A DNA stretch of 64,000 nucleotides from Branchiostoma floridae (lineage: Eukaryota > Chordata > Leptocardii > Amphioxiformes > Branchiostomatidae): the NCBI RefSeq assembly GCF_000003815.2, contig NC_049986.1, positions 22,794,906 to 22,858,905 on the forward strand, read 5' to 3'. Positions within the stretch are counted from its first letter, which is position 1; every line of letters starts with the position of its first letter. Position numbers and translations under genes: made by a program. Shown piece by piece: positions 1 through 64,000 of this stretch. Under the pieces are notes generated by a model, which was not told the DNA's origin, ran no database searches, and saw only the letters and a list, made by a program, of their open reading frames with translations.

Positions 1-703
1 GTGAGAGAGAGAGAGAGAGTGAGAGAGAGTGTATGATGAGTGAGGGAGAGAGAGTGAGTGTGTGTGAGAGAGAAAGAGAGAGAGAGTGAAAGTGGGAGAG
101 TGAGTGAACTGAGAAAGAGAGAGAGAGAGAAGTGAGAGTGTGAGAGAGAGTGAGAGTGTGTGAGATGAGAGTGAGGGAGAGATAGGGAGAGAGAGAAGGT
201 GAGAGTGGGAGAGCGAGGTGGGAGACAGTGACTGAGACCGAGTGGGAAAAAGAGTGAGAGAGAGAGTGTGAGAGAGAGTTAGAGTGAGAGTGAGAGTGTG
301 AGAGAGAGTGAGAGAGAGTGTGTGAGAGAGAGAGTGAGAGTGAGAAAGAGAGGATGAGAGTGGGAGAGTGAGTGAGAGAGCGAGAGGGTGAGAGAGAGTG
401 ATGAAGAGAGAGAGTGAGAGTGAGTGAGAGAGAGAGAGAGTGAGAGAGAGTGTGTGTGAGAGAGAGGGGAGAGTGAGTGAGTGAGAGAGAGAGAGACAGA
501 AATAGAGTGAGGGAGAGAGAGAGAGAGTGAGTGAGAGAGAGAGTGATTGAGAGAGTGTGTGTGTGTCTGAGAGAGAGTAAGAGAGAGTGAGAGAGGGAGT
601 GAGAGTGAGAGTGACTTTGGAGACTGAGATAGATTGTGAGAGAGAATGAGTGAGTGAGAGAGAGAGGGAGAGAGTGCGTGTGAGAGTGAATGGGAGAGTG
701 AGT

Positions 704-734
<31 letters not shown>

Positions 735-1100
735 GAGAGAGAGTGAGAGAGAGTGTGTGATAGAGAGAGTGAGAGAGAGTGAGGGAGAGAGAGAGTGAGG
801 GAGAGAGGGAGAGTGTGTGAGAGAGAGTGACAAATAGTGAGAGAGAGTGGGAGAGTGAGTGAGAGCGAAAGTGAGGGAGAGAGAGAGTGAGAGAGAGTGT
901 GTGAGAGAGAGTGAGGAAGAGAGAGTGAGAGAGAGTGTTTGAGAGAGAGTGAGAGCGAGAGTGAGTGGGATATTGAGTGAATGGGAGAGAGAGAGTGACA
1001 GAGAGAGTGAAGGAGAGAGAGAGTGAGAGTGTGAGAGAGAGTGAGGGAGAGAGAGTGTGAGAGAGCGTGAGAGAGAGAGAGAGAGAGAATGAGAGAGAGA
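1..1100. repeat. GA-rich low-complexity tract
   Basis: Almost pure purine sequence on the plus strand, built from GAGAGA and GTGAGA words with no constant period. It lies immediately downstream (in minus-strand sense) of the splice donor of the transposase-like exon ending at 1116, so it belongs to an intron of that gene if the gene continues off the left edge. Long open frames through it (Ser/Leu/His-only protein) are by-products of the composition. Confidence 0.95.
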
Positions 1101-1115
1101 TTCATACATGCCTAC

Positions 1116-2394
1116 CTCGCGAAATATCTTCATGTGAACCAGCATATCTAGGAACGCAAGCATAAACTTGTTCTTGTTTTCCCTGAAAAACAGAGATAGA
1201 ATGATACTTCATTGCTGAGCGTCGAGTACCCTAATCAAGAGATGCTACGAGGATGTTTTATCATTTTTTCAGTTACTGCCGAAATATCATCGAACATTCA
1301 TTAAAAGGTTTCAGAGAGATTTATTCTCTCTTTGGCCGCAAAGCAGTCTTTCAGCGGTCTCGATTCAGAGGGAGAGAGGAAAGTTAAATCTGTATCAAAA
1401 GTTAAAAAGTCATCTGCTCACACCAAAGTTTAAAAGTCACTGCTTTCCAACCCCTTACAAATGTGAAGTATATATTTCTTATCAAAATCACTGTTGGTTG
1501 GTGTGAAAATTCAAATGCACGGTACCTGTAGCAGTTATCCGCTTGGATATAGAGGATAGGAGGCAAAGGTTTTCTCTGAGGAATCAAACAGAAATGTAAG
1601 AGATTAAAGTTGTACATTTTTTTAATTTCGATGGTTTGGCAATAACCTCTTGTACATACCGGGTTAATTCATTGCAATTATACAGGCAAAAGCAGTTCAC
1701 TGAAAAAAAAAATGAAAAAAAATCACCAGTTTTCCCAGAAGCTTTAACAGCAGATTCAGCGTCAGGTTCGAGTCATGGGGGTACTCGAAGAAATCCACAT
1801 ACGTGGTTCGTAGTCCGTGACCGTGGCTTATGACTCCAGAGACATGGACCTTCATCTGGTCGGCGGTAGTTAGGTCCTAGGACAAGGAATGTGGCGGTGA
1901 AACAACAAGCTACTATCAATTATGTTTCCCCCCTTCTGTTTCCTTTTCCAAAAAAATTCTTTTCTTATACTAGAATAGTTCAGAGAACCTTAAAATTATA
2001 CATGGCATTGTAATCCATAACACCTGCATAAGGAGTTATCAATTAACGACGTAAATAAAAACGTTTAACATCAGTTAATACAATATTTTCTTCGTACCTT
2101 TGACTTGTCTCCAACGAAATGCGGCAAGTACGTCTTGGCCTGATCCATTCCTGTATGTGTACACAATCAGTGGCTTAAGCTTATTGGTCTCTGTGTCTGA
2201 TGCAACGAAAAATAAGATGATATTTTAGCTATATGCTAAGTATGTGTATTTTTACATAATATGGGATGGTGCCAGACTTGTGTTTATTATAGTTCAAAAG
2301 GAGACTTTCCTCACCATCGACTATAAGGCTGAGGTACTTTTCAGGCTCTTTCCTTGCCGCTTCCCGTCTCTGATAGTAGGCCAGTCGCTCAGCC
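1116..2394 (-). CDS. Catalytic-core exons of the transposase-like gene
   Basis: Five small exons: 2394-2315 (80 bp), 2150-2098 (53 bp), 1876-1727 (150 bp), 1575-1526 (50 bp), 1182-1116 (67 bp). Their ends are set by acceptors TTTCAG, ACACATACAG, TGTCCTAG, TTCCTCAG, TTTTCAG and donors GTGAGG, GTACGA, GTGATT, GTACCG, GTAGGC. Joining them gives one uninterrupted frame with LIVDGMDQ, then SHGHGLRTTYVDFFEYP, then ADNCYRENKNKF. The split of the ENKN motif across two exons (AG|G codon for Arg) confirms the junction. Sequence between the exons holds nothing else recognisable. Confidence 0.8.
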
Positions 2395-4783
2395 CTGAAA
2401 ATTAAATATTAAAGCGATAAGCAAACGTGATACCCGAAACCAAGACAACGAAGCACATTGATAAAATCGTTATCTCTGCCAACAAATATCACGCGACTCA
2501 AAGTAAGACATAAAGGACCTTTTAGTAAGGTCACCACGTAACACAATCACGAAGGTCATTTCAAGTGTGACCCGAAAGGCACTCAAATGTTACGGGTGAC
2601 ATACACAGCATCTCTTCTCCCTAAGTCATAAACATTATGATTCAGACCAGCTCAATTACTCATGTAATTGTAACGTGCGGTGTGGCTCCCCAAACACGGG
2701 ACTTACATTTAACGTCCTATCCGACGCTAGGTACTCATTTTAACCGGAGTGAAGTGAGGAAAGTTTGTTAAGTGCCTTTTCGGAAGACACAATATCGGTG
2801 ACAACGGCCGGACATGGGACCAAGCCAAACACAATGCCAATACGCCACTCGATCTCACAAAATCTCTATATTACCTGCAAAACGAGCAATGGCAATGACT
2901 AATGATAGTGCAAGACATTACATTTGCCTGGCATCGTGCTCCTGTCTCTTCAACTTGATCTCCCTCCTCTTGACAGGGTCCCTTGTTTTAGCCAGGTTCC
3001 GTCCCAGGCGCACACAGATGGTACACTTTGTGAAGAGACTACACTGTTAAGAAAAGAAAATTACCATTTAGTATTGTAGGCAAGTTGAAACTATGAAATC
3101 AAATCAAACGTCGCTTCAATACTGACTGAAAAAGATTTTCAAATCAAAATCTGCCTGTATCGAAATCGTACCGTTTTTATTGAAACGTGGGGGTAGAAGT
3201 ACTTCCACATATTCCGGAAAGACTCCTCACAACAGAACTTCTGTGAGCGCTCCTCGCATTCTTCTGCGTATTTGTTGTAGATGTCAACTTTTCGGGTGTT
3301 GTACGGAAGCCATATTTCATTCTTGTGTGGCATTTTGTCCCCATGACTTGCTACATAATACCCAAACCAGACGGAGGCGCTTACGCATTGAATGGATAAA
3401 GACCTTCCCCGCCTTAGTCCGTCCCACTCCAGCCCCAGCTTGAAATCCTTTAACTCCCGGTAGTATGCGTTTTTATTAATACCATAAACTCGACACCACG
3501 CTTCCCTGCACAATACAATGCCGTCAACCTTGAATTCGAAATACACTTTTTCCCTTCNNNNNNNNNNNNNNNNNNNNNNNNNNNNNNNNNNNNNNNNNNN
3601 NNNNNNNNNNNNNNNNNNNNNNNNNNNNNNNNNNNNNNNNNNNNNNNNNNNNNNNNNGTATAGCACGTAGTAGTAGTTTGCTCCTGCTCTTTACCTCCGA
3701 ATCTTTGCAACGTCTCGAAGTTTTAGGCCGAACTTGAGGCTCTGCGAAATATGAGCTGTCCAAATTTTCGGAATCGGTTGACTCCATGTCTGACGATGCA
3801 AAATCTTCGTTGGCTTCACTGTCACTGTGGGTTGACTGGCTACTAATGGACATGTCGTCGGCATCTAGATCTTGTGCCTGTTTTCGGGGGGACAGTATAA
3901 CGGGGGAGTATGGTGTATCAGGCTCGTTGAAATCAAACACATCGTTCAATGGGTTGCTTGTGTATGACTGAACTGGAGAGATTGAAGGCGAACGCGGTAA
4001 CGGCTGCAATGGGGACGATCCAGTAGTTGCAGGCGAGAGGGGCGACGGCCGCAGTGGAGACAGTACAGATGCTTCAGGCGAACGGGGCAACGGCTGCAAT
4101 GGGGATGATTCACTATATGCAGGCAAACAGGGAGACGACAACAATGGGGACGATCCAGTACTTGCAGGCGAACGGAGCAACGGCCGAAGTGGGGACGATT
4201 CAGCTGCTTCAGGCGAACGGAGCAACGGCCGAAGTGGGGACGATTCAGCTGCTTCTGGCGAACGGAGCAACGGCCGAAGTGGGGACGATTCAGCTGCTTC
4301 TGGCGAACGGAGCAACGGCCGAAGTGGGGACGATTCAGCTGCTTCTGGCGAACGGAGCAACGGCCGAAGTGGGGACGATTCAGCTGCTTCTGGCGAACGG
4401 AGCAACGGCCGAAGTGGGGACGATTCAGCTGCTTCAGGCGAACGGGGCGATGACCTCAGAGGGGACAATCCAGTGATTACAGGCGAACGGGACAGTGGCC
4501 GTAGTGGGAACGATTTGAAGTGTTCAGATGAAGTGTGGGAGACTTGTCCATCATGGTTTTGTGCATGCTTCTGATTCCCGCAGGACCTCAACCATGTTGA
4601 CACGTTGTACGGAATGGAACGGTTGGAGCGGACAGCATCTTTGACGTGGCCCGTTGGTAGATCACAGTTCGCCTTCTTGCTTGACGTGAAAGCGAGGCAG
4701 TTGCAAGCGCCCCCGCAGCCACATGTTTCCTTCTCGGCATGAAGCAGTGAATCATCCGTTACAGATTTGGAAGGGACATCATT
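1116..4783 (-). CDS. Transposase-like (DDE-type) multi-exon gene, 3' end outside the window
   Basis: Rebuilt exons, 5' to 3': 4783-3172 (interrupted by the N gap), 3043-2928, 2394-2315, 2150-2098, 1876-1727, 1575-1526, 1182-1116, all joined in frame. Visible blocks in order: Cys-rich CGCGGACNC, a Ser/Pro 15-residue repeat, CREAWCRVYGI, CSLFTKCTICVRL with a basic helix, YYQRREAARKEPEKYLSL, IVDGMDQAKTYLPHF, VSGVISHG and EYPHDSNLTLN, LYIQADNCYRENKNKF and FLDMLVHMKIF. From memory these match a widespread invertebrate family of DDE-transposase-like proteins (possibly Pfam DUF7869) whose acidic residues sit in VDG, DN and a later HTHED block; the last would lie left of position 1. All introns are GT-AG except the one after 2928 (GC-AG). 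The 5' end is uncertain: TTTCAG just before 4783 looks like an acceptor, so an upstream exon is probably missing. A GAG^GTAAAG donor just before the gap could end an exon there. It may be a domesticated or a mobile transposase; I see no terminal inverted repeats around it. Confidence 0.8.
3558..3657. other. Assembly gap (100 N)
   Basis: Exactly 100 N, the conventional size for a gap of unknown length. It interrupts the transposase-like gene between the Ser/Pro-rich half and the CREAWCRVYG block, so the frame across it cannot be checked. Confidence 0.99.
3986..4525 (-). repeat. 45-bp coding minisatellite in the transposase-like gene
   Basis: Twelve 45-bp units, each starting at an A/TGGCG-type word (3986, 4031, 4076, 4121, 4166 and so on). 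The six units at 4166-4435 are nearly identical; the outer ones diverge. On the coding strand each unit is 15 codons, consensus SPLRPLLRSPEAAES, a Ser/Pro-rich linker with repeated SP dipeptides. The unit is a multiple of three and stop-free in several frames, so copy number can change without a frameshift. Confidence 0.95.
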
Positions 4784-4825
4784 CTGAAAGTCGAAGTCAC
4801 AAAGTATTAGATCTAGCATTGACCT

Positions 4826-5490
4826 ATATCTTACATCATGCAGCTGGCATATAACGCTGAAAACTTCGGAACCAACGATCAGTTATGCCTTACACATACA
4901 AACTCTTTGCAACTAACTAATAATGTCAAGACTACTTAAAAGGCGAACATAAAACACGTTTAAAAATAAATAATACAACAGGGGAAAACAACTGGGGTCA
5001 ATAGGGGGCGTAATCTCTTCCAACTTTATCAAATAACGGTGCAAATTGATGCGCAGACTATAGAATCATGTCAGTGTAACTTGTTTAATTTACAGACGCA
5101 TGCACACACACACGCAGACAGACAGACAGACACACACACACAGACAGACACACACATACATACACACACACACACAGAGACACACACACACACATACAAA
5201 TACTAGCCTCTACCAGACTGACCACGATGGCTAATAGGAAGAATTATTTGTCAGAGAGGTTTGAAACAAAGGGAGTTTATCAAATGTCTCTAGCGTCTTA
5301 GTGTGGACTGACTCCTCGGGCCTTATTGCCGATTGTTTGCTGAATTTTAAGATCCGTGGGCCCGTACTGAGTAGGAAGGTCTGGTGGAGGTTACAAAAAA
5401 AAATTACGAATACACTCGCGTGCTTGGGCGTGCGCGCGCACGCACAAACATACTCACGCGGCGCACACACATACACACAAACACATACAT

Positions 5491-5522
<32 letters not shown>

Positions 5523-5926
5523 TTAAGTTCAGCTTCGATGTTCTAAAACCAGACACGGAATATGTTTCGAAACTTAACAAAGTTGTGATCATTGGTGATG
5601 AAGAAGGAAATGTCTGACCCCGAGTACCAGGCCGGATCGTAAAATTAGCAATCGTGGGTATAATTTGTATATATTCGTTGATAGATTAACATTTCAATTT
5701 TTCGTTTCCGCACACATCCCGACCGAGCTCCGGGTTAGAACTGTGTAGCCTTGCCCGGACAACGGGGTTTGTGTTACACCGATTGGCGCTGTTTGTGTCT
5801 GCACATAACGCAGTGGTCTACCTAATGGCTCTGCCATGTGTTGGGCTGGCCATGTGGCAGGCTTCCTGTGGTGAGAGAGGTTTGTTTGTTTGAACCTTTA
5901 TTTATTCATGAGAAGCTGGAAGCGGC
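4826..5926. other. Region without a gene, with two CA-type microsatellites
   Basis: No supported exon. Mixed CA/CAGA dinucleotide arrays sit at 5102-5198 and 5441-5522; open frames made of Thr/His or Cys/Val across the second array are compositional. The missing 5' exon of the transposase-like gene could lie here, but no candidate stands out. Confidence 0.6.
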
Positions 5927-6408
5927 TAGCCTGGGTACTATCCGATTTCTACCGGGGCTCCTTACACTCGCTACCCGGGGCTCCTTAGGCCCAATCTATA
6001 CACAGTTTTTACCGATATCGGTGGATGTGTCTGGAGCGATCTGGAACGTTGGCCGCAGGACACCCGTGGCGCTTGCAGTCATAAACAGCTATATAGCCTA
6101 ATGAGCCCGCGTTGTATGCTAATGAGCCTTCCCGAAGTCGGGACACATCTACACGCGCGCGGAAGCTGTCGGGGACCCCTGCTAAGCTATCGGGGACCCC
6201 TGCTAAGCTATCGTACGAATGGTCCGGACCTTCCGGGAGAAATTTTCCCGATATCTTTATGGCGATATTGCAGTTCCATCTAGACGCTGAAAAAAAAGCT
6301 GTCGGCAAGAGGTTGTTGGCTCGCCGATATCGGGAAAAACCGTGTCTAGATCGTGCCTTACACTCGCTACCAAGGAGCCCCGGTAGAAATCGGATTGTAC
6401 CCAGGCTA
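5927..6408. mobile_element. MITE with TAGCCTGGGTAC terminal inverted repeats
   Basis: The left end TAGCCTGGGTAC is mirrored by GTACCCAGGCTA at 6397-6408. The arms stay complementary inward, through GGGGCTCCTTA against AAGGAGCCCC and TTTTTACCGATATCGG against CCGATATCGGGAAAAA. The middle holds a direct repeat of GGGGACCCCTGCTAAGCTATC near 6172-6211. No coding capacity, so a non-autonomous element. A related right-end fragment is at 13787-13821. Confidence 0.85.
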
Positions 6409-7238
6409 GAAATCGGCCTGCAGTGGCCCGGTTCACACGAGGAATATTTCTGGTCGTACGACAATGACATATGCCAAAGTCGTCCGTCAGCTTTCTGTTC
6501 ACACGCCAAAATGTAAAAAGATTCGCCGAAGATCATATGCAGCAAACACACGCGTAAAACACTGTAATAAAGATGGATTACACCTGCTTGGAGAGTACGT
6601 CTTTCTGGTATCGGACCGGAGTTTCTTTTACCATTTCGGAGGTTGGCAGGCAGCCTCAGGCCGAAGGGCTACAGTTCCGCTAGTAAACGTAGAACGCGAA
6701 ACTTAATCAATATGGCGGAAAGCCGTTTACTGCCTCTTTCCAACAAACCTATTGGTATCGTCTGTTGCCTCTTTATTTTGGGTAGAATATGTAGTAACAT
6801 TTTAATTTTGGACCCGAAAACTATAATTTCTTGACACTTTTTTGTTCGAAGCTGCTTGGAAAAAACGAATTTTCCCAGGATAAAGGCCTACGTGGTAGAG
6901 AAGCTAAATTCATGTTTTTGTAAAATGAAAATAAAAAATTCCATGTGATAACTTTTTTGTAATCTCCGATGACGTAATTTTATCGAAATCGCATGAAAAA
7001 CGCTGCTATTTGGGTCATCGGGCGAAAAAAACGCATCACCGTTGCAGCGGACTAATAAAAAAATGGTTTCGCTGGCCGACCAACTAGTCCTCGCACAAAA
7101 ATAATACAACCCACGGGCTTTTCAGGAAATACGACAAGTCTATGCTCAGCTATAACGGTCACCAAGCAATAGGGAGCAAAAGTTAGGGAGACAACAGAGC
7201 ACTTCTGGCCTATTACACCACCCTTCCGCCAACTCAGG
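6409..7238. other. Region without a gene
   Basis: No supported exon or RNA. A short CTGCTTGGAGAGTA word at about 6586 matches the end of the TACTCTCC element family, so a degraded copy may sit here. Confidence 0.5.
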
Positions 7239-8454
7239 TCAGATTTGAACTCCGACCCGGAACCTTTTAAGAGGAACATGTTTTCTCAATATGTATTTGT
7301 ATTAATTAAAAAGTTCATATCTACCATATACCCAAATTTGGTTTGTCTGCGATGGTTACTTTTCCCACAGGAGCGGTTTAAAGTCATGTCAAAAACGCTG
7401 TATTTTGAGGCTGTCAAGCCTAGATGCATATTGGAACTACGTCATAATGGAGAAACATTAAAAACATGCTTTTTTCTGACATCGCTTTTCTGACAACGGA
7501 TAAAATGGGGTGCAAAGTCTGCGCATGAATTTGTCCGGGAAGGTATGTGCGCTCTCCGTCCTTTCGGTGCTGCACATCGGCAGAAAACCGTCTTTAAAAG
7601 TTGGCATCGCTGACGTCACGGAGTGACGTGACGTCAGAGGTTGCTCAAGGAAAACAGCAGGGTTTGCGTTTTAAGTTCGTCGCTTGTAAGTAAAATGAAG
7701 AATGTGCCAGATTTTGACGTGGCGCTGTAGACCAGATCTCACGCTTTCAGAATCAAACGCGTCCGACACCAAACTCTTAACTACTTCGCCGTGAACGGCC
7801 CCTTAAGAAGCACAATGCGCCCCAAATGTGTGCAAGAATGCATTCTTACACAGTGCAATGCACAAACTGGATCTTATTGTCGGCGCTAGAAGCGGACAGT
7901 TTGAATAAGCGCGGCACAGATGTGTAGTGCTTTAAGTAGGCTATTACTACATACCACTGAAAGAAAAAAATATCGCCGCGTTAAGGAGCTATGAACCGAA
8001 AGTCAGTAAACCCAGTTTATCCTTGAGTTAAACCCCAAGATTCCAGCTTTAATGCCCATTTAAGTCATATTAATGCACGGTATCGCGAAGATATGCGCTA
8101 GGTGAACGACAGATGTCGGCTCTAATCAAGTGACATAGAGAATGAAATGATTTTGGAAAATTTGTAACTAGAAAAATGCAAAACGGTGTTTGTTTTTACT
8201 TATCGCGACATCTGATGAAAACGTCGAAATTACGTCATCTAGACGTCATATAAGGTACAAGCGCCGCCCTACTAAGCGGGACATTTTTCTCTCAATATGT
8301 ATTTGTATTAATTAAAAGTTCATATCTACCATATATCCACATTTGGTTTGTCTGCGATGGTTACTTTTCCTACAGGAGCGGTTTAAACTCATGTCAAAAA
8401 CACTATTTTGAGGCTGTCGAGCCTAGTCAGATTTGAACTCCGACCCGGAACCTT
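7239..8454. repeat. Direct-repeat pair flanking 0.9 kb, mirrored order (X-Y ... Y-X)
   Basis: Block Y (7281-7423) recurs in the same orientation at 8286-8426 with about 90% identity by eye. A 28-bp block X is identical at 7239-7266 and 8427-8454, before the first Y and directly after the second. The interior has no coding capacity. The layout resembles the ends of a degenerate element with long direct repeats or a rearranged tandem duplication; no tRNA primer-binding site or polypurine tract was recognised, so I do not call it an LTR element. Confidence 0.8.
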
Positions 8455-8568
8455 CTACATATTTCACCCAGCACGCGTCGTTCTACTTTCAGTGCAATTA
8501 TCTCATTTCCAACAACTAATCCCCACACGGCAGGTGGTGGAGTGGTATGTTGGCGGGTGGTGTCAAGG

Positions 8569-8731
8569 TACTCTCCAAGCAGAGGTTGAGTCGCGGAGAA
8601 AAACGCGAACATTAAACCACCGCGAAAGTTTCTGCATTTACGGTAGTGATGGTTGGGAGTTCTACTGGCTGCGTCTGTAAATTTTCCGACTACTACTATA
8701 TGCCCGAGACTCAACCTATGCTTGGAGAGTA
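8569..8731. mobile_element. TACTCTCC-type MITE, copy 1
   Basis: The ends TACTCTCCAAGCAGAGGTTG and CAACCTATGCTTGGAGAGTA are inverted repeats, with TA at each end suggesting a TA target site as in Tc1/mariner-like elements. Its middle contains CCACCGCGAAAGTTTCTGCATTTACGG, the end of the separate TACTGTAAATGC element family (full copy at 48749-48951), so one element has probably inserted into another. Confidence 0.85.
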
Positions 8732-9109
8732 GTGTTTTTTGTTTGTTGACTCCTTCAGTTGTGTCAATGGTCTCTAATGAAGTCTATGAATACTCCTTGG
8801 TTACAGGGACAGACAAGTCGCCAGACGGTTTACACAATCGGTAAAGTTCGGGTGACGACATGAAACGTTACTCGTCACTTTGAACAGCTTCAATTTTTCA
8901 AAGCAGACACGAGTATCGTACTTGTCCGAATAAACATATTTATGGTGAACTGTGGAGAAGAACATGTCTGACACGGAGCAAACCGGGGCCGGCCGGGAAG
9001 CCTGGCATCCAGACGTACATGTATTATAGCTCTTCATGTATTATAGCTCTATCAGTGAAAAGCATTTATGCTGGGAGTCTCTTTTCGGCTCCTTTCGTCT
9101 CGGGAGACA
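8732..9109. other. Region without a gene
   Basis: Nothing recognised between the MITE and the large inverted-repeat element that begins at 9110. Confidence 0.5.
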
Positions 9110-12100
9110 ACTAGAAAGGCCGACATTTGCTTGAGAGCAAATACAGCATATTTCAGCCATCTCCCCTCCTCATGTAACAATAGACTGTTCCAAAATCACT
9201 CATGCGCAAAAATGGAACACTTCTGCTTAAAATGACTTCTAACTACTAATCACACTTATGAGCAAAAATGAATCTTACAAAAACCCCTTCAAGAATGGAC
9301 TCAAAAAAATAGACGACTCCAAAAACACTTCCGCTAAGAAATGGAATTTGGAATCATCAGCCGTCCAAAACCATATTTGCAAAAAATCCCCCCTCTGTGC
9401 AAGAATCGACTCTTCCTGTTATACCCCTATGTAAAGTGGAGCGATCCAAAAATATATCAGCTAAAATAGTCAGCGAAGTCCACAAAATGAATTTTAAAAA
9501 AATACCCCCTTCGTCGAAGAATGGAATCTCCCAGCTCACCCTGTTTGAAATTGCACAATAGACAAGTCCAGAAATACTCACAGTACATGGCCTTTGTATA
9601 AGAAGCAACCCAGTCCAAAACTGAATTTTTAAAAAAGTCCCCCGTGCATGAATGGGCTCTTCCAGATAAAACAAGGCTTGCTGATTGGCTGCCGAATCCT
9701 CCTCATGTACAGTCTTCAGGTGGGGGTAAACTTCCATTTAACAAATGGAATTCGGAATCATCACCCATGTCCAAAACTGATTTTTTTTAAATCCCCCCCC
9801 CCCTATGTGCAAAAATGGACTGTCCCAGTAGTAGTCTTATGTCAAGTGGATCAGTGCGAAAACACTTCCGCTAAAAAAAACATTGGCATTATCACCAAAG
9901 TCTAAAAGTAAATTTTAAAATACACCCCCTGTCCAACAATGGACTCTTCCAGCAAAATAAGCTCGCTCATTGGCTGGCCATTAATTGGATTTTCCTTGTC
10001 CACCAACCACCTGGATGTCTATGGACTAGGTAGGTAGGTAGATAATTGGATGTACCTGGCACACCTGAGGCCCTGACACACCAGAATGACCTAGAGGTCA
10101 TTGACCTCGGCACTCCAACCTTACCTATCCTAAACTCTCCCACAAAAACCTCCTTACGGAGCCATTTTGAGGTGATTTATACTACATATTATACATGGAT
10201 CCTTTGAATAAGTATCTAGGGCACCTCTGTGCCAAATTTCAGGTCATTTGGATGTAATACCATGGTACAGGGGGCCAAAATATACAGTCTTGGTCCAAAA
10301 GTTGCAATAAAACCTCAATAAAATCCTTTAAGGAGCAGATATGAAAAAAATTAAAAAAACACATTTGGGTATTGGCCCACTCTACCCTTGTGCCAAATTT
10401 CAAGTCATTTGGTTCAGAAACGGCGGAGATGAATCGCTTTGAAAATTTGACAGGAGAAAGAAAGAAAGAAAGAAACATTACGAATACAATATATTTCACC
10501 ATACCTATGGTATGGCTGAAATATAATTACTACTGATACGTCTGGATACCAGGCTATGCCGTAGGGGGTGGGTCGGGTCGGTAACTGGAGACATACTACT
10601 GTTTTTGGTGGACTTTGGGTTAGGTTTCTAGCAATGAAATCCTTGCAAACGCTACGCTACGCTACTTCAGATATTGCTATCGAGGCTATGTTTGACTTTG
10701 AGTGCCAAAGTACTTCGGTTTTCTAGATAGAAATTGATACAAACACTTACATGCCGGGTCGACGGTGTCACGTCATCGGTCCTTTTTCTTTTCCGTGTTC
10801 CTCCCAGCAGCGGGATAGTAATCTCAACTGACCCACCGTTTGCAATCTGGCAGAAATGCCGAACCTGTAATCAAAGTACGAAAATCTTACTACCAGTTCA
10901 ACATTCTAAAGGGTAAAGTTGAACGGTAAACAAAGTTGCTTACGGAAGTATGCGGGCAAAAACACTTTGTAACAAAATTGCACTGTTTTTATTATACAGC
11001 TGTTTCAAGACACATATTCTGTCTCGAGTGTAATTGAGATCTCCAAAACATACGTATAGCGCCTTCGGAACATAGGGATTGAACCCAAAATGCAGAGCGC
11101 TTCCTCAAGCCTGGACCTGCTTGTGTCCTATAGATCACGTTGATTTGATTCAGTCATCTATGGGCACTGGAATACTGACGCGAACGTGCGAAAAAAAGGT
11201 GCCCCCCCCCCCCCCCAACAGTTGCCTCATTATTCAATCTGCGGGATTTCTACAAAAGACTGAACCAAATCAGGGCTTAGAGGACTATATAGCTCAGGAA
11301 GGCACGGCAGTAATTTGAAATGTCTACTGGAAAGAGAAGCTGCCAGAAAACAGGCCCGGGCCTACACTTGCCAGTTCCACGACTCAAGCATCAAAATGCA
11401 CAGATACACACACATGTGCACATAAGTTTTTCTTCCAGGGGCCCTAGAGCTGAACTGACCCGTGTAGGCCCTGGAACCTGGGAACCAGTATAGTTATATT
11501 TCAGCCATACCATAGGTATGGTGAAATATATTGTATTCGTAATGTTTCTTTCTTTCTTTCTTTCTCCTGTCAAATCTTCAAATCGAATCAACTCCGCCGT
11601 TTTTAAACCGATTGACTTGAAATTTGGCACAAAGGTAGAGTAAGCCAATACCCTCAGGTGTTTTTTTCTTTTTTTTCATATCTGCCTTTAAAATGATTTT
11701 ATTGAGTTTTTTGTCAATTTTTATGTATATTTTGGGCTCCTGTACCCTGGTATTACAGCCGAATGACATGAAATTTGGTACAGAGTTGCCCTGATCATAT
11801 GCCCACCCAGATTTAATAACAGTTTTTGCATACGATACAACAAAATGCTTAATTTTGCGATTTTTGGCCATTTTTTGACAAAAAAAGCACATTTTTGCCT
11901 CCTGTACCCTCGTTTTACAACCGAATGACCTGAAATTTGGTATAAAAGTGCCCTTCAATTATGTGCGCATGAATTCAATAACAGTTTTCCATACAGTACA
12001 ACGTAATGCTAAATATTGCGATTTTATGGCCGTTTTGGACAAAAATTGGACATTTTTGGCTCCTGTTCCCTCGTTTTACAACCAAATGACCCGAAATTCG

Positions 12101-12292
12101 GTAAAGGGGTGCTCTAGATATTTATCCAAATGACTCATGTATAATTTTTGGCATGGAACACTTTAAAATGATATATTTGGGAATTTTTTGGGTCATTTTC
12201 CAATGGCCAACGACCTCAAGGCCTATTGTTGCATGAGGGAGATGGCTGAAATATGCTGTATTTGGTCTCAAGCAAATGTCGGCCTTTCTAGT
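9110..12292. mobile_element. 3.2 kb nested inverted-repeat element, non-coding
   Basis: Outer arms of about 70 bp: 9110-9183 (starting ACTAGAAAGGCCGAC) and its reverse complement at 12223-12292. A second inverted pair lies inside: 10225-10525 and 11494-11775, each ending in a GAAA/TTTC microsatellite and a palindrome CATACCTATGGTATGG. The left part (9190-9990) is a degenerate repeat of about 120-160 bp with CAAAAATGGACT words; the right part is a tandem 160-bp array. No protein of useful length was found. It is a large non-autonomous element or a nest of several. Confidence 0.8.
11690..12130. repeat. Tandem repeat of about 160 bp, three copies
   Basis: The phrase CCTGTACCCTCGTTTTACA and the following ACCGAATGACCTGAAATTTGG recur near 11741, 11902 and 12062, a period of 160-161 bp. 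The inverted arm at 10225-10525 carries one more copy on the other strand. Confidence 0.85.
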
Positions 12293-12469
12293 TACTTGAC
12301 TAAAGCCGTCTCCACGTTATAAGTAATAGGCTTTTTTTAAACACACAACGTAATTTTTAAGGTCCACCAGTCCTTGGCTAGGGTCGGCAGAGAGTGTTCG
12401 GGAGTCAGGGCAGGTCTTGCCGAGGACCGTGGATAAGCAGTTCGGGAGGCGTCATGTAGGGAGAGAGAG

Positions 12470-13202
12470 CTAGGTCGGAAACTCCGTCCCTGCATGACAC
12501 CTCTCCGAGTAACTGTATCTCCGAGTGGTCCTCGAGAAGAACAGATTCTCAGCCGTTCCATTTAATATAAAATGAGTCCCAAGCTGAAACTTGTTTTGAA
12601 ACAAAATCCAACTCTCTTTTTTGTACTCGTTACATAAGAGAACAACTTACCTCTTTGCTGTTCTTGAAGAGCTTGAACGCTGTCGTCGGAATCCCTGTGC
12701 TATAGGCTATTTGTTCATAGATGCGCTCGACAGATAGTTCTGTTAGCCGGATAGGGAAAACTGGTCCAGTGGGAGGAATTACATAGAAGATCGTCCCTTC
12801 ACGTAACCGAGTACAGTACTGGGAGGAACTCGGTAGAGTCAGGAAAAAAACTACTTCCATACAACGAGAAACGAAACGCCAGGTACAAAGCAGCATCTCC
12901 CAAAACCTGTCTGTTAGGTGAATGATAGTCCTTGTGATGTCGAGAAGTGTGTAGAATGCAGCGGTGATGTCCTCTCCGTACACGAAAAATCCACGAGGTA
13001 ACCCGGGGTCGTCTGGTGGCGGTTGGTCCTCATAACCCCCGCCGCCTGAACTGAACGAAACGAATGGTGACCCTAGAGGGATGAACGCTGTTGCATTCGC
13101 CTTACTTCCTGTGGTCAGAGTATGTTCTTTAACCTGGCTGGATAAAGCAGCGGCACTACACACACATAGACAGAACCACAAAAGAGACAGAGTGTACGCC
13201 AT
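12470..13202 (-). CDS. Predicted secreted protein with C-terminal ubiquitin-like fold
   Basis: Two exons, 13202-12651 (184 codons) and 12583-12470 (37 codons plus TAG), joined in phase 0 at donor GAG^GTAAGT and acceptor GTTTCAG; total 221 aa. Residues 1-20 are a clear signal peptide (hydrophobic run LSLLWFCLCVCSAAAL). Residues 60-70 are Pro/Asp-rich. Residues 136 to about 203 read as a ubiquitin-like beta-grasp: TIFYVIPPTGPVFPIRL (strands 1-2), SVERIYEQIAYSTGIP (helix plus the GIP turn), AFKLFKNSKEL and ILNGTAENLFF (strands 3-5). There is no C-terminal GlyGly, so conjugation is unlikely. The splice junction falls inside the domain, and reading on through the intron would destroy it, which supports the model. 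A TTTTCAG just upstream of the ATG suggests a 5' UTR intron. No specific family recognised. Confidence 0.65.
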
Positions 13203-14638
13203 CGCGAGTTTCCGACTGAAAATAACAAAGTGACATCAATCTGGGCCTGTCAAAGAGGTGGGACTCAAGGGAAGGGAAGGGCACTTGAAATGCTCGTATG
13301 CCCCGTCCCATATGGGACACATGGCACGGGCTAGAATGTGTGGCGCCTAAGAATTTCACGCGTCATTTGCATGACACATTGAAGTGTCGATTTCCAACAT
13401 ATATTCTAGTTTATTAATATATTCTAGTTGCAAATGTTGATGACGAAATGAAGAAAAGTGCATTTTCTCAAGTACGAAGCAACTAGGACCATCTATGCCA
13501 GCATCTGGCGCGCATCTAGAGCGAGCACAGCAAACCTTCTAAGTTGTCGTATCAAATGATTGACTGCAACATCGATTGTCCTCCTTCATTTCTATTTGTG
13601 CAGCTTATTTATCGCTCACCCTATTGATAAGATTTAAGTTTAATTTCAGAGAAAGCGACCTGACCTCTAACCAAAAGTGACAAGTTCCGAAGCGCAATCT
13701 AATGTCTGACTTAATTTTCAAAACGCTGTTTGCTAACTAGATAGCGCGGGTACCATTCGATTAGGGTAGCGACGCCGAGTGTAGGGAGCCCCGGTAGAAA
13801 TCGGATGGTTTCCAGGCTACTAATAAGAGGATAAGCCAAGGACGTTATATAATATCACATATAATTTTTCTCTGATATAACGTCCTCGGCTAAGCAGGCT
13901 GAAAGTTTTCCCCAAATCCCTCAGCTTCTGCTGTGACCTGCTATGCTATGCACCACTAGCCTTAGCCCGGTTACCAAACTCCAGCCTGATCTCAAAGTAT
14001 AATCTGTCCCATCACGAGAGATATTTTTGAGGTTGGGGTATGGTGTCCAGGCTACACTAGCCTGGAGTCCAGCCTGTTAGTGGTTCGCTTCCGAAAGTCG
14101 CGACCTAAAAGCGACCTTCATACATTACAATGTGGGCGAGGAGAATCTGGAGCTATATACTAGTGTGTAAATGGATGTATAAATGAATAAAGACCTTTAT
14201 TGCACATTTTTGCCATTTTTGCCACACCATGTTTCCTGTGTATGAAAAACTACAAAAGTTCCGTTTTCTTGACAGCAGATAGCTAGTACAACAGATCACA
14301 CTCACACAAACACACAAACATTTGATGGTTGATAACGGCAGTAGAACGTGAAGAATGTTGATGAAATAATGAAAGCCTTTCATGTTGACGTCATAAATCT
14401 TTCACAACTCCTGTCCGAAACTCGCCTTGCCGTGTCTCCTCTCATCTGGAAGAGATATCATCTCTCGTCTTAATAGCCGTGTCTCCTCTCGACAAGATAC
14501 CAGGCACACATATGGATTGGACTCACTTCGTGTGAAGCCACGTCAGGAAGCAGAAGCACGGGTAGTCTTCTCGTTGCAATTTAGCTTAAAGTTTCCTTCC
14601 AATATATACATACTTTACTGACGTGCCTACCAGCCAAC
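13203..14638. other. Intergenic region with element fragments
   Basis: Contains a fragment of the TAGCCTGG element (13787-13821), a perfect-arm hairpin (13832-13893, arms TAAGCCAAGGACGTTATAT and its near complement) and further CCAGGCTAC words near 14050. The last few hundred bases are the presumed promoter side of the plus-strand gene starting at 14639; no core promoter element is convincing. Confidence 0.6.
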
Positions 14639-15367
14639 ATGGGATCGAATACGCTTTGTACAGACCGCTGGTGGTTTGAAGTAAGAAAAGGCGACATTTA
14701 CGCGTATGCCTCAGGAGCTGACGATGTTGGCGGAGATGTCATCAACGTATCGAAGACGAAAAAGCCGGGGATTGTGTATGTAAGTTGATTCATTATTTTC
14801 AAAATTACACTGTTATTCATTCGTAGTACGAGATTAAATAATTGCCGTCTGTCGGGTAATAATTGAAGAGCTCTACCGGACCCATGCACGGGTGGATCTG
14901 AGCATACTTTACAATAGTCTGCGTGCCAGACCCCGGGCTCATCTCAGCGGGGCCTGCTGTAGAATTTCCTCGGGGGTATGTTGACCCTAGAGCCGAGGAA
15001 TTGGCTTCTGTAGGCCATGGAAACAGTATGGCATCCAGGTTAGTCGATAGTAAACTTGGCAAGGGATAGAATTAATGTAAGAGGATATGTATGATCTAGG
15101 ATTGGTTAACTTCCATATTTACTAGATATTGATGAGTCACTGCCTTATCTTTTGTTATAGATCGAGGCAGGAGGTGACCCTGGGGTAGACTTCTGCGCCG
15201 TAGTGGCGAAATTCTACGTGGATCAGAACTACTTCTGCAAGAAGTTCCATGGACTAAAGACGGCTGCCGAGTTTGTCAAGAAGTGGGATGACCTGGCAAG
15301 CAAGAATTCCCATTCTGGGCATATATGGAAGACACGCCTAGTAAGGAAGCCAAGAAAACTACTAGCG
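14639..15367 (+). CDS. Exons 1-2 of the ParB/BAH-like gene
   Basis: Exon 1 starts at an ATG in AACATGG context and ends at TAT^GTAAGT; exon 2 (15161-15367) runs from TTTGTTATAG to GCG^GTAGGT. Both are phase 0. The encoded 116 residues contain a repeated aromatic/acidic pattern (GDIYAYASGADD, GGDPGVDFCAVVAKFYVD) and a helix FHGLKTAAEFVKKWDDL. I do not recognise the fold. They could belong to a separate short gene, but the phase match to exon 3 favours one gene. Confidence 0.65.
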
Positions 15368-18300
15368 GTAGGTTAACAGTTACATTTGATTTAATAATAG
15401 ATTACATTTTAGACTAGAAATCAATCTCAATGGTCGGATTAGGTCCTAGGTGTGTTTTATCGGAGCCTGTCGGATATTGGGCCTTTTTTCTGCAGCCTAT
15501 CTTTCATGGGAGCCCCTGGGAGCCAGCCGAGATCGGGCAGCTAGGACAGTTTATTCGGTGGCCCCCCTCTCGTTCTCTCCCCCCGCGCAGCTTACGCTGC
15601 ACGGCCGCGGCCTTCGGTCGCGTAATTGTGCGCGCCCACCCCCCTTTGCAAATTTGGGGATCCGCTAGTGGTAGCGATAACTCCTTCGGGCTTATAAACT
15701 CCCCGGTGAGATCGGTGGGCCTGGCTGGCTCCCAGGGTAGCTCCCAGGGTGACGCCGCAAAAATTCCCAGGCGCCCTGCATCACAGATTTCGGAAAATCA
15801 CAGGGTCATCAATGAGTATGAAATCACAAGACAAAACAAACTATCATTGTGGGTATTTTTACGCGGGCCACACAATTTGCGACTGAGTTCGGACTTCGGA
15901 CTCTTGTTAATCAACAGATTTGAAAACCCCCCAAATGTCGTTAGAGGAGAGAATTATCACTGTTATATACCTTAGGAGGAGGGAATTAAAAGAATGTGTA
16001 CGATGTAAAGTTGTGACGGAATATTTACCTGGCTTTCGGAACATAAGGATTTCGGAACATACTGGGCGGTCACCGGTACGGTCGTAAAAGTATAGAATCG
16101 TAAAAATCCCCCGGCGTGAGCTAATCGACCTCGGCGGGTGTGCAAATCCACTCTCACTGTGTCTTCTTCTACTCTCCAAGCAGAGGTTAGGTTCCGGCTG
16201 TTTTTTTAACGTTTTTTTAGTCGTTTTTATCGGGCTTTTTTTTGTCATCTTTTTTGCTGTGTCCGGCACAGCAAAAAAAAAAATGACAAAATAGACAGCC
16301 CGATAAAAACGACTAAAAAAACGTTAAAAAAACAGCCGGAGCCTTACCTCTGCTTGGAGAGTAGTCTTCTTTGCCATAGTCTGACGGTGAAACCAGACAC
16401 CGTACTGTTTTGATGACGTCATCACAACATTCCCACATGGCCTTGCCAACATCTGTTCGTTAGCTCGTTACATATGCATTTGGTAGGTCGTAAGTTCGAT
16501 CCCCGGCCGAGTCATAGCAAAGACTCTAAAAATTGTACATGCTGCTTTCTCTGCTTAGCACTCAGCATCCGGGAAANNNNNNNNNNNNNNNNNNNNNNNN
16601 NNNNNNNNNNNNNNNNNNNNNNNNNNNNNNNNNNNNNNNNNNNNNNNNNNNNNNNNNNNNNNNNNNNNNNNNNNNNNNNNNNNNNNNNNNNNNNNNNNNN
16701 NNNNNNNNNNNNNNNNNNNNNNTTTGATAGTATATTTATATCAAGGCTGGTTTTTTAACCTCCTTGATTTATATATAGCACTCACTCATACCCGCCACAT
16801 AGGCAAACAAATACACACGAGGGCACACAAATACACACGCGAACACAGACACGCACCGTAGATCTTGAGAGATGGAAGGTGAAACACAGAACGCACAGAA
16901 CTCTATATACCAAATTGTAGTTTACACTATTAGTTGTCAGCCACAGGAAACGATCAAGCCCATTAAAAGTGAATTTCAGCTTACTTACCGGGTTGGTGTT
17001 AATTCCTCACATTACACGGTTGAGGTAGCAGAGCACAGTGTGCCCACGACCCCTTGTGTCGGATGGTGTCGTTGTATGGCCCAAATTCTTGAAGAATAGG
17101 TAGAAACTATAAATTGCATAACACCATTTCTCGGATTTTCTAGCTATATACTTAGAAATTATCGTGCGACCACCTCGGACACGAACGTGCGACCGGCTTT
17201 TTAGTGGGTGGAGAAGCGTTTCCCGCCAGTTACTGCTGAGTTTAGATTTGCGCGCAAGAGGTCACTGCCGGTCACGCACACACCGCAATGGAATCCTACC
17301 GCGCGGGTGTACTGGGATACTTCCTGACCGCGTGACTAAAGACAACAGTCTCTAGACAATGACAGCCACACGACTATCTAACTGTGTTACTCTTGTAGAT
17401 CCAAAGCGGTTTAGAGGTTTCCAGACAATGCAATACTAACAAGCAAGGGACAAGCTTCCAGTCATTTGTTGGTTTGTTTAAGGGTAACAAATAAAACTAA
17501 TTTTTCTTTCAGTTTTTTTAACAATGTTTTCTTAGTCCGGAAAGTCGGTCTTGCTCAAATCTGTACAAAATTACAATCAAAAAGAACATCATCGTAAAGT
17601 ATACAATATCATTATGCCATAGATTTCTTTGTAAAACGCTGGTGTCAACCTCGTGTACCAAACTCCTGTGCCTCTTCAGCGTTTTCGTCTAAGAATGGGA
17701 AGGAGCTATTCGACGTCACGGCCTCTACATCCCAGCAGAAGGGGAAACATCGAAGTGACGTCACGGCCTCTACAACCCAGCAGATGGGGAAACATCGAGG
17801 TGACGTCACGCCCACTACAACCCAGCAGAAGGGGAAACATCGAGGTGACGTCACGCTCACTACAACCCAGCAGAAGGGAAGTGATCGAGATGGCGTCACG
17901 CCCTCTACTACCCAGCAGAAGGGGAAACATCGAGGTGACGTCACGGCCTCCACATCCCAGCAGAAGGGAGGAGGTCGAGGTGACGTCACGGCCTCTACAT
18001 CCCAGCAGAAGGGGAAACATCGAGGTGACGTCACGTCCTCTACAACCCAGCAGAAGGGGAAACATCGAGGTGACGTCACGGCCTCCACATCCCAGCAGAA
18101 GGGAGGAGGTCGAGGTGACGTCACGCCCTCTACAACCCAGCAGAAGGGGAAACATCGAGGTGACGTCACGTCCTCTACAACCCAGCAGAAGGGGAAACAT
18201 CGAGGTGACGTCACGGCCTCCACATCCCAGCAGAAGGGAGGAGGTCGAGGTGACGTCACGGCCTCTACATCCCAGCAGAAGGGAGGAGGTCGAGGTGACG

Positions 18301-21300
18301 TCACGCCCTCTACATCCCAGCAGAAGGGAAGTGATCGAGGTGACGTCACGCCCACTACAACCCAGCAGAAGGGGAAACATCGAGGTGACGTCACGCCCAC
18401 TACAACCCAGCGGAAGGGAAGTGATCGAGATGGCGTCACGCCCTCTACTACCCAGCAGAAGGGAAGTGATCGAGGTGACGTCACGGCCTCCACATCCCAG
18501 CAGAAGTCTACAAACAAGCGAGGTGACCTGACGGCACAGAAGACTACCGCAGAAGAGGAGGCTATGGCGGCTATAAAGCGTCACTACATGGGTAAGTTAA
18601 TGCGCCTCCATTTGCGGCATTTCTCACTCTTCTTCCCTTGTTGGTTGGACTGCTTTCCCACAACCCTTTGGTTTGATTTGATTTGATTTATTTATTCGGC
18701 TGCATAGTAACACATACAGCAAGGGCTACCCAACCAGCCTAAGGCTATTATAAAGGGCCCTTGAACATGTACAGCACTTCATAAGCTCCGCCTACATACG
18801 GGTATCAAAAACTAAAATGGAACAGTACCCCCATATTTAAACTGACACCAAAGACAGGCGCGAATTAACATGACTCCCCCAAAACACTTGATTAAATGTA
18901 AAAGTCTACTGAAATGGACGCTAGAATTACATTCCATATGTAAATTCCATATGTTGAATTGTTCCTGACAACTGTGAAACCGGTATGAAGGTTTGGTAGA
19001 TCAGTTCATGTTAAGCAACAGAGCTTTAAAGCTGCAAATATTGCACTTTACAGGGGCATTCGACATCCCAATAAAAAGACTGGTAGAGCCAGCATGGAAG
19101 CGGCTGGTGAGAGCGGCGGACCCCCAACACGTATCGAACCTCAAACAACGGTTCATCGCGTCATCTGGACAGATGACGACTGTCCTCATCGGGAACATCC
19201 CTGAGATGACTACGGAACATTACGACAGGACAAGGGTTGACAGGTACAGGTACGAGGTCATCGGGGGCAATCATACCAGGATTGCGCTGCAGGAGATACT
19301 GCGTGACACTCCCGAAAAACTGGACGTCGCAAGTGTACACATGCATATTTACTGCGGCCTGCCCGATGACCTCGCCAAACGGGTTGGGATGGCCCATAAT
19401 AATGTCATGAATTATTCAAAGCCAGAAACCACCCTTGACCAGCTGATCAGCATGAGAGCCAGTCTGTACAACAAGGCTGGCTTCACAAGGGCCGGTGACA
19501 TGTCATCGGTGGAGCCACCAGCCGAGAAGAAAACCAAGGACGCGTGGAAGGAAGGACTGGCTGTCATGCTGCGCTGTGATGGAGACGAAGAAACTAAGCC
19601 GGTGAGTTTGATATCTTTAAGATTATCTATGAAACAAACTTAAGTTAATGTACTTTGAGAAAATACCAATTTTCCCCCGTATCCCCCCCTCCTCCATCAT
19701 CATTTGTATTTTCTTGCCTGTTCTTCTATCAAACGAATTGGTCACACCCATTATTGATTCCTGGCCCATATCCAGTCCACCTCAAGTGTCGTTATACCCG
19801 CCTCACATTAGGCGCGATTCGATCGGAAGACTAGTTTACGAGCTCTAAATGACATTTTCGTGAGTAAGACGTCCGGTGTTCTCGCGATTTTTAGGGATCG
19901 TCGGCAATTTTCAGGAATCTTACGATGGTCGCGGTGCAGCGAAACATGTTCTTAACATAAGCGACAAGTCGCAGGAGATCTCGGAGATCGCAGAGCTCGT
20001 TACCGAGTCGCAGATCGTGCGTGCAAATCGTGCGTACCTCGCAAGGGTATCGGTCAATAGTCTTGCGTCAATCTAACGATTGAAGACCGATAGGCGAGCA
20101 CAGACATAGTTATTAATCATCGAACGCAAATCGGATGGCGAACGCCCGTAAGTCGGGCGACGTTCACCCGACTTCCGATTGTTTACAAAAATTGATTTTT
20201 TTTTGGGAAAGTGAGGGTAATTCTAACATTGTGGCCCCTGTGGCAGTATGTAGGCTGGCTTTGTGACACAATTTCCTTTCTTGTGTCATTTCTATTATGC
20301 CCCCGTATTCCATTCATTGGTTAAAAAGATTCCGACAACAAAATACGCAACATTTATTGATCTCTTGCCTTTTTTGAGGAACGTTTTGTGTTCCCTTGTC
20401 CGCGTGCAAGAGGTCATGGGGGGTTCATTATCATAGATTTATTCACCGTCGATCGCACGAGGCTCGCTTATATGTGAGGGAAACAGATTTTGGGCGAAAA
20501 ATACGCAAGACCATCTTAAGATCTTAAAATCAACCGACCTTCCTGCGATCGCGAAGTACGTCCGAAGATCGTATATAATGTGAGGCGGGTATTAAGCCCC
20601 GTTTACAAATCAATAATTCAGCTCGGCCGACTTGTCAGCGAGCTCCAAATGGGCATTTTCGGCCGGAGTATGACCGGCGTTTGGGCGATTACGCGGGCTT
20701 CGGGCGACTTTTAACAGCTCGTCCGTTGGGATTTAAACCTCCATGTGATGTCAGTTGTGCACCAAAAAAGCAGGAAAGACAATGACTGAACTTTCCGGAG
20801 GGAAACACCGAGCCCCGTCCAATTTGTGACGGTGCAGATTATTTGATAAAAAGTAAAGCCGATGCTCGGGCGATGTTGATTTTTGCCGAGCTCTGACCGA
20901 TCTACAAATTCGGCCGGGGTCCGCATGAATTGTAAACGGGGCTTAAAGCCGTGCTTACAATTCATGCGGACGCCGGCCGAATTTGTAGCTCGGTCAGAGC
21001 TCGCCGAATTTCAACATCGGCCGAGCACCGGCTGTATTTTGTCGCTGAAAATCTGCCCCTTTACAAATGAACGGAGCCCGTCCGACGTCCGTCCAATACT
21101 ACTGATTATAATTGTTTAATGAGATTGTACTATATCTTGAACAAGGACGAATTCAGAGCTGACTAACCTTGTAAAAAGCAAACATTGTATTAACTTTAAT
21201 TTCTGAGTTGCGGAAAATATGTAGGATATGAGCGGAGTGGACGGGCACACTGAAAACAATAATATTAACAGGAATGTTATGATACACCAATCCAAAAACT

Positions 21301-24300
21301 ACCACAAGAGCCAAAAAGTGAACAGACCAGTCTGATTCAGCATAATACAATAATTTTGACAAAGTAGGAATCGGGCGAACCTCGGTCGAAGGCTGGCAAA
21401 GGCCGTCCGAGTTTCAGCCTGGAAGCCTTCATACATGAAGAATATATGATCTCACACATCCAAACCAATAGCAAAAAATAAATGGGAAGTACTGTCTTGG
21501 TGTCCAATTGCCTTTCATTATTAAAGGTACGCAGCATTCTTAGAAAATTTTATACAGTAGTCTTTATTATCTTATATTACGGACCAAACTGTCTACTAAA
21601 GATGAAAGCCAAAAACAAAAGCATATGTTCAACACAGGTGTAAAATCGATTAGGTGACAGTTAAAATTCTGCCGGAGCCCTTCCAAGCTCCCACCGACAG
21701 TAGCACGACGCCCGCCCGAAGCGCACCCAACTTGTCAATGCCGGACGGAATATCGTCCGGTTATTGTAGGGAACCCGAGCGAGGCTGGCGCGACGCCGAA
21801 GAGTTCGGGCAAACTCCGACCGAAAAAAAGAGTCTAAAACCGTCGGGTTGCCGTCCGAGTATTGGCCAAGTCTTGGCCATTGCCTGGAAAAGCTCCACTC
21901 GAGCTACAGGCAACCCATTGACGAGCTCTCCGAGCTCAACAATCGCCGCCGAGGCCTCGCTAAAATTAAGCGCAGCTGCAAGTGCCCCGCAAACGTCGAC
22001 CGAGCTGCTAAAAATCGTCCGAAGCCCGCGTAATCGCCTAAACGCCGGTCATACTCCGCCCGAAAATGCTGAATTCTTGATTTGTAAACGGGGCTTTACA
22101 GCCTCAGACATCGGAGTTTGTGTTACACGGACACGGTTCTTACGATAGTTTAAACAGATTGTTATTGTTATTGGGTGGGCAGCCAGTTGCTGAATTGCAA
22201 GTAGCTTACAATAGGCGGGGCTAAATCGCAAGGGTCTGGAGTGAGCTGCCATTCGGCGCCACTCAGGTGACCTCAATACGACAGTAATTGCCCCAGGTGC
22301 GGCCAAGGGACTGTATGTTTTGAACCACTCACACCTCACCATCGCACGTGTGGTAGGTTCTTAAATGTGCCTGGGGTATCTACTGATGCCATGCAATTAC
22401 ACGTCCTACAGGACATGGCGCATTGGTATTTAATGCTAATATTCTATCTTATCAACAGCGTAAACAACTCAACAATAGGCACAGACGTTCCATCAGTCTG
22501 GCTGAAATGCCGTGCGCAGTCTGGAACGGCATCACAGAGTTTGCCAAGAAGTGGGAGGAGAGGCGAATCCTAGGGCAAAAGAAGACAGAGTTAAAACCAA
22601 CTCATTTGGGCTTCCTCGATGATGATGACGAGACTGCAAAGCAGGTGTCAACGTTACAAGGACTAAACAACGGCGAACTGGATTACAAAGAAGTCATGCA
22701 AACTTCGGTACGTCTTCTTTTTACAAGCTAGGGCTCACACACATATATGCTATTGGTTTCTGTATACATCACACTTTCACAGTTGCTCAAACCTCCCGAA
22801 GTTATTATTTTGAAGAAGATTGACAAAGTAATTCTTCGCAACATAGAATGTAGCAATGCATCCAACACAAGATTGTTCTCTGTATTTAAAGTTTCACATT
22901 ACATGTATCTGGCGTGGACACGTAACGAGCGTTATCAATGGTATTTAGTAGACAACTTTGTATTGTGGTGCATTGAAAGTAGCAAAATACACTGCATTAA
23001 ATAACACGATGAAAACCTTCCAGAAGGTATTTCATGCCAACCAGTGGTTGGATTATCGCAAAATGTTGAGATGGATCACATCGCGCGCCTGCAACAAAAC
23101 CTATTCTGGATTATCCACTCCGATCAGTTTGATAGACATGCTAATGGATTATCGTATTATATCGTACAGGAAGCAAACAAATCAGAGAAAAAGAAAAACA
23201 AGCAGAAGATGAAAGCGGCCGCACTCCAGAAAGATGGTGACGGAGGAGCTGAGGAGTTGGATCCGGAGGGTGCCAAGAACGATAAGAACGACGGAGGAGA
23301 TGATGAGTCCGATCTAGGGGGTCTGGAGCCGGAGGGTGCCAAGAAAGACAACGACGACAGGGGAGATGAGGATGCCGATGTCGATCTGCAGACTGAGAAC
23401 AGAAACCTACTGGCGGTGAGTTCTCTTTTTCACAATCAGAATGGTTTAAAGGTTTAATTACATAAATAGGGTCGTGGGGTACTGCGCAGTGGCTGATACC
23501 TAGCCATACAAAATATGGGTAATTATTAGTGAGCGATTAGAGTTGGTTTACCTATCAGTTAAGTAGATATTATGTTCATGGGCGTCGGCCATAAAGTATG
23601 TTGTGTCCTTTATTATGATTGTTAGGAAGTCGCAAGTCTGCGGACAAAGACCAAGAGGCTAAGGGACGAAAAAACAGCGGTATCAGACATCTAAGTTTTG
23701 GAGGAATTGTTATAGTTTGCCAATTTTTATCACTGATACATTTCAAGATGCCCCGAATCAAAAGTATTCATGTTTTTGGTGTTATGATTGCTTACCTCTT
23801 GTTTCATTGGCATTGCTAAAATGAGGCTCTTCGTGGGATTTCCCACCTTTTTGAGTACTTAAGATATACCTGGTTATAAAAATGCTTATATCATGAACAA
23901 GAACGTGCTGTCGGCCAACCATATGTGAACGAAAGTAATGGTTAATAACATTCCATGGTTTCTTTTTGACAGAATGAAGATGGCACACTTGACAAAATAC
24001 GGACAAGGTAAGAATCTACAAAGATATTTCTTACTATAATAATTCAAGAAAATCATTTGAATTTCGTCTGAAACACCATGCAGTGAATCACCTTTCAGAA
24101 CCTTTTTGGAAGTTTCTGTAAAAGCCAGCCTCACATGTAAAGGATACTCGGTTTTCCACTTTCACAAGCAAGAAACATATCTACACCTACAGTGACTGTT
24201 TAATATTATTTAAAAAAGACAACGTTTGCTTTATCGAAAATAGAAGACATTGCCTGTCGGGAAAAAGACGTGGGTCGGCTATGCATCAACTTGTTTTATT

Positions 24301-25235
24301 ACTGGATGGAATCATAAGAATAATAATTATAATACTGTTTATTTTGACAGCAACAAGAGGAAAAGCAGCGAGCAGGAACCTCCGTCGGTATGTTTAACTA
24401 ATGTTCAGTACGAAGACAAAGACAGTAGTATTATGTGATTGTTAAAGAATCTTCAATTTCATTTACTTGATACGAAATGTGTACTGGATGTGATACATTT
24501 CGTTGTGATCATGTGAAGCATGCAAAATGTAACAATGACACAAGTCAATCATATGAAGTAATACAAACATTCATACAATCACGGTGCCAAAATGAAATAA
24601 TAATGACCAATTAAGTTTGTGATCCACGCATTTTAACCAGTCTCTCTTTGGCACAGGCGCCCGTTAGGAAGTCACAACGGAGCGCAGCTCACGGGGTGAG
24701 TGCTACTTTATTGAATTATCTTGCAGAAGCTGCATGCCATTAATTTGCACTGAACTTGTGAAGAAACAGCCATTATCACTCACCTTTTTTTGTGTGAATT
24801 AGAAATGTTTCACAGTTATAAGATAGGTCAATTAGGTGGCATTATTTAGAACGTTTCTTAACTATTTCTAATTACGTGTCCACCGCTGCGAAAATTCGAC
24901 TTCAGCTTACACACATCTTTGGGCCATTTTTTTTACAGGAGAGTCAGTACAAGGCTGACGACTTCGTTGTTGTACCTGGGAACGTGAACGACGGGGACGA
25001 CATTGAGGCGTGGTTTGGGCGGGTTGTGTCTGTCAATCTTGCCCAAAAGAAGCTCCGGCTCGTGTGGTATGTGCCAGACAACCAAACTGGCATATACGAA
25101 CGGGAAAAGAGCAACGGCCAGTCGCTCCCCGCGACCACCTGCGCCTTTCGTGATGTAGCCACAACCGTGGTGTTTGACAAGGACATGACCTTGCCCGTGG
25201 AGGAATGGGTGAAGGCAACAAATGCATGCCGTTAG
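14639..25235 (+). CDS. ParB/sulfiredoxin-like and BAH-like chimeric protein, 12 exons, 931 aa
   Basis: Exons: 14639-14779, 15161-15367, 17694-18591, 19054-19601, 22459-22707, 22783-22827, 23170-23415, 23626-23679, 23973-24007, 24351-24387, 24657-24695, 24939-25235; 2796 nt with consistent phases and a TAG stop. All donors are GT, all acceptors AG. Residues 1-116 (WWFEVRKGDIYAYASG, CKKFHGLKTAAEFVKKW) are unrecognised. Residues 117 to about 390 are a 15-residue repeat. Residues 416-598 hold a ParB/Srx-like domain with GGNHTR at 486-491. Exons 5-8 give a charged stretch ending in a likely coiled coil (LQTENRNLLAEVASLRTK). Exons 9-11 are short and basic. Residues 834-931 resemble a BAH/Tudor-like domain. 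A role in nucleic-acid or chromatin binding is an inference. Uncertain points: exon 3 could start at 17680 with a shifted exon 2 donor; exon 7 could extend left to about 23018 in the same frame; exon 6 is supported only by phase. AATAAA at 25595 may be its poly(A) signal. Confidence 0.75.
15480..15790. mobile_element. MITE in intron 2
   Basis: Arms around GGGAGCCAGCCGAGATCGG (about 15526) are the reverse complement of GATCGG...GGCTGGCTCCCAGGG at 15711-15740, with TTTATTCGG/CTTATAAAC just inside. GC-rich middle, no coding capacity. Boundaries approximate. Confidence 0.6.
16170..16363. mobile_element. TACTCTCC-type MITE, copy 2: near-perfect hairpin
   Basis: The 194-bp unit runs from TACTCTCCAAGCAGAGGTTA to TACCTCTGCTTGGAGAGTA and is palindromic almost to its centre (GGCACAGC loop near 16266). 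The few mismatches imply a recent insertion. It lies in intron 2, so the nuclear transcript would contain a stem of about 90 bp. TA at both ends suggests a TA target site. Confidence 0.95.
16487..16577 (+). repeat. tRNA-derived SINE fragment
   Basis: AAGTTCGATCCCCGG matches a Pol III B box; the following GTACATGCTGCTTTCTCTGC and ACTCAGCATC are shared with the copy at 54755-54890. It is cut by the gap at 16578. Confidence 0.75.
16578..16722. other. Assembly gap (145 N)
   Basis: 145 N, probably a sized gap, directly after the SINE fragment in intron 2. Confidence 0.99.
17694..18591 (+). CDS. Exon 3: minisatellite-encoded domain
   Basis: Starts at AAG^AATGGG (alternative CAG^CG at 17680) and ends ATGG^GTAAGT. 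It encodes NGKELFDVTASTSQQKG followed by about 18 copies of a 15-residue unit such as KHRGDVTPTTTQQKG, then AEEEAMAAIKRHYM, which shows the true frame. The repeat is hydrophilic, Gln/Thr/Lys-rich and probably disordered. All three plus frames and two minus frames are also open, so the frame was chosen from the non-repetitive ends and the splice phases. Confidence 0.75.
17712..18520 (+). repeat. 45-bp minisatellite with TGACGTCA in most units
   Basis: Eighteen 45-bp units, two main variants (GGGGAAACATCGAGG and GGGAGGAGGTCGAGG types). TGACGTCA, the CRE/ATF palindrome, begins at 17756, 17801, 17846, 17936, 17981, 18026, 18071, 18116, 18161, 18206, 18251, 18296, 18341, 18386 and 18476; two units (17891, 18431) read TGGCGTCA. 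High uniformity indicates recent homogenisation. Confidence 0.97.
18665..18790 (-). mobile_element. 3' end of a non-LTR retrotransposon
   Basis: On the minus strand it reads TTGGGTAGCCCTTGCTGTATG, then GCCGAATAAATAAATC followed by a short AAATC tail. A poly(A)-like signal plus a short tandem tail is typical of a 5'-truncated non-LTR copy. It lies in intron 3. Confidence 0.6.
19054..19601 (+). CDS. Exon 4: ParB/sulfiredoxin-like domain
   Basis: Acceptor TTTACAG, donor CCG^GTGAGT. Sequence starts GAFDIPIKRLVEPAW, followed by a helix (DPQHVSNLKQRFIA), a strand (TTVLIGNIP) and RYEVIGGNHTRIALQEIL. The last block matches the ParB/Srx signature G-x-HR-x-x-A, here with Thr inserted before Arg (GNHTR). 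The domain is followed by VHMHIYCGLPDDLAKRVGMAHN and the helical LDQLISMRASLYNKAG. In bacteria such folds bind DNA/CTP or act as nucleases; similar proteins exist in some invertebrates, function unknown to me. Confidence 0.75.
19794..20592. mobile_element. 799-bp element with 17-bp perfect terminal inverted repeats
   Basis: ATACCCGCCTCACATTA at 19794 is exactly mirrored by TAATGTGAGGCGGGTAT at 20576-20592. Interior non-coding and CG-rich. Lies in intron 4. Confidence 0.85.
20592..20946. mobile_element. MITE with TTAAGCCCCGTTTACAA inverted ends
   Basis: TTAAGCCCCGTTTACAA at 20592 is mirrored by TTGTAAACGGGGCTTAA at 20930-20946. It abuts the preceding element. Its left half (GCGAGCTCCAAATGGGCATTTTC) resembles that element's left half (ACGAGCTCTAAATGACATTTTC), so the two families look related. 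Confidence 0.85.
20947..22098. mobile_element. Third, larger or disrupted member of the same inverted-repeat group
   Basis: The right end GATTTGTAAACGGGGCTTTA (22078) is the same terminus; the left end AAAGCCGTGCTTACAATTC (20946) is a degraded mirror. Inside are CG-rich stretches (20965-21100 and 21650-22080) with shared words such as CGGCCGA around AT-rich sequence, perhaps an insertion. Boundaries uncertain. Confidence 0.5.
22160..22345. repeat. Dispersed copy of the 34.6-36.2 kb repeat
   Basis: Shares AGCTTACAATAGGCGGGGC, GGTCTGGAGTGAGCTGCCATT and TTTGAACCACTC with the three tandem copies at 34.6-36.2 kb. It lies at the end of intron 4. Confidence 0.8.
24939..25235 (+). CDS. Exon 12: C-terminal BAH/Tudor-like domain
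   Basis: Acceptor TTTTTTTTACAG, TAG stop at 25233-25235. YKADDFVVVPGNVNDGDD, then AWFGRVVSVNLAQKKLRLVW and YVPDNQTGIYE follow the beta-barrel pattern of BAH or Tudor-like modules (polar entry strand, GRV strand, VxWY strand). The last part (FRDVATTVVFDKDM) would be the final strand. Assignment by pattern only. Confidence 0.6.
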   Translation, partial: ESQYKADDFVVVPGNVNDGDDIEAWFGRVVSVNLAQKKLRLVWYVPDNQTGIYEREKSNGQSLPATTCAFRDVATTVVFDKDMTLPVEEWVKATNACR

Positions 25236-25597
25236 ATACATGTGTGTTGCAGAACGGAATATTCTTTTCCTTAAAAATCTCACTTTCTCACTCCTGACAT
25301 TTAAAACTGCTATGAAAATCTATCTATAAAACAATCCGAGTCCCGTGTAGTAGCCACAAATATTGTTCTTATGTCATACTTATGACGCGAAAACGTTCGA
25401 TACTGGTGTTCCGGACCGGGCCATAACTTCCGTATCGCACAGGTTCGAAAGGCGTATCACACAGGCTTCCTTCGAGTAAATCCAATCATTTCGAGCGAGC
25501 ATTGCTGTTGCAACATTTTTTTACGAGGGCACCAAATTTGTTCAAATTCTGGCACCTTTCGCATCAAAACAAGGGTTTGGGTGGGTATGACATAAAT

Positions 25598-25742
25598 AAA
25601 ATACAACACGGTGTATTCCGCATCACCCTCGGTCTCAGCCCTCCCGCAGGTCGGATCACCCTCCGGCCTTCGGCCGTCGTGCGATCCTTCCCACGGTCGG
25701 GCTGGAACCTCAGGTGATACGGAATACACCGTGTTGTGTTTT
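25598..25742. mobile_element. MITE with AAAATACAACACGGTGTATT ends
   Basis: Left AAAATACAACACGGTGTATT is mirrored by AATACACCGTGTTGTGTTTT at 25723-25742; arms continue through GCATCACC/GGTGAT. The middle is the palindromic CGGCCTTCGGCCG. It sits just past the gene's 3' end. Confidence 0.9.
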
Positions 25743-26372
25743 CTTAACTGATACCTCTATTTGATTATCATTATTGCATCGTCATCATTTTCTATGTATT
25801 GCGTTACTTTATCATTGATTGTTAACTCATACCATTAATTAATTGTTTATGTTAATAGTATCGTTATCATTCTTTGTACTACTTTACTTTATTAGTTAAC
25901 GAGTTAACCACTCCGTGGTTAGCAAGCGAAAGTCGTGAGCCAGCGGTCATTACGGAGGATGATACCCAGGCTACGAGTACTCATCATAATCAAGAACTTT
26001 TGTTTAAACATCGTTCAAACGAGGAGGGATGAGCATAAGCTTCGCAAACCATGGAAACTCTGAGTCAGTGTACCTGGAACGGGTTTTGTCCCCTGTAGTG
26101 ATCGTATAATTGACATATATTGTGTAGTTGTTTTATTATTTTCAATTTTGATATGTTGACGATATGTTTTCCCTTTCCTGAATCCGTTATGCAGAAGGAA
26201 AAACTCATGTGTACGCTCTCCATGTGTACTTTGTGTAAACAATAACTATAGAAATAAAATCTAGTAGGTTTTCACTTCAACTGATGTGAATCATTGCACT
26301 TACTACCGTTCTTATACTTAGAACTCTTAGCCCCAAGTTAAGTCACCTGACCCATATGTTCATATTTCTTCA
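25743..26372. other. Region without a gene
   Basis: No exon seen. A GATACCCAGGCTAC word near 25961 is the end of a TAGCCTGG-type element. Confidence 0.5.
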
Positions 26373-26736
26373 CTTGAGTAACATGCCTCAGATTCTCAGG
26401 CTGGAGTCACATGACTCTTAAAACCAAGCTTGAGTCATGTGACTCTAAATACAAGACTTGAGTCATGTGACTCTAAATACCAGGCTGGAGTCGTGTGACT
26501 CTGAATACCAGGCTTGAGTCATATGACTCAGATTCCAAGGCTGGAGTCATATGACTCTTAAAACCAAGCTTGAGTCATATGACTCTTGAAACCAAGCTTG
26601 AGTCATGTGACTCTGAAGACAAGGCTTGAGTCATGTGACTCTGACGACAAGGCTTGAGTCATATGACTCTAAATCCCATAGAACGAGTCATATGCCTCAG
26701 ATTCCCAAGCTTGAGTCACATGACTCAAATCTTCCC
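26373..26736. repeat. 28-bp palindromic minisatellite with AP-1-like sites
   Basis: Thirteen 28-bp units from 26373, consensus CTTGAGTCATGTGACTCTAA followed by an 8-base spacer. Each unit holds an inverted pair TGAGTCA/TGACTC around CATATG or CATGTG. Degenerate units extend to 26345 and to about 26810. Confidence 0.93.
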
Positions 26737-26810
26737 CTTCAAACTGAGTAAATCAAGCCAACACGGCTGTATAATTCGATCCTTGCATGAGTCAGATGAC
26801 TCAATACGTC

Positions 26811-28019
26811 GTGAACGGATGTCTTCAATTTCCAGATAACTAGCCAAGACGGCTGCATTTTAGTTAAATATGAAGCTTCATTTTTCCATTTCCAAGTTTA
26901 AAAAAAGGGAATAAAATAGATTTTCCCTTATTATTTTGGATTCTGTTCTGTATGGTTTGTATTGCGGGCTGTCTTCCTGATCCCCCCCCCCCCTGTCCAA
27001 TGACAAAAAAATGTCTTCCCATTCTTCCCAATAATCTAAAATGGAGAATCTACGTACGTAGAAATTTACATGAATGGTTCAACATGTCTTCATGCGCTTC
27101 TTACTCCAAGAAAAGTAATTCTGGTACTCTTCGTCCGTGCTGCCTCAGTCAGTGCATTTGCTTTGCCAGGTTATTCCCCTCACACACATCCGAACCGCTC
27201 CACTTGCTCCTGAGCGCGGCATGACGTACTTACTCTTAAGTGGCTGGTCCTGTGCAGGGTTTCATCCTGTAAATAATAATCCCTTCTTTCAGCCGTACCT
27301 CCGGAGAATTAAGTAATGCATACCTTTGCACAATAGAGTACTCTCGATCCGTAATAGGTGTTCTAAGATTAGATACGCATCAAAGCATCTTCAAGTAACT
27401 GTGCGTTCGCTACAGATTGGTGTATTGAACGACGTAGTATCTGCGTCATAATGACGCCAATAGCCGGAAACGTGGGAGCCTCTGATGCTGAAGAAACAAA
27501 ATATAGATGTCTCTGATCTATCTAAGCGCTTCTGGGTATGAAACTGAGTGATTTGTTGGAAATTGCATATCAGACGTACAAAGAAAACAATCAGACGAAG
27601 TGGTGAGGTGTCAGCAATCCGCGTCAATCGAATCATTCAGACAGTTTCCCAGCGCATATACCGCTGAGCTTTTACTGCCTACTTGATACATATCTTCACC
27701 TTTTTGTGCCATTCATTGATTCAGGCGTTAGACGCTATCAATTACCGCTTAAGTGTAAAAGCAAATGAGAAAATCAATCGGTGAAACTAATAGAAAGGTT
27801 CAACCGCGATGATATCGTATCATATCAAATAAAAAGGTGTAGAACCGCTGGCTCGACCGTGTTGTAAAGTGTGCTTTTATCATGTATCTTATGGTGTTAA
27901 GGGAAGTTTTACGACATTGGAAGAGGCTGTAACTGTCTTGCGTGGTTGTTTATGTCCTAAGGCATTTGTACATTAGCAGTGTATTATCGAGATGTTGAAT
28001 TATTTAGATAAGACCGTGC
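26811..28019. other. Region without a gene
   Basis: No convincing exon or repeat; a poly-C run is at about 26982. Confidence 0.5.
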
Positions 28020-28300
28020 ACAGCGCCCTGTGTGTTCCGTCACTGTTGGCGTAAAGTTTATTTCTTTGATAACTGCTTCTTCTTTAAGCAGTATGGGGAG
28101 GTAACGATACGGTATACCGGTATAAAACTGTTTTTTTTTTCTTGTTGAATCGGTCGAGCAAAACATGATCTGAAATAAAATCAGTGCACCGGATGTTGGA
28201 CGGATTAGAAAATCACATGCAAAACAAATTGTAGAGGCGTCCTGTGTGTTCCGTAAGTACAGTTTATTTCTTTGATAACTGCTTCTTCTGCAAATAGTAA
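28020..28300. repeat. Local duplication with GGTACC-element fragment between
   Basis: TGTGTTCCGT and AGTTTATTTCTTTGATAACT with GCTTCTTCT occur at about 28029-28090 and again at 28237-28290. Between them, 28100-28215 is a partial copy of the GGGTACCGGTAC element family (ACCGGATGTTGGACGGATTAGA). Confidence 0.75.
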
Positions 28301-28794
28301 ACACAATGTTGGTTATTGAATACTCAGATAGCAGCTTGCAATGTAATAAACATTGACACAAGTGGTGGCCTGTTCAAAGCATTTGGGTTCCTCGAAGTTG
28401 AAAATACTGGATAAAATAACACGGGGACATCCTAATATGAGAACTATGGAAAGTATTCGCCAGAACATGGACTATGTTCCTCCCACACGAGCCTACCCCC
28501 ACCCCCGAATCACATAACAAGAGATTACGCATCGTTTAAGAGATTCATCAGTCACGTAATACTATGTACACAGTTAATAGAATTTTCATCAATCAGTGAC
28601 TACTAATTTGAAAGGCATTCAATAGATTGGAATCCAGCAAATTTACAGGTCTCAAGTACTCAATAAGGCTTTCATTATCTGATAGTCCGTTACATACCCG
28701 GAAAATTAAAAACAAATAAATAAAGGTTAAAAATATAATTATTGGTGAAAAAATATGTCTGCGTTATCCAATACACGCTGCTAGTAAGTGCACT

Positions 28795-29460
28795 AGCATT
28801 TTGGCTGATCTTTGACAGTTCAGTCTTAATGAATATCACAGTATTTTTATCAACGACCTGTTGTCACAGGTGACCCCGTAGTGGGGTCAGAGGTACGGCA
28901 AGGTCTCCCTCTAATGGTGTTAAGGACCCTGATTTTAATGGTATTCTCTCTACTTCACAAAGTAATCTGTTATCCCTTTTTATCATGACGCCCTGCTTTG
29001 ATTGATTAGCCCATTCTCTATGGCGTCATCAACAAAATAGATTATTAAGTACCTGTATCAGATGATTGAAACATGCAGTGCAGTTCTTTGATCAATATCG
29101 TGCGGCGAGTTCAAATAAAAAATCATGAAAAGAAGTGTTTATCTACAATCTTGAATACGTCATAAGGAATAACGCAGTATTTTACCAGTAACCTGTTGCA
29201 ATAGATGACCCAATAGTGGGGTCAGAGGTGCCTGGGAGGTTGTGCGGCAAGGTCTCTCTCTAATGGTGTTAAGGACCCTGGTTTAATGATATTCTCTCTA
29301 CTTCACAAAGTAATTCATAATCCTTTTTCTATTATGACGCCCTGATTTGATTGATTAGCCGCTTCTCTAAATACTCCTATGACGCCAAGAACAAAATAGA
29401 TGTTTAAGTATCTGTATCAGCTGATTGGAGGAATGCACTGCAGTTCTTTAATCAGTCCTG
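28795..29460. repeat. Tandem duplication of about 320 bp
   Basis: Copies at about 28795-29100 and 29165-29460 share GTAGTGGGGTCAGAGG, CTCTAATGGTGTTAAGGACC, TTCTCTCTACTTCACAAAGT and TGATTGATTAGCC, with small indels. No open frame is conserved. Confidence 0.85.
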
Positions 29461-30904
29461 TACGGTGATAATTGGCGGGTTTGTTATCGAATAGTGTCAT
29501 CGTCAGGTAGATCAGGTGTGATTTGAAAACCTAGTTAGGTGACTGATGGAACATTGAGCTTCACTGAGGGTGTCTTTTCGGACAAGCGGCATTGATGGCA
29601 AAGACAAAATACATTCAAAGACATCACAAACTTGGATCAGTTTCTGCAGGGCCTTTACCAAAGGACATATCAGGCAAATATCATCAGCACATAGTAGATG
29701 ATTTACAAGAACTTTCCAAAAAAAAAGCAGTCAGCAATGGTGGAGTTTAACTTTCCAGTAATCTGAAACATACGTATTGTGCAGTAGAGGAGTAAATAAA
29801 ATCATGCTGGTGAATCCAGAGACCTCTGTGATAATTCAAGTGTTGTAGGTATAAGATGTAATGCATAAATAATTACCTAATGAAATAAATCAAATCTAAA
29901 TGATACACCTAACTATCTATATAATCCGACAGGACTTTTTAGAACTTGCATTTTGCAGTTAGAAGCGCTAGAAGGTCGATAGAGATTATTGTCACGTAGT
30001 TGTTACATTTCTGTCGTTACCTACACATAAGGGATCATCTATAACCTGCATCACGATTCATCACTGTACATAGTAGCACCAAACTGTGGAGGCGTAGATT
30101 TATATAGACGGTAATTCATCAGACAGAATCATGCCTGAAGTGGTCACGCGCCCCCATAGTTTACAACTGACAACTCTTTTTAAAGTTTCAGGCAGAAAAA
30201 TGTTGAAAAATTGTTTTGTTACGTAATCCATTGATTTTAGTCGTCTTTATCGCTGGCAGGCTCAATTTAAGGAGGCCATGGGACAAAGACGAACAACGCC
30301 ATCGGCACATGCATCATACGTGTGTTACCAATTATTGCAAGTTTCTAACGAAACCCACTCAAAACAAAAAGTGTTTCTTTCTTCTTCTGCCGATCCAGGT
30401 TTCACTGACCCATTGCATGTTCTTCGACTAGACTTTCAGTTTAGTTGTCAGCCAAGTACAATTTGAGATGAAAAAAAATAAATAGATGAATAAAAGCTTA
30501 TCCACCTGTCTTGGTCCAAGAAGACTGTCCCTTTCCATGGTGGTTGGAGGGGATGCAACTATCAAAATTAAGACTTCATGAAAGAAATGTTTACCTAAGA
30601 TCTTGAATAAGCTTCAGTGTCATGCTATTTGGCATCGTTTCTTTATTCTTATAAATGCAGACACCAAATTTGTATAGTAGATGAAAACAAGCGTCATGGA
30701 TAGGGTCCTTTTGGCGTGTGTTGATGGTGGTCTTCTGGATGGACTCCGTGTCATGGTTGTTGGAGGAGAGTTTGGTCGATTTACTGATTCTATATTTTGA
30801 GGATTTCTTGCACCTTTTGCAAACATTTGTTTGTACTTCTACCTTGTGTGCAGTTCCCTTCCATTCTTAGGCCATGTTGATCTAATCATATTGATGACAC
30901 CAGA
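29461..30904. other. Region without a gene
   Basis: AT-rich, no supported feature. Confidence 0.5.
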
Positions 30905-31205
30905 AGCAAAACGTTTAGTTCAGTTCACCTTTATTTATACTGGTAAGCCCTGTCGGCTAACACGTAGGCCGTTCTTCCCAGAGGACCAGTTGAAGGGAGG
31001 GAAAAAAATAAATAAACAAATATAGAATTAATACACAATAGCTATTTACACTAAATCATAGTATCAGCTATCAGTTCGAAATCAGTCCATGTCGGCTAGA
31101 CTCGCAGAGAGGGAGAACTCCGCACATCTTCTGGAATGACGTTCCAGACTGCCGACGCCGCCATGTAGGATGGCATCTGCGCGTGCATCAATATATCTCC
31201 GTTGC
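30905..31205 (-). pseudogene. C-terminal remnant and 3' UTR of a non-LTR retrotransposon
   Basis: Minus-strand frame at about 31205-31095 reads PSYMAASAVWNVIPEDVRSS then PSLRV and a stop. The pattern (aromatic, A-AVWN-IP--VR-S-SL--F) is the usual end of CR1/Jockey-like reverse-transcriptase ORFs. It is followed by sequence ending in CCAGTATAAATAAAGGTGAA near 30930. Truncated and inactive. Confidence 0.65.
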
Positions 31206-31707
31206 TAAATAAAAAAGTTTTTGACCATACGGTAAACCGTGTAAAGCATTTGCAAAATGTGCAAACATTTGCTGTATGCTGCAAAAATTATTGGCAGATG
31301 GATATTGATGTTGATGCGAAAGTCAATTACAGAGACAAAGACGAATGCGAAAAAACAAAAAAATAACTTAGTGCACCATCATGGCCATAATCTTTTATTT
31401 GTTGATTCTTCTGGATCACATAGATATCTTAATGAAGGAAACTTTTTTATCTGCACGTTTGCATCAGTTTGGGGGGTTTCCATAGGATGTCTTCCATATA
31501 ATCAGATCAACATGACCTTCTGTGGAAATCTATTTGGGAATCTGATTTTGACTCAGGTCCAACATCCAACATGTGGTTAAAGGTAATTTGTGTGTCGAAT
31601 GTGAGATCTAGTTTATCCAATAGATGTGGAAGGTACTTCTCTCCACCATTGATTTATTACTTGAATGGTGCTGATATCGTCTCAGCATTTCAATAAAATA
31701 TAATACA

Positions 31708-32470
31708 TCATGCCAGGTGCGTATTTCTACCAAGGATAGATGGTTTAGCTTGGTAAACATTTTAACTTAATTCAAATTGCAACAAGACAATATAGTATGC
31801 TGCCCCAGGTAGCAACATATTATCTAGTACTATGATTGTATTCTAGCTCTTTTTAAAAAATATCCATTTCAGGTTGGAATGACTGACCAGAATATCTATT
31901 TAGGCGAAACTCTTGTACCTTTAGATATGTCTGGAATGAAAGTATAGAATAAAGGCATTAGTGCATATACAGTGCCAGGCGCTTAGGTCTACCAAAAAAG
32001 AGGGTTGGTAAACAGCTCAGCTGGTACTTTTGTTTTCAAGCACTGTTTCCCATAACCATTTTGGGTTGGAATGACTGACCAGGATATCTACTGTACCTTT
32101 AGACGTGTCTAGAAAGAGAGTTAGTATAAAATAAAGTTCATTATTATATAAATAATGCCAGGCGTTTTGGTCTACCAAAGTTAGAGGGTTAAACTTCGTA
32201 AACAGTTATCTAGTACTTTTGTATTATAGCACTGTTTTCCATAACCATTTCGGGTTGGAATGACTGACCAGGATATCTACTATACCTTTAGACGTGTCTA
32301 GAATGAGAGTTAGTATAGAATAAAATTCATTAGTATATAAATAGTGCCGGGCGCTTTGGTCCACCAAACTTCGTAAACAGTTTATCTAGTACTTCTGTAT
32401 TCTAGCACTCTTTTCCATACCCATTTCGGGATGTCTATTTAGACGAAACTCCTGCACATTTATACGTGTC
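31708..32470. repeat. Tandem repeat of about 187 bp, about four copies
   Basis: GGTTGGAATGACTGACCAG recurs at about 31873, 32065 and 32252, and AGTGCCAGGCGCTTAGGTCT-type words at 31708, 31974, 32157 and 32343. No coding frame. Confidence 0.9.
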
Positions 32471-34640
32471 TAGAATAGGAGTCCGGCCCGACGGCACACG
32501 CGGGCTGTTAAACCCACGACAGCTCTCATCCCCACCCGATAAGTATCGACAAAGGAATTATTTTTTTACTGGTCCTGTGGTATTAGTGGGTCGATGATAA
32601 CTGAAGACAGTGGCTGTTCGGTTTATCCTCCTGATCGCTCCACCCCAGATATTATAGATCGACGATATGCCACAAAATTACATGTATGAAAGCACAAGAA
32701 TTTTGGGTCTTTCCAGCGTGAAAGTGGTACAAGAAGAAATACCGGTAGGTAAAAGTACCCGATAGAGAACAATAATCAAGGGATTTCCAGAAGATCAGCT
32801 GGAGTGAAGGGTAGCATGCCTTAGTCCCATATATGTAAATGAGGATACCTTATGCACACAGTTATGCATTATAATATCGTAGGTATCATTCAACCAGGTC
32901 TAATTTTCATACACCCGTCACCGTGTTCCAATTTCTATCTAGACTCATATTCGTCATTTGAATCTCTCTCATACACTGCGTACATTCTGATTCACTCTAA
33001 ACTGATTCTGATGCACTGACAACCAAGTGTGTAGACACTCTTGTACACTTGAAGGTCATTCTAGCACCCCTGTACACTCTGGTCACTCTTGTACTCCTGT
33101 GCGATTGTCTTACCGAGGGAATGGGGAATCAGAAGAGAACTAATGGTCCCCCATTTATGTCAATTAGTAGGTAGTAAGCTGTCTTACTACGGAAGTGAAA
33201 TTATCCATACCTTCAGTTGACATAAGAGTAACCATCCAAAGTTGTCTTTAGCTCTGTTGGATATCAATTCATAGTGCATGAAACCAGTTTCTACAAGATC
33301 TCTTCAGTGTCACTGAAAAAAAGATAGTGGATGCTATCTGAAATTTCTAGCCGTTTCCAAAATCATAATTGTGTAACAGCTTCTTGGCATATCTTATTAG
33401 CATGATGTCTAACCTTCACTGACGTAAGATCATCATACTTAACAGAACTTTCCTTAGGGAGTTGGACATGAACCAAGTCTCGTGTGAAATGATCAAATGG
33501 GACATGCACAAAAATGCGCACAACTGTTTATGATTTTCACTGGAGCCAACAGCTTAAAAGTGGACTGAACACAAATGATTCCACTATGAAAACCGTTAAA
33601 ACAGATGCTTCCCTTCATTAGTGAAACAAAGACGAAACCATAATAAACTGACATTATGGGAACTCAGTCACGAGAAAACGTCATTGAAGGTAAAATGAAA
33701 ACTACATTACTTCCACACTAATTGGCATAAATGTAGAATAATTTGCAAATCCCTCTCTTCGACTAATGGTTTTCACACGGTACATCCCTCCCCTGAAAGA
33801 GTTACTGAATACGGTCTTCAAAAATGGGAATGAAGCATTACAGAAACGACGTAAGATATGCAGTACACGGACGAAGAAAAACAGCTGCTTCAAGTTGGAG
33901 GAGAGCCCAAACATGATCCGATGAATAGTGCAGAGTCTCTAGGGATTACGATTAATAGGGGAAGGCGCTCGTTAAGTGTGAGCTATATCTGCATTAGAAT
34001 GTACAAAGTTGTGCTGGACATCTATAATTTTGGTCCCTGCTTAGAAACTGGAGAAAAGAAATGGGCGTACTTCGACCAATCGAGCGGTATGGTATTAGAA
34101 AATGTACGTTCCAGAACTTGAAATAGCTCGAGGCGTCAGTAAGAATGATGTGCTATTGACTTTGGTGCTGACTCAAATAAAGGGTCTTGGGTTCGACGGC
34201 AGCAATTTTCACAGTTTGAACTAACGAGGGACAACTGGGAAGAGCTGATAATGCAATTCGTCTCTCACAAATGGTCCCTGTGTGTCAAGAGACCGGAAGG
34301 TGCTGATAAAGTAGCACTTCGTCTTTCACAGCTTTTTTAAACTGCTTTTTCTTGGAATCGGCGACGAGCAGCTTGCTAAGTGTTGAGAATTAGGATAACT
34401 TGGTGACACTTTTGAAAATCGGGACTTTATGTTAAAGATTTTGAGTTTGACGGTCGCACAAACTCGGATATCAACGTCTTACTCCTTAAAGCCACACCAA
34501 TTTGACATGTTGTATCCGGGGTTTTAAGCATAATACATATGTTGAACTGAAAACACGAAATGAATATGAGCTTCAGGAGACATGTTTATATCTAAGTACA
34601 CTACGTTTTATGCCATGCCGTGAATAAAGTCCTGTTAGTT
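32471..34640. other. Region without a gene; one copy of a dispersed repeat
   Basis: No exon recognised. Positions 33259-33422 (ATATCAATTCATAGTG ... TCAGTGTCACTGA ... CCGTTTCCAAAATCATA ... ATGTCTAACCTTCACTGACG) match 45820-46050 and 63197-63386. The TGTACTCTGG words near 33040-33090 form a weak repeat. Confidence 0.6.
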
Positions 34641-36240
34641 ACTATAGCGGTTTGACTGTGCGTCTTGACCTTCAGAACCCACAGACTGAATAAACACAAT
34701 CAAATTAGGGCATGTTCAAGACAAACTAGAGTTTAAGATTCCCATGGCGTCCCCAGGTGTGCTCTTCAGAGAAAATGTTGGAGATGCCAACTCTGGAAGC
34801 CTGCTGGACTATCCTACTCCACTCCCCCTATCATCTATCAGTGGCGTTAGCTGACAGAAAGAGACATAAGAAAAAAAGTCACAATTTTCCCCATCAACTT
34901 CTGCTTGGAGAGTAAGCAGAACCCACAAACTATGCGAAAAACACGATCCAAATGTGTATGTTCAAGACATCAGGATTCCCTTGGCGTCCCCAGGTGTGCA
35001 GTCCAAAGGGAACGTTGGAACCATTTCCTGCTCGGCAGCGACGCCACGTGCCATTGTGTCTGATAACAGCCCCATTACTGAAACCCATCTCGTCTCCTGA
35101 GCTATAAGAAACACTCTCTCTTCGCAGCCAGGGGCTGAATTGCCAAGAGCTTACAGTAGGCGGGGTTTCCGAGGGTCTGGAGCGGCTGCCATTCGGCGCT
35201 AGCTCAGATGACCTCAATGTGACATCAATTGCTCCAGGTGCGACCATAGGACGGTTAAGTTTTGAACCACTCTCACTGGGAAGACCGGCATTTCTGTATA
35301 GACCCTGGACAGTAGATAGCAACCCACTGCCCATACTATCAGTAAATATGTGGTGTGGGACTTGTTTCCTTAGCTTGGCAGAACTTCAGAACCCACAAAC
35401 TGAATAAACACAATCAAATCAGTGTATGTTCAAGACATACTAGCGTTTAAGATTCCCTTGGCGTCTTCGGGTGTGCAGTCCAGAGGGAACGTTGGAACCA
35501 ACAAATTGAATAAACACTATGAAAGTGCCATGTTCTCTTGGGATTCCCATAGCGTATCCAGGTGTGTATTCCAGAGGGAATGTTGGATCCATTTCTTGCT
35601 CGGCAGCGACGCCACGTGCCATTGTGCCTGATAACAGCCCCATTACAGGGGCCCATCCCGTCTCCTGAGCTTATGAGGAACACTCTCTCTTCGCAGCCAG
35701 GGGCTGAATTGCCAAGAGCCTACAGTATCTATTTATTTATCAGGATTCTCCATATACAATGGCAATGGAGGGTATGGCGGAACAGGTGTCAAAGGAAAGT
35801 AGGCGGGGTTTCCGAGGGTCTGGAGCGGCTGCCATTCTGCGCTAGCTCAATTGACCTCAATACGACATCAATTGCTCCAGGTGCGGCCATGGGACTGTAA
35901 GTTTTGAACCACTCTCACCGAGAGGTATCGGCCTTTTAATACCGTACCCTGGACTAGTAGATAACAACCCGCTTCGTCTATGACCTGGAAAGTGGCTGTG
36001 GGACTAGTTTCCTAAGCTGGTCAGTTTGGCTGTGCGTCTTGAACACCAGAACCAACAAACTGAATGAACACTATTAAAGTGCCATGTTCTCTTGTTTGGG
36101 ATTCCCATAGCGTCTCCAGGTGTGCAGTCCAAAGGGAACGTTGGAACCATTTCCTGCTCGGCAGCGACGCCACGTGCCATTGTGCCTGATAACAGCCCCA
36201 TTACAGGGGCCCATCCCATCTTCTGAGCTATGAGGAACAC
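34641..36240. repeat. Three tandem copies of a dispersed repeat of about 500-600 bp
   Basis: Each copy contains TCAGAACCCACAAACTGAAT, GATTCCCTTGGCGTC, CAGGTGTGCAGTCCA, GCTCGGCAGCGACGCCACGT, TGATAACAGCCCCATTAC, GGCGGGGTTTCCGAGGGTCT and GAGCGGCTGCCATTC in order. Copies begin near 34660, 35380 and 36030; the third ends at 36240. An insertion or deletion distinguishes the second copy. Open frames occur on both strands but no recognised protein. Confidence 0.85.
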
Positions 36241-36836
36241 GCCGTTAAGAGGCAGTTTTGGAGCGTGGCAATTCCAGTTATCTCGCAGATAGCACTAAAG
36301 CCTGTGACATATGGAGTGCTTCCAGGAAAGGAATGCCCGTTCGAGTGTGGATGTGTTCCCGAATTACTTTTCTCCATCACTTACCCGCGTCCGCCAAGGT
36401 GCTTGTCAGTTTCTTAGCCATCATATGTGTATTTGGCAGGGTGATGTCGCCCATATTTATAATGGCGCTGCCTGTTCTAATCATCGGTTCTGATTACATT
36501 TCAGGAAATAAACCGGATAAAATATTTCTTCAGGTTTACGTGCAGTCCCGCGCTGATGTAGAATGGAAATATGGAGGAGAAAATATTCTCCATAGATTTC
36601 TAGAAATAGGGCAAACAGACATTGGTTTCCTATACAAAACTATACAATTATAGCATGTAATTCAAAGGGCGGCAATTAAAAAAGGTAACCAGGTTGTAAA
36701 GATAGTTGAAATTTTGTAGTTGAATAAGACATTTACACTAAACAGACAAATTTCTTTAAAGCCCATGCTAAGTGTTTTAACATTTGAATAAATTTTGTGT
36801 AACTGGGCAATTGTTTGTTTCTACTACCTCGGTTTA
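36241..36836. other. Region without a gene
   Basis: An open plus frame from 36258 to 36653 (131 codons) has a hydrophobic stretch (KVLVSFLAIICVFGRVMSPI) but no recognised domain or splice context; treated as chance. Confidence 0.4.
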
Positions 36837-37254
36837 GGGCTGGGTATCGGTACAGCGTACCGGTACAAAACCGGTTTTTCTTATTGGACCGGTCCAGAAA
36901 AACCGGACCTGAAAAAATTAGGTGAACCGGATGTTGGACCGATTAAAAAATTAACATATTATTTTATCAGGCATTCACACGTTTTGGCGCTTGCAGTTGG
37001 AAGAAAATGACAAGAGTGAAGTAGAGTATAGTTTATAGTAATTTCTACCAAGTTTTACAGTCAATCGTACAGGTGCAGTTAGCGTTGTAGGATTTTAAAA
37101 CGCCAGTGTAAGTCTAATACTCCACCAAACAGATTTCTTTGTAGTGAGATGGACCATTGGTATGAGTCATACTGAATCAGGTCCGGACCTGGACCTGATC
37201 CTTTGGACCTGAACCGGACCTGGACCTGAATTTTCTGTACCGGTACCCAGCCCT
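36837..37254. mobile_element. MITE with AGGGCTGGGTA...GGTAC ends (full copy)
   Basis: AGGGCTGGGTATCGGTACAG at the left is mirrored by CTGTACCGGTACCCAGCCCT at 37235-37254. Arms are rich in GGTCCGG/CCGGACC words. Other copies or parts: 28100-28215, 38470-38885, 39640-39868, 40335-40703 (inverted) and 51046-51400 (inverted). Confidence 0.9.
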
Positions 37255-38469
37255 ACCTCGGTTCTTTTCAAACAAGCGACATGAGTAAGCCAAGGACTGA
37301 CTTGAATCTCGTCCAATATTGTCAGCCTCCATATAGATCAATAAAAAGGATGTATCTCTATCTGCAGGTAAGATACGTCATGCCTTAAGCAATGGCATGT
37401 TTTCAATAACATATATATTTAAAGAAAGTTCATTTCATGTCATCGTCCTCAGCTGGTCTCATGTACTGATCAACGATGACTGGTAGTGGTAATTAGGTGT
37501 ATCGTGCATTCCACTGGCACAGGAAGCTATTACGATTTCCGCTATACTGATCACGCATAGAGAAAAGTGCCCAACTTTATAAATCCTCACCCAGATCGCT
37601 TTGGTACCTATGCTGTGGAAAATGCAATGCGATTATCAAAATGAGCAATCATCATCGGCACCCTTCCAGTATATTTCTTAGGGGTACACTAGGTAAATTT
37701 TTTCCAGCATAAACAAATGCCAGACGAGATCACTCAAACATAACTGTACTGTTATCGATAATATTTTGTTGTTCTTTATGTAGCGTCTTAGTACTATTGT
37801 CTTATAGCTAAAAGTTGTTATTGGTTGCCATACATTGTACCTTGTGCGATTGTTGAGCAATTCATTTATTCAATCATTCGTTCATAACATGGAAAGAATT
37901 GACATAATTGAAAAGATTGATTTGAAAAAAAAGTTGGTATTTGCCAAGACGAACACCAGGAACTTCCTAAGGATGTTTTATTTAACCACGTACAGTGCTT
38001 GACCTACTTACGGGCTGTTTAATCGCCATTTCCTATTCTGATCGGCTATTTGTCTCCTCTCCAAGAATAAACCTGAATATCAAATCAGCCTGTCTAATCG
38101 CTCAAACCCACATGAGCGGTTTTTACAACTGCTGTTAGTTGCGCTGACCACGGACGCCATATAAGAAAAAGAGATGGGATCGACGTAAAGTTTATTATGT
38201 TGGAGCTCCCCCTTTTAGATCACCCACCAGTTTACAACGCAATTCTGCCCACCCACTCACCTCAGCTCACCTCACCAATCCCGTATGTATCGCGGATAAC
38301 AGTAATCCCTGAACCTGGTAGCGTTACTGGCTCCGATTCGGTACTTAAGCAGAGGCAATGACCATTCCCTGCAGAGATGCTGGCTGCGTGTGTCCTCAGT
38401 TCGTACCCACTGCCACCTGCTGTCGTTTGGGCATATACCACGCTAGAGTTATGATACTTAATAGTTTGG
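37255..38469. other. Region without a gene
   Basis: No supported exon, RNA or repeat. Confidence 0.5.
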
Positions 38470-38885
38470 TTTCAGGTTAGGGTTAGGTACCGGTGTTTCT
38501 TGTTGATCCCGGGTCAGAAAAACTGGACACGAAAAAAATCAGTAGACCGGATGTTGGACCGATTAGAAAATGAACATAATGTATCGGTACTACGGCGACA
38601 TGTCTTCACGTGTTTTCGATGCTTGTTAGGCCAGGAAAATAAGAAAAAGTCCAATGAAAAGTAGGAGAATTGATAGTCATTTAACCAGGTTTCTACAGTC
38701 AAACTTGGTCTAATTTAACGGAGGCAGTGAGCGTTGTTTAGATGAAGATGGGATACTCCGCCAAACAGATTCCTTTGTAGCGAAATAGACCAGTGTTTTC
38801 AATTTCACCTATTCACAAAAAATTAGGTCCCCTGGTCCTGGACCGTACCTGGACCTGAATTTCGTGTAACGGTACCCACAATCTC
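38470..38885. mobile_element. GGTACC-type MITE, diverged copy
   Basis: Contains TTAGGTACCGGTGTTTCTTG, ACCGGATGTTGGACCGATTA and near the right end CTGAATTTCGTGTAACGGTA, all positions matching the full copy at 36837. Confidence 0.8.
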
Positions 38886-39574
38886 AGGTGGGTTTCTCTG
38901 TCGTAATAGCATGTCACAGTTGGTGTGCCGCCATTGATGTGCCGCGGTTAGTCAACAACTTGTGTAGGTCTTCTTTAATATGGAAATAGGAACCTTGCGC
39001 ATTCATCAAGTCATGCAAATACATCGTTGGTCTAATTACAAGCGTTGGAGTAATTGCGGTGTGAAGAAAGAGCGAAATACCCCTGTGTAAACTGTGGCAT
39101 TGATTTTAAATGTCATTAAGCAGTTATGACTGATGTTGCTACATTCATTGCGCAAAGTTAATGAACGCAGGCCTCTATCTTGAATCGTATTTGGTTTGTC
39201 ATTTGGTTTCACGCCGTGTCGATTCTTACCTATGTTGTTTACCCCTACGGTGGTTTAAAACTGCAATATTTTCCAACTACTGCAGTTTGAAAACAGATTC
39301 CTTCTACTTGATATCTTATATTACCTTGATTTTTAAAATAAAGGATATAGGTTACCCTGCGGAAAAAGGTGAACCAGCGTTACTGTAGTCCAATGTGGCA
39401 TTCGCGTCACCAACCAAACTGTTGAGCAGCAGTATGATGAAAAATTTACACGAGTATATATGAAATATTCACACGCGTATATAACACGACGCGCCGCGCA
39501 CCATTTTTATGCTTGAGATGGACCTGCAGAAACGATAAGATGTGACTGGATGCTGGCAGCTTATAGATATCCAG
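38886..39574. other. Region without a gene
   Basis: No supported feature apart from a weak copy of sequence that follows the MITE copies elsewhere (TAGGTTTCGTCGTCGTG type) near 38888. Confidence 0.45.
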
Positions 39575-41090
39575 TAAAGAGAGTTTACATTATGCGGTTT
39601 CAAATAAATGGACGACATCAGACTGTGCAGAATTGAGCCATAGTCATTTTTACCAGGTTCTTACAGTGAAACTTGGTCTAATTTATTAATAGAGGCAGTT
39701 AGCGTTGTTTACACGAAGATAGGATACTCAACCAAACAGAATCCCTTGTCGCGAAATGGACCACTGTTTCCAGTATAGCCCATTCACAAACAATTAGGTA
39801 CAGGTTTAGATCCGGACCTGGACCTGATCCGTACCTGTACCTGAATTTTGTGTACCGGTAACCACCCCTATTTCATGTAGGTTTCGTCGTCGTGAAAACA
39901 GTAATTATATGAACTTTATTGCTCGACATTTGTACACGGTACAATGTATGGCAACGACTGTTACACAAGGTACAAAATAGGTGTATAGAATAAGACTTAA
40001 TATTCTAATTAACATAACAAGAAGGGCTAACACAAGTCTTTGATATAATGTTACAATCGAGTTGGGCTATACATGAGTTTCATTACTCTTTCTAATAGCA
40101 AAGCAGTCTTTGATATATTTGCCTATCTTTGCATTATTGGAGTTGTGGTATCCAAAGATATATACAAATCTGTCTGTAGCATCGAGTTTCTTGAAATCTG
40201 CTGTACCGGATTCGAGAAATGTGAATAGCTCATTACGTAAAGTAGCGTATCTAGAACATTCCATTAAAAAGTGAAATTCATCTTAGATATGCTTTGGACA
40301 GAAAGGACAGAACCTTTGGTCAGGGGCTACACGTATATGTCCGGACCTGAACCTGGACCTGATGCAGTATGACTCGTACCAATGGTCAATTTAACTACAA
40401 AGAAATGTTTGGTGGAGTATTAGACTTACACTGGCGTTTTAAAATCCTACAACGCTAACTGCACCTGTACAATTGGCTGTAAAACTTGGTAGAAATTACT
40501 ATAAAATCTACTCTACTTCACTCTTGTTATTTTCTTCCACCTGCAAGCGCCAAAACGTGTGAATGCCTAAAATAATCTGTTAATTTTCTAATCGGTCCAA
40601 CATCCAGTCCACCTATTTTTTTCAGGTCTGATTTTTTCTGGACCGGTCCAATAAGAAAAACCGTTTTTTTACCGGTACGCTGTACCGATACCCAGCCTTA
40701 GTACCCACCCTTATTTCATGTAGGTTTCGTCGTCGTGAAAATAGTGGACCTCACGCGCGATAAGAAGCGACTGCATGCTGGAGCAATCTCCTGCGCGCTG
40801 AGCTGATTCTATCCACGGGGAGACCAAATTCAATCATGGCACCACCTCCCCGTGTGACATTGACTGCCGAGTTCGAACGCATCACCTTGGATGTGCAGCG
40901 GCAGGTTGTTAAGAACCCCTCGCTCTTATGGCAGCTTAGAGGCCTCAGTTAAACAAGGGAATTACCAAGACATTCAGCGCGGGCTCAATATCGCCTTATT
41001 TACTTTATAGGTATCCAGTAAAGAGAGTTTACATGATGCGCGGTTTCAAATAAATGGACGACTTCGAAGACTGTGCAGAATTGAACCATA
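39575..41090. repeat. Rearranged segmental duplication around MITE and retrotransposon pieces
   Basis: TCCAGTAAAGAGAGTTTACA with TTTCAAATAAATGGACGAC and GACTGTGCAGAATTGA occurs at 39575-39645 and at 41017-41090. TATTTCATGTAGGTTTCGTC follows a MITE end at both 39868 and 40710. Partial MITE copies lie at 39640-39868 and 40335-40703. Confidence 0.8.
39907..40332 (-). pseudogene. Non-LTR retrotransposon: RT C-terminus and 3' UTR
   Basis: Minus strand: RVAPDQRFCPFCPKHI, a stop, then DEFHFLMECSRYATLRNELF and FKKLDATDRFVYIFGYHN to KSNETHV and a stop. CPFC...DEFHFL...C plus a Tyr/Phe-rich tail is the usual end of such reverse-transcriptase ORFs (zinc-knuckle-like). The UTR ends in AATAAAGTTCATATAATTAC. 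5'-truncated and carries an in-frame stop, so inactive. The same 3' end occurs inverted at 59868-60075. Confidence 0.8.
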
Positions 41091-42199
41091 TTCTTTGAGG
41101 TTACGGCAGGGAAACGGTTTCGCTTGCAATTTCTCTTCAATTCAATAACGGTGACAAACCAACTTTATTCGAGGTTCCTTCCCGCAGTTACACCGTTTAC
41201 CATAACACACGGCACGCCGCTGGAAATAGCACAGTCCGGTGTTCCCAAATTCCCCATAGTGACTCCCCTGAATTGATTCCTCCCCTACGCCGTGCGGCAA
41301 GCCCTATGAAATCGGCTCGAGTCAGCCAGCTGGGAAAAGTACCAGCCAACATACTCTGCACCCCGGTCTTACTGGTAGGCAGTTTGCACCACCACGCGTA
41401 TACGAACCTCTCGTCCGTCCGTCAGATTCAACGGGAACCAGGTCGTCAGCGCGAGCCTGAAGGATGCGTGGACGACAGGCGGATGAAGTGTAATGCGTGT
41501 AACACCAGTGAGAGGGTGAGTCGTGCGCTGCGCCACCTACAGTACAGGCACTTGATCACGACAGGGTGGCAGCTGTAGCAGATTCATCAGCGAGCCTGCT
41601 CTTTATGAGGTAAGCAGTAGCACCTCTCGCTTCATTTCACACCTCGTGTGGGTCCCGGGGATGAAGTCGTTTCAATCTGTGTCAGGCCCGTCATTCTGGA
41701 CGTGAGGATATCGCCTGTGATATGGTGTATGTGCTTGTGTGTGTTGATCGTGCGATAGCCGCGGCGGCACCACCAGCCGCCTGACTGATGCCCGGCATCA
41801 CCGAGCTGGTGGAACACACGCGTCGGACAAACCACAAACAAAACAGTTAAGGACCCTATCGGTAAACCATAGCAAAAACGTGATAATTTATACTAATGCG
41901 TGAGATTTCAGCCTGTTTGTAGTACAGTAGTAGCCGCTTAATAGCACGGCATATTTGCCAGTGAATTTCGTGCAATTATCCGGCTCGTGCAATGATGCGA
42001 AGTTATCTTGCTAGACCGCACGGGTTTGGGGATTCCGTGCAGTTAACAGAAGTTTGCGTTAATCCGTTGTTGCTTTTACTCTTGTAGGTAAACACAAATA
42101 GCGCTCGTCAGGGTGACTCAATTCTTATAATTAAGTGTAATGGCTCGGTTCAGTCTCACCGAGAGAAAGAGACAGACAGCACGTAGTAAGTGGTGATAA
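41091..42199. other. Region without a gene
   Basis: GC-richer than its surroundings, with an open plus frame at 41273-41578 lacking recognisable domains. Nothing supported. Confidence 0.45.
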
Positions 42200-43130
42200 A
42201 GATAGTGGTAAGCATCAAACCGCAACTTGATCAAATGTTGACAAAATGGGATTACCTTAAACAACGTGGGTGCAAATTCATAGTGACTTCCATTGCATTG
42301 TTGACCAAGCCTGGGTTTGCCATATATTGCGTAGGTCTGTCTTTGCTTAGGCATGGCCTTTGTGAATAGGTTACCAACGTTGGCATTTCTATTTCACGTC
42401 ACACCTTGAAGCTGGGTTGAAGAATTCGTGCCCAAACGATGTCTATTTAATACTTCTACAAAAAGCGGTCGCCATAAACAACGTTGGTTCAAATCTATCG
42501 CAACATTCATTGTTGATACGTCCATCTTGCGTAGGTCTGCCTTTGCTTAGGCATGGCCTTTGTGAATAGGTTATCACACTAGTACTGTAGACCAACCTGT
42601 GTATTTTCATTTCACGTCACGCCTACAGCTTGGTTGAATAATTCGTGCCCAAACGAAGTCTAACACTTCTACAAAAGGCTGTCGCCCCAAACAACGTGGG
42701 TTCAAATCTATCGCGACATTCATCGTTGCCATGATATGATACGTCCGGGTTTGCCATTTTGCTTAGTTCCGTGTTTGCTTAGGTATGGCCTTTGTGAATA
42801 GGTTACCAACGTAGGCATTTTCATTTCACGTCACGCCTTGAAGCTGGGTTGAAGAATCCGTACCCAAACGATGTCTAACACTTCTACAAAAGGCTGTCGC
42901 CCCAAACAACGTGGGTTCAAATTTATCTCAACATTCATTGTTGATATGTCCTGGTTTGCCATATTGCGTAGGTCTTTCTTTGCTTAGACACGGCCTTTGT
43001 GAATAGGCTATTACGCTCTGGACCAACGTAGGTATTTCCATTTCCCATCACGCCTTCAAGCTGGGTTGAAGAATTCGTACCCAAACGATGTCTAACACTT
43101 CTACAAAAGGCTGTCGCCCCAAATTAGCCT
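42200..43130. repeat. Tandem repeat of about 200-230 bp, about five copies
   Basis: GCATGGCCTTTGTGAATAGG recurs near 42352, 42552, 42783 and, as CACGGCC, 42990. Other shared words are TTCACGTCACGCCTTGAAGC, CCCAAACGATGTCTA and CTTCTACAAAAGGCTGTCGC. Copies differ by small indels. Confidence 0.9.
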
Positions 43131-43397
43131 CCCGCTCCTGTCCTGGCTCCCACTCGTTCCCGGCCCCAGATGAGGGCCCATCATCCCGGCCAGGGTTCAT
43201 CCCCATTGTGGCAATTAGCCAGGAGTGTTTAGCTTGGCCGTTTGTCAGATCAATAGTCGATGATCCATCTTTTTCTCCATTGTGTACCGCCTTCTTTCCT
43301 TTCCAGAGAACAGGGCATTACATAGCTAGTGGACGACGGTATGTTGTTAGGGTTTCAGCGCTGGCCGTAAACAGGGTACATTATACTTGAACGTGAA

Positions 43398-43614
43398 CAC
43401 GGCGCTCGCGCTGCGCTCTCACTGGGACCTAATTACGATCTGTGTTACCGTCGCTTTCACACCAGGTGTGTCATACAAATCATAAAAGTGTGACTGAGTA
43501 GACAACAAAACAAAGAAAATGTAAAAAGATACGTTCCTTTTTATACAATTCGTTAGGCGATGTGTAAAATTTTCGGTCGCAGAGAGAGCGTGGTGAGAGC
43601 GCCGTCCTAGTGGA
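43398..43614. mobile_element. MITE with GGCGCTCGCGCTGCGCTCTC ends
   Basis: The left arm CGCTCGCGCTGCGCTCTCAC is complementary to GTGAGAGCG...GCGCCGTCC-type sequence at 43580-43607, and the inner GTGTGACTGAGTAGACAACA matches the right halves at 51926-52045 and 61088-61200. Non-coding. Confidence 0.7.
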
Positions 43615-44104
43615 AAGGGGGTATTACGTAGCTGGTGGACAGCGGTATGTTTTCGGGTTTCAGCGCTTGCCGTGCATAATGTGTGGATTTAGAGTAGACA
43701 GTCTGAGGAATAGTAAGCGTTGTGAACAAAGATGCGTGAGCGTAGGATGGATGGCAGTGGCATTACCGTTGTCGCCGGTGAAGAGAAGCACTTCTTTTCT
43801 TTCCCAGGGACTCTTAGGAAAAGCCTGTGCTTGTGCAGAAATCCTCGCTTTGCTGATAAAATCGGCAGGCGAGCTTTTAACCAAAGACGTCCCGCCAAGT
43901 GCGCGCGTCCCGAGACGGATGGAAGGAAGTCTGTGGAGATGCTTTTCTGAGATGTTATCTTGGAGTATGAAGTGGAGTAGTACCGGGAGGCAGTGGGTGT
44001 GTGGGCTGTATTTACTTCACGTTTCTTCCTTTGACTTTATTTAGATTGTTGATAATACAATACGCGTAGGTCCCAGGCAGCGATTGCTGTTGTTGTGACC
44101 CACA

Positions 44105-44430
44105 TATTACACATGTATAACATTAATTTATTGACACGACAAAAAATACAATGACTTTATATGGTCAACTATAAACTATAATGCGAAGAAAGAACACAGA
44201 ATAGATATGGTAATTTTACTAATTAAACAATATAGGATAATAAAATACTACTTATTAAACAATATAGGATAATAAGACAACCTCCATACATCTAAGATAT
44301 ATATATGGCAGTCCAATTAGACAGTCTCTGCTGGAAAACTCTCAGACTGGACGCTTGTTTCACCGTATGTGGTAGTTGGTTCCAGAGACCGGATGCATAA
44401 GGTATGAAACTAGACTTGTATGTCTGTAGT
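44105..44430 (-). pseudogene. CR1/Jockey-like retrotransposon remnant
   Basis: Minus strand from about 44430: LLQTYKSSFIPYASGLWNQL, PHTVKQASSLRVFQQRLSNW and a stop. The SFIPYASxLWNQLP...AxSLxxFxxRL pattern is a standard C-terminus of CR1/Jockey/L2-type reverse transcriptases. The 3' region (44105-44290) has TTATTAAACAATATAGGATA repeated. Confidence 0.75.
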
Positions 44431-44460
44431 AGTTCTACAGCGAGGCAAGTAAAAGTGTTT

Positions 44461-44714
44461 CAAGTTGCGAAGGTAAATTCCAACCAGGCGTTAGGTGCAG
44501 TCTCACTGCATGTGCGTCAAGCATGCGTCGCGCTGCGGGGTTCGCTCAATATATGCGTCTCTGTTTTGTTACTTTTACGGATTTTTGATACTTCAGATAT
44601 TGCGTATTACGCAAAAGGAAGACGACAAAATACACAAAAAGTAAGAAAATTCGTTGAGTATCTTTCGAACCCCGTGGTGACGCAAGCTTGACGCAAGTGT
44701 AGTGAGAGCGCAAC
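44461..44714. mobile_element. Palindromic MITE
   Basis: TCACTGCATGTGCGTCAAGC and GGGGTTCG at the left face CGAACCCCG and GCTTGACGCAAGTGTAGTGA at the right; the middle (TACGGATTTTTGATACT) is non-coding. Probably related to the element at 43398. Confidence 0.75.
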
Positions 44715-47700
44715 TTAAACGAAGCGCTACCAACTTGAATACAGATTTTAGCACGAAGTGCTTACAGCTATTATTCTATAAAAGTATCGTCTTTGAGATA
44801 GGCTGTCGTTACGTCTTCAGTGGGATTAAGAATAATAGTTAAACCCGTAAGTGAGTCTCAGTGAACAATGAGCCATAAGATTTTTTAATTGCTTTCTCAG
44901 CAGTCTGAACTTGGAGTAGGGAAATTCAATTAACCGTCGCAATGAAGGTCTGAATGATTAATAAGAAAAGAGCGGCTCGCGAGGTTTTTGGACTGCTTCC
45001 GTATGTACATGCCATCTTTTAACTTCAACTCTAAAGAAAACCATCTGGCTCCCGAGCACGAAATTACTCGTGTAAAATATTTAAGTCGGGTTTATTTATC
45101 TGCTTTAAGACCAAAGACACCCGAGAGATTGCTAAAGACGGTAATAAAACAAACTGTTGCTTAGCCTTGAATATTGAAAGCGGGAAAATACGATAGTCTA
45201 GGCCTTTTTCAGTGACAAAGACATATCTACGCATAGTAAATGTCCCGTACGTCCACTCTTCCAGTCAGTCAATTAAATTGGTCAATATAGCATTAAGATA
45301 AAGATTCAATGCAAACCACCAATTAATGTTAAAAAGAATCTTTCTATGGTAGGTAGTGAGAGATTTATATATATATATATATATATATTTATCTACTATT
45401 ATTATATATTAGCATAGATTTACAAATGTATACGGAAATATGTTGTACTCAGAGGCTGTTACTTAGTGGTTTGGTTGCCGTCAGAAATTACATTTGTCTT
45501 TAATTAAAAACATTTAGGGGCTATGATAATAATCGACGATGTTGCCAAGGCCACCTCACCAAAAGAAATACTGCTCCCTTCATCTTATATTATAGACTTG
45601 CATAAGGAAACATAGTTCCTCCACTTACCATTCTACTGACAGAGCCATAGGTTCGCAGATGATAGCAGCATTTGATAACCATACTCATGTATTTTGATGG
45701 CCTACAACAGAGACAGATGCAGTTCCTAACCTTGGGCCTCATCAATTTGGATCATTGTTTCTCTGATGGAAATCAAAATGCCTATCTGGACAATGAAAAC
45801 AAAAACTCCCCTTTTTTTGCATATCAATTCATAGTTAGAATTAACATGGATGAACATTTCTCCAACGAAATCTCTTTTACAAATCGATTTGAATAAAAAA
45901 AACTATTTAAAAAAAACAGTGTCTCCGGTGTCACTGACGAAATACACCGGATCGTTGTCTAAAACGTCTGACCGTTTCGAGAATCATACCCAATCGCTTG
46001 AGTAACTACTTTTTGGCGTATCTTATTACCTCAATGTCTAACCTTTATCGACGAATAATCATAATAAAACAAAGCCTTAGGACCAGGTTCATGCCTTGGT
46101 GCCCTCACTTAATGGGGTGAATACACATTTTCGTCCATGCCCTCCGCTCTTATGATATCTGCTTGATACATTTTCACCTTAAAATGTCTCAAAACCAGGA
46201 AAATAGATTGATAAGGCCTTACTATAGATGTCGCCATTATCCTGATTATATTTTCATTGTATTTCTTCAGTCGGCCACTTCAAAACGGTATTATTGTGGA
46301 ATATTGACGTTGTGTGCAAACCTTCCTCCGTTACATTGTTGTAAAGCATCACTCTAATTGGGTCACGGTCGTCACAGCCAATTTGACGAAAACACATGGA
46401 TCTAAAACACATATTGTCGATAATTATCTCATTCGTGTCTATCTAATAGGATCATAAAAGTGATACCAATTATTTTTCATATTGTTCAAGTCGTTTTTCT
46501 GGGTACACAATGCAAAAACCGTGCAATCAATGTAATGCTTACAGTCCATCTTTCCTATCGTTTGCTGCAATTAGGCAGCATTAATCTTGGGCAGGTCGGA
46601 AGCCTAACGTTACTGTGGCCTTCCAAGTAAAATAGTGATAACAAGATTCAGAATATTCTTAATCATCGAAAAAAGGAGGGAATCGATAGAAACAAAGACA
46701 CTCAGCGTCGTGTAATGGTTGTATATTTTGATCATATTTTGTAAATGTCTTCGAAGTACATTATACATATTTGTACTAAAACTACGCCAATTTTGTTCAG
46801 GTTTTCAAATTCTAAAGAACAATGCTCAATGCAAATATACCACTGAAATCAGGTCTTGAGGGCTGCACCCTGGTACACACAATTTTAGTGAGTAAGATAC
46901 ACATACAGTAATATTCATATTGAATGCTAGCTAAAACTTTCCATCAAAATATCCGTGAACCAAGGTAATAAATTAGTGCGACCTGAAATGTGGTTGACCA
47001 TTTTTTTTTCTAGCCCTTTGGGGAATGAAAGTTATATTTTTACCAATGACGAATGAAACGAGTACCGTTTTGCACCGGTTGCGTCTGAAGAACATTGCTT
47101 CTCATTTCACAGAGAAATTGCGATCGACAAAACGTGAACTTGAACGTGACCGGACTCCGATCAGCATCGCCTGAGGAGGGCCCAGCACGTATGTAGGGGT
47201 GAACAGTCAGTCAATCATAGCATGAACTTTATGGCGAGTTCAATCTCAAAAAAGAGATAGTTGAGAGTACTATGGGTGCATGCAAGAGGAAGGAATTTAA
47301 GTCTATTACCACAGCTGCAGTAGAAGCAGCTGAAAAAGGGTTCTTCATGGATCTGAAACAAGTACAACCAAGTCAAAAAGGCTGAGGCATAGCCATTCTG
47401 TAACTCACATGTAGGAGGTGGTGTACCAAGCACTGCTGCATGGGGGATATTGATCTTATTGCGCCGAAATACCCAACGACGGGTGGTGATCAACTGATGT
47501 TTTGTTGTCGATCCCAGTTTGACCTTGTCCCAAACCGAGCTGTTTCCCACTGGGCGCTGGCCGATTTATGACTTAAATTATCTCCAGCGCTGAGCTACTT
47601 CCTTTGTACAAATAACGGGGGGATTAATTCTCTGTCGTTTGTTCTTAGCGACCCCGCACAGGCTTCGTGGTGAGGATAATGATTCTACTACCGATCCACG

Positions 47701-48748
47701 GAGCCTGGTAGAGGCTAATTGGAAAGACTATAGTGAACCAATGCTTCGTCTTGACTTTGCAGACATAGCGGCTATCTTTCAAGAATTCCTACTATTAAAT
47801 TAAAACCGCTTGTCTGTAGAAACAATAATGAGCAGCTTTCGATTGCCCTAAGAAGAAACTATTGCATGTTGGATCACGTTCAGATATTGGCCCAGGAGCC
47901 TGACAGGTCGAGCCTTTTATGCGGGGAGCACAGCTGTTCCGTAGTACGGGATATGGGTCATGTTATCATCAGGCCACTCCGATAGAACTATTTACTATGA
48001 GTGGGTTTTCATGTTTTCTTTTTGTAGACAAGCAATGGCCTCGGACAGAGGTCATATAACTTCTGAGCACATACAAGCAGTTACGTCATTAATATTTATA
48101 TTCTACCATGTCCGTGACCTGTTTTAGATGCCACTGAATACACAAAGCACTTATAAAACAGACTCAAGCGGTACAACAAGTTGCGTAGAGTTGCAAAATA
48201 TTAAACAAAAACTCATTTAGAAATAGATTCCTAATACTGTTAAACTTTTTACCATTTCAATAGTAAGTGATAAAAGCCTTTATTACAAATGGAGTAAGAC
48301 GCCTATATTCTGCAATTAGTTCCTTCCAAAGATCATGTAAGGCAAATAAGGTAGGCAGGACACGTTGTATAGGCGAACTCTAGAGCTCTTAAAGTGCATT
48401 TCATAGTTACTAAAGCACGGAGGCACTTACAGATTGACGTCATTCACGTATTCGCATTTCCTGTCTTAAGGAGCGGTACTAAATGTTGTGTCTGACTACT
48501 CAAGTTAAACTTTCGGTGATTTGGCCTTACTCAATGTTTACTATGTCGGTATAAAGGGCTATCATCAGTCGTAAGCGCCTCTGGCATTGTCTCAGACAAC
48601 TGACAGCATAAAAGTAGAGAACTGTATTCAGGCGGTACTGCAATGGTACAGGGGATAAAGAGAGCTAGAAAGGGTAATGCAGAATGTTTCCCCAGTAGCC
48701 TTTCGTCAAACTACTCACACACAATGCCATTAGACTCACCATATATAG
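44715..48748. other. Region without a gene; a TA microsatellite and one dispersed repeat
   Basis: (TA)n at 45367-45390. 45820-46050 is a copy of the three-copy repeat also at 33259 and 63197. A minus frame at 47215-47550 has no recognised domain. Otherwise nothing supported. Confidence 0.5.
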
Positions 48749-48951
48749 TACTGTAAATGCAGAAATGTTCGCGGTGGATTAATTTTCGCGGTGACCACTT
48801 CACCGCGAATTTAAAACCACCGCGAACATTTTTCTATAATGATATTAGATTGCAGTCTGTGGTGTTACCGCGAACTTAAATCCACCGCGAAAAGTCCTTT
48901 TTCCCGCTATCGCGAAATTAAATCCCCGCGAACTTAAAAACATTTACAGTA
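48749..48951. mobile_element. MITE with TACTGTAAATG ends and CGCGG repeats
   Basis: TACTGTAAATG and CATTTACAGTA form the terminal inverted repeats. Inside, CACCGCGAA/TTCGCGGTG words recur on both strands about eight times. TA ends fit a TA target site. A fragment lies inside the MITE at 8569-8731. Confidence 0.92.
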
Positions 48952-51045
48952 TTGCGACTGTATGCGACTAAAAAATATTCACCGTAAGGAACATACAAAT
49001 GGTGGGAAAGGCAAAGAGGTGACGTCACCTCTCCAAGTTGTCTCCCAATTGGCCATATTTACAATATACAGATACTATCCTAACGCAGTTCTGTGCTCTG
49101 ATTGAGTCCAGACAGGAGAAGAAACAAAACAACCCATCAAAAGCAATTTGTGATCCCATATCGGGGAAACACAACTACGAAGACGTGAAAACATCCACAG
49201 GACATGCATGGTCAGTAGCTGAATGCCGAAGCGGTTCCACCACTTGGCGTTCACGTTCTGAAATCTGCTTTCAATCAAGTTGACTGGCGAACCTTTCTGG
49301 CCCGAATTTTCCAGACAAAGTGGCACACGAGTTGCATAAAACATGCCTGTTCGGCGCTTGGAAAGGCTGGTGGAGTAGCCTCTTAAGTGTTGTAAAGGGG
49401 TCTGTTGGAAGTTATCTGACTTTCAGCAACTTCCCCGGGCCACTGCCTTTTGAAAAATCTTTAGTTCAATACATATAAAAAAACAAGTGTTATGTACACC
49501 AATACAACAAGTGGTGTGTATATAAAAATATTACTACATGATTGGTAGATGAACTAACTTAAAGAGAGGTATGTAATGACTATATCCAACTGTTTCAAGT
49601 AACGGCCTTGTCTCCAGAAGCAGTTTGCATAAATTTAACCTGGGCATCTTCCCTTTTTCGCCATGAATTTTATGGATGAATGAGGTGCATCGTTCAAATA
49701 TTTTCCCATTACGATGACGAGTATGAAGATAAAGAGGACGGCCAATGCCAATGTAAGGCCTCGCCGACATAATTCTATGGATGGCATCCTTTGAAGGCCC
49801 CAAACGTATAAAGCAAAACTAATGCGCGCGGGCGAGAAAAGAGAAAAATCCAGCAAAAAAAGTGCTGCTAAACCACATGACTAAAAGCCCAGCCCATTCT
49901 CTTTCATTCTTGGTTTGTCTTATGATGTTCACCTGCAGTAAGACTCTAACACAGACAATCGATGCCGTTTTAATCATGTTTGTATTGCCATTCTTGTTTA
50001 AAGAGGGAACAAGGTGCTGTGGCCCATGGCCTGGAGAGCAGGTCCTTCGGTAAGCATGGGATTCTGATTGACATGGGGTAATATAAGGCCACACTTTTGT
50101 ACGAAATGTCATCCATATATGTCAGTCAGTGTGACTTAAGGTGCTTTTTAAAATGTACAAAGAGAACGGACATCTGGCGAAAATGTATTCTTCAAGTAGA
50201 TTTGGGTTCTTGGACCACACAATGAGTACTCATTAATATAACGAATAATTTGACTGTCTGGTAGCTGTCGTTTGGTCCGTTTAGAACGTTCCATGGTCGA
50301 TGCATAAAAAGCTTTTCGTGGAGCTCTGAGAAAAGCTCGTCGCTACCAAGCAACCAAAAGCCGGAAAGACCTTGAACTTTCCAGATAAATGAACGCTCAT
50401 CAGCTCTCATCAATATGCACGGTGGGGATCATTCTCGCTGAGTCTCAGCTAAATTGCATCCTAATACTATAATACAAACATATGGCCGCTTCCTTATACC
50501 TGTCTTCAACGATTGACTTACAACAGATATATCTGTAATGATCACAAGAGTATTTATTTCCTAATCTAAAAATCCTAGATTAATTCTGAGAATTCATATT
50601 AACAACCAGCAAGCATGTAAGCAATAGTATACCCGTAGGGCTCAACACCTCAGCTATCTGTAGCTGAAATTACTCCCGCTCACATTTATAAAGATTATAG
50701 ACGGTCTCTCGTAATGAATTTGAGCTTAGCAGTAATCGCGCATTGTAAGTTCTGTTAGCTGCCGAACATAATCCGGGTTTTAGTAGCAGATGCTAAATCG
50801 ATGGCGTTTGCTTAGCCGCCAGCCACGGCTTTATTTATCGGCGCGGATGCTATTTGTTTCAATTGAGCCGGCGTCGCCGAATCGCATTTTCCCCGAACGA
50901 GACGGAGAAATTAAACGCGCGCGCTGATGTATACGTAATGTAATCTTGAACGTGCGACGATTTTTCTCAATTGCATTCGATAATGACATTTTGACCTTGG
51001 CAAACATGTTAGCTGGAGAATCGTTATGTGGAAATCCTTACGGTC
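48952..51045. other. Region without a gene; possible conserved non-coding block
   Basis: No exon recognised. 50780-51010 stands out: unique, CG-containing and rich in TF-like words (TTTCAATTGAGCCGGCG, AATTAAACGCGCGCGC) in AT-rich surroundings. Confidence 0.4.
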
Positions 51046-51400
51046 CCGGCTATGGGTTGGTACCGGTAAAGAGTGTTCAGGTTTAGGCTTAGGTCCAGAG
51101 GATCACTAGGCCTAATTCAGTATGTGAAAAAGGATCTGTTTTGTGGGAGTATTCGACTCCCACTGGTATTTTGAAATCCTACAAGGCTAACTCACTCTGT
51201 AAGGTTGACTGTAAAACTTGGTAGAAATGACTATAGACTTAACTCTATTTCACCCTTGTTATTTTCTTCGACCGATAAGCCCCAAAATGTGTGAATGCCT
51301 GATCATATGATCTGTTCATTTTCCAATATGTCCAAGACCCGGTCCACCAACTTTTTAAAAAACCGGACAGGTCCAATAAGAAAAACCAATACCCACCTCT
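51046..51400. mobile_element. GGTACC-type MITE, inverted diverged copy
   Basis: Starts GGTTGGTACCGGTA and ends AATAAGAAAAACCAATACCC; the middle (AAAACTTGGTAGAAATGACT, CACCCTTGTTATTTTCTTCG) matches the copy at 40335-40703 in the same direction. Confidence 0.8.
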
Positions 51401-51925
51401 AATGTAGATATATAATGAAGACAGGAAGTATTAGTTTGTGGTTTCTCTGTACCGCTCGATCATATCATCTGCAATCCGACATTGGTGCATCCTGAGGTCT
51501 CAAAGCAGCAAGACTTGATTGCCACTCTTTTCATACTGGCAAGCTTGTATTAAGTTATAAGGCATTGGATATTTCATTTCGGTCCAGCTCAGCTGTATTT
51601 CTCATTATGAACTTAAGGTGATACTCGTTATGCTTAGCTGACCTAAAGCAATGGCATTATCTATTTATTTGACACGGGTTTCGCCCGCCTGTCTTAAGAT
51701 ATGCCCGGGTCCGGGTAGAGTTCACTTGGAAATAAGGTTTTCTGTTATCTAGGAGATAAGTCCCAAGTAAACCCTCTTCTTCCAGCCGTAACAGTCCTAA
51801 TCTTGTCAGGGACATTCTGGCACAGCTGTGGGCTCTTTCTACTAAAACGGCGCTCCCTCTGTGACCTAACTTTTGACACATGCCTCAACGAATTGTACTA
51901 AAAAAAAGAATCTTTTCACACTTTC

Positions 51926-52045
51926 TGTGTTTTGTCGTCTTCTCAGTCACACTTTTACGTTTTGTATGATTTACCCAATGTCAAAGCGAAGGTTACACGT
52001 ATCCTATTTAGGTCGCAGTGAGAGCGCAGCGCGATCGCGGTCCTA
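51926..52045. mobile_element. Half copy of the CGCAGTGAGAGCGCAGCGCG element
   Basis: TTTTGTCGTCTTCTCAGTCA to GAGAGCGCAGCGCGATCGCG, closely similar to 61088-61200 and to the right arm of the element at 43398. Confidence 0.75.
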
Positions 52046-52189
52046 GTGCAAAGGGGGCTTACGAGTCTTGGCCTACGTTCAACTCATCTCCTCCCGGTCA
52101 CGCGGGCTTAGCATCTGATCATTTCGGCCCCGTTTGGGACCATTTCTTGACGCGATGCCAGACGTGATGTCGACTAGACAAACGCCAAG

Positions 52190-52620
52190 AGACAAGGCCC
52201 TGCCCTCCCGCAATATTGTCAAGAACGCCTGGCATTGTCTCTCTGCTGGATGTCTCCCGCGACGAGTCATAAATATAATTACGTTTCTGTTGCCTCCGTT
52301 GCACTAATCTTCTAACGGTTTTTTTTTTTTTGGGGGGGGGGGGGTGCGGCGTTTGTTTGCAATTGATAATGTTGGCTAGTAGGTACTCATGTGCCGGAAA
52401 ATGGAGTTTGCTGTGGTAGGGAGTTCCGCCCCGCTTCGAAACTCGCTTCCAGAGCAAACTCCCCCTATCAGGTCACAAGAGGACCTAGCCAACGTTGAAA
52501 ATCGCGAACCAACAACCCCCCACGCCCCCTGAAATAAGAACCAGCCCCGCGGGAACGCCTGGCATTGTCTCTCTGCTGCTTTCTCTCCAGCGACGAGTAA
52601 TATACTAAATATAATCACGT
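52190..52620. repeat. Direct duplication with poly-T/poly-G insert
   Basis: GAACGCCTGGCATTGTCTCT with CTGCTG and CGACGAGT, then AAATATAATTACG, occur at 52212-52285 and again at 52551-52620. T11-G11 homopolymers at about 52319-52345. Confidence 0.7.
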
Positions 52621-53759
52621 AGGACGCTACGGCCTCTATTTACGAAATAAGTGCCCAGTCGCCCCCACGGCTACGGCAGTCAGGAAAGCTCAATCACTTC
52701 TTCTTCTTCTCCCTTTGACCCCAGGTCCATCCGTCACCTCTCACTAATACAAATATGCCCGTAAATATTTAACGACACGGAATGCGGGGGACAGCGTGTC
52801 ATTTCTTAACGGTGCCACGAGCAAAGATGTAGTTTTAATGGGAAAGTTGCACACTAAAACGACCATACGTCCTGCTGTGTGGAATGCGCCAGGTTAAGTT
52901 GTTGCCCTTAGTTTTATGAAACATGGATTAGAGTGGTTTACGAAGGTGTAAAATGTTATCAGCTGCACAACAAAGCATGCAGAGAAAGGTCTGGCGTATC
53001 TCAAGAAATACGTTTTATGTAAACTCCTCCATAAGGGATGATTAGACAAGAAAGCAGAATATGCAGGGGACAGAACATGAAATATGTTGTTATACAGAGC
53101 GTAAAAAAAGATCTAGAGTATGATAACACAAATATCTCACAGCCACTACTTTTTGAACAAAGGAATCAGAATTGATAGGAATCAGAAGCACTCATATTCG
53201 GGTTTTGAAACAAATGGCATCATGTATGTAGTGCGGATAAAAGATTCCCATCTTGAAATGTACTGTTACATGAATTGCCCGAGCAACAAGTAAGTCAAGC
53301 ATACTTGCCTAAAGCAGCATAGTTTACAATATTGCTAAGCAACTTCTTTTATGCGACAATACATATGAGTACTGTGATACACATTATACGGGTAAAGCCA
53401 TCTTTTCATCGTACCCGCCAGTGATGTATTCATCAACAGCAGAAAGTACTCGTTGAAGTGCAATGTCCTGTTTGCTGAAGTCATTACAGGGACCATAACA
53501 CATGCAGCTTTAGCCAAAGCTGTTGGTGTCAATCACGCCAAGAGAGAGACTATCTTCTGACATCCACTCAGTGCAAAGTTATGCCTCGCGTTACGAGGCA
53601 TTTGTAGGACCTCATCTCAGTAACACCTTTTCGGGACAGGCAGAGCTTGTGGGGCGAGGAAAAATGACCGAAGGGTCGATGTATTCATTGCGAGAAGATC
53701 CCGCGGAAGACCCTTAATGTCCTTCCACCGCTTCCCACTCACGGAGGGATGAGGGCTTT
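52621..53759. other. Region without a gene
   Basis: No supported feature. Confidence 0.5.
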
Positions 53760-54700
53760 CAAAGCTGCATGATTACCGGACACATGGAGGAGGGCATGTC
53801 TGGAGACATTAAAGACGTGTGCAGTGAAGTATGTCTGGGACTAAAAGGTGTTGCAACTCGCCGTGCACGTCGCATTGTTGCTTGCATTAGTGTCTATAAA
53901 ACTGGCGGTCATTTCTTGTTACACTGTGGGCTTGGCATCAAAACTGCATGATTGCCAGACACATGGAGGGGTCATGTCTGGAGACATTAAAGACGTGTGC
54001 AGTGAAGTGTGTCTGGGGCATCTAAAAGGTGTGGCAACTCGCCGTGCACGTCGCATTGTAGCTTGCATTCATGAGTGTCTATAAAACAGGTGGTCCTTCT
54101 TTGCTTCATTGTCACCAGGGGTTTATAACAAATTGTAGCGACTTTGTCCGAAGTAACTGGAGAAATTGACAGTATAGACGTGTGCAGTGAAGTGTGTCTG
54201 GGTCATCTAAAAGGTGAGGCAACTCTCGGTGCACGTCGCATTGCAGCTTGCATTAGTATGTATAAACCTGGCGGTCGTTCGCTGTTACACTGTGGGCTTG
54301 ACTTCAAAGCTGCATGATTACCAAACACAGGGAGCGGGTCATTTCTGGAGACATTAAAGACGACGTGACACTGTGCAGTCTAGTGTGTCTGTGGCATCTA
54401 AAAGGTGTGGCAACTCGAAGTGCACGTCGCATTGTAGCTTGCATTCATGATTGTCTATAACACTGGCTACATCGTTCTTTGCTACATTGTTACCAGGAGT
54501 TTACATCAAAGCAAGCTAACAGATTGTAGCGATTTTGTCCGGAGTAACTCGAGAAATTGACAGTATAGACATGTGCAGTGAAGAATGTCAAGATGTGGCT
54601 TCTGTTAAATGCACGTCTCATACTTGGCTGCATTAGTGTCTATAAACCTGGTGGTTGTTCTTTGTTACATTGTGGGCTTGACATCCAAGCAGGTTAGAAA
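53760..54700. repeat. Satellite-like tandem array of about 190 bp with two alternating linkers
   Basis: A core (GACGTGTGCAGTGAAGTGTG, CATCTAAAAGGTGTGGCAAC, GTGCACGTCGCATTGTAGCT, GTCTATAAAAC) occurs five times, starting near 53815, 53993, 54178, 54360 and 54570. Linker A (TGTGGGCTTG...CTGCATGATTACC...GGAGACATTAAA) precedes cores 1, 2 and 4; linker B (TTGTAGCGACTTTGTCCG...GAAATTGACAGTATA) precedes cores 3 and 5. Confidence 0.88.
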
Positions 54701-54754
54701 ACTTATTCGGAGATAACAGTTTTGACGCCGGTGAAATATGTTCTAGTGGGTGAT

Positions 54755-54890
54755 CGCCTTGCACTCAGCAGTTCGGTCAGTCGTGAGTTCGATCCCCGGT
54801 TGAGTCAAACGAACGACTTTGGAAATGGTACATGCTGCTTTTTCTTCTTACCCGCAGCTTGGCACTCAGCATTTCAGAAAGGTTATAGAA
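54755..54890 (+). repeat. tRNA-derived SINE fragment
   Basis: TCGTGAGTTCGATCCCCGGT is a Pol III B box, followed by GGTACATGCTGCTTTTTC and GGCACTCAGCATTTC as in the copy at 16487-16577. It is not an intact tRNA: the anticodon arm cannot be folded convincingly. Confidence 0.75.
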
Positions 54891-55433
54891 GTTGAACACA
54901 CGCCACTATCAGTGGACTAGCCCCCTGTTGTAATGATTGCACAGTGTTTACTTGCTTTTTTGACAATTTGAAGGGACGTGCGTCCGCTACAAAAGTTGTT
55001 AGTTATGTTACACCAATTTGTTGGTTCAAAATTTGAATAATATTGCAATATTGAAAAAAAATCAACAAAAACTGAGTTTAAGGGGAAGCCTATCTGTGGG
55101 TATATTTCAGGGAGTTAACAGAGCCAGATGCAGGTTTGATGTTTCCCTTCCAGTCGAAATGTTTCCATGATGTTCTCTTGCTAGAATGTTACATAGAACT
55201 GTACCGGAACCGAGGAATTAAATTGGTGTGGCTAAACGAAACGGGTAAAACCTCTGATAAGTTGTATTGTATGAGTCAACTATCGTTGCAGTGCCCTATC
55301 CTACGTTCTGCAGGAAATATGTGCTATAACAAGTTCTACAAGAAATAATATTTTCATTGGAACAGGTTTGTTCTATGCAAGACCATGATTATTTACATCA
55401 GGCATTGATCTAGCAAGTTCATGGAAGATCCAA
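54891..55433. other. Region without a gene
   Basis: No supported feature; the short plus frame at 55136-55348 has no recognised domain. Confidence 0.45.
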
Positions 55434-55720
55434 TCATGAGTTCGTCTATAAATATATGAATACTAGATGTGACGCTTCAGTGTTAATCATTGATTGAACT
55501 CCAGTCATACTTGATGAAGTATGATAATTGTGATCATAACTGACATTTATAAATACCCAAGTGCCTAAGTAATATTGTAGTTCATACATCTCAAAAATTT
55601 CATGAGTTCGTCTATAGATATATGAATATCAAATGTGACGCAACAATGCTTAATAAATTATCATAATTGCAATTATAACTAACATTTGTAAATACCCTAA
55701 TGCCCAGGTATTTGATGTAT
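55434..55720. repeat. Tandem duplication of about 165 bp
   Basis: CATGAGTTCGTCTATAAATA with TATGAATA and ATGTGACGC at 55434 recurs at 55602; both are followed by TCATAATTG/ATAACTAACATTTGTAAATA-type words. Confidence 0.85.
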
Positions 55721-56051
55721 GGTAGTTAATATATCGCAAACAAAATGTATAAATCTCATCTCATTTATCATTTCTACATGAACTAGAAAACCAATTTCAC
55801 AAATACGACGCGATAAAGTGTCAAGGATTCGTTTTACACAGCATTATCAACAGCGTTTATGGGGTCTGCATCGGTGATGATTAGAATGAATTTGCAGTCG
55901 TTGATGCTAATCGCACTATTCATTTCAAAGCCCTGGCAGTACCCTAGTGATTACTGTAATTATATAGGCAACAAGTTACAAGTACGACCGTCTCCTGTGT
56001 GATCACCAACGGTCAGCTTCATTAATTCATCAATTGGTGTGAGGTCTGCGT

Positions 56052-56180
56052 TACTCTCCAAGGAAGCAGAGGTTAGGCTCCGATTGTTTTTTTGACGTTC
56101 TTTAGGCATTGTTTTCTAGTCGGAAGACATCAAGATTTTAGTACAACAACAGCCGAAGGCTAGCCCCTGCTTGGAGAGTA
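56052..56180. mobile_element. TACTCTCC-type MITE, copy 3 (short)
   Basis: TACTCTCCAAGGAAGCAGAG to CCCTGCTTGGAGAGTA, 129 bp; the left half (GGTTAGGCTCCGATTGTTTT) matches the hairpin at 16170, the right half is shortened. Confidence 0.85.
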
Positions 56181-58099
56181 GAATAAGCCTACTCATTGTG
56201 ATTCAATGTATGTCTAGCATATGTGAATGCAAATTCGCAGGAATTATTACAAGGTAGGAAAAAAATATTGACGGTGTTCACCGTGGTTTTGAGTTTCCGA
56301 TAGCGCCATAGTCACATACTGTACAGAAATTGAAACACCGGTGTCTTTATGGATAGCAACCTACTACGACAGTGAAATGCTGCATGTTTAATGTGGGTTT
56401 ATTGAGATGCTCTTCGGTCACGAATAGGTTCAGGACTCAGCACAGTATAACTGTAAAGGCTGAAATGACTTATTTCAGTCACAGGTTCATTGTAGTCAAT
56501 TTACATATTTAATCACCCATAAATTTCTCCCTTCTGAACAATCTTACACGGATCGGTGCAGGTTTGCCAAGCCAAGTCTGCAATTGGTTACAAGCGAACT
56601 TTCAAGTTTATGCCAAGCGTGCCTGCTGGTATAGCCGGAGTAACGAAAAGGTCGTGGGGATTTCATTACCCACCATCAAACCCATCAAACCCGATACCTC
56701 TTTACCGAACACCGTAGGGTGGAAATCCGACCAACTGTGGAAAATGCGGCTGTGAGTTAGCGCCTGCGTATATAAGGCAAGGGAAACTGTTGTTTCCGGT
56801 TAACGGCACTGGCAAAAGTCCCACCGGCCCTGGTCTTGTTTTGTGTCGACTGCTGGCAAGACAAAATTGTATAAGTATAAATAATGCAATTGGAAACAGA
56901 CGTCAGGTGCTTCACACTCAGTAATTGGGACTCGAAAATGTGGAGCAAAATTGCACTGATTTATTGATCAAATACACTTCTGCTTGCACAATGTATATCG
57001 GTAGGATGATAACATTCACTCTCTCTGTGTCAATGTATCAATCAGTCTAAGCAGACCATCAATAAGATAAATAGGATGTTGAGAATAAGTGCCCTGATGC
57101 TTTTCAGTTTTCCACGTTGTTAAATTCTATTTCTTGGATCACTTTGGTAGTAAAATAGAAAAGCTCTCAGGCCCACCTTAACTTTGTAAAACAGTAACTG
57201 TAGTAGTGGTGCTTGTAGTAGCAGTAGACTGGTTTATTCATCAATAGACATAACATTCCTCCTGGGAGGCTGAATTACAATGAAATTACAATAATCATAC
57301 AAATAACAAACTGTGAACGAGATAAAAACAATGGATCAATTATAAAATTATGACACTAGTTGAAATTTGGATAGACATCTAAAAGTTTCGCAAATCATAC
57401 TGGAAACAGAACACTGTTTTGTAAGGCCGACATAAAGGAACGATCCTTTCAATTCTATAACCGCAAGATTCATTTGGCGTGTTTCTTGGTAATGAAATAT
57501 ATCAGCATGGGCGTCTTCAACAAGTTATTGTTAGTCAATGGCAATCAGCAAGGGGACACTTCACAGGCCCGTGCGTTCTATCAACGTGTCAGTGGTTTAC
57601 TTTTGGGACGTTTTCGCTCATTAGTCATGGCTTATATTATATTTTTCTACGGCTTAAAGTCGTTCCGGTACCAGAAAAGTTTACCAGACGATATATCTCT
57701 AGTTCCATGTTCAGTTGTACCGTGCTGTGAGTTAGATTGGGAACTAAGACAATGTGATCAATGTTAGACGAGGAACGTGAAGGGCGGATTGGTTTCCATT
57801 AAGATTCGGAGAGAAACGCCTGAAGCATTCATAAAAGTGGTCTCAAGAGAAGAACTTAAACTATATAAATTTGAAAAAGGTTTTTCCCCCTTTGGTTTGA
57901 ATCCTGACAATAAATTGCCTTTTGTGCATCTGTATATATAAGATAACACTACTTTACTTCCTTGGTTTTCATTTCTTAGGAACGTTTTGCTAGCATTCAA
58001 GATGAAAAGAAAAGGCTGGGAGGAAAACTTGCATCTTCCTTATCTGTATCTATCAGTTAATAAAAATGTATAGCCTAACACAATTAAGCTAACACACTG
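56181..58099. other. Region without a gene
   Basis: No convincing exon. A retrotransposon-like 3' segment may lie at 57215-57330 (TTTATTCATCAATAGACATA...), not certain. Confidence 0.4.
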
Positions 58100-58281
58100 T
58101 TGATTGAAAGAGAAAATCAGAACTTTATTTCATATTTATAAGATTTTTCTTACAATTTTTCTCTTCATAGCATCGGTAAGTCCCAGGAAGTAGCTGATCT
58201 TATTTCAGAAATAAAGAGGTGTCAGTTATGGCGGATTTCACCAATATCCGGCCTTTTCTTCCTGTCATAGAACCCGTCCTT

Positions 58282-58360
<79 letters not shown>

Positions 58361-58725
58361 TTTCCTTAAGCTGTGGGCACCAAAGAGTATTTTGTGGATA
58401 ACTTCTGATTGAAAGAGAATTTCATGACTTTGTTTTCATATTCATAACATTTCCACCACACTAGTGTAACTTTTACTACGCCAGTGCACGTCTAGAATGC
58501 AGCAACTATGGCATTGTGGGCTGTGATGTCATGTTTTGTCCCCTTAATATCTTGTTATAACGTTTATGGTGTCTATTTTGAAAATTTCTTTGAATTTTGC
58601 TCTTCATCCCATCGGTAAGTCCCAGGAAGTAGTGATTTCAGAAATAAAGAGGTGTCAGTCACGGCGGATTTTACCAATATCCCCTAGGACAGCTTTCCCT
58701 TCCTGTCACAAAACCCGTCCTTATC
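58100..58725. repeat. Direct duplication split by a (TA)n microsatellite
   Basis: CATCGGTAAGTCCCAGGAAG and TCAGAAATAAAGAGGTGTCA and GGCGGATTT occur at 58172-58282 and 58611-58725, each preceded by GATTGAAAGAGAA. A (TA)n tract fills 58283-58358 between them. Confidence 0.88.
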
Positions 58726-59867
58726 TCGTCCACGCACCGACGATCCACCACCCTATCCTAAATTAATTTCCTAGCCAGTCATCTTCAGCCATGCATAAGA
58801 TGCTGCTAGACAGGAGTGTAATTCCATACTTACAGCCAACAATGTCCACAATTCATCCCGCATATCTCCCACCTTTGGTCATCCATTCGCGTTGAATTGC
58901 CTCTGAGCTCCATTACATGTTTTATGATTGTAATCTATCTTCAAACGACTTTACATCGGTGTAATGATTTCCGTTGAAGATTTTCGGGGACCTCCAATTG
59001 TTTTCCTCTAGGTCAGGGTCATGATAAGGTGCTTGTAATAAAATAATTGCAATAAAATTACTTGGAATGAACGTAACTTGAGGTAAAGTTTCTGACCCTT
59101 TGTTTTTATTACTTTCATCCAATCTGCGATGGAGATTGCGTTACAATGCCCTCATCGACGTAAAAGCGCCATAAATGACAATCAATTTCGCCATACTTTC
59201 TGTACAAAAGGCAATATCAAGGTACAAGAAGCAATTAGTGTCCCCTTTTGGTGGATCGAGCATAAATCAGTTCCACAATGTAGATAAGGTCCCCATCTAA
59301 GGCGGGATTAATGACAAGGGACGTCTCATAATTCGAAGCATGTAATGATGTTATAGTTATAAAGGTGAAGGTATTTCCATCCACTTAGTGTTTCATCATC
59401 ATAATGTTTCGTAAGTTCAAAAACGTATATAAATCCCTATACACACATGGAGCGAAACGTACCATAAAGATGTATAGAAGAACTTGTTTTAACAGCTGCT
59501 TCTCCATTGAGACTGTAAAATAAATGGTTTTCAAAGAGACCGATGGTCACTTGTTGTCTTTGCGGAAGTTATTGGCCGTTGAAACTGGCTGTTAACTTGA
59601 AAGTCCATCTGTGTTGGTAAAGTCATTTGGTCCAATTTTTGTGTTGGAATTTACAGTTCAACTAGTTCAAGAAACCTAGATCTTGTCTTGAACATTAGTC
59701 TAGGTGGACGTTTCTCGCTTGTCTATTGACCCATGTCCGATACTTCACGATCCCATAACGCTGGTATTAAGACGAATGAAACAGTGAAGACGAGATGGTA
59801 ATGGTGTGCATGGAGATTGGATTGGGACGTTGTAATAAACATGCGATGACAATGTTCTCTTATTAGA
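58726..59867. other. Region without a gene
   Basis: No supported feature. Confidence 0.5.
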
Positions 59868-60075
59868 GACTGCTTTGCTATTAGAAAGAGTAATGAATCT
59901 CATGTATAGCCCAACTCGATTATAACACTATATCAAAGACTAATGTGTCAGCCCTTCTTGTTACGTTAATTAGGATATCAAGTCTTATTCTCTACACCTA
60001 TTTTGTACTTTGTGTAACAGTCGTTGCCATACTTTGTACCATGTACAAATGTCGAGCAATAAAGTTCTATCTATT
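59868..60075 (+). pseudogene. Non-LTR retrotransposon 3' end, second copy
   Basis: Plus strand reads DCFAIRKSNESHV and a stop, then a 3' UTR ending GTCGAGCAATAAAGTTCTAT; it is the reverse complement of 39907-40110 with few differences. Strongly 5'-truncated. Confidence 0.8.
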
Positions 60076-60239
60076 AGAACGCTTCTCGTGACGCACACGA
60101 GTGATTTGCTCAAGCTAGATGCCATGATAACTAACTGGATGTCCGGGTAACTTTGGCCATTTCTTGTAACATTTGGCATATGGGATAAAAGATTGTTACA
60201 AAATAGACATCACAGTATCAAATTTCGGCGCCATATTTG

Positions 60240-60405
60240 GCGTAACTTGTAGAGCTTTGGGCTTGTAAACTTGAGGTTCGGAGTTCGATACTTGCCGTTC
60301 CCCCGACGTTGTGTCCTTGGGAAATGCGCGTTGCACGACCTTCATCACGTCATCCAGGAGTGAAAATTGGTACCTGGCTAAGGTAGAGGGGGTAACAGAC
60401 CATTT
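60240..60405 (+). repeat. SINE with conserved central block
   Basis: GTTCGGAGTTCGATACTTGC (B-box-like) is followed by CCCGACGTTGTGTCCTTGGG, GCGTTGCACGACCTTCATCA, CATCCAGGAGTGAAAATTGG and TACCTGGCTAAGGTAG. I recognise this order (TGT-CCTTGGGAAA ... ACACGACCTT ... GTACCTGGC) from SINE families shared across invertebrates and deuterostomes; exact family not assigned. Confidence 0.7.
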
Positions 60406-61087
60406 TACCTTTTGCCGGTATTTTGTATGTGACGCTGTTAAAAAAGTTACTAAATTGAGTGCTAAATTGTTGTCGTCTATCCCCAAGCAAATTAGAAAAA
60501 AATCTTAGCAGGGCTCCAAAAAAAGCTATTTCAAGCACAACTGAATTAAAAAAAAAAGAGAAAACTTGAATTTCGTGAACCAGACAAACATTACCTGGTC
60601 TCAAATGTTTGTATGTTATAAGTGTCGCGATCAAACGAATGACAGCACCTCTCGCACGTACAGCCTGTCCGAAGACAGATGGCGGCCTTCCGCCTGTTAA
60701 CTCCCTAACGAGTCGGCGGGATTTTTATCCGCAGGCCAGATGAGATTCGGGACTCTAACCCTGCGCTATCTCGGTTTTACACTTCCGGAAAAACGTGGGG
60801 CAGAAAAAAACCCCCCTTCCGGGAATGAAAATTAGATTTTTCGGCAAGGTGGTTACAACCTTTTGCATTTTCGCATGGATTGGAAGGTTTCTGAAGTTGA
60901 GCCATCCCTTGCCCACCGGATGATATCGGGATATCATCAGGATATGTCATAAAAACCTTACAGTCACCTTTTTTATATCCCCTTTCCACGAAGACGACGC
61001 TCTCGCCTCTCTCTCTCTCTCTCTCTGAAATTTGACAGGTCGCTCAACAAATTCCACAGAAAAGACATGAATCTTTTGCACTTGCTT
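60406..61087. other. Region without a gene
   Basis: (CT)n at 61001-61027. A motif GATATCATCAGGATATGTCATAAAAACCTTACAGTCAC near 60930 recurs at about 61457, suggesting an older repeat. Confidence 0.5.
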
Positions 61088-61200
61088 TGTTGTCTTCTCG
61101 GTCACACTTTGTCACATTCTGTATGATATAACCGGTGTGAAAGCGAAGTATGCACGTCCTATGTAGGTCGCAGTAAGAGTGCAGCGCGATCGCCGTCTAG
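61088..61200. mobile_element. Half copy of the CGCAGTGAGAGCGCAGCGCG element
   Basis: TTGTTGTCTTCTCGGTCACA through GAGTGCAGCGCGATCGCCGT; matches 51926-52045. Confidence 0.75.
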
Positions 61201-61207
61201 TGGAACG

Positions 61208-61770
61208 GCCACGCATTTGTGTTAACGTTGGTCGATTAAGGTCTACTAAAGGCATTTTGCAGTATATGATTAAAAATACAAGTTCCTTGTGAGTCATCGT
61301 TACCCGATGCTTAACGAACAACATTCAGTCAATTGCTTATCATAGTAGAGAAACTCTCAGTTTACAAACATAGATAACGCTAGAAAATCGAGGAAAGGGC
61401 GGTTATAAACATCATTCAATGATCACAATGATAATATAGATATCGTATCCCACCGATTATATCATCAGACATGTCATTAAACCTTAGAGTCACGTTTTAA
61501 CCACTGTGGTATCTTAAGATCGTTTAGTAGCCCACGCAATCGTATTAACGTTGGTCTTTTAAGGTCTACGTGCGGTATTTTGCAGCGGCAGTTTGCAATA
61601 AAAACACAAGTTGATTGGTGAATCATCGTTACCCATGCTTAATGAACAGCATTCAGGCAATTGCTTATCTGGGTTGAGACACTCTCAGTTTGCAAACATA
61701 GATAATGCTTGGAAATCGAGGAAACGATTGTTTCAATTCACAGTCAAACGGTTATAAACATCATTTAATG
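61208..61770. repeat. Direct duplication of about 210 bp
   Basis: TTAACGTTGGTC...TAAGGTCTAC, TCATCGTTACCC, ATGCTTAA, CAATTGCTTATC and ACTCTCAGTTT plus CGGTTATAAACATCATT occur in order at about 61218-61418 and 61544-61768. Confidence 0.88.
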
Positions 61771-62574
61771 ATGAACTTTTAAAGCTGAAGTACTACTTTA
61801 CGGTGGCAGCTATGGGCAAAATATATTGGGATCTTCATACGATCTTTATTTGGGTTCATATGAGAACATGGCACTAAAGAGCGTCATGAATGAAGGAAGG
61901 TAGGATAGAAATATAATTACTCCTTGAATCAAAGACATACGTATAGTGCAAAAGACGATATAATTGCCTTACTCTCTTGGTAAAACAGCTAAACTGAAAA
62001 CAATATGATAAAAAAGATATTGTAATGGACAGCATATATAAAAGGTTACAGCATTGCCGCATACCTTTTCCCAATGCCAAAAGAGGCGAGTTTCTTTGTC
62101 TCTTTTTTTAAGGGAGACGAATTAAAATCAATACTCATGAAGATGTCATCCATAAATCAAGTCTGTTTGTCCTTACGTTACTAATGATGCTATCCGAGGC
62201 CCGACTGCACCGAATAATAGCGATGCTCTTTCAACCCGATCATTCAACTCCGAGTACATTAATCCAAATCATGAGCCTACCCCGGCAGGGAGACTCTTCT
62301 ATCGCTTCCGACCAGTTCTCCGTGACGTACAGAGGCAGATGCTTCAAACCGTGGCGGCTCCTCAGATATTGCATCTCGAAGCAATTTCCCGCCGTCTTTA
62401 TGCTCTTATTACGGCTAATTCTGCGCAGATTCCTGGAAGAGCGTGTGGACGTGCCGTTCCGGGATTGATAGCGCTGAGGACGGGACGGAAACCCCGGCTT
62501 TTCTTATCCTGGCATCTCGGGGAAGGATGATGGATGTGCTGTAAGCTCCGAGTTAGACTCGGGCAGGTTGGAGG
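61771..62574. other. Region without a confirmed gene
   Basis: A unique CG-richer segment at 62184-62530 has two overlapping plus-strand open frames (one with RFRPVLRDVQRQMLQTVAAP) but no recognised domain or splice sites. Confidence 0.4.
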
Positions 62575-62905
62575 TGATCCATCACGTTATTTCATATCTG
62601 TCGCCGGAGATACCGTCTTGCGACAGAGTGTGACTTTTAGGTACGCTCTGTGGATTGTCGTCTGTCCCTGGCTTTCCTCGGAAACTTTGCATCAACCCGC
62701 ACTATCAAGCAGGTACGTCGATGTTCTGGCGCTAACCCCCACCCCCTCCCAACCCCGCGACTTCACGTTATTTCATACCTGTCGCCGGAGATAGCGTCTT
62801 GCGACAGGGTGTGATGTGGTGACTGACTTTTAGATACGCACCACGGACTACATGTCGTCTGTTTCCCCGGAAACTTCGCACTAGTCTGGACTATCAAGTA
62901 GGTGT
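62575..62905. repeat. Tandem duplication of about 185 bp
   Basis: TTCACGTTATTTCATACCTG, TCGCCGGAGATA, GTCTTGCGACAG and ACTATCAAGTAGGT occur at about 62580-62720 and 62765-62905. Confidence 0.85.
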
Positions 62906-64000
62906 GTGAGAAGTATTGTATCTAGTGTTGCGTTATACGAGACTCCCTTTTTTTGTGGTATATCACTGCAATTGGTACACCGGTGCGGCACTGGTTGGCT
63001 TTGAAAGAGGCGAGTTTCTTTGTCTCTTTGCCTAGACTATCAAGCAATTGTATTTGTGTGTGTTTGTGAAGTATTGTTGCATTATACGAGAATCCCATTT
63101 TAGATGATATCTTACTATAGTTTGTATCAACATAGTGTTAAGTTTTCTTACTCTTGTTGCTTTTCAAGTATTAAAAATGTGTCCTCCTCTTTTTGCATAT
63201 TAATTCATAGTTAGGATAAAAACTGTTCTTCAGCTAGATCTCTTTTACATACGAGATAAAAAACATCTGCAATAAGATTTCTCTGGTGTCACTGACGAAA
63301 AACAACGGATGTTTTTTAAACGTCTGTCCGTTTCCAAAATCATATCCAGTTTCTTAATGAGTAACTGTTCTTTGTCGTATCAAGTTTGTGTGTATGTGTG
63401 AAGTATTGTATCTAGTGTTGCATTATACGAGACTCTCATGGTCATAGTCACGTTTTGTTCTTTGATGACGCCTCTAGTCCCTTGATAGATGTACCCATTG
63501 AACGTCATGTCATCAAGATTCATTAATCAGCGAGTAAGGCGTCAATAATTCCTTGGAAGAGCGCACCTTGCATCGAAATCACGGTACCGTGTGGTGATGC
63601 GATTATTTCATTCGCGACCGAATTATCCACATATATTTTAGACGTGAATTTCAGAGTGATTCTTAGCCCGAACTTTGTTTGACACGGACGCATATGGATA
63701 CTTTTAGACAAGGCAACATTAAGTCGGTCTATAGGAGTTAAGCAGTGTTTCGTGCGGCATTTTATTGTTCTCTATCTATCTTTCTCAATACGGAAGAACA
63801 CACACTGGCCTTTAAACAGCATGCAGCTTTACGTACTGTGTACGCAGGAGTTGATGTTTAGGGTAGGTTTAAGTTTGTTGCAACCTTCCCACGTACTACC
63901 ACACCGCTGTGTTATGTGCGTTTATGTACATGTACAGCTCCCGTCGGGACAATGTTGTGTGGCAGCAGATTGCGTTAAATGCCAGTCCGAAGTTTGGAAC
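62906..64000. other. Region without a gene; repeat copies
   Basis: GAAGTATTGTATCTAGTGTTG with ATACGAGACTC occurs near 62910 and 63400, a shorter form near 63070. 63197-63386 is a copy of the three-copy dispersed repeat (33259, 45820). Nothing coding supported to the end. Confidence 0.5.

Follow-up and report, generated by a model that had tools for sequence, protein, structure and literature searches.

A ParB-like gene of the amphioxus Branchiostoma floridae is probably one of three conserved genes of giant (29-42 kb) transposons that carry terminal inverted repeats (TIRs) and insert with a 4-bp duplication, and its product would serve these elements as an accessory factor, a role that we infer from sequence. 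The gene lies in a window of 64,000 nucleotides, the whole stretch of DNA analysed here, taken from contig NC_049986.1 (C8 below). The first-pass annotation had treated it as a chimeric animal gene; this needs correcting, as the gene is that of a large TIR element.

The ParB gene lies within a giant TIR element

The element measures 33,572 bp and spans C8:22788281-22821852; its right 26.9 kb occupy window positions 1..26947 and its left 6.6 kb precede the window. The terminus AACAGAATCCAAAATAATAAGGGAAAAT was found at both ends, C8:22788281(+) and C8:22821852(-). The right TIR (~770 bp, 26181..26947, minus strand) contains a 28-bp tandem array (26400-26726) and abuts a 4-bp target site duplication, CTGT (26948..26951), whose other copy is located at C8:22788277-22788280. 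A second copy of the element resides on contig C19, where window positions 1768-26953 align piecewise to C19:16410816-16388378 with 94-100% identity (mostly 98-100%), introns included. The right TIR matches C19:16416821-16417581, at the other end of that copy, with 95.6% identity, and the two ends of the C19 copy match each other (87.8% over 801 columns). The target duplication that flanks this copy is TCAG, vs CTGT for the copy on C8.

Genome-wide, the first terminus type has 75 matches, with none for a reversed control. When neighbouring terminus matches lie within 70 kb, 25/26 are convergent, vs a mean of 6.5 and a maximum of 15 in strand shuffles (n=5000). Convergent end pairs total 38 and, in the 16 that were tested for a target duplication, an exact 4-bp duplication was present in 11/16 (4/5 pairs in an earlier batch, 7/11 in a later one) and absent in 5/16; the family thus shows both features of a TIR DNA transposon, terminal inverted repeats and a target duplication of fixed length. 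A second terminus, related to the first, bounds the ParB copies on contigs C4 and C16. Three genes (DUF7869 transposase-like, membrane/ubiquitin-like and ParB) recur in identical order in two further, diverged elements of 35.5 and 42.2 kb, as found on C4 and, judging by where the matches fall, on C16. Of the 25 convergent pairs bounded by the first terminus type, 22 contain no match to ParB or to DUF7869; such pairs may be non-autonomous members. The copies stop at TIRs flanked by target duplications, so the ParB gene belongs to the transposon, though it is absent from most end pairs. By the look of the mostly 98-100% identical copies and the exact target duplications, the family has been recently mobile. 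The window gave no match in Rfam or tRNA scans.

Two companion genes

The DUF7869 transposase-like gene is encoded on the minus strand (1405..4882) and continues left, beyond the window, to C8:22790325-22790648. Its stretches were placed at 4679-4735, 3770-3946, 3142-3555, 2900-3046, 2232-2408, 1700-1876 and 1405-1668, and a further 45-bp coding minisatellite (3986-4515) lies in its upstream frame. PF25273 was matched in three of the five stretches scanned (E 1.1e-15, 3.2e-14 and 4.7e-5, the last under the cut-off and the other two over it). Several stretches are conserved on C4, with 46% identity and, over 32 aa, 66%. Among the matches listed for C19, solely the upstream stretches and no DUF7869 match were found; the C19 slices hold 5956 N. 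Acidic motifs, SLIVDG and QADNC among them, lead us to take the protein to be a transposase of the DDE type, and it is presumably the transposase of the element.

The neighbouring membrane/ubiquitin-like gene (10751..13202, minus strand; exons 12651-13202 and 10751-10864, with the splice context of their borders examined) starts with a hydrophobic, signal-peptide-like segment, judged by eye, and runs into a ubiquitin-like stretch ending in LLGG. It has no Pfam match and its best PDB match is a ubiquitin-like fusion (E 0.065). Identity is 35% to the C16 copy and 35% over 75 aa on C4, where the gene order is kept.

Predicted structure of the ParB gene

We rebuilt the ParB gene on the plus strand, within 14639-25235, as 10 predicted exons in a single frame (2697 nt, 898 aa plus stop); all introns are GT-AG and all phases agree. 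A single-frame chain had been claimed over this interval and does exist there, in 10 exons and 898 aa rather than the twelve exons and 931 aa first given. Part of the 33 missing residues can be supplied by a possible extra exon, EVASLRTKTKRLRDEKTA (23626..23679, plus strand, 18 aa), the sole fitting candidate of an exon scan; under the scan criteria, a second extra exon was not found. At the place of this candidate, C4 carries a longer coiled-coil-like stretch, as seen by eye.

Exons 1 (14639..14779, 47 aa) and 2 (15161..15367, 69 aa) encode an unknown domain, and their link to exon 3, assumed in the original chain, is putative and could not be confirmed: exon 3 can stay in phase only by starting at 17694, behind the weak acceptor gcgttttcgtctaag, a tblastn search of the C4 slices gave no match at E<=0.01 for either of the first two exons, and the single relative of exon 2 seen (C16:3530270-3530392, 47.6% over 42 aa) has a stop inside its alignment. 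In the C19 copy, exon 2 carries one 2-nt and one 1-nt deletion. Exon 3 (17694..18591) contains the coding minisatellite reported by the first-pass annotation, a 45-bp array at 17712-18506 (17.7 copies, 87% matches), and then EEEAMAAIKRHYM. Downstream lie exon 4 (19054..19601), which holds the ParB-like domain with its GGNHTR motif and corresponds exactly to residues 416-598 of the earlier model; exon 5 (22459..22707), a conserved segment, CAVWNGITEFAKKWEERRIL, outside known families; exon 6 (23170..23415), a linker rich in lysine and acidic residues; exons 7-9 (23973-24007, 24351-24387 and 24657-24695), a short basic linker; and exon 10 (24939..25235, stop 25233-25235), a predicted SH3-like barrel.

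The C4 paralogue keeps the order of linker end, ParB-like domain, exon-5 segment, coiled coil (judged by eye) and barrel, with identities of 41% in exon 4, 41% in exon 5 and 34% in exon 10, and its counterpart of the exon 3 end reads ELERDAIKRHLVG. Because this order is kept, the comparison supports a single gene running from exon 4 to exon 10. Between the C8 and C19 copies, differences number 1/1793 aligned bases in exons and 29/6272 in introns (Fisher one-sided P 0.005), a contrast that was picked after the data were seen and that covers aligned bases outside exon 3. Between C4 and C16, exon 4 has 8 nonsynonymous changes against 5 synonymous ones (pN/pS about 0.5), which suggests weak constraint at best.

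A ParB-like domain and an SH3-like barrel

Assignment of exon 4 to a ParB-like domain of the wider superfamily is well supported by profile comparisons. Exon 4 matches phrog_723 (E 3.1e-4) and phrog_6392 (E 5.4e-3), and each of these families matches three of the six paralogues, two of which are near-identical. Aligned by hhalign to phage ParB-like proteins, exon 4 reaches a probability of 93.9 (E 1.5e-7, score 51.5), whereas 30 shuffles score at most 17.2 and, with reversal included, have a probability of at most 0.66. G71, H73, A77, H114, N115 and D128 are invariant across the six exon-4 paralogue rows, and one paralogue carries ILDGNHRLEA at the motif. Pfam DndB matches one of the six paralogues (E 0.0048), the window's own exon 4 having no DndB match. 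Exon 4 also matches 0 Pfam families at E<=1 and nothing by sequence in NCBIfam or PDB, and PF02195 (ParB_N) has 0 matches at E<=0.001 in the whole genome. The structure model of exon 4 is poor (pLDDT 53.4, pTM 0.50), with elements E-H-E-H-E-H-E-H followed by helices. The ParB-like call of the first-pass annotation thus holds on the PHROG and hhalign evidence, though the Pfam and PDB searches are negative, Pfam ParB_N included, and the model is poor.

In the alignment to the phage proteins (phrog_723, phrog_6392; Mycobacterium phage Quesadilla gp1, Gordonia phage Sour gp1), which covers 110 columns, GGNHTR falls on AGNHTL. The phage proteins are 204-210 aa long and come from one uninterrupted gene, whereas the amphioxus domain sits in a spliced gene, between a minisatellite and a linker. 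A GNHR-type motif is common to exon 4 and the DndB and ParB-Srx superfamily. Sulfiredoxin, in contrast, carries a cysteine at the motif, where exon 4 has none. The ParB CTPase clamp has a GERR-type CTP box; this box is not present in exon 4, which, compared by eye, reads GGNHTR. In viral contigs, the exon 4 query gave no pattern match and the alignment query gave 59, none of them confirmed; genome contigs gave 7, none confirmed as ParB-like relatives. Searches for a close phage source by tblastn gave a best E of 0.3, and plasmids searched with the C14 paralogue an E of 1. The suggestion of a captured prokaryotic or mobile-element domain is therefore borne out for the mobile element and not for a prokaryotic source, with no confirmed relative in viral or genome contigs.

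For exon 10, the best of five models has a pLDDT of 89.5 and a pTM of 0.80, the other four reaching a pLDDT of 46.8-53.1. All Foldseek matches fall short of E 0.001, and the best 50 of 764 matches bring together LSM, MazF, ribosomal, Tudor, NusG/Spt5 and BAH folds. BAH structures score E 0.08-0.29 (TMq 0.50-0.52), LSM, Tudor and BAH folds fit about equally, and there is no Pfam match, BAH included. The BAH-like domain that had been proposed thus reduces to a predicted SH3-like barrel. Small barrels of this type are frequently chromatin readers.

Alternative readings and a possible mechanism

An ordinary host gene, copied by segmental duplication between chromosomes, would also give two near-identical 25-kb stretches that include introns, but we judge this very improbable, as each copy is bounded by inverted repeats and has a 4-bp duplication of its own, a transposase-like gene lies inside and the element ends bound many other places. 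The host-gene reading is largely refuted by copies that stop at TIRs with target duplications. It is also improbable that GGNHTR is a chance motif in an otherwise unrelated domain: the poor model and the empty Pfam, NCBIfam and PDB sequence searches would fit, but two PHROG ParB-like families each match three of six paralogues, the hhalign score is far above the shuffles and a paralogue carries the related ILDGNHRLEA.

As for function, the ParB-like domain might be an active nuclease or nickase that helps the transposase to excise the element or to process strands, since ParB-like nucleases and DndB-like proteins have the GNHR-type motif in common and one paralogue matches DndB; this seems unlikely, as we were unable to assign catalytic residues. 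A stronger, still tentative, contender is that the gene is passenger cargo dispensable for movement, or that it encodes a factor countering host silencing. Giant elements often carry cargo, and the gene is missing from 22/25 end pairs; against this, its position and orientation relative to the two companion genes are constant across two element types that share just 34-66% protein identity, and the gene has therefore been long kept.

We favor an accessory factor, likely a DNA-binding one that would tether the transposition complex to chromatin. The most likely mechanism, which we put forward tentatively, is that the ParB-like domain binds DNA of the element, perhaps at its long, repeat-bearing TIRs, that the coiled coil makes dimers and that the C-terminal barrel holds chromatin; the excised element of 30-40 kb would in this way stay synapsed and remain tethered to the host's chromatin, ready to reinsert. 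A bolder and rather doubtful extension is that giant animal transposons have a partition-like system of their own, in which a ParB-type protein with a chromatin-reading barrel would load on the long repeat-bearing ends and, much as in plasmid partition, tether 30-40 kb elements to host chromatin after excision, with a membrane or ubiquitin-like protein as partner.

Relation to known transposons and significance

Sola, Ginger and Chapaev are eukaryotic TIR DNA transposons with 4-bp duplications, and the amphioxus element likewise has inverted ends, a 4-bp duplication and a transposase-like gene. As these groups are generally described, it is set apart by a size of 29-42 kb and by three genes, DUF7869 and ParB-like genes among them. 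Polinton/Maverick elements are similarly large, with long TIRs and animal hosts, but make a 6-bp and not a 4-bp duplication. The best-documented giant DNA transposons are those of fungi, such as Starship. In the abstracts covered by our literature search, weighted towards open access and no proof of absence, we met no ParB-like gene in an animal transposon, and the word DUF7869 was not found in the open-access papers searched.

These findings describe, in an animal, a family of 29-42 kb elements with a ParB-like protein kept in two diverged types. They also call for caution, as a transposon gene of this sort can be mistaken in annotation for a chimeric host gene, and they allow one to ask why a eukaryotic transposon would need a ParB-type factor.

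Termini and copies of the element

The ParB gene (window 14639-25235, plus strand) is part of a giant transposon. In the organism's own genome (513.4-Mb assembly, 431 contigs) the window occupies C8:22794906-22858905. Searches there matched C19:16410816-16388378 to window 1768-26953 piecewise at 94-100% identity, for the most part 98-100%, across introns and intergenic DNA as well as exons. The C19 copy spans 29,198 bp, with inverted repeats at both ends and TCAG on each flank; the C8 copy runs for 33,572 bp from C8:22788281 to window 26947 and is flanked on each side by CTGT. The first terminus, a 28-nt end sequence, had 75 genome matches with up to three mismatches (reversed control, 0), which formed 25 convergent pairs with a median of 15.8 kb. 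Among neighbouring matches less than 70 kb apart, 25 of 26 were convergent; 5000 strand shuffles averaged 6.5 and never exceeded 15. A related second terminus (39 genome matches; control, 0) gave, by our own count, 13 pairs converging within less than 70 kb and bounds the ParB copies at C4:28686252-28721754 and C16:3534424-3576595, which share 88-99% identity.

Target duplications were checked in 16 of the 38 convergent pairs, and 11 of these carried exact 4-bp duplications. Seven came from one set of 11 pairs (C16 outer, ATTG; C17, ATAC; C228, GTAT; C15, CCAA; C9, TAAC; C9, TGAA; C4, TTCT), in which the C5, C11, C10 and C16 inner pairs were without one, the C16 inner flanks reading CTAG and CTAC. 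The other four belonged to five further pairs, namely the window element (CTGT), C19 (TCAG), C7 (ATGT) and C8:24238384 (GTAT), the C8:3163590 pair being without a matching duplication. C16:3519922-3578932 is apparently a first-type element, with its ATTG duplication, that holds the inserted second-type element at 3534424-3576595. The 12.9-kb element at C8:24238384-24251316, one of the first-terminus pairs without a ParB or DUF7869 match, has a GTAT duplication and long inverted arms of more than 2 kb at ~97% identity; no gene was recognised in its sequence, and it is likely non-autonomous.

Gene content of the elements

Two minus-strand genes lie left of the ParB gene: a DUF7869 gene, in which PF25273 hit three of five stretches scanned (E 1.1e-15, 3.2e-14 and 4.7e-5), and a neighbour gene with a signal-peptide-like start. 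In the latter (10751-13202), that start was recognised by eye, and the following exon supplies the rest of a ubiquitin-like stretch whose end reads IPLLGG-TRKRKR; the best PDB match was a ubiquitin-like/eS31 fusion (E 0.065) and Pfam gave none. An in-frame minisatellite with a 45-bp unit (3986-4515, minus strand) also lies in the upstream frame of the DUF7869 gene; it shares its period, and not its sequence, with the array in the ParB gene.

The C4 element keeps the three genes in window order and relative orientation, and match positions place them in the same order on C16. The C8, C4 and C16 elements were among the sites of the 70 DUF7869 matches listed genome-wide; none of these 70 fell on C19, where upstream stretches of the DUF7869 gene are present. 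Four ParB copies in which exons 4, 5 and 10 are all present thus lie in elements bounded by terminal inverted repeats (C8, C19, C4 and C16). Three of the 25 first-terminus pairs enclose a ParB match (C8, C19 and C16, the last inside the nested second-type element), and the remaining 22 hold neither a ParB nor a DUF7869 match. A second-terminus match at C10:2187030 (two mismatches) lies 3 kb from minus-strand DUF7869 matches (C10:2190288-2195224), an arrangement shared with the window element at its left end, and possibly marks a further gene-bearing element.

The exon-4 peptide had 19 matches in the genome including itself, with identities of 100% on C19, 41% on C4 and C16 and 34% on C14, the remainder being shorter or broken pieces. 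Twelve of the 19, together with 29 among the 70 listed DUF7869 matches, lie on C6, mainly at 19.5-28 Mb, and several carry stops; this is perhaps a graveyard region. The fifth long exon-4 copy is on C14 (14164503-14164886), a distant ParB-like paralogue (ILDGNHRLEAQ) in a single 491-aa open frame, preceded by its own coding minisatellite of NQEEESNDSHS units. Neither a terminus match nor the barrel was found in the 20 kb read there, and no DUF7869 match is listed on C14; this copy may be a host gene or belong to another element.

Domains of the ParB-like protein

The exon rebuild gave 10 exons and 898 aa, with all introns GT-AG and phases in agreement; exon 3 is a coding minisatellite with a 45-bp unit. 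The Pfam scan covered exons 1 to 5 and 10: exons 1, 4 and 10 matched no family at E<=1, exons 2 and 5 gave chance-level matches only (E 0.12 and 0.17), and repetitive exon 3 matched bactofilin and glutenin, both under their cut-offs. NCBIfam gave no match for exons 2, 4, 5 and 10.

Three PHROGs families matched exon 4: two ParB-like partition families (E 3.1e-4, E 5.4e-3) and one without a name (E 0.23). Across six own-genome paralogues (the window, C4, C16, C14 and two from C6, with C4 and C16 near-identical), each ParB-like family hit three (best E 7.3e-5), and Pfam DndB hit one (E 0.0048). The six-paralogue profile (A1) matched two phage ParB-like proteins with a probability of 93.9 (E 1.5e-7, score 51.5), pairing their AGNHTL with GGNHTR of exon 4; 30 column-shuffled profiles reached at most 0.66 (score <=17.2) and the reversed profile 0.14. 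Against PDB sequences the profile had no match at E<=5. The strand/helix order of the weak exon-4 AlphaFold model (pLDDT 53.4, pTM 0.50) is consistent with that of the ParB/Srx core.

For exon 10, the best of five models had pLDDT 89.5 and pTM 0.80 (the remaining four, 46.8-53.1). With this model, Foldseek returned 764 matches at E<=10, not one of which reached E<=0.001; the best 50 of the 764 included LSM14, MazF, ribosomal proteins, NusG/Spt5, BAH proteins at TMq 0.52 (6vil, 5znr) and the Tudor domains of PHF1 (TMt 0.66) and SMN (TMt 0.60-0.63). We call the modelled fold an SH3-like barrel.

Selection and possible function

Between the C8 and C19 ParB genes, 1 of 1793 aligned exon bases differed versus 29 of 6272 in introns (Fisher one-sided P 0.005), a contrast picked after the data were seen and computed leaving out exon 3 and unaligned bases. 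C19 exon 2 carries one 2-nt and one 1-nt deletion. Exon 4 of C4 and C16 differs by 5 synonymous and 8 nonsynonymous changes (pS 0.042, pN 0.020).

The main rivals concern what the protein does for the element: the gene could be cargo or encode an anti-silencing factor, and the ParB-like domain could have a nuclease role. As our first choice, the ParB-like protein would be a DNA-binding, tethering accessory factor. Its ParB-like domain is a kept component of two diverged element types.
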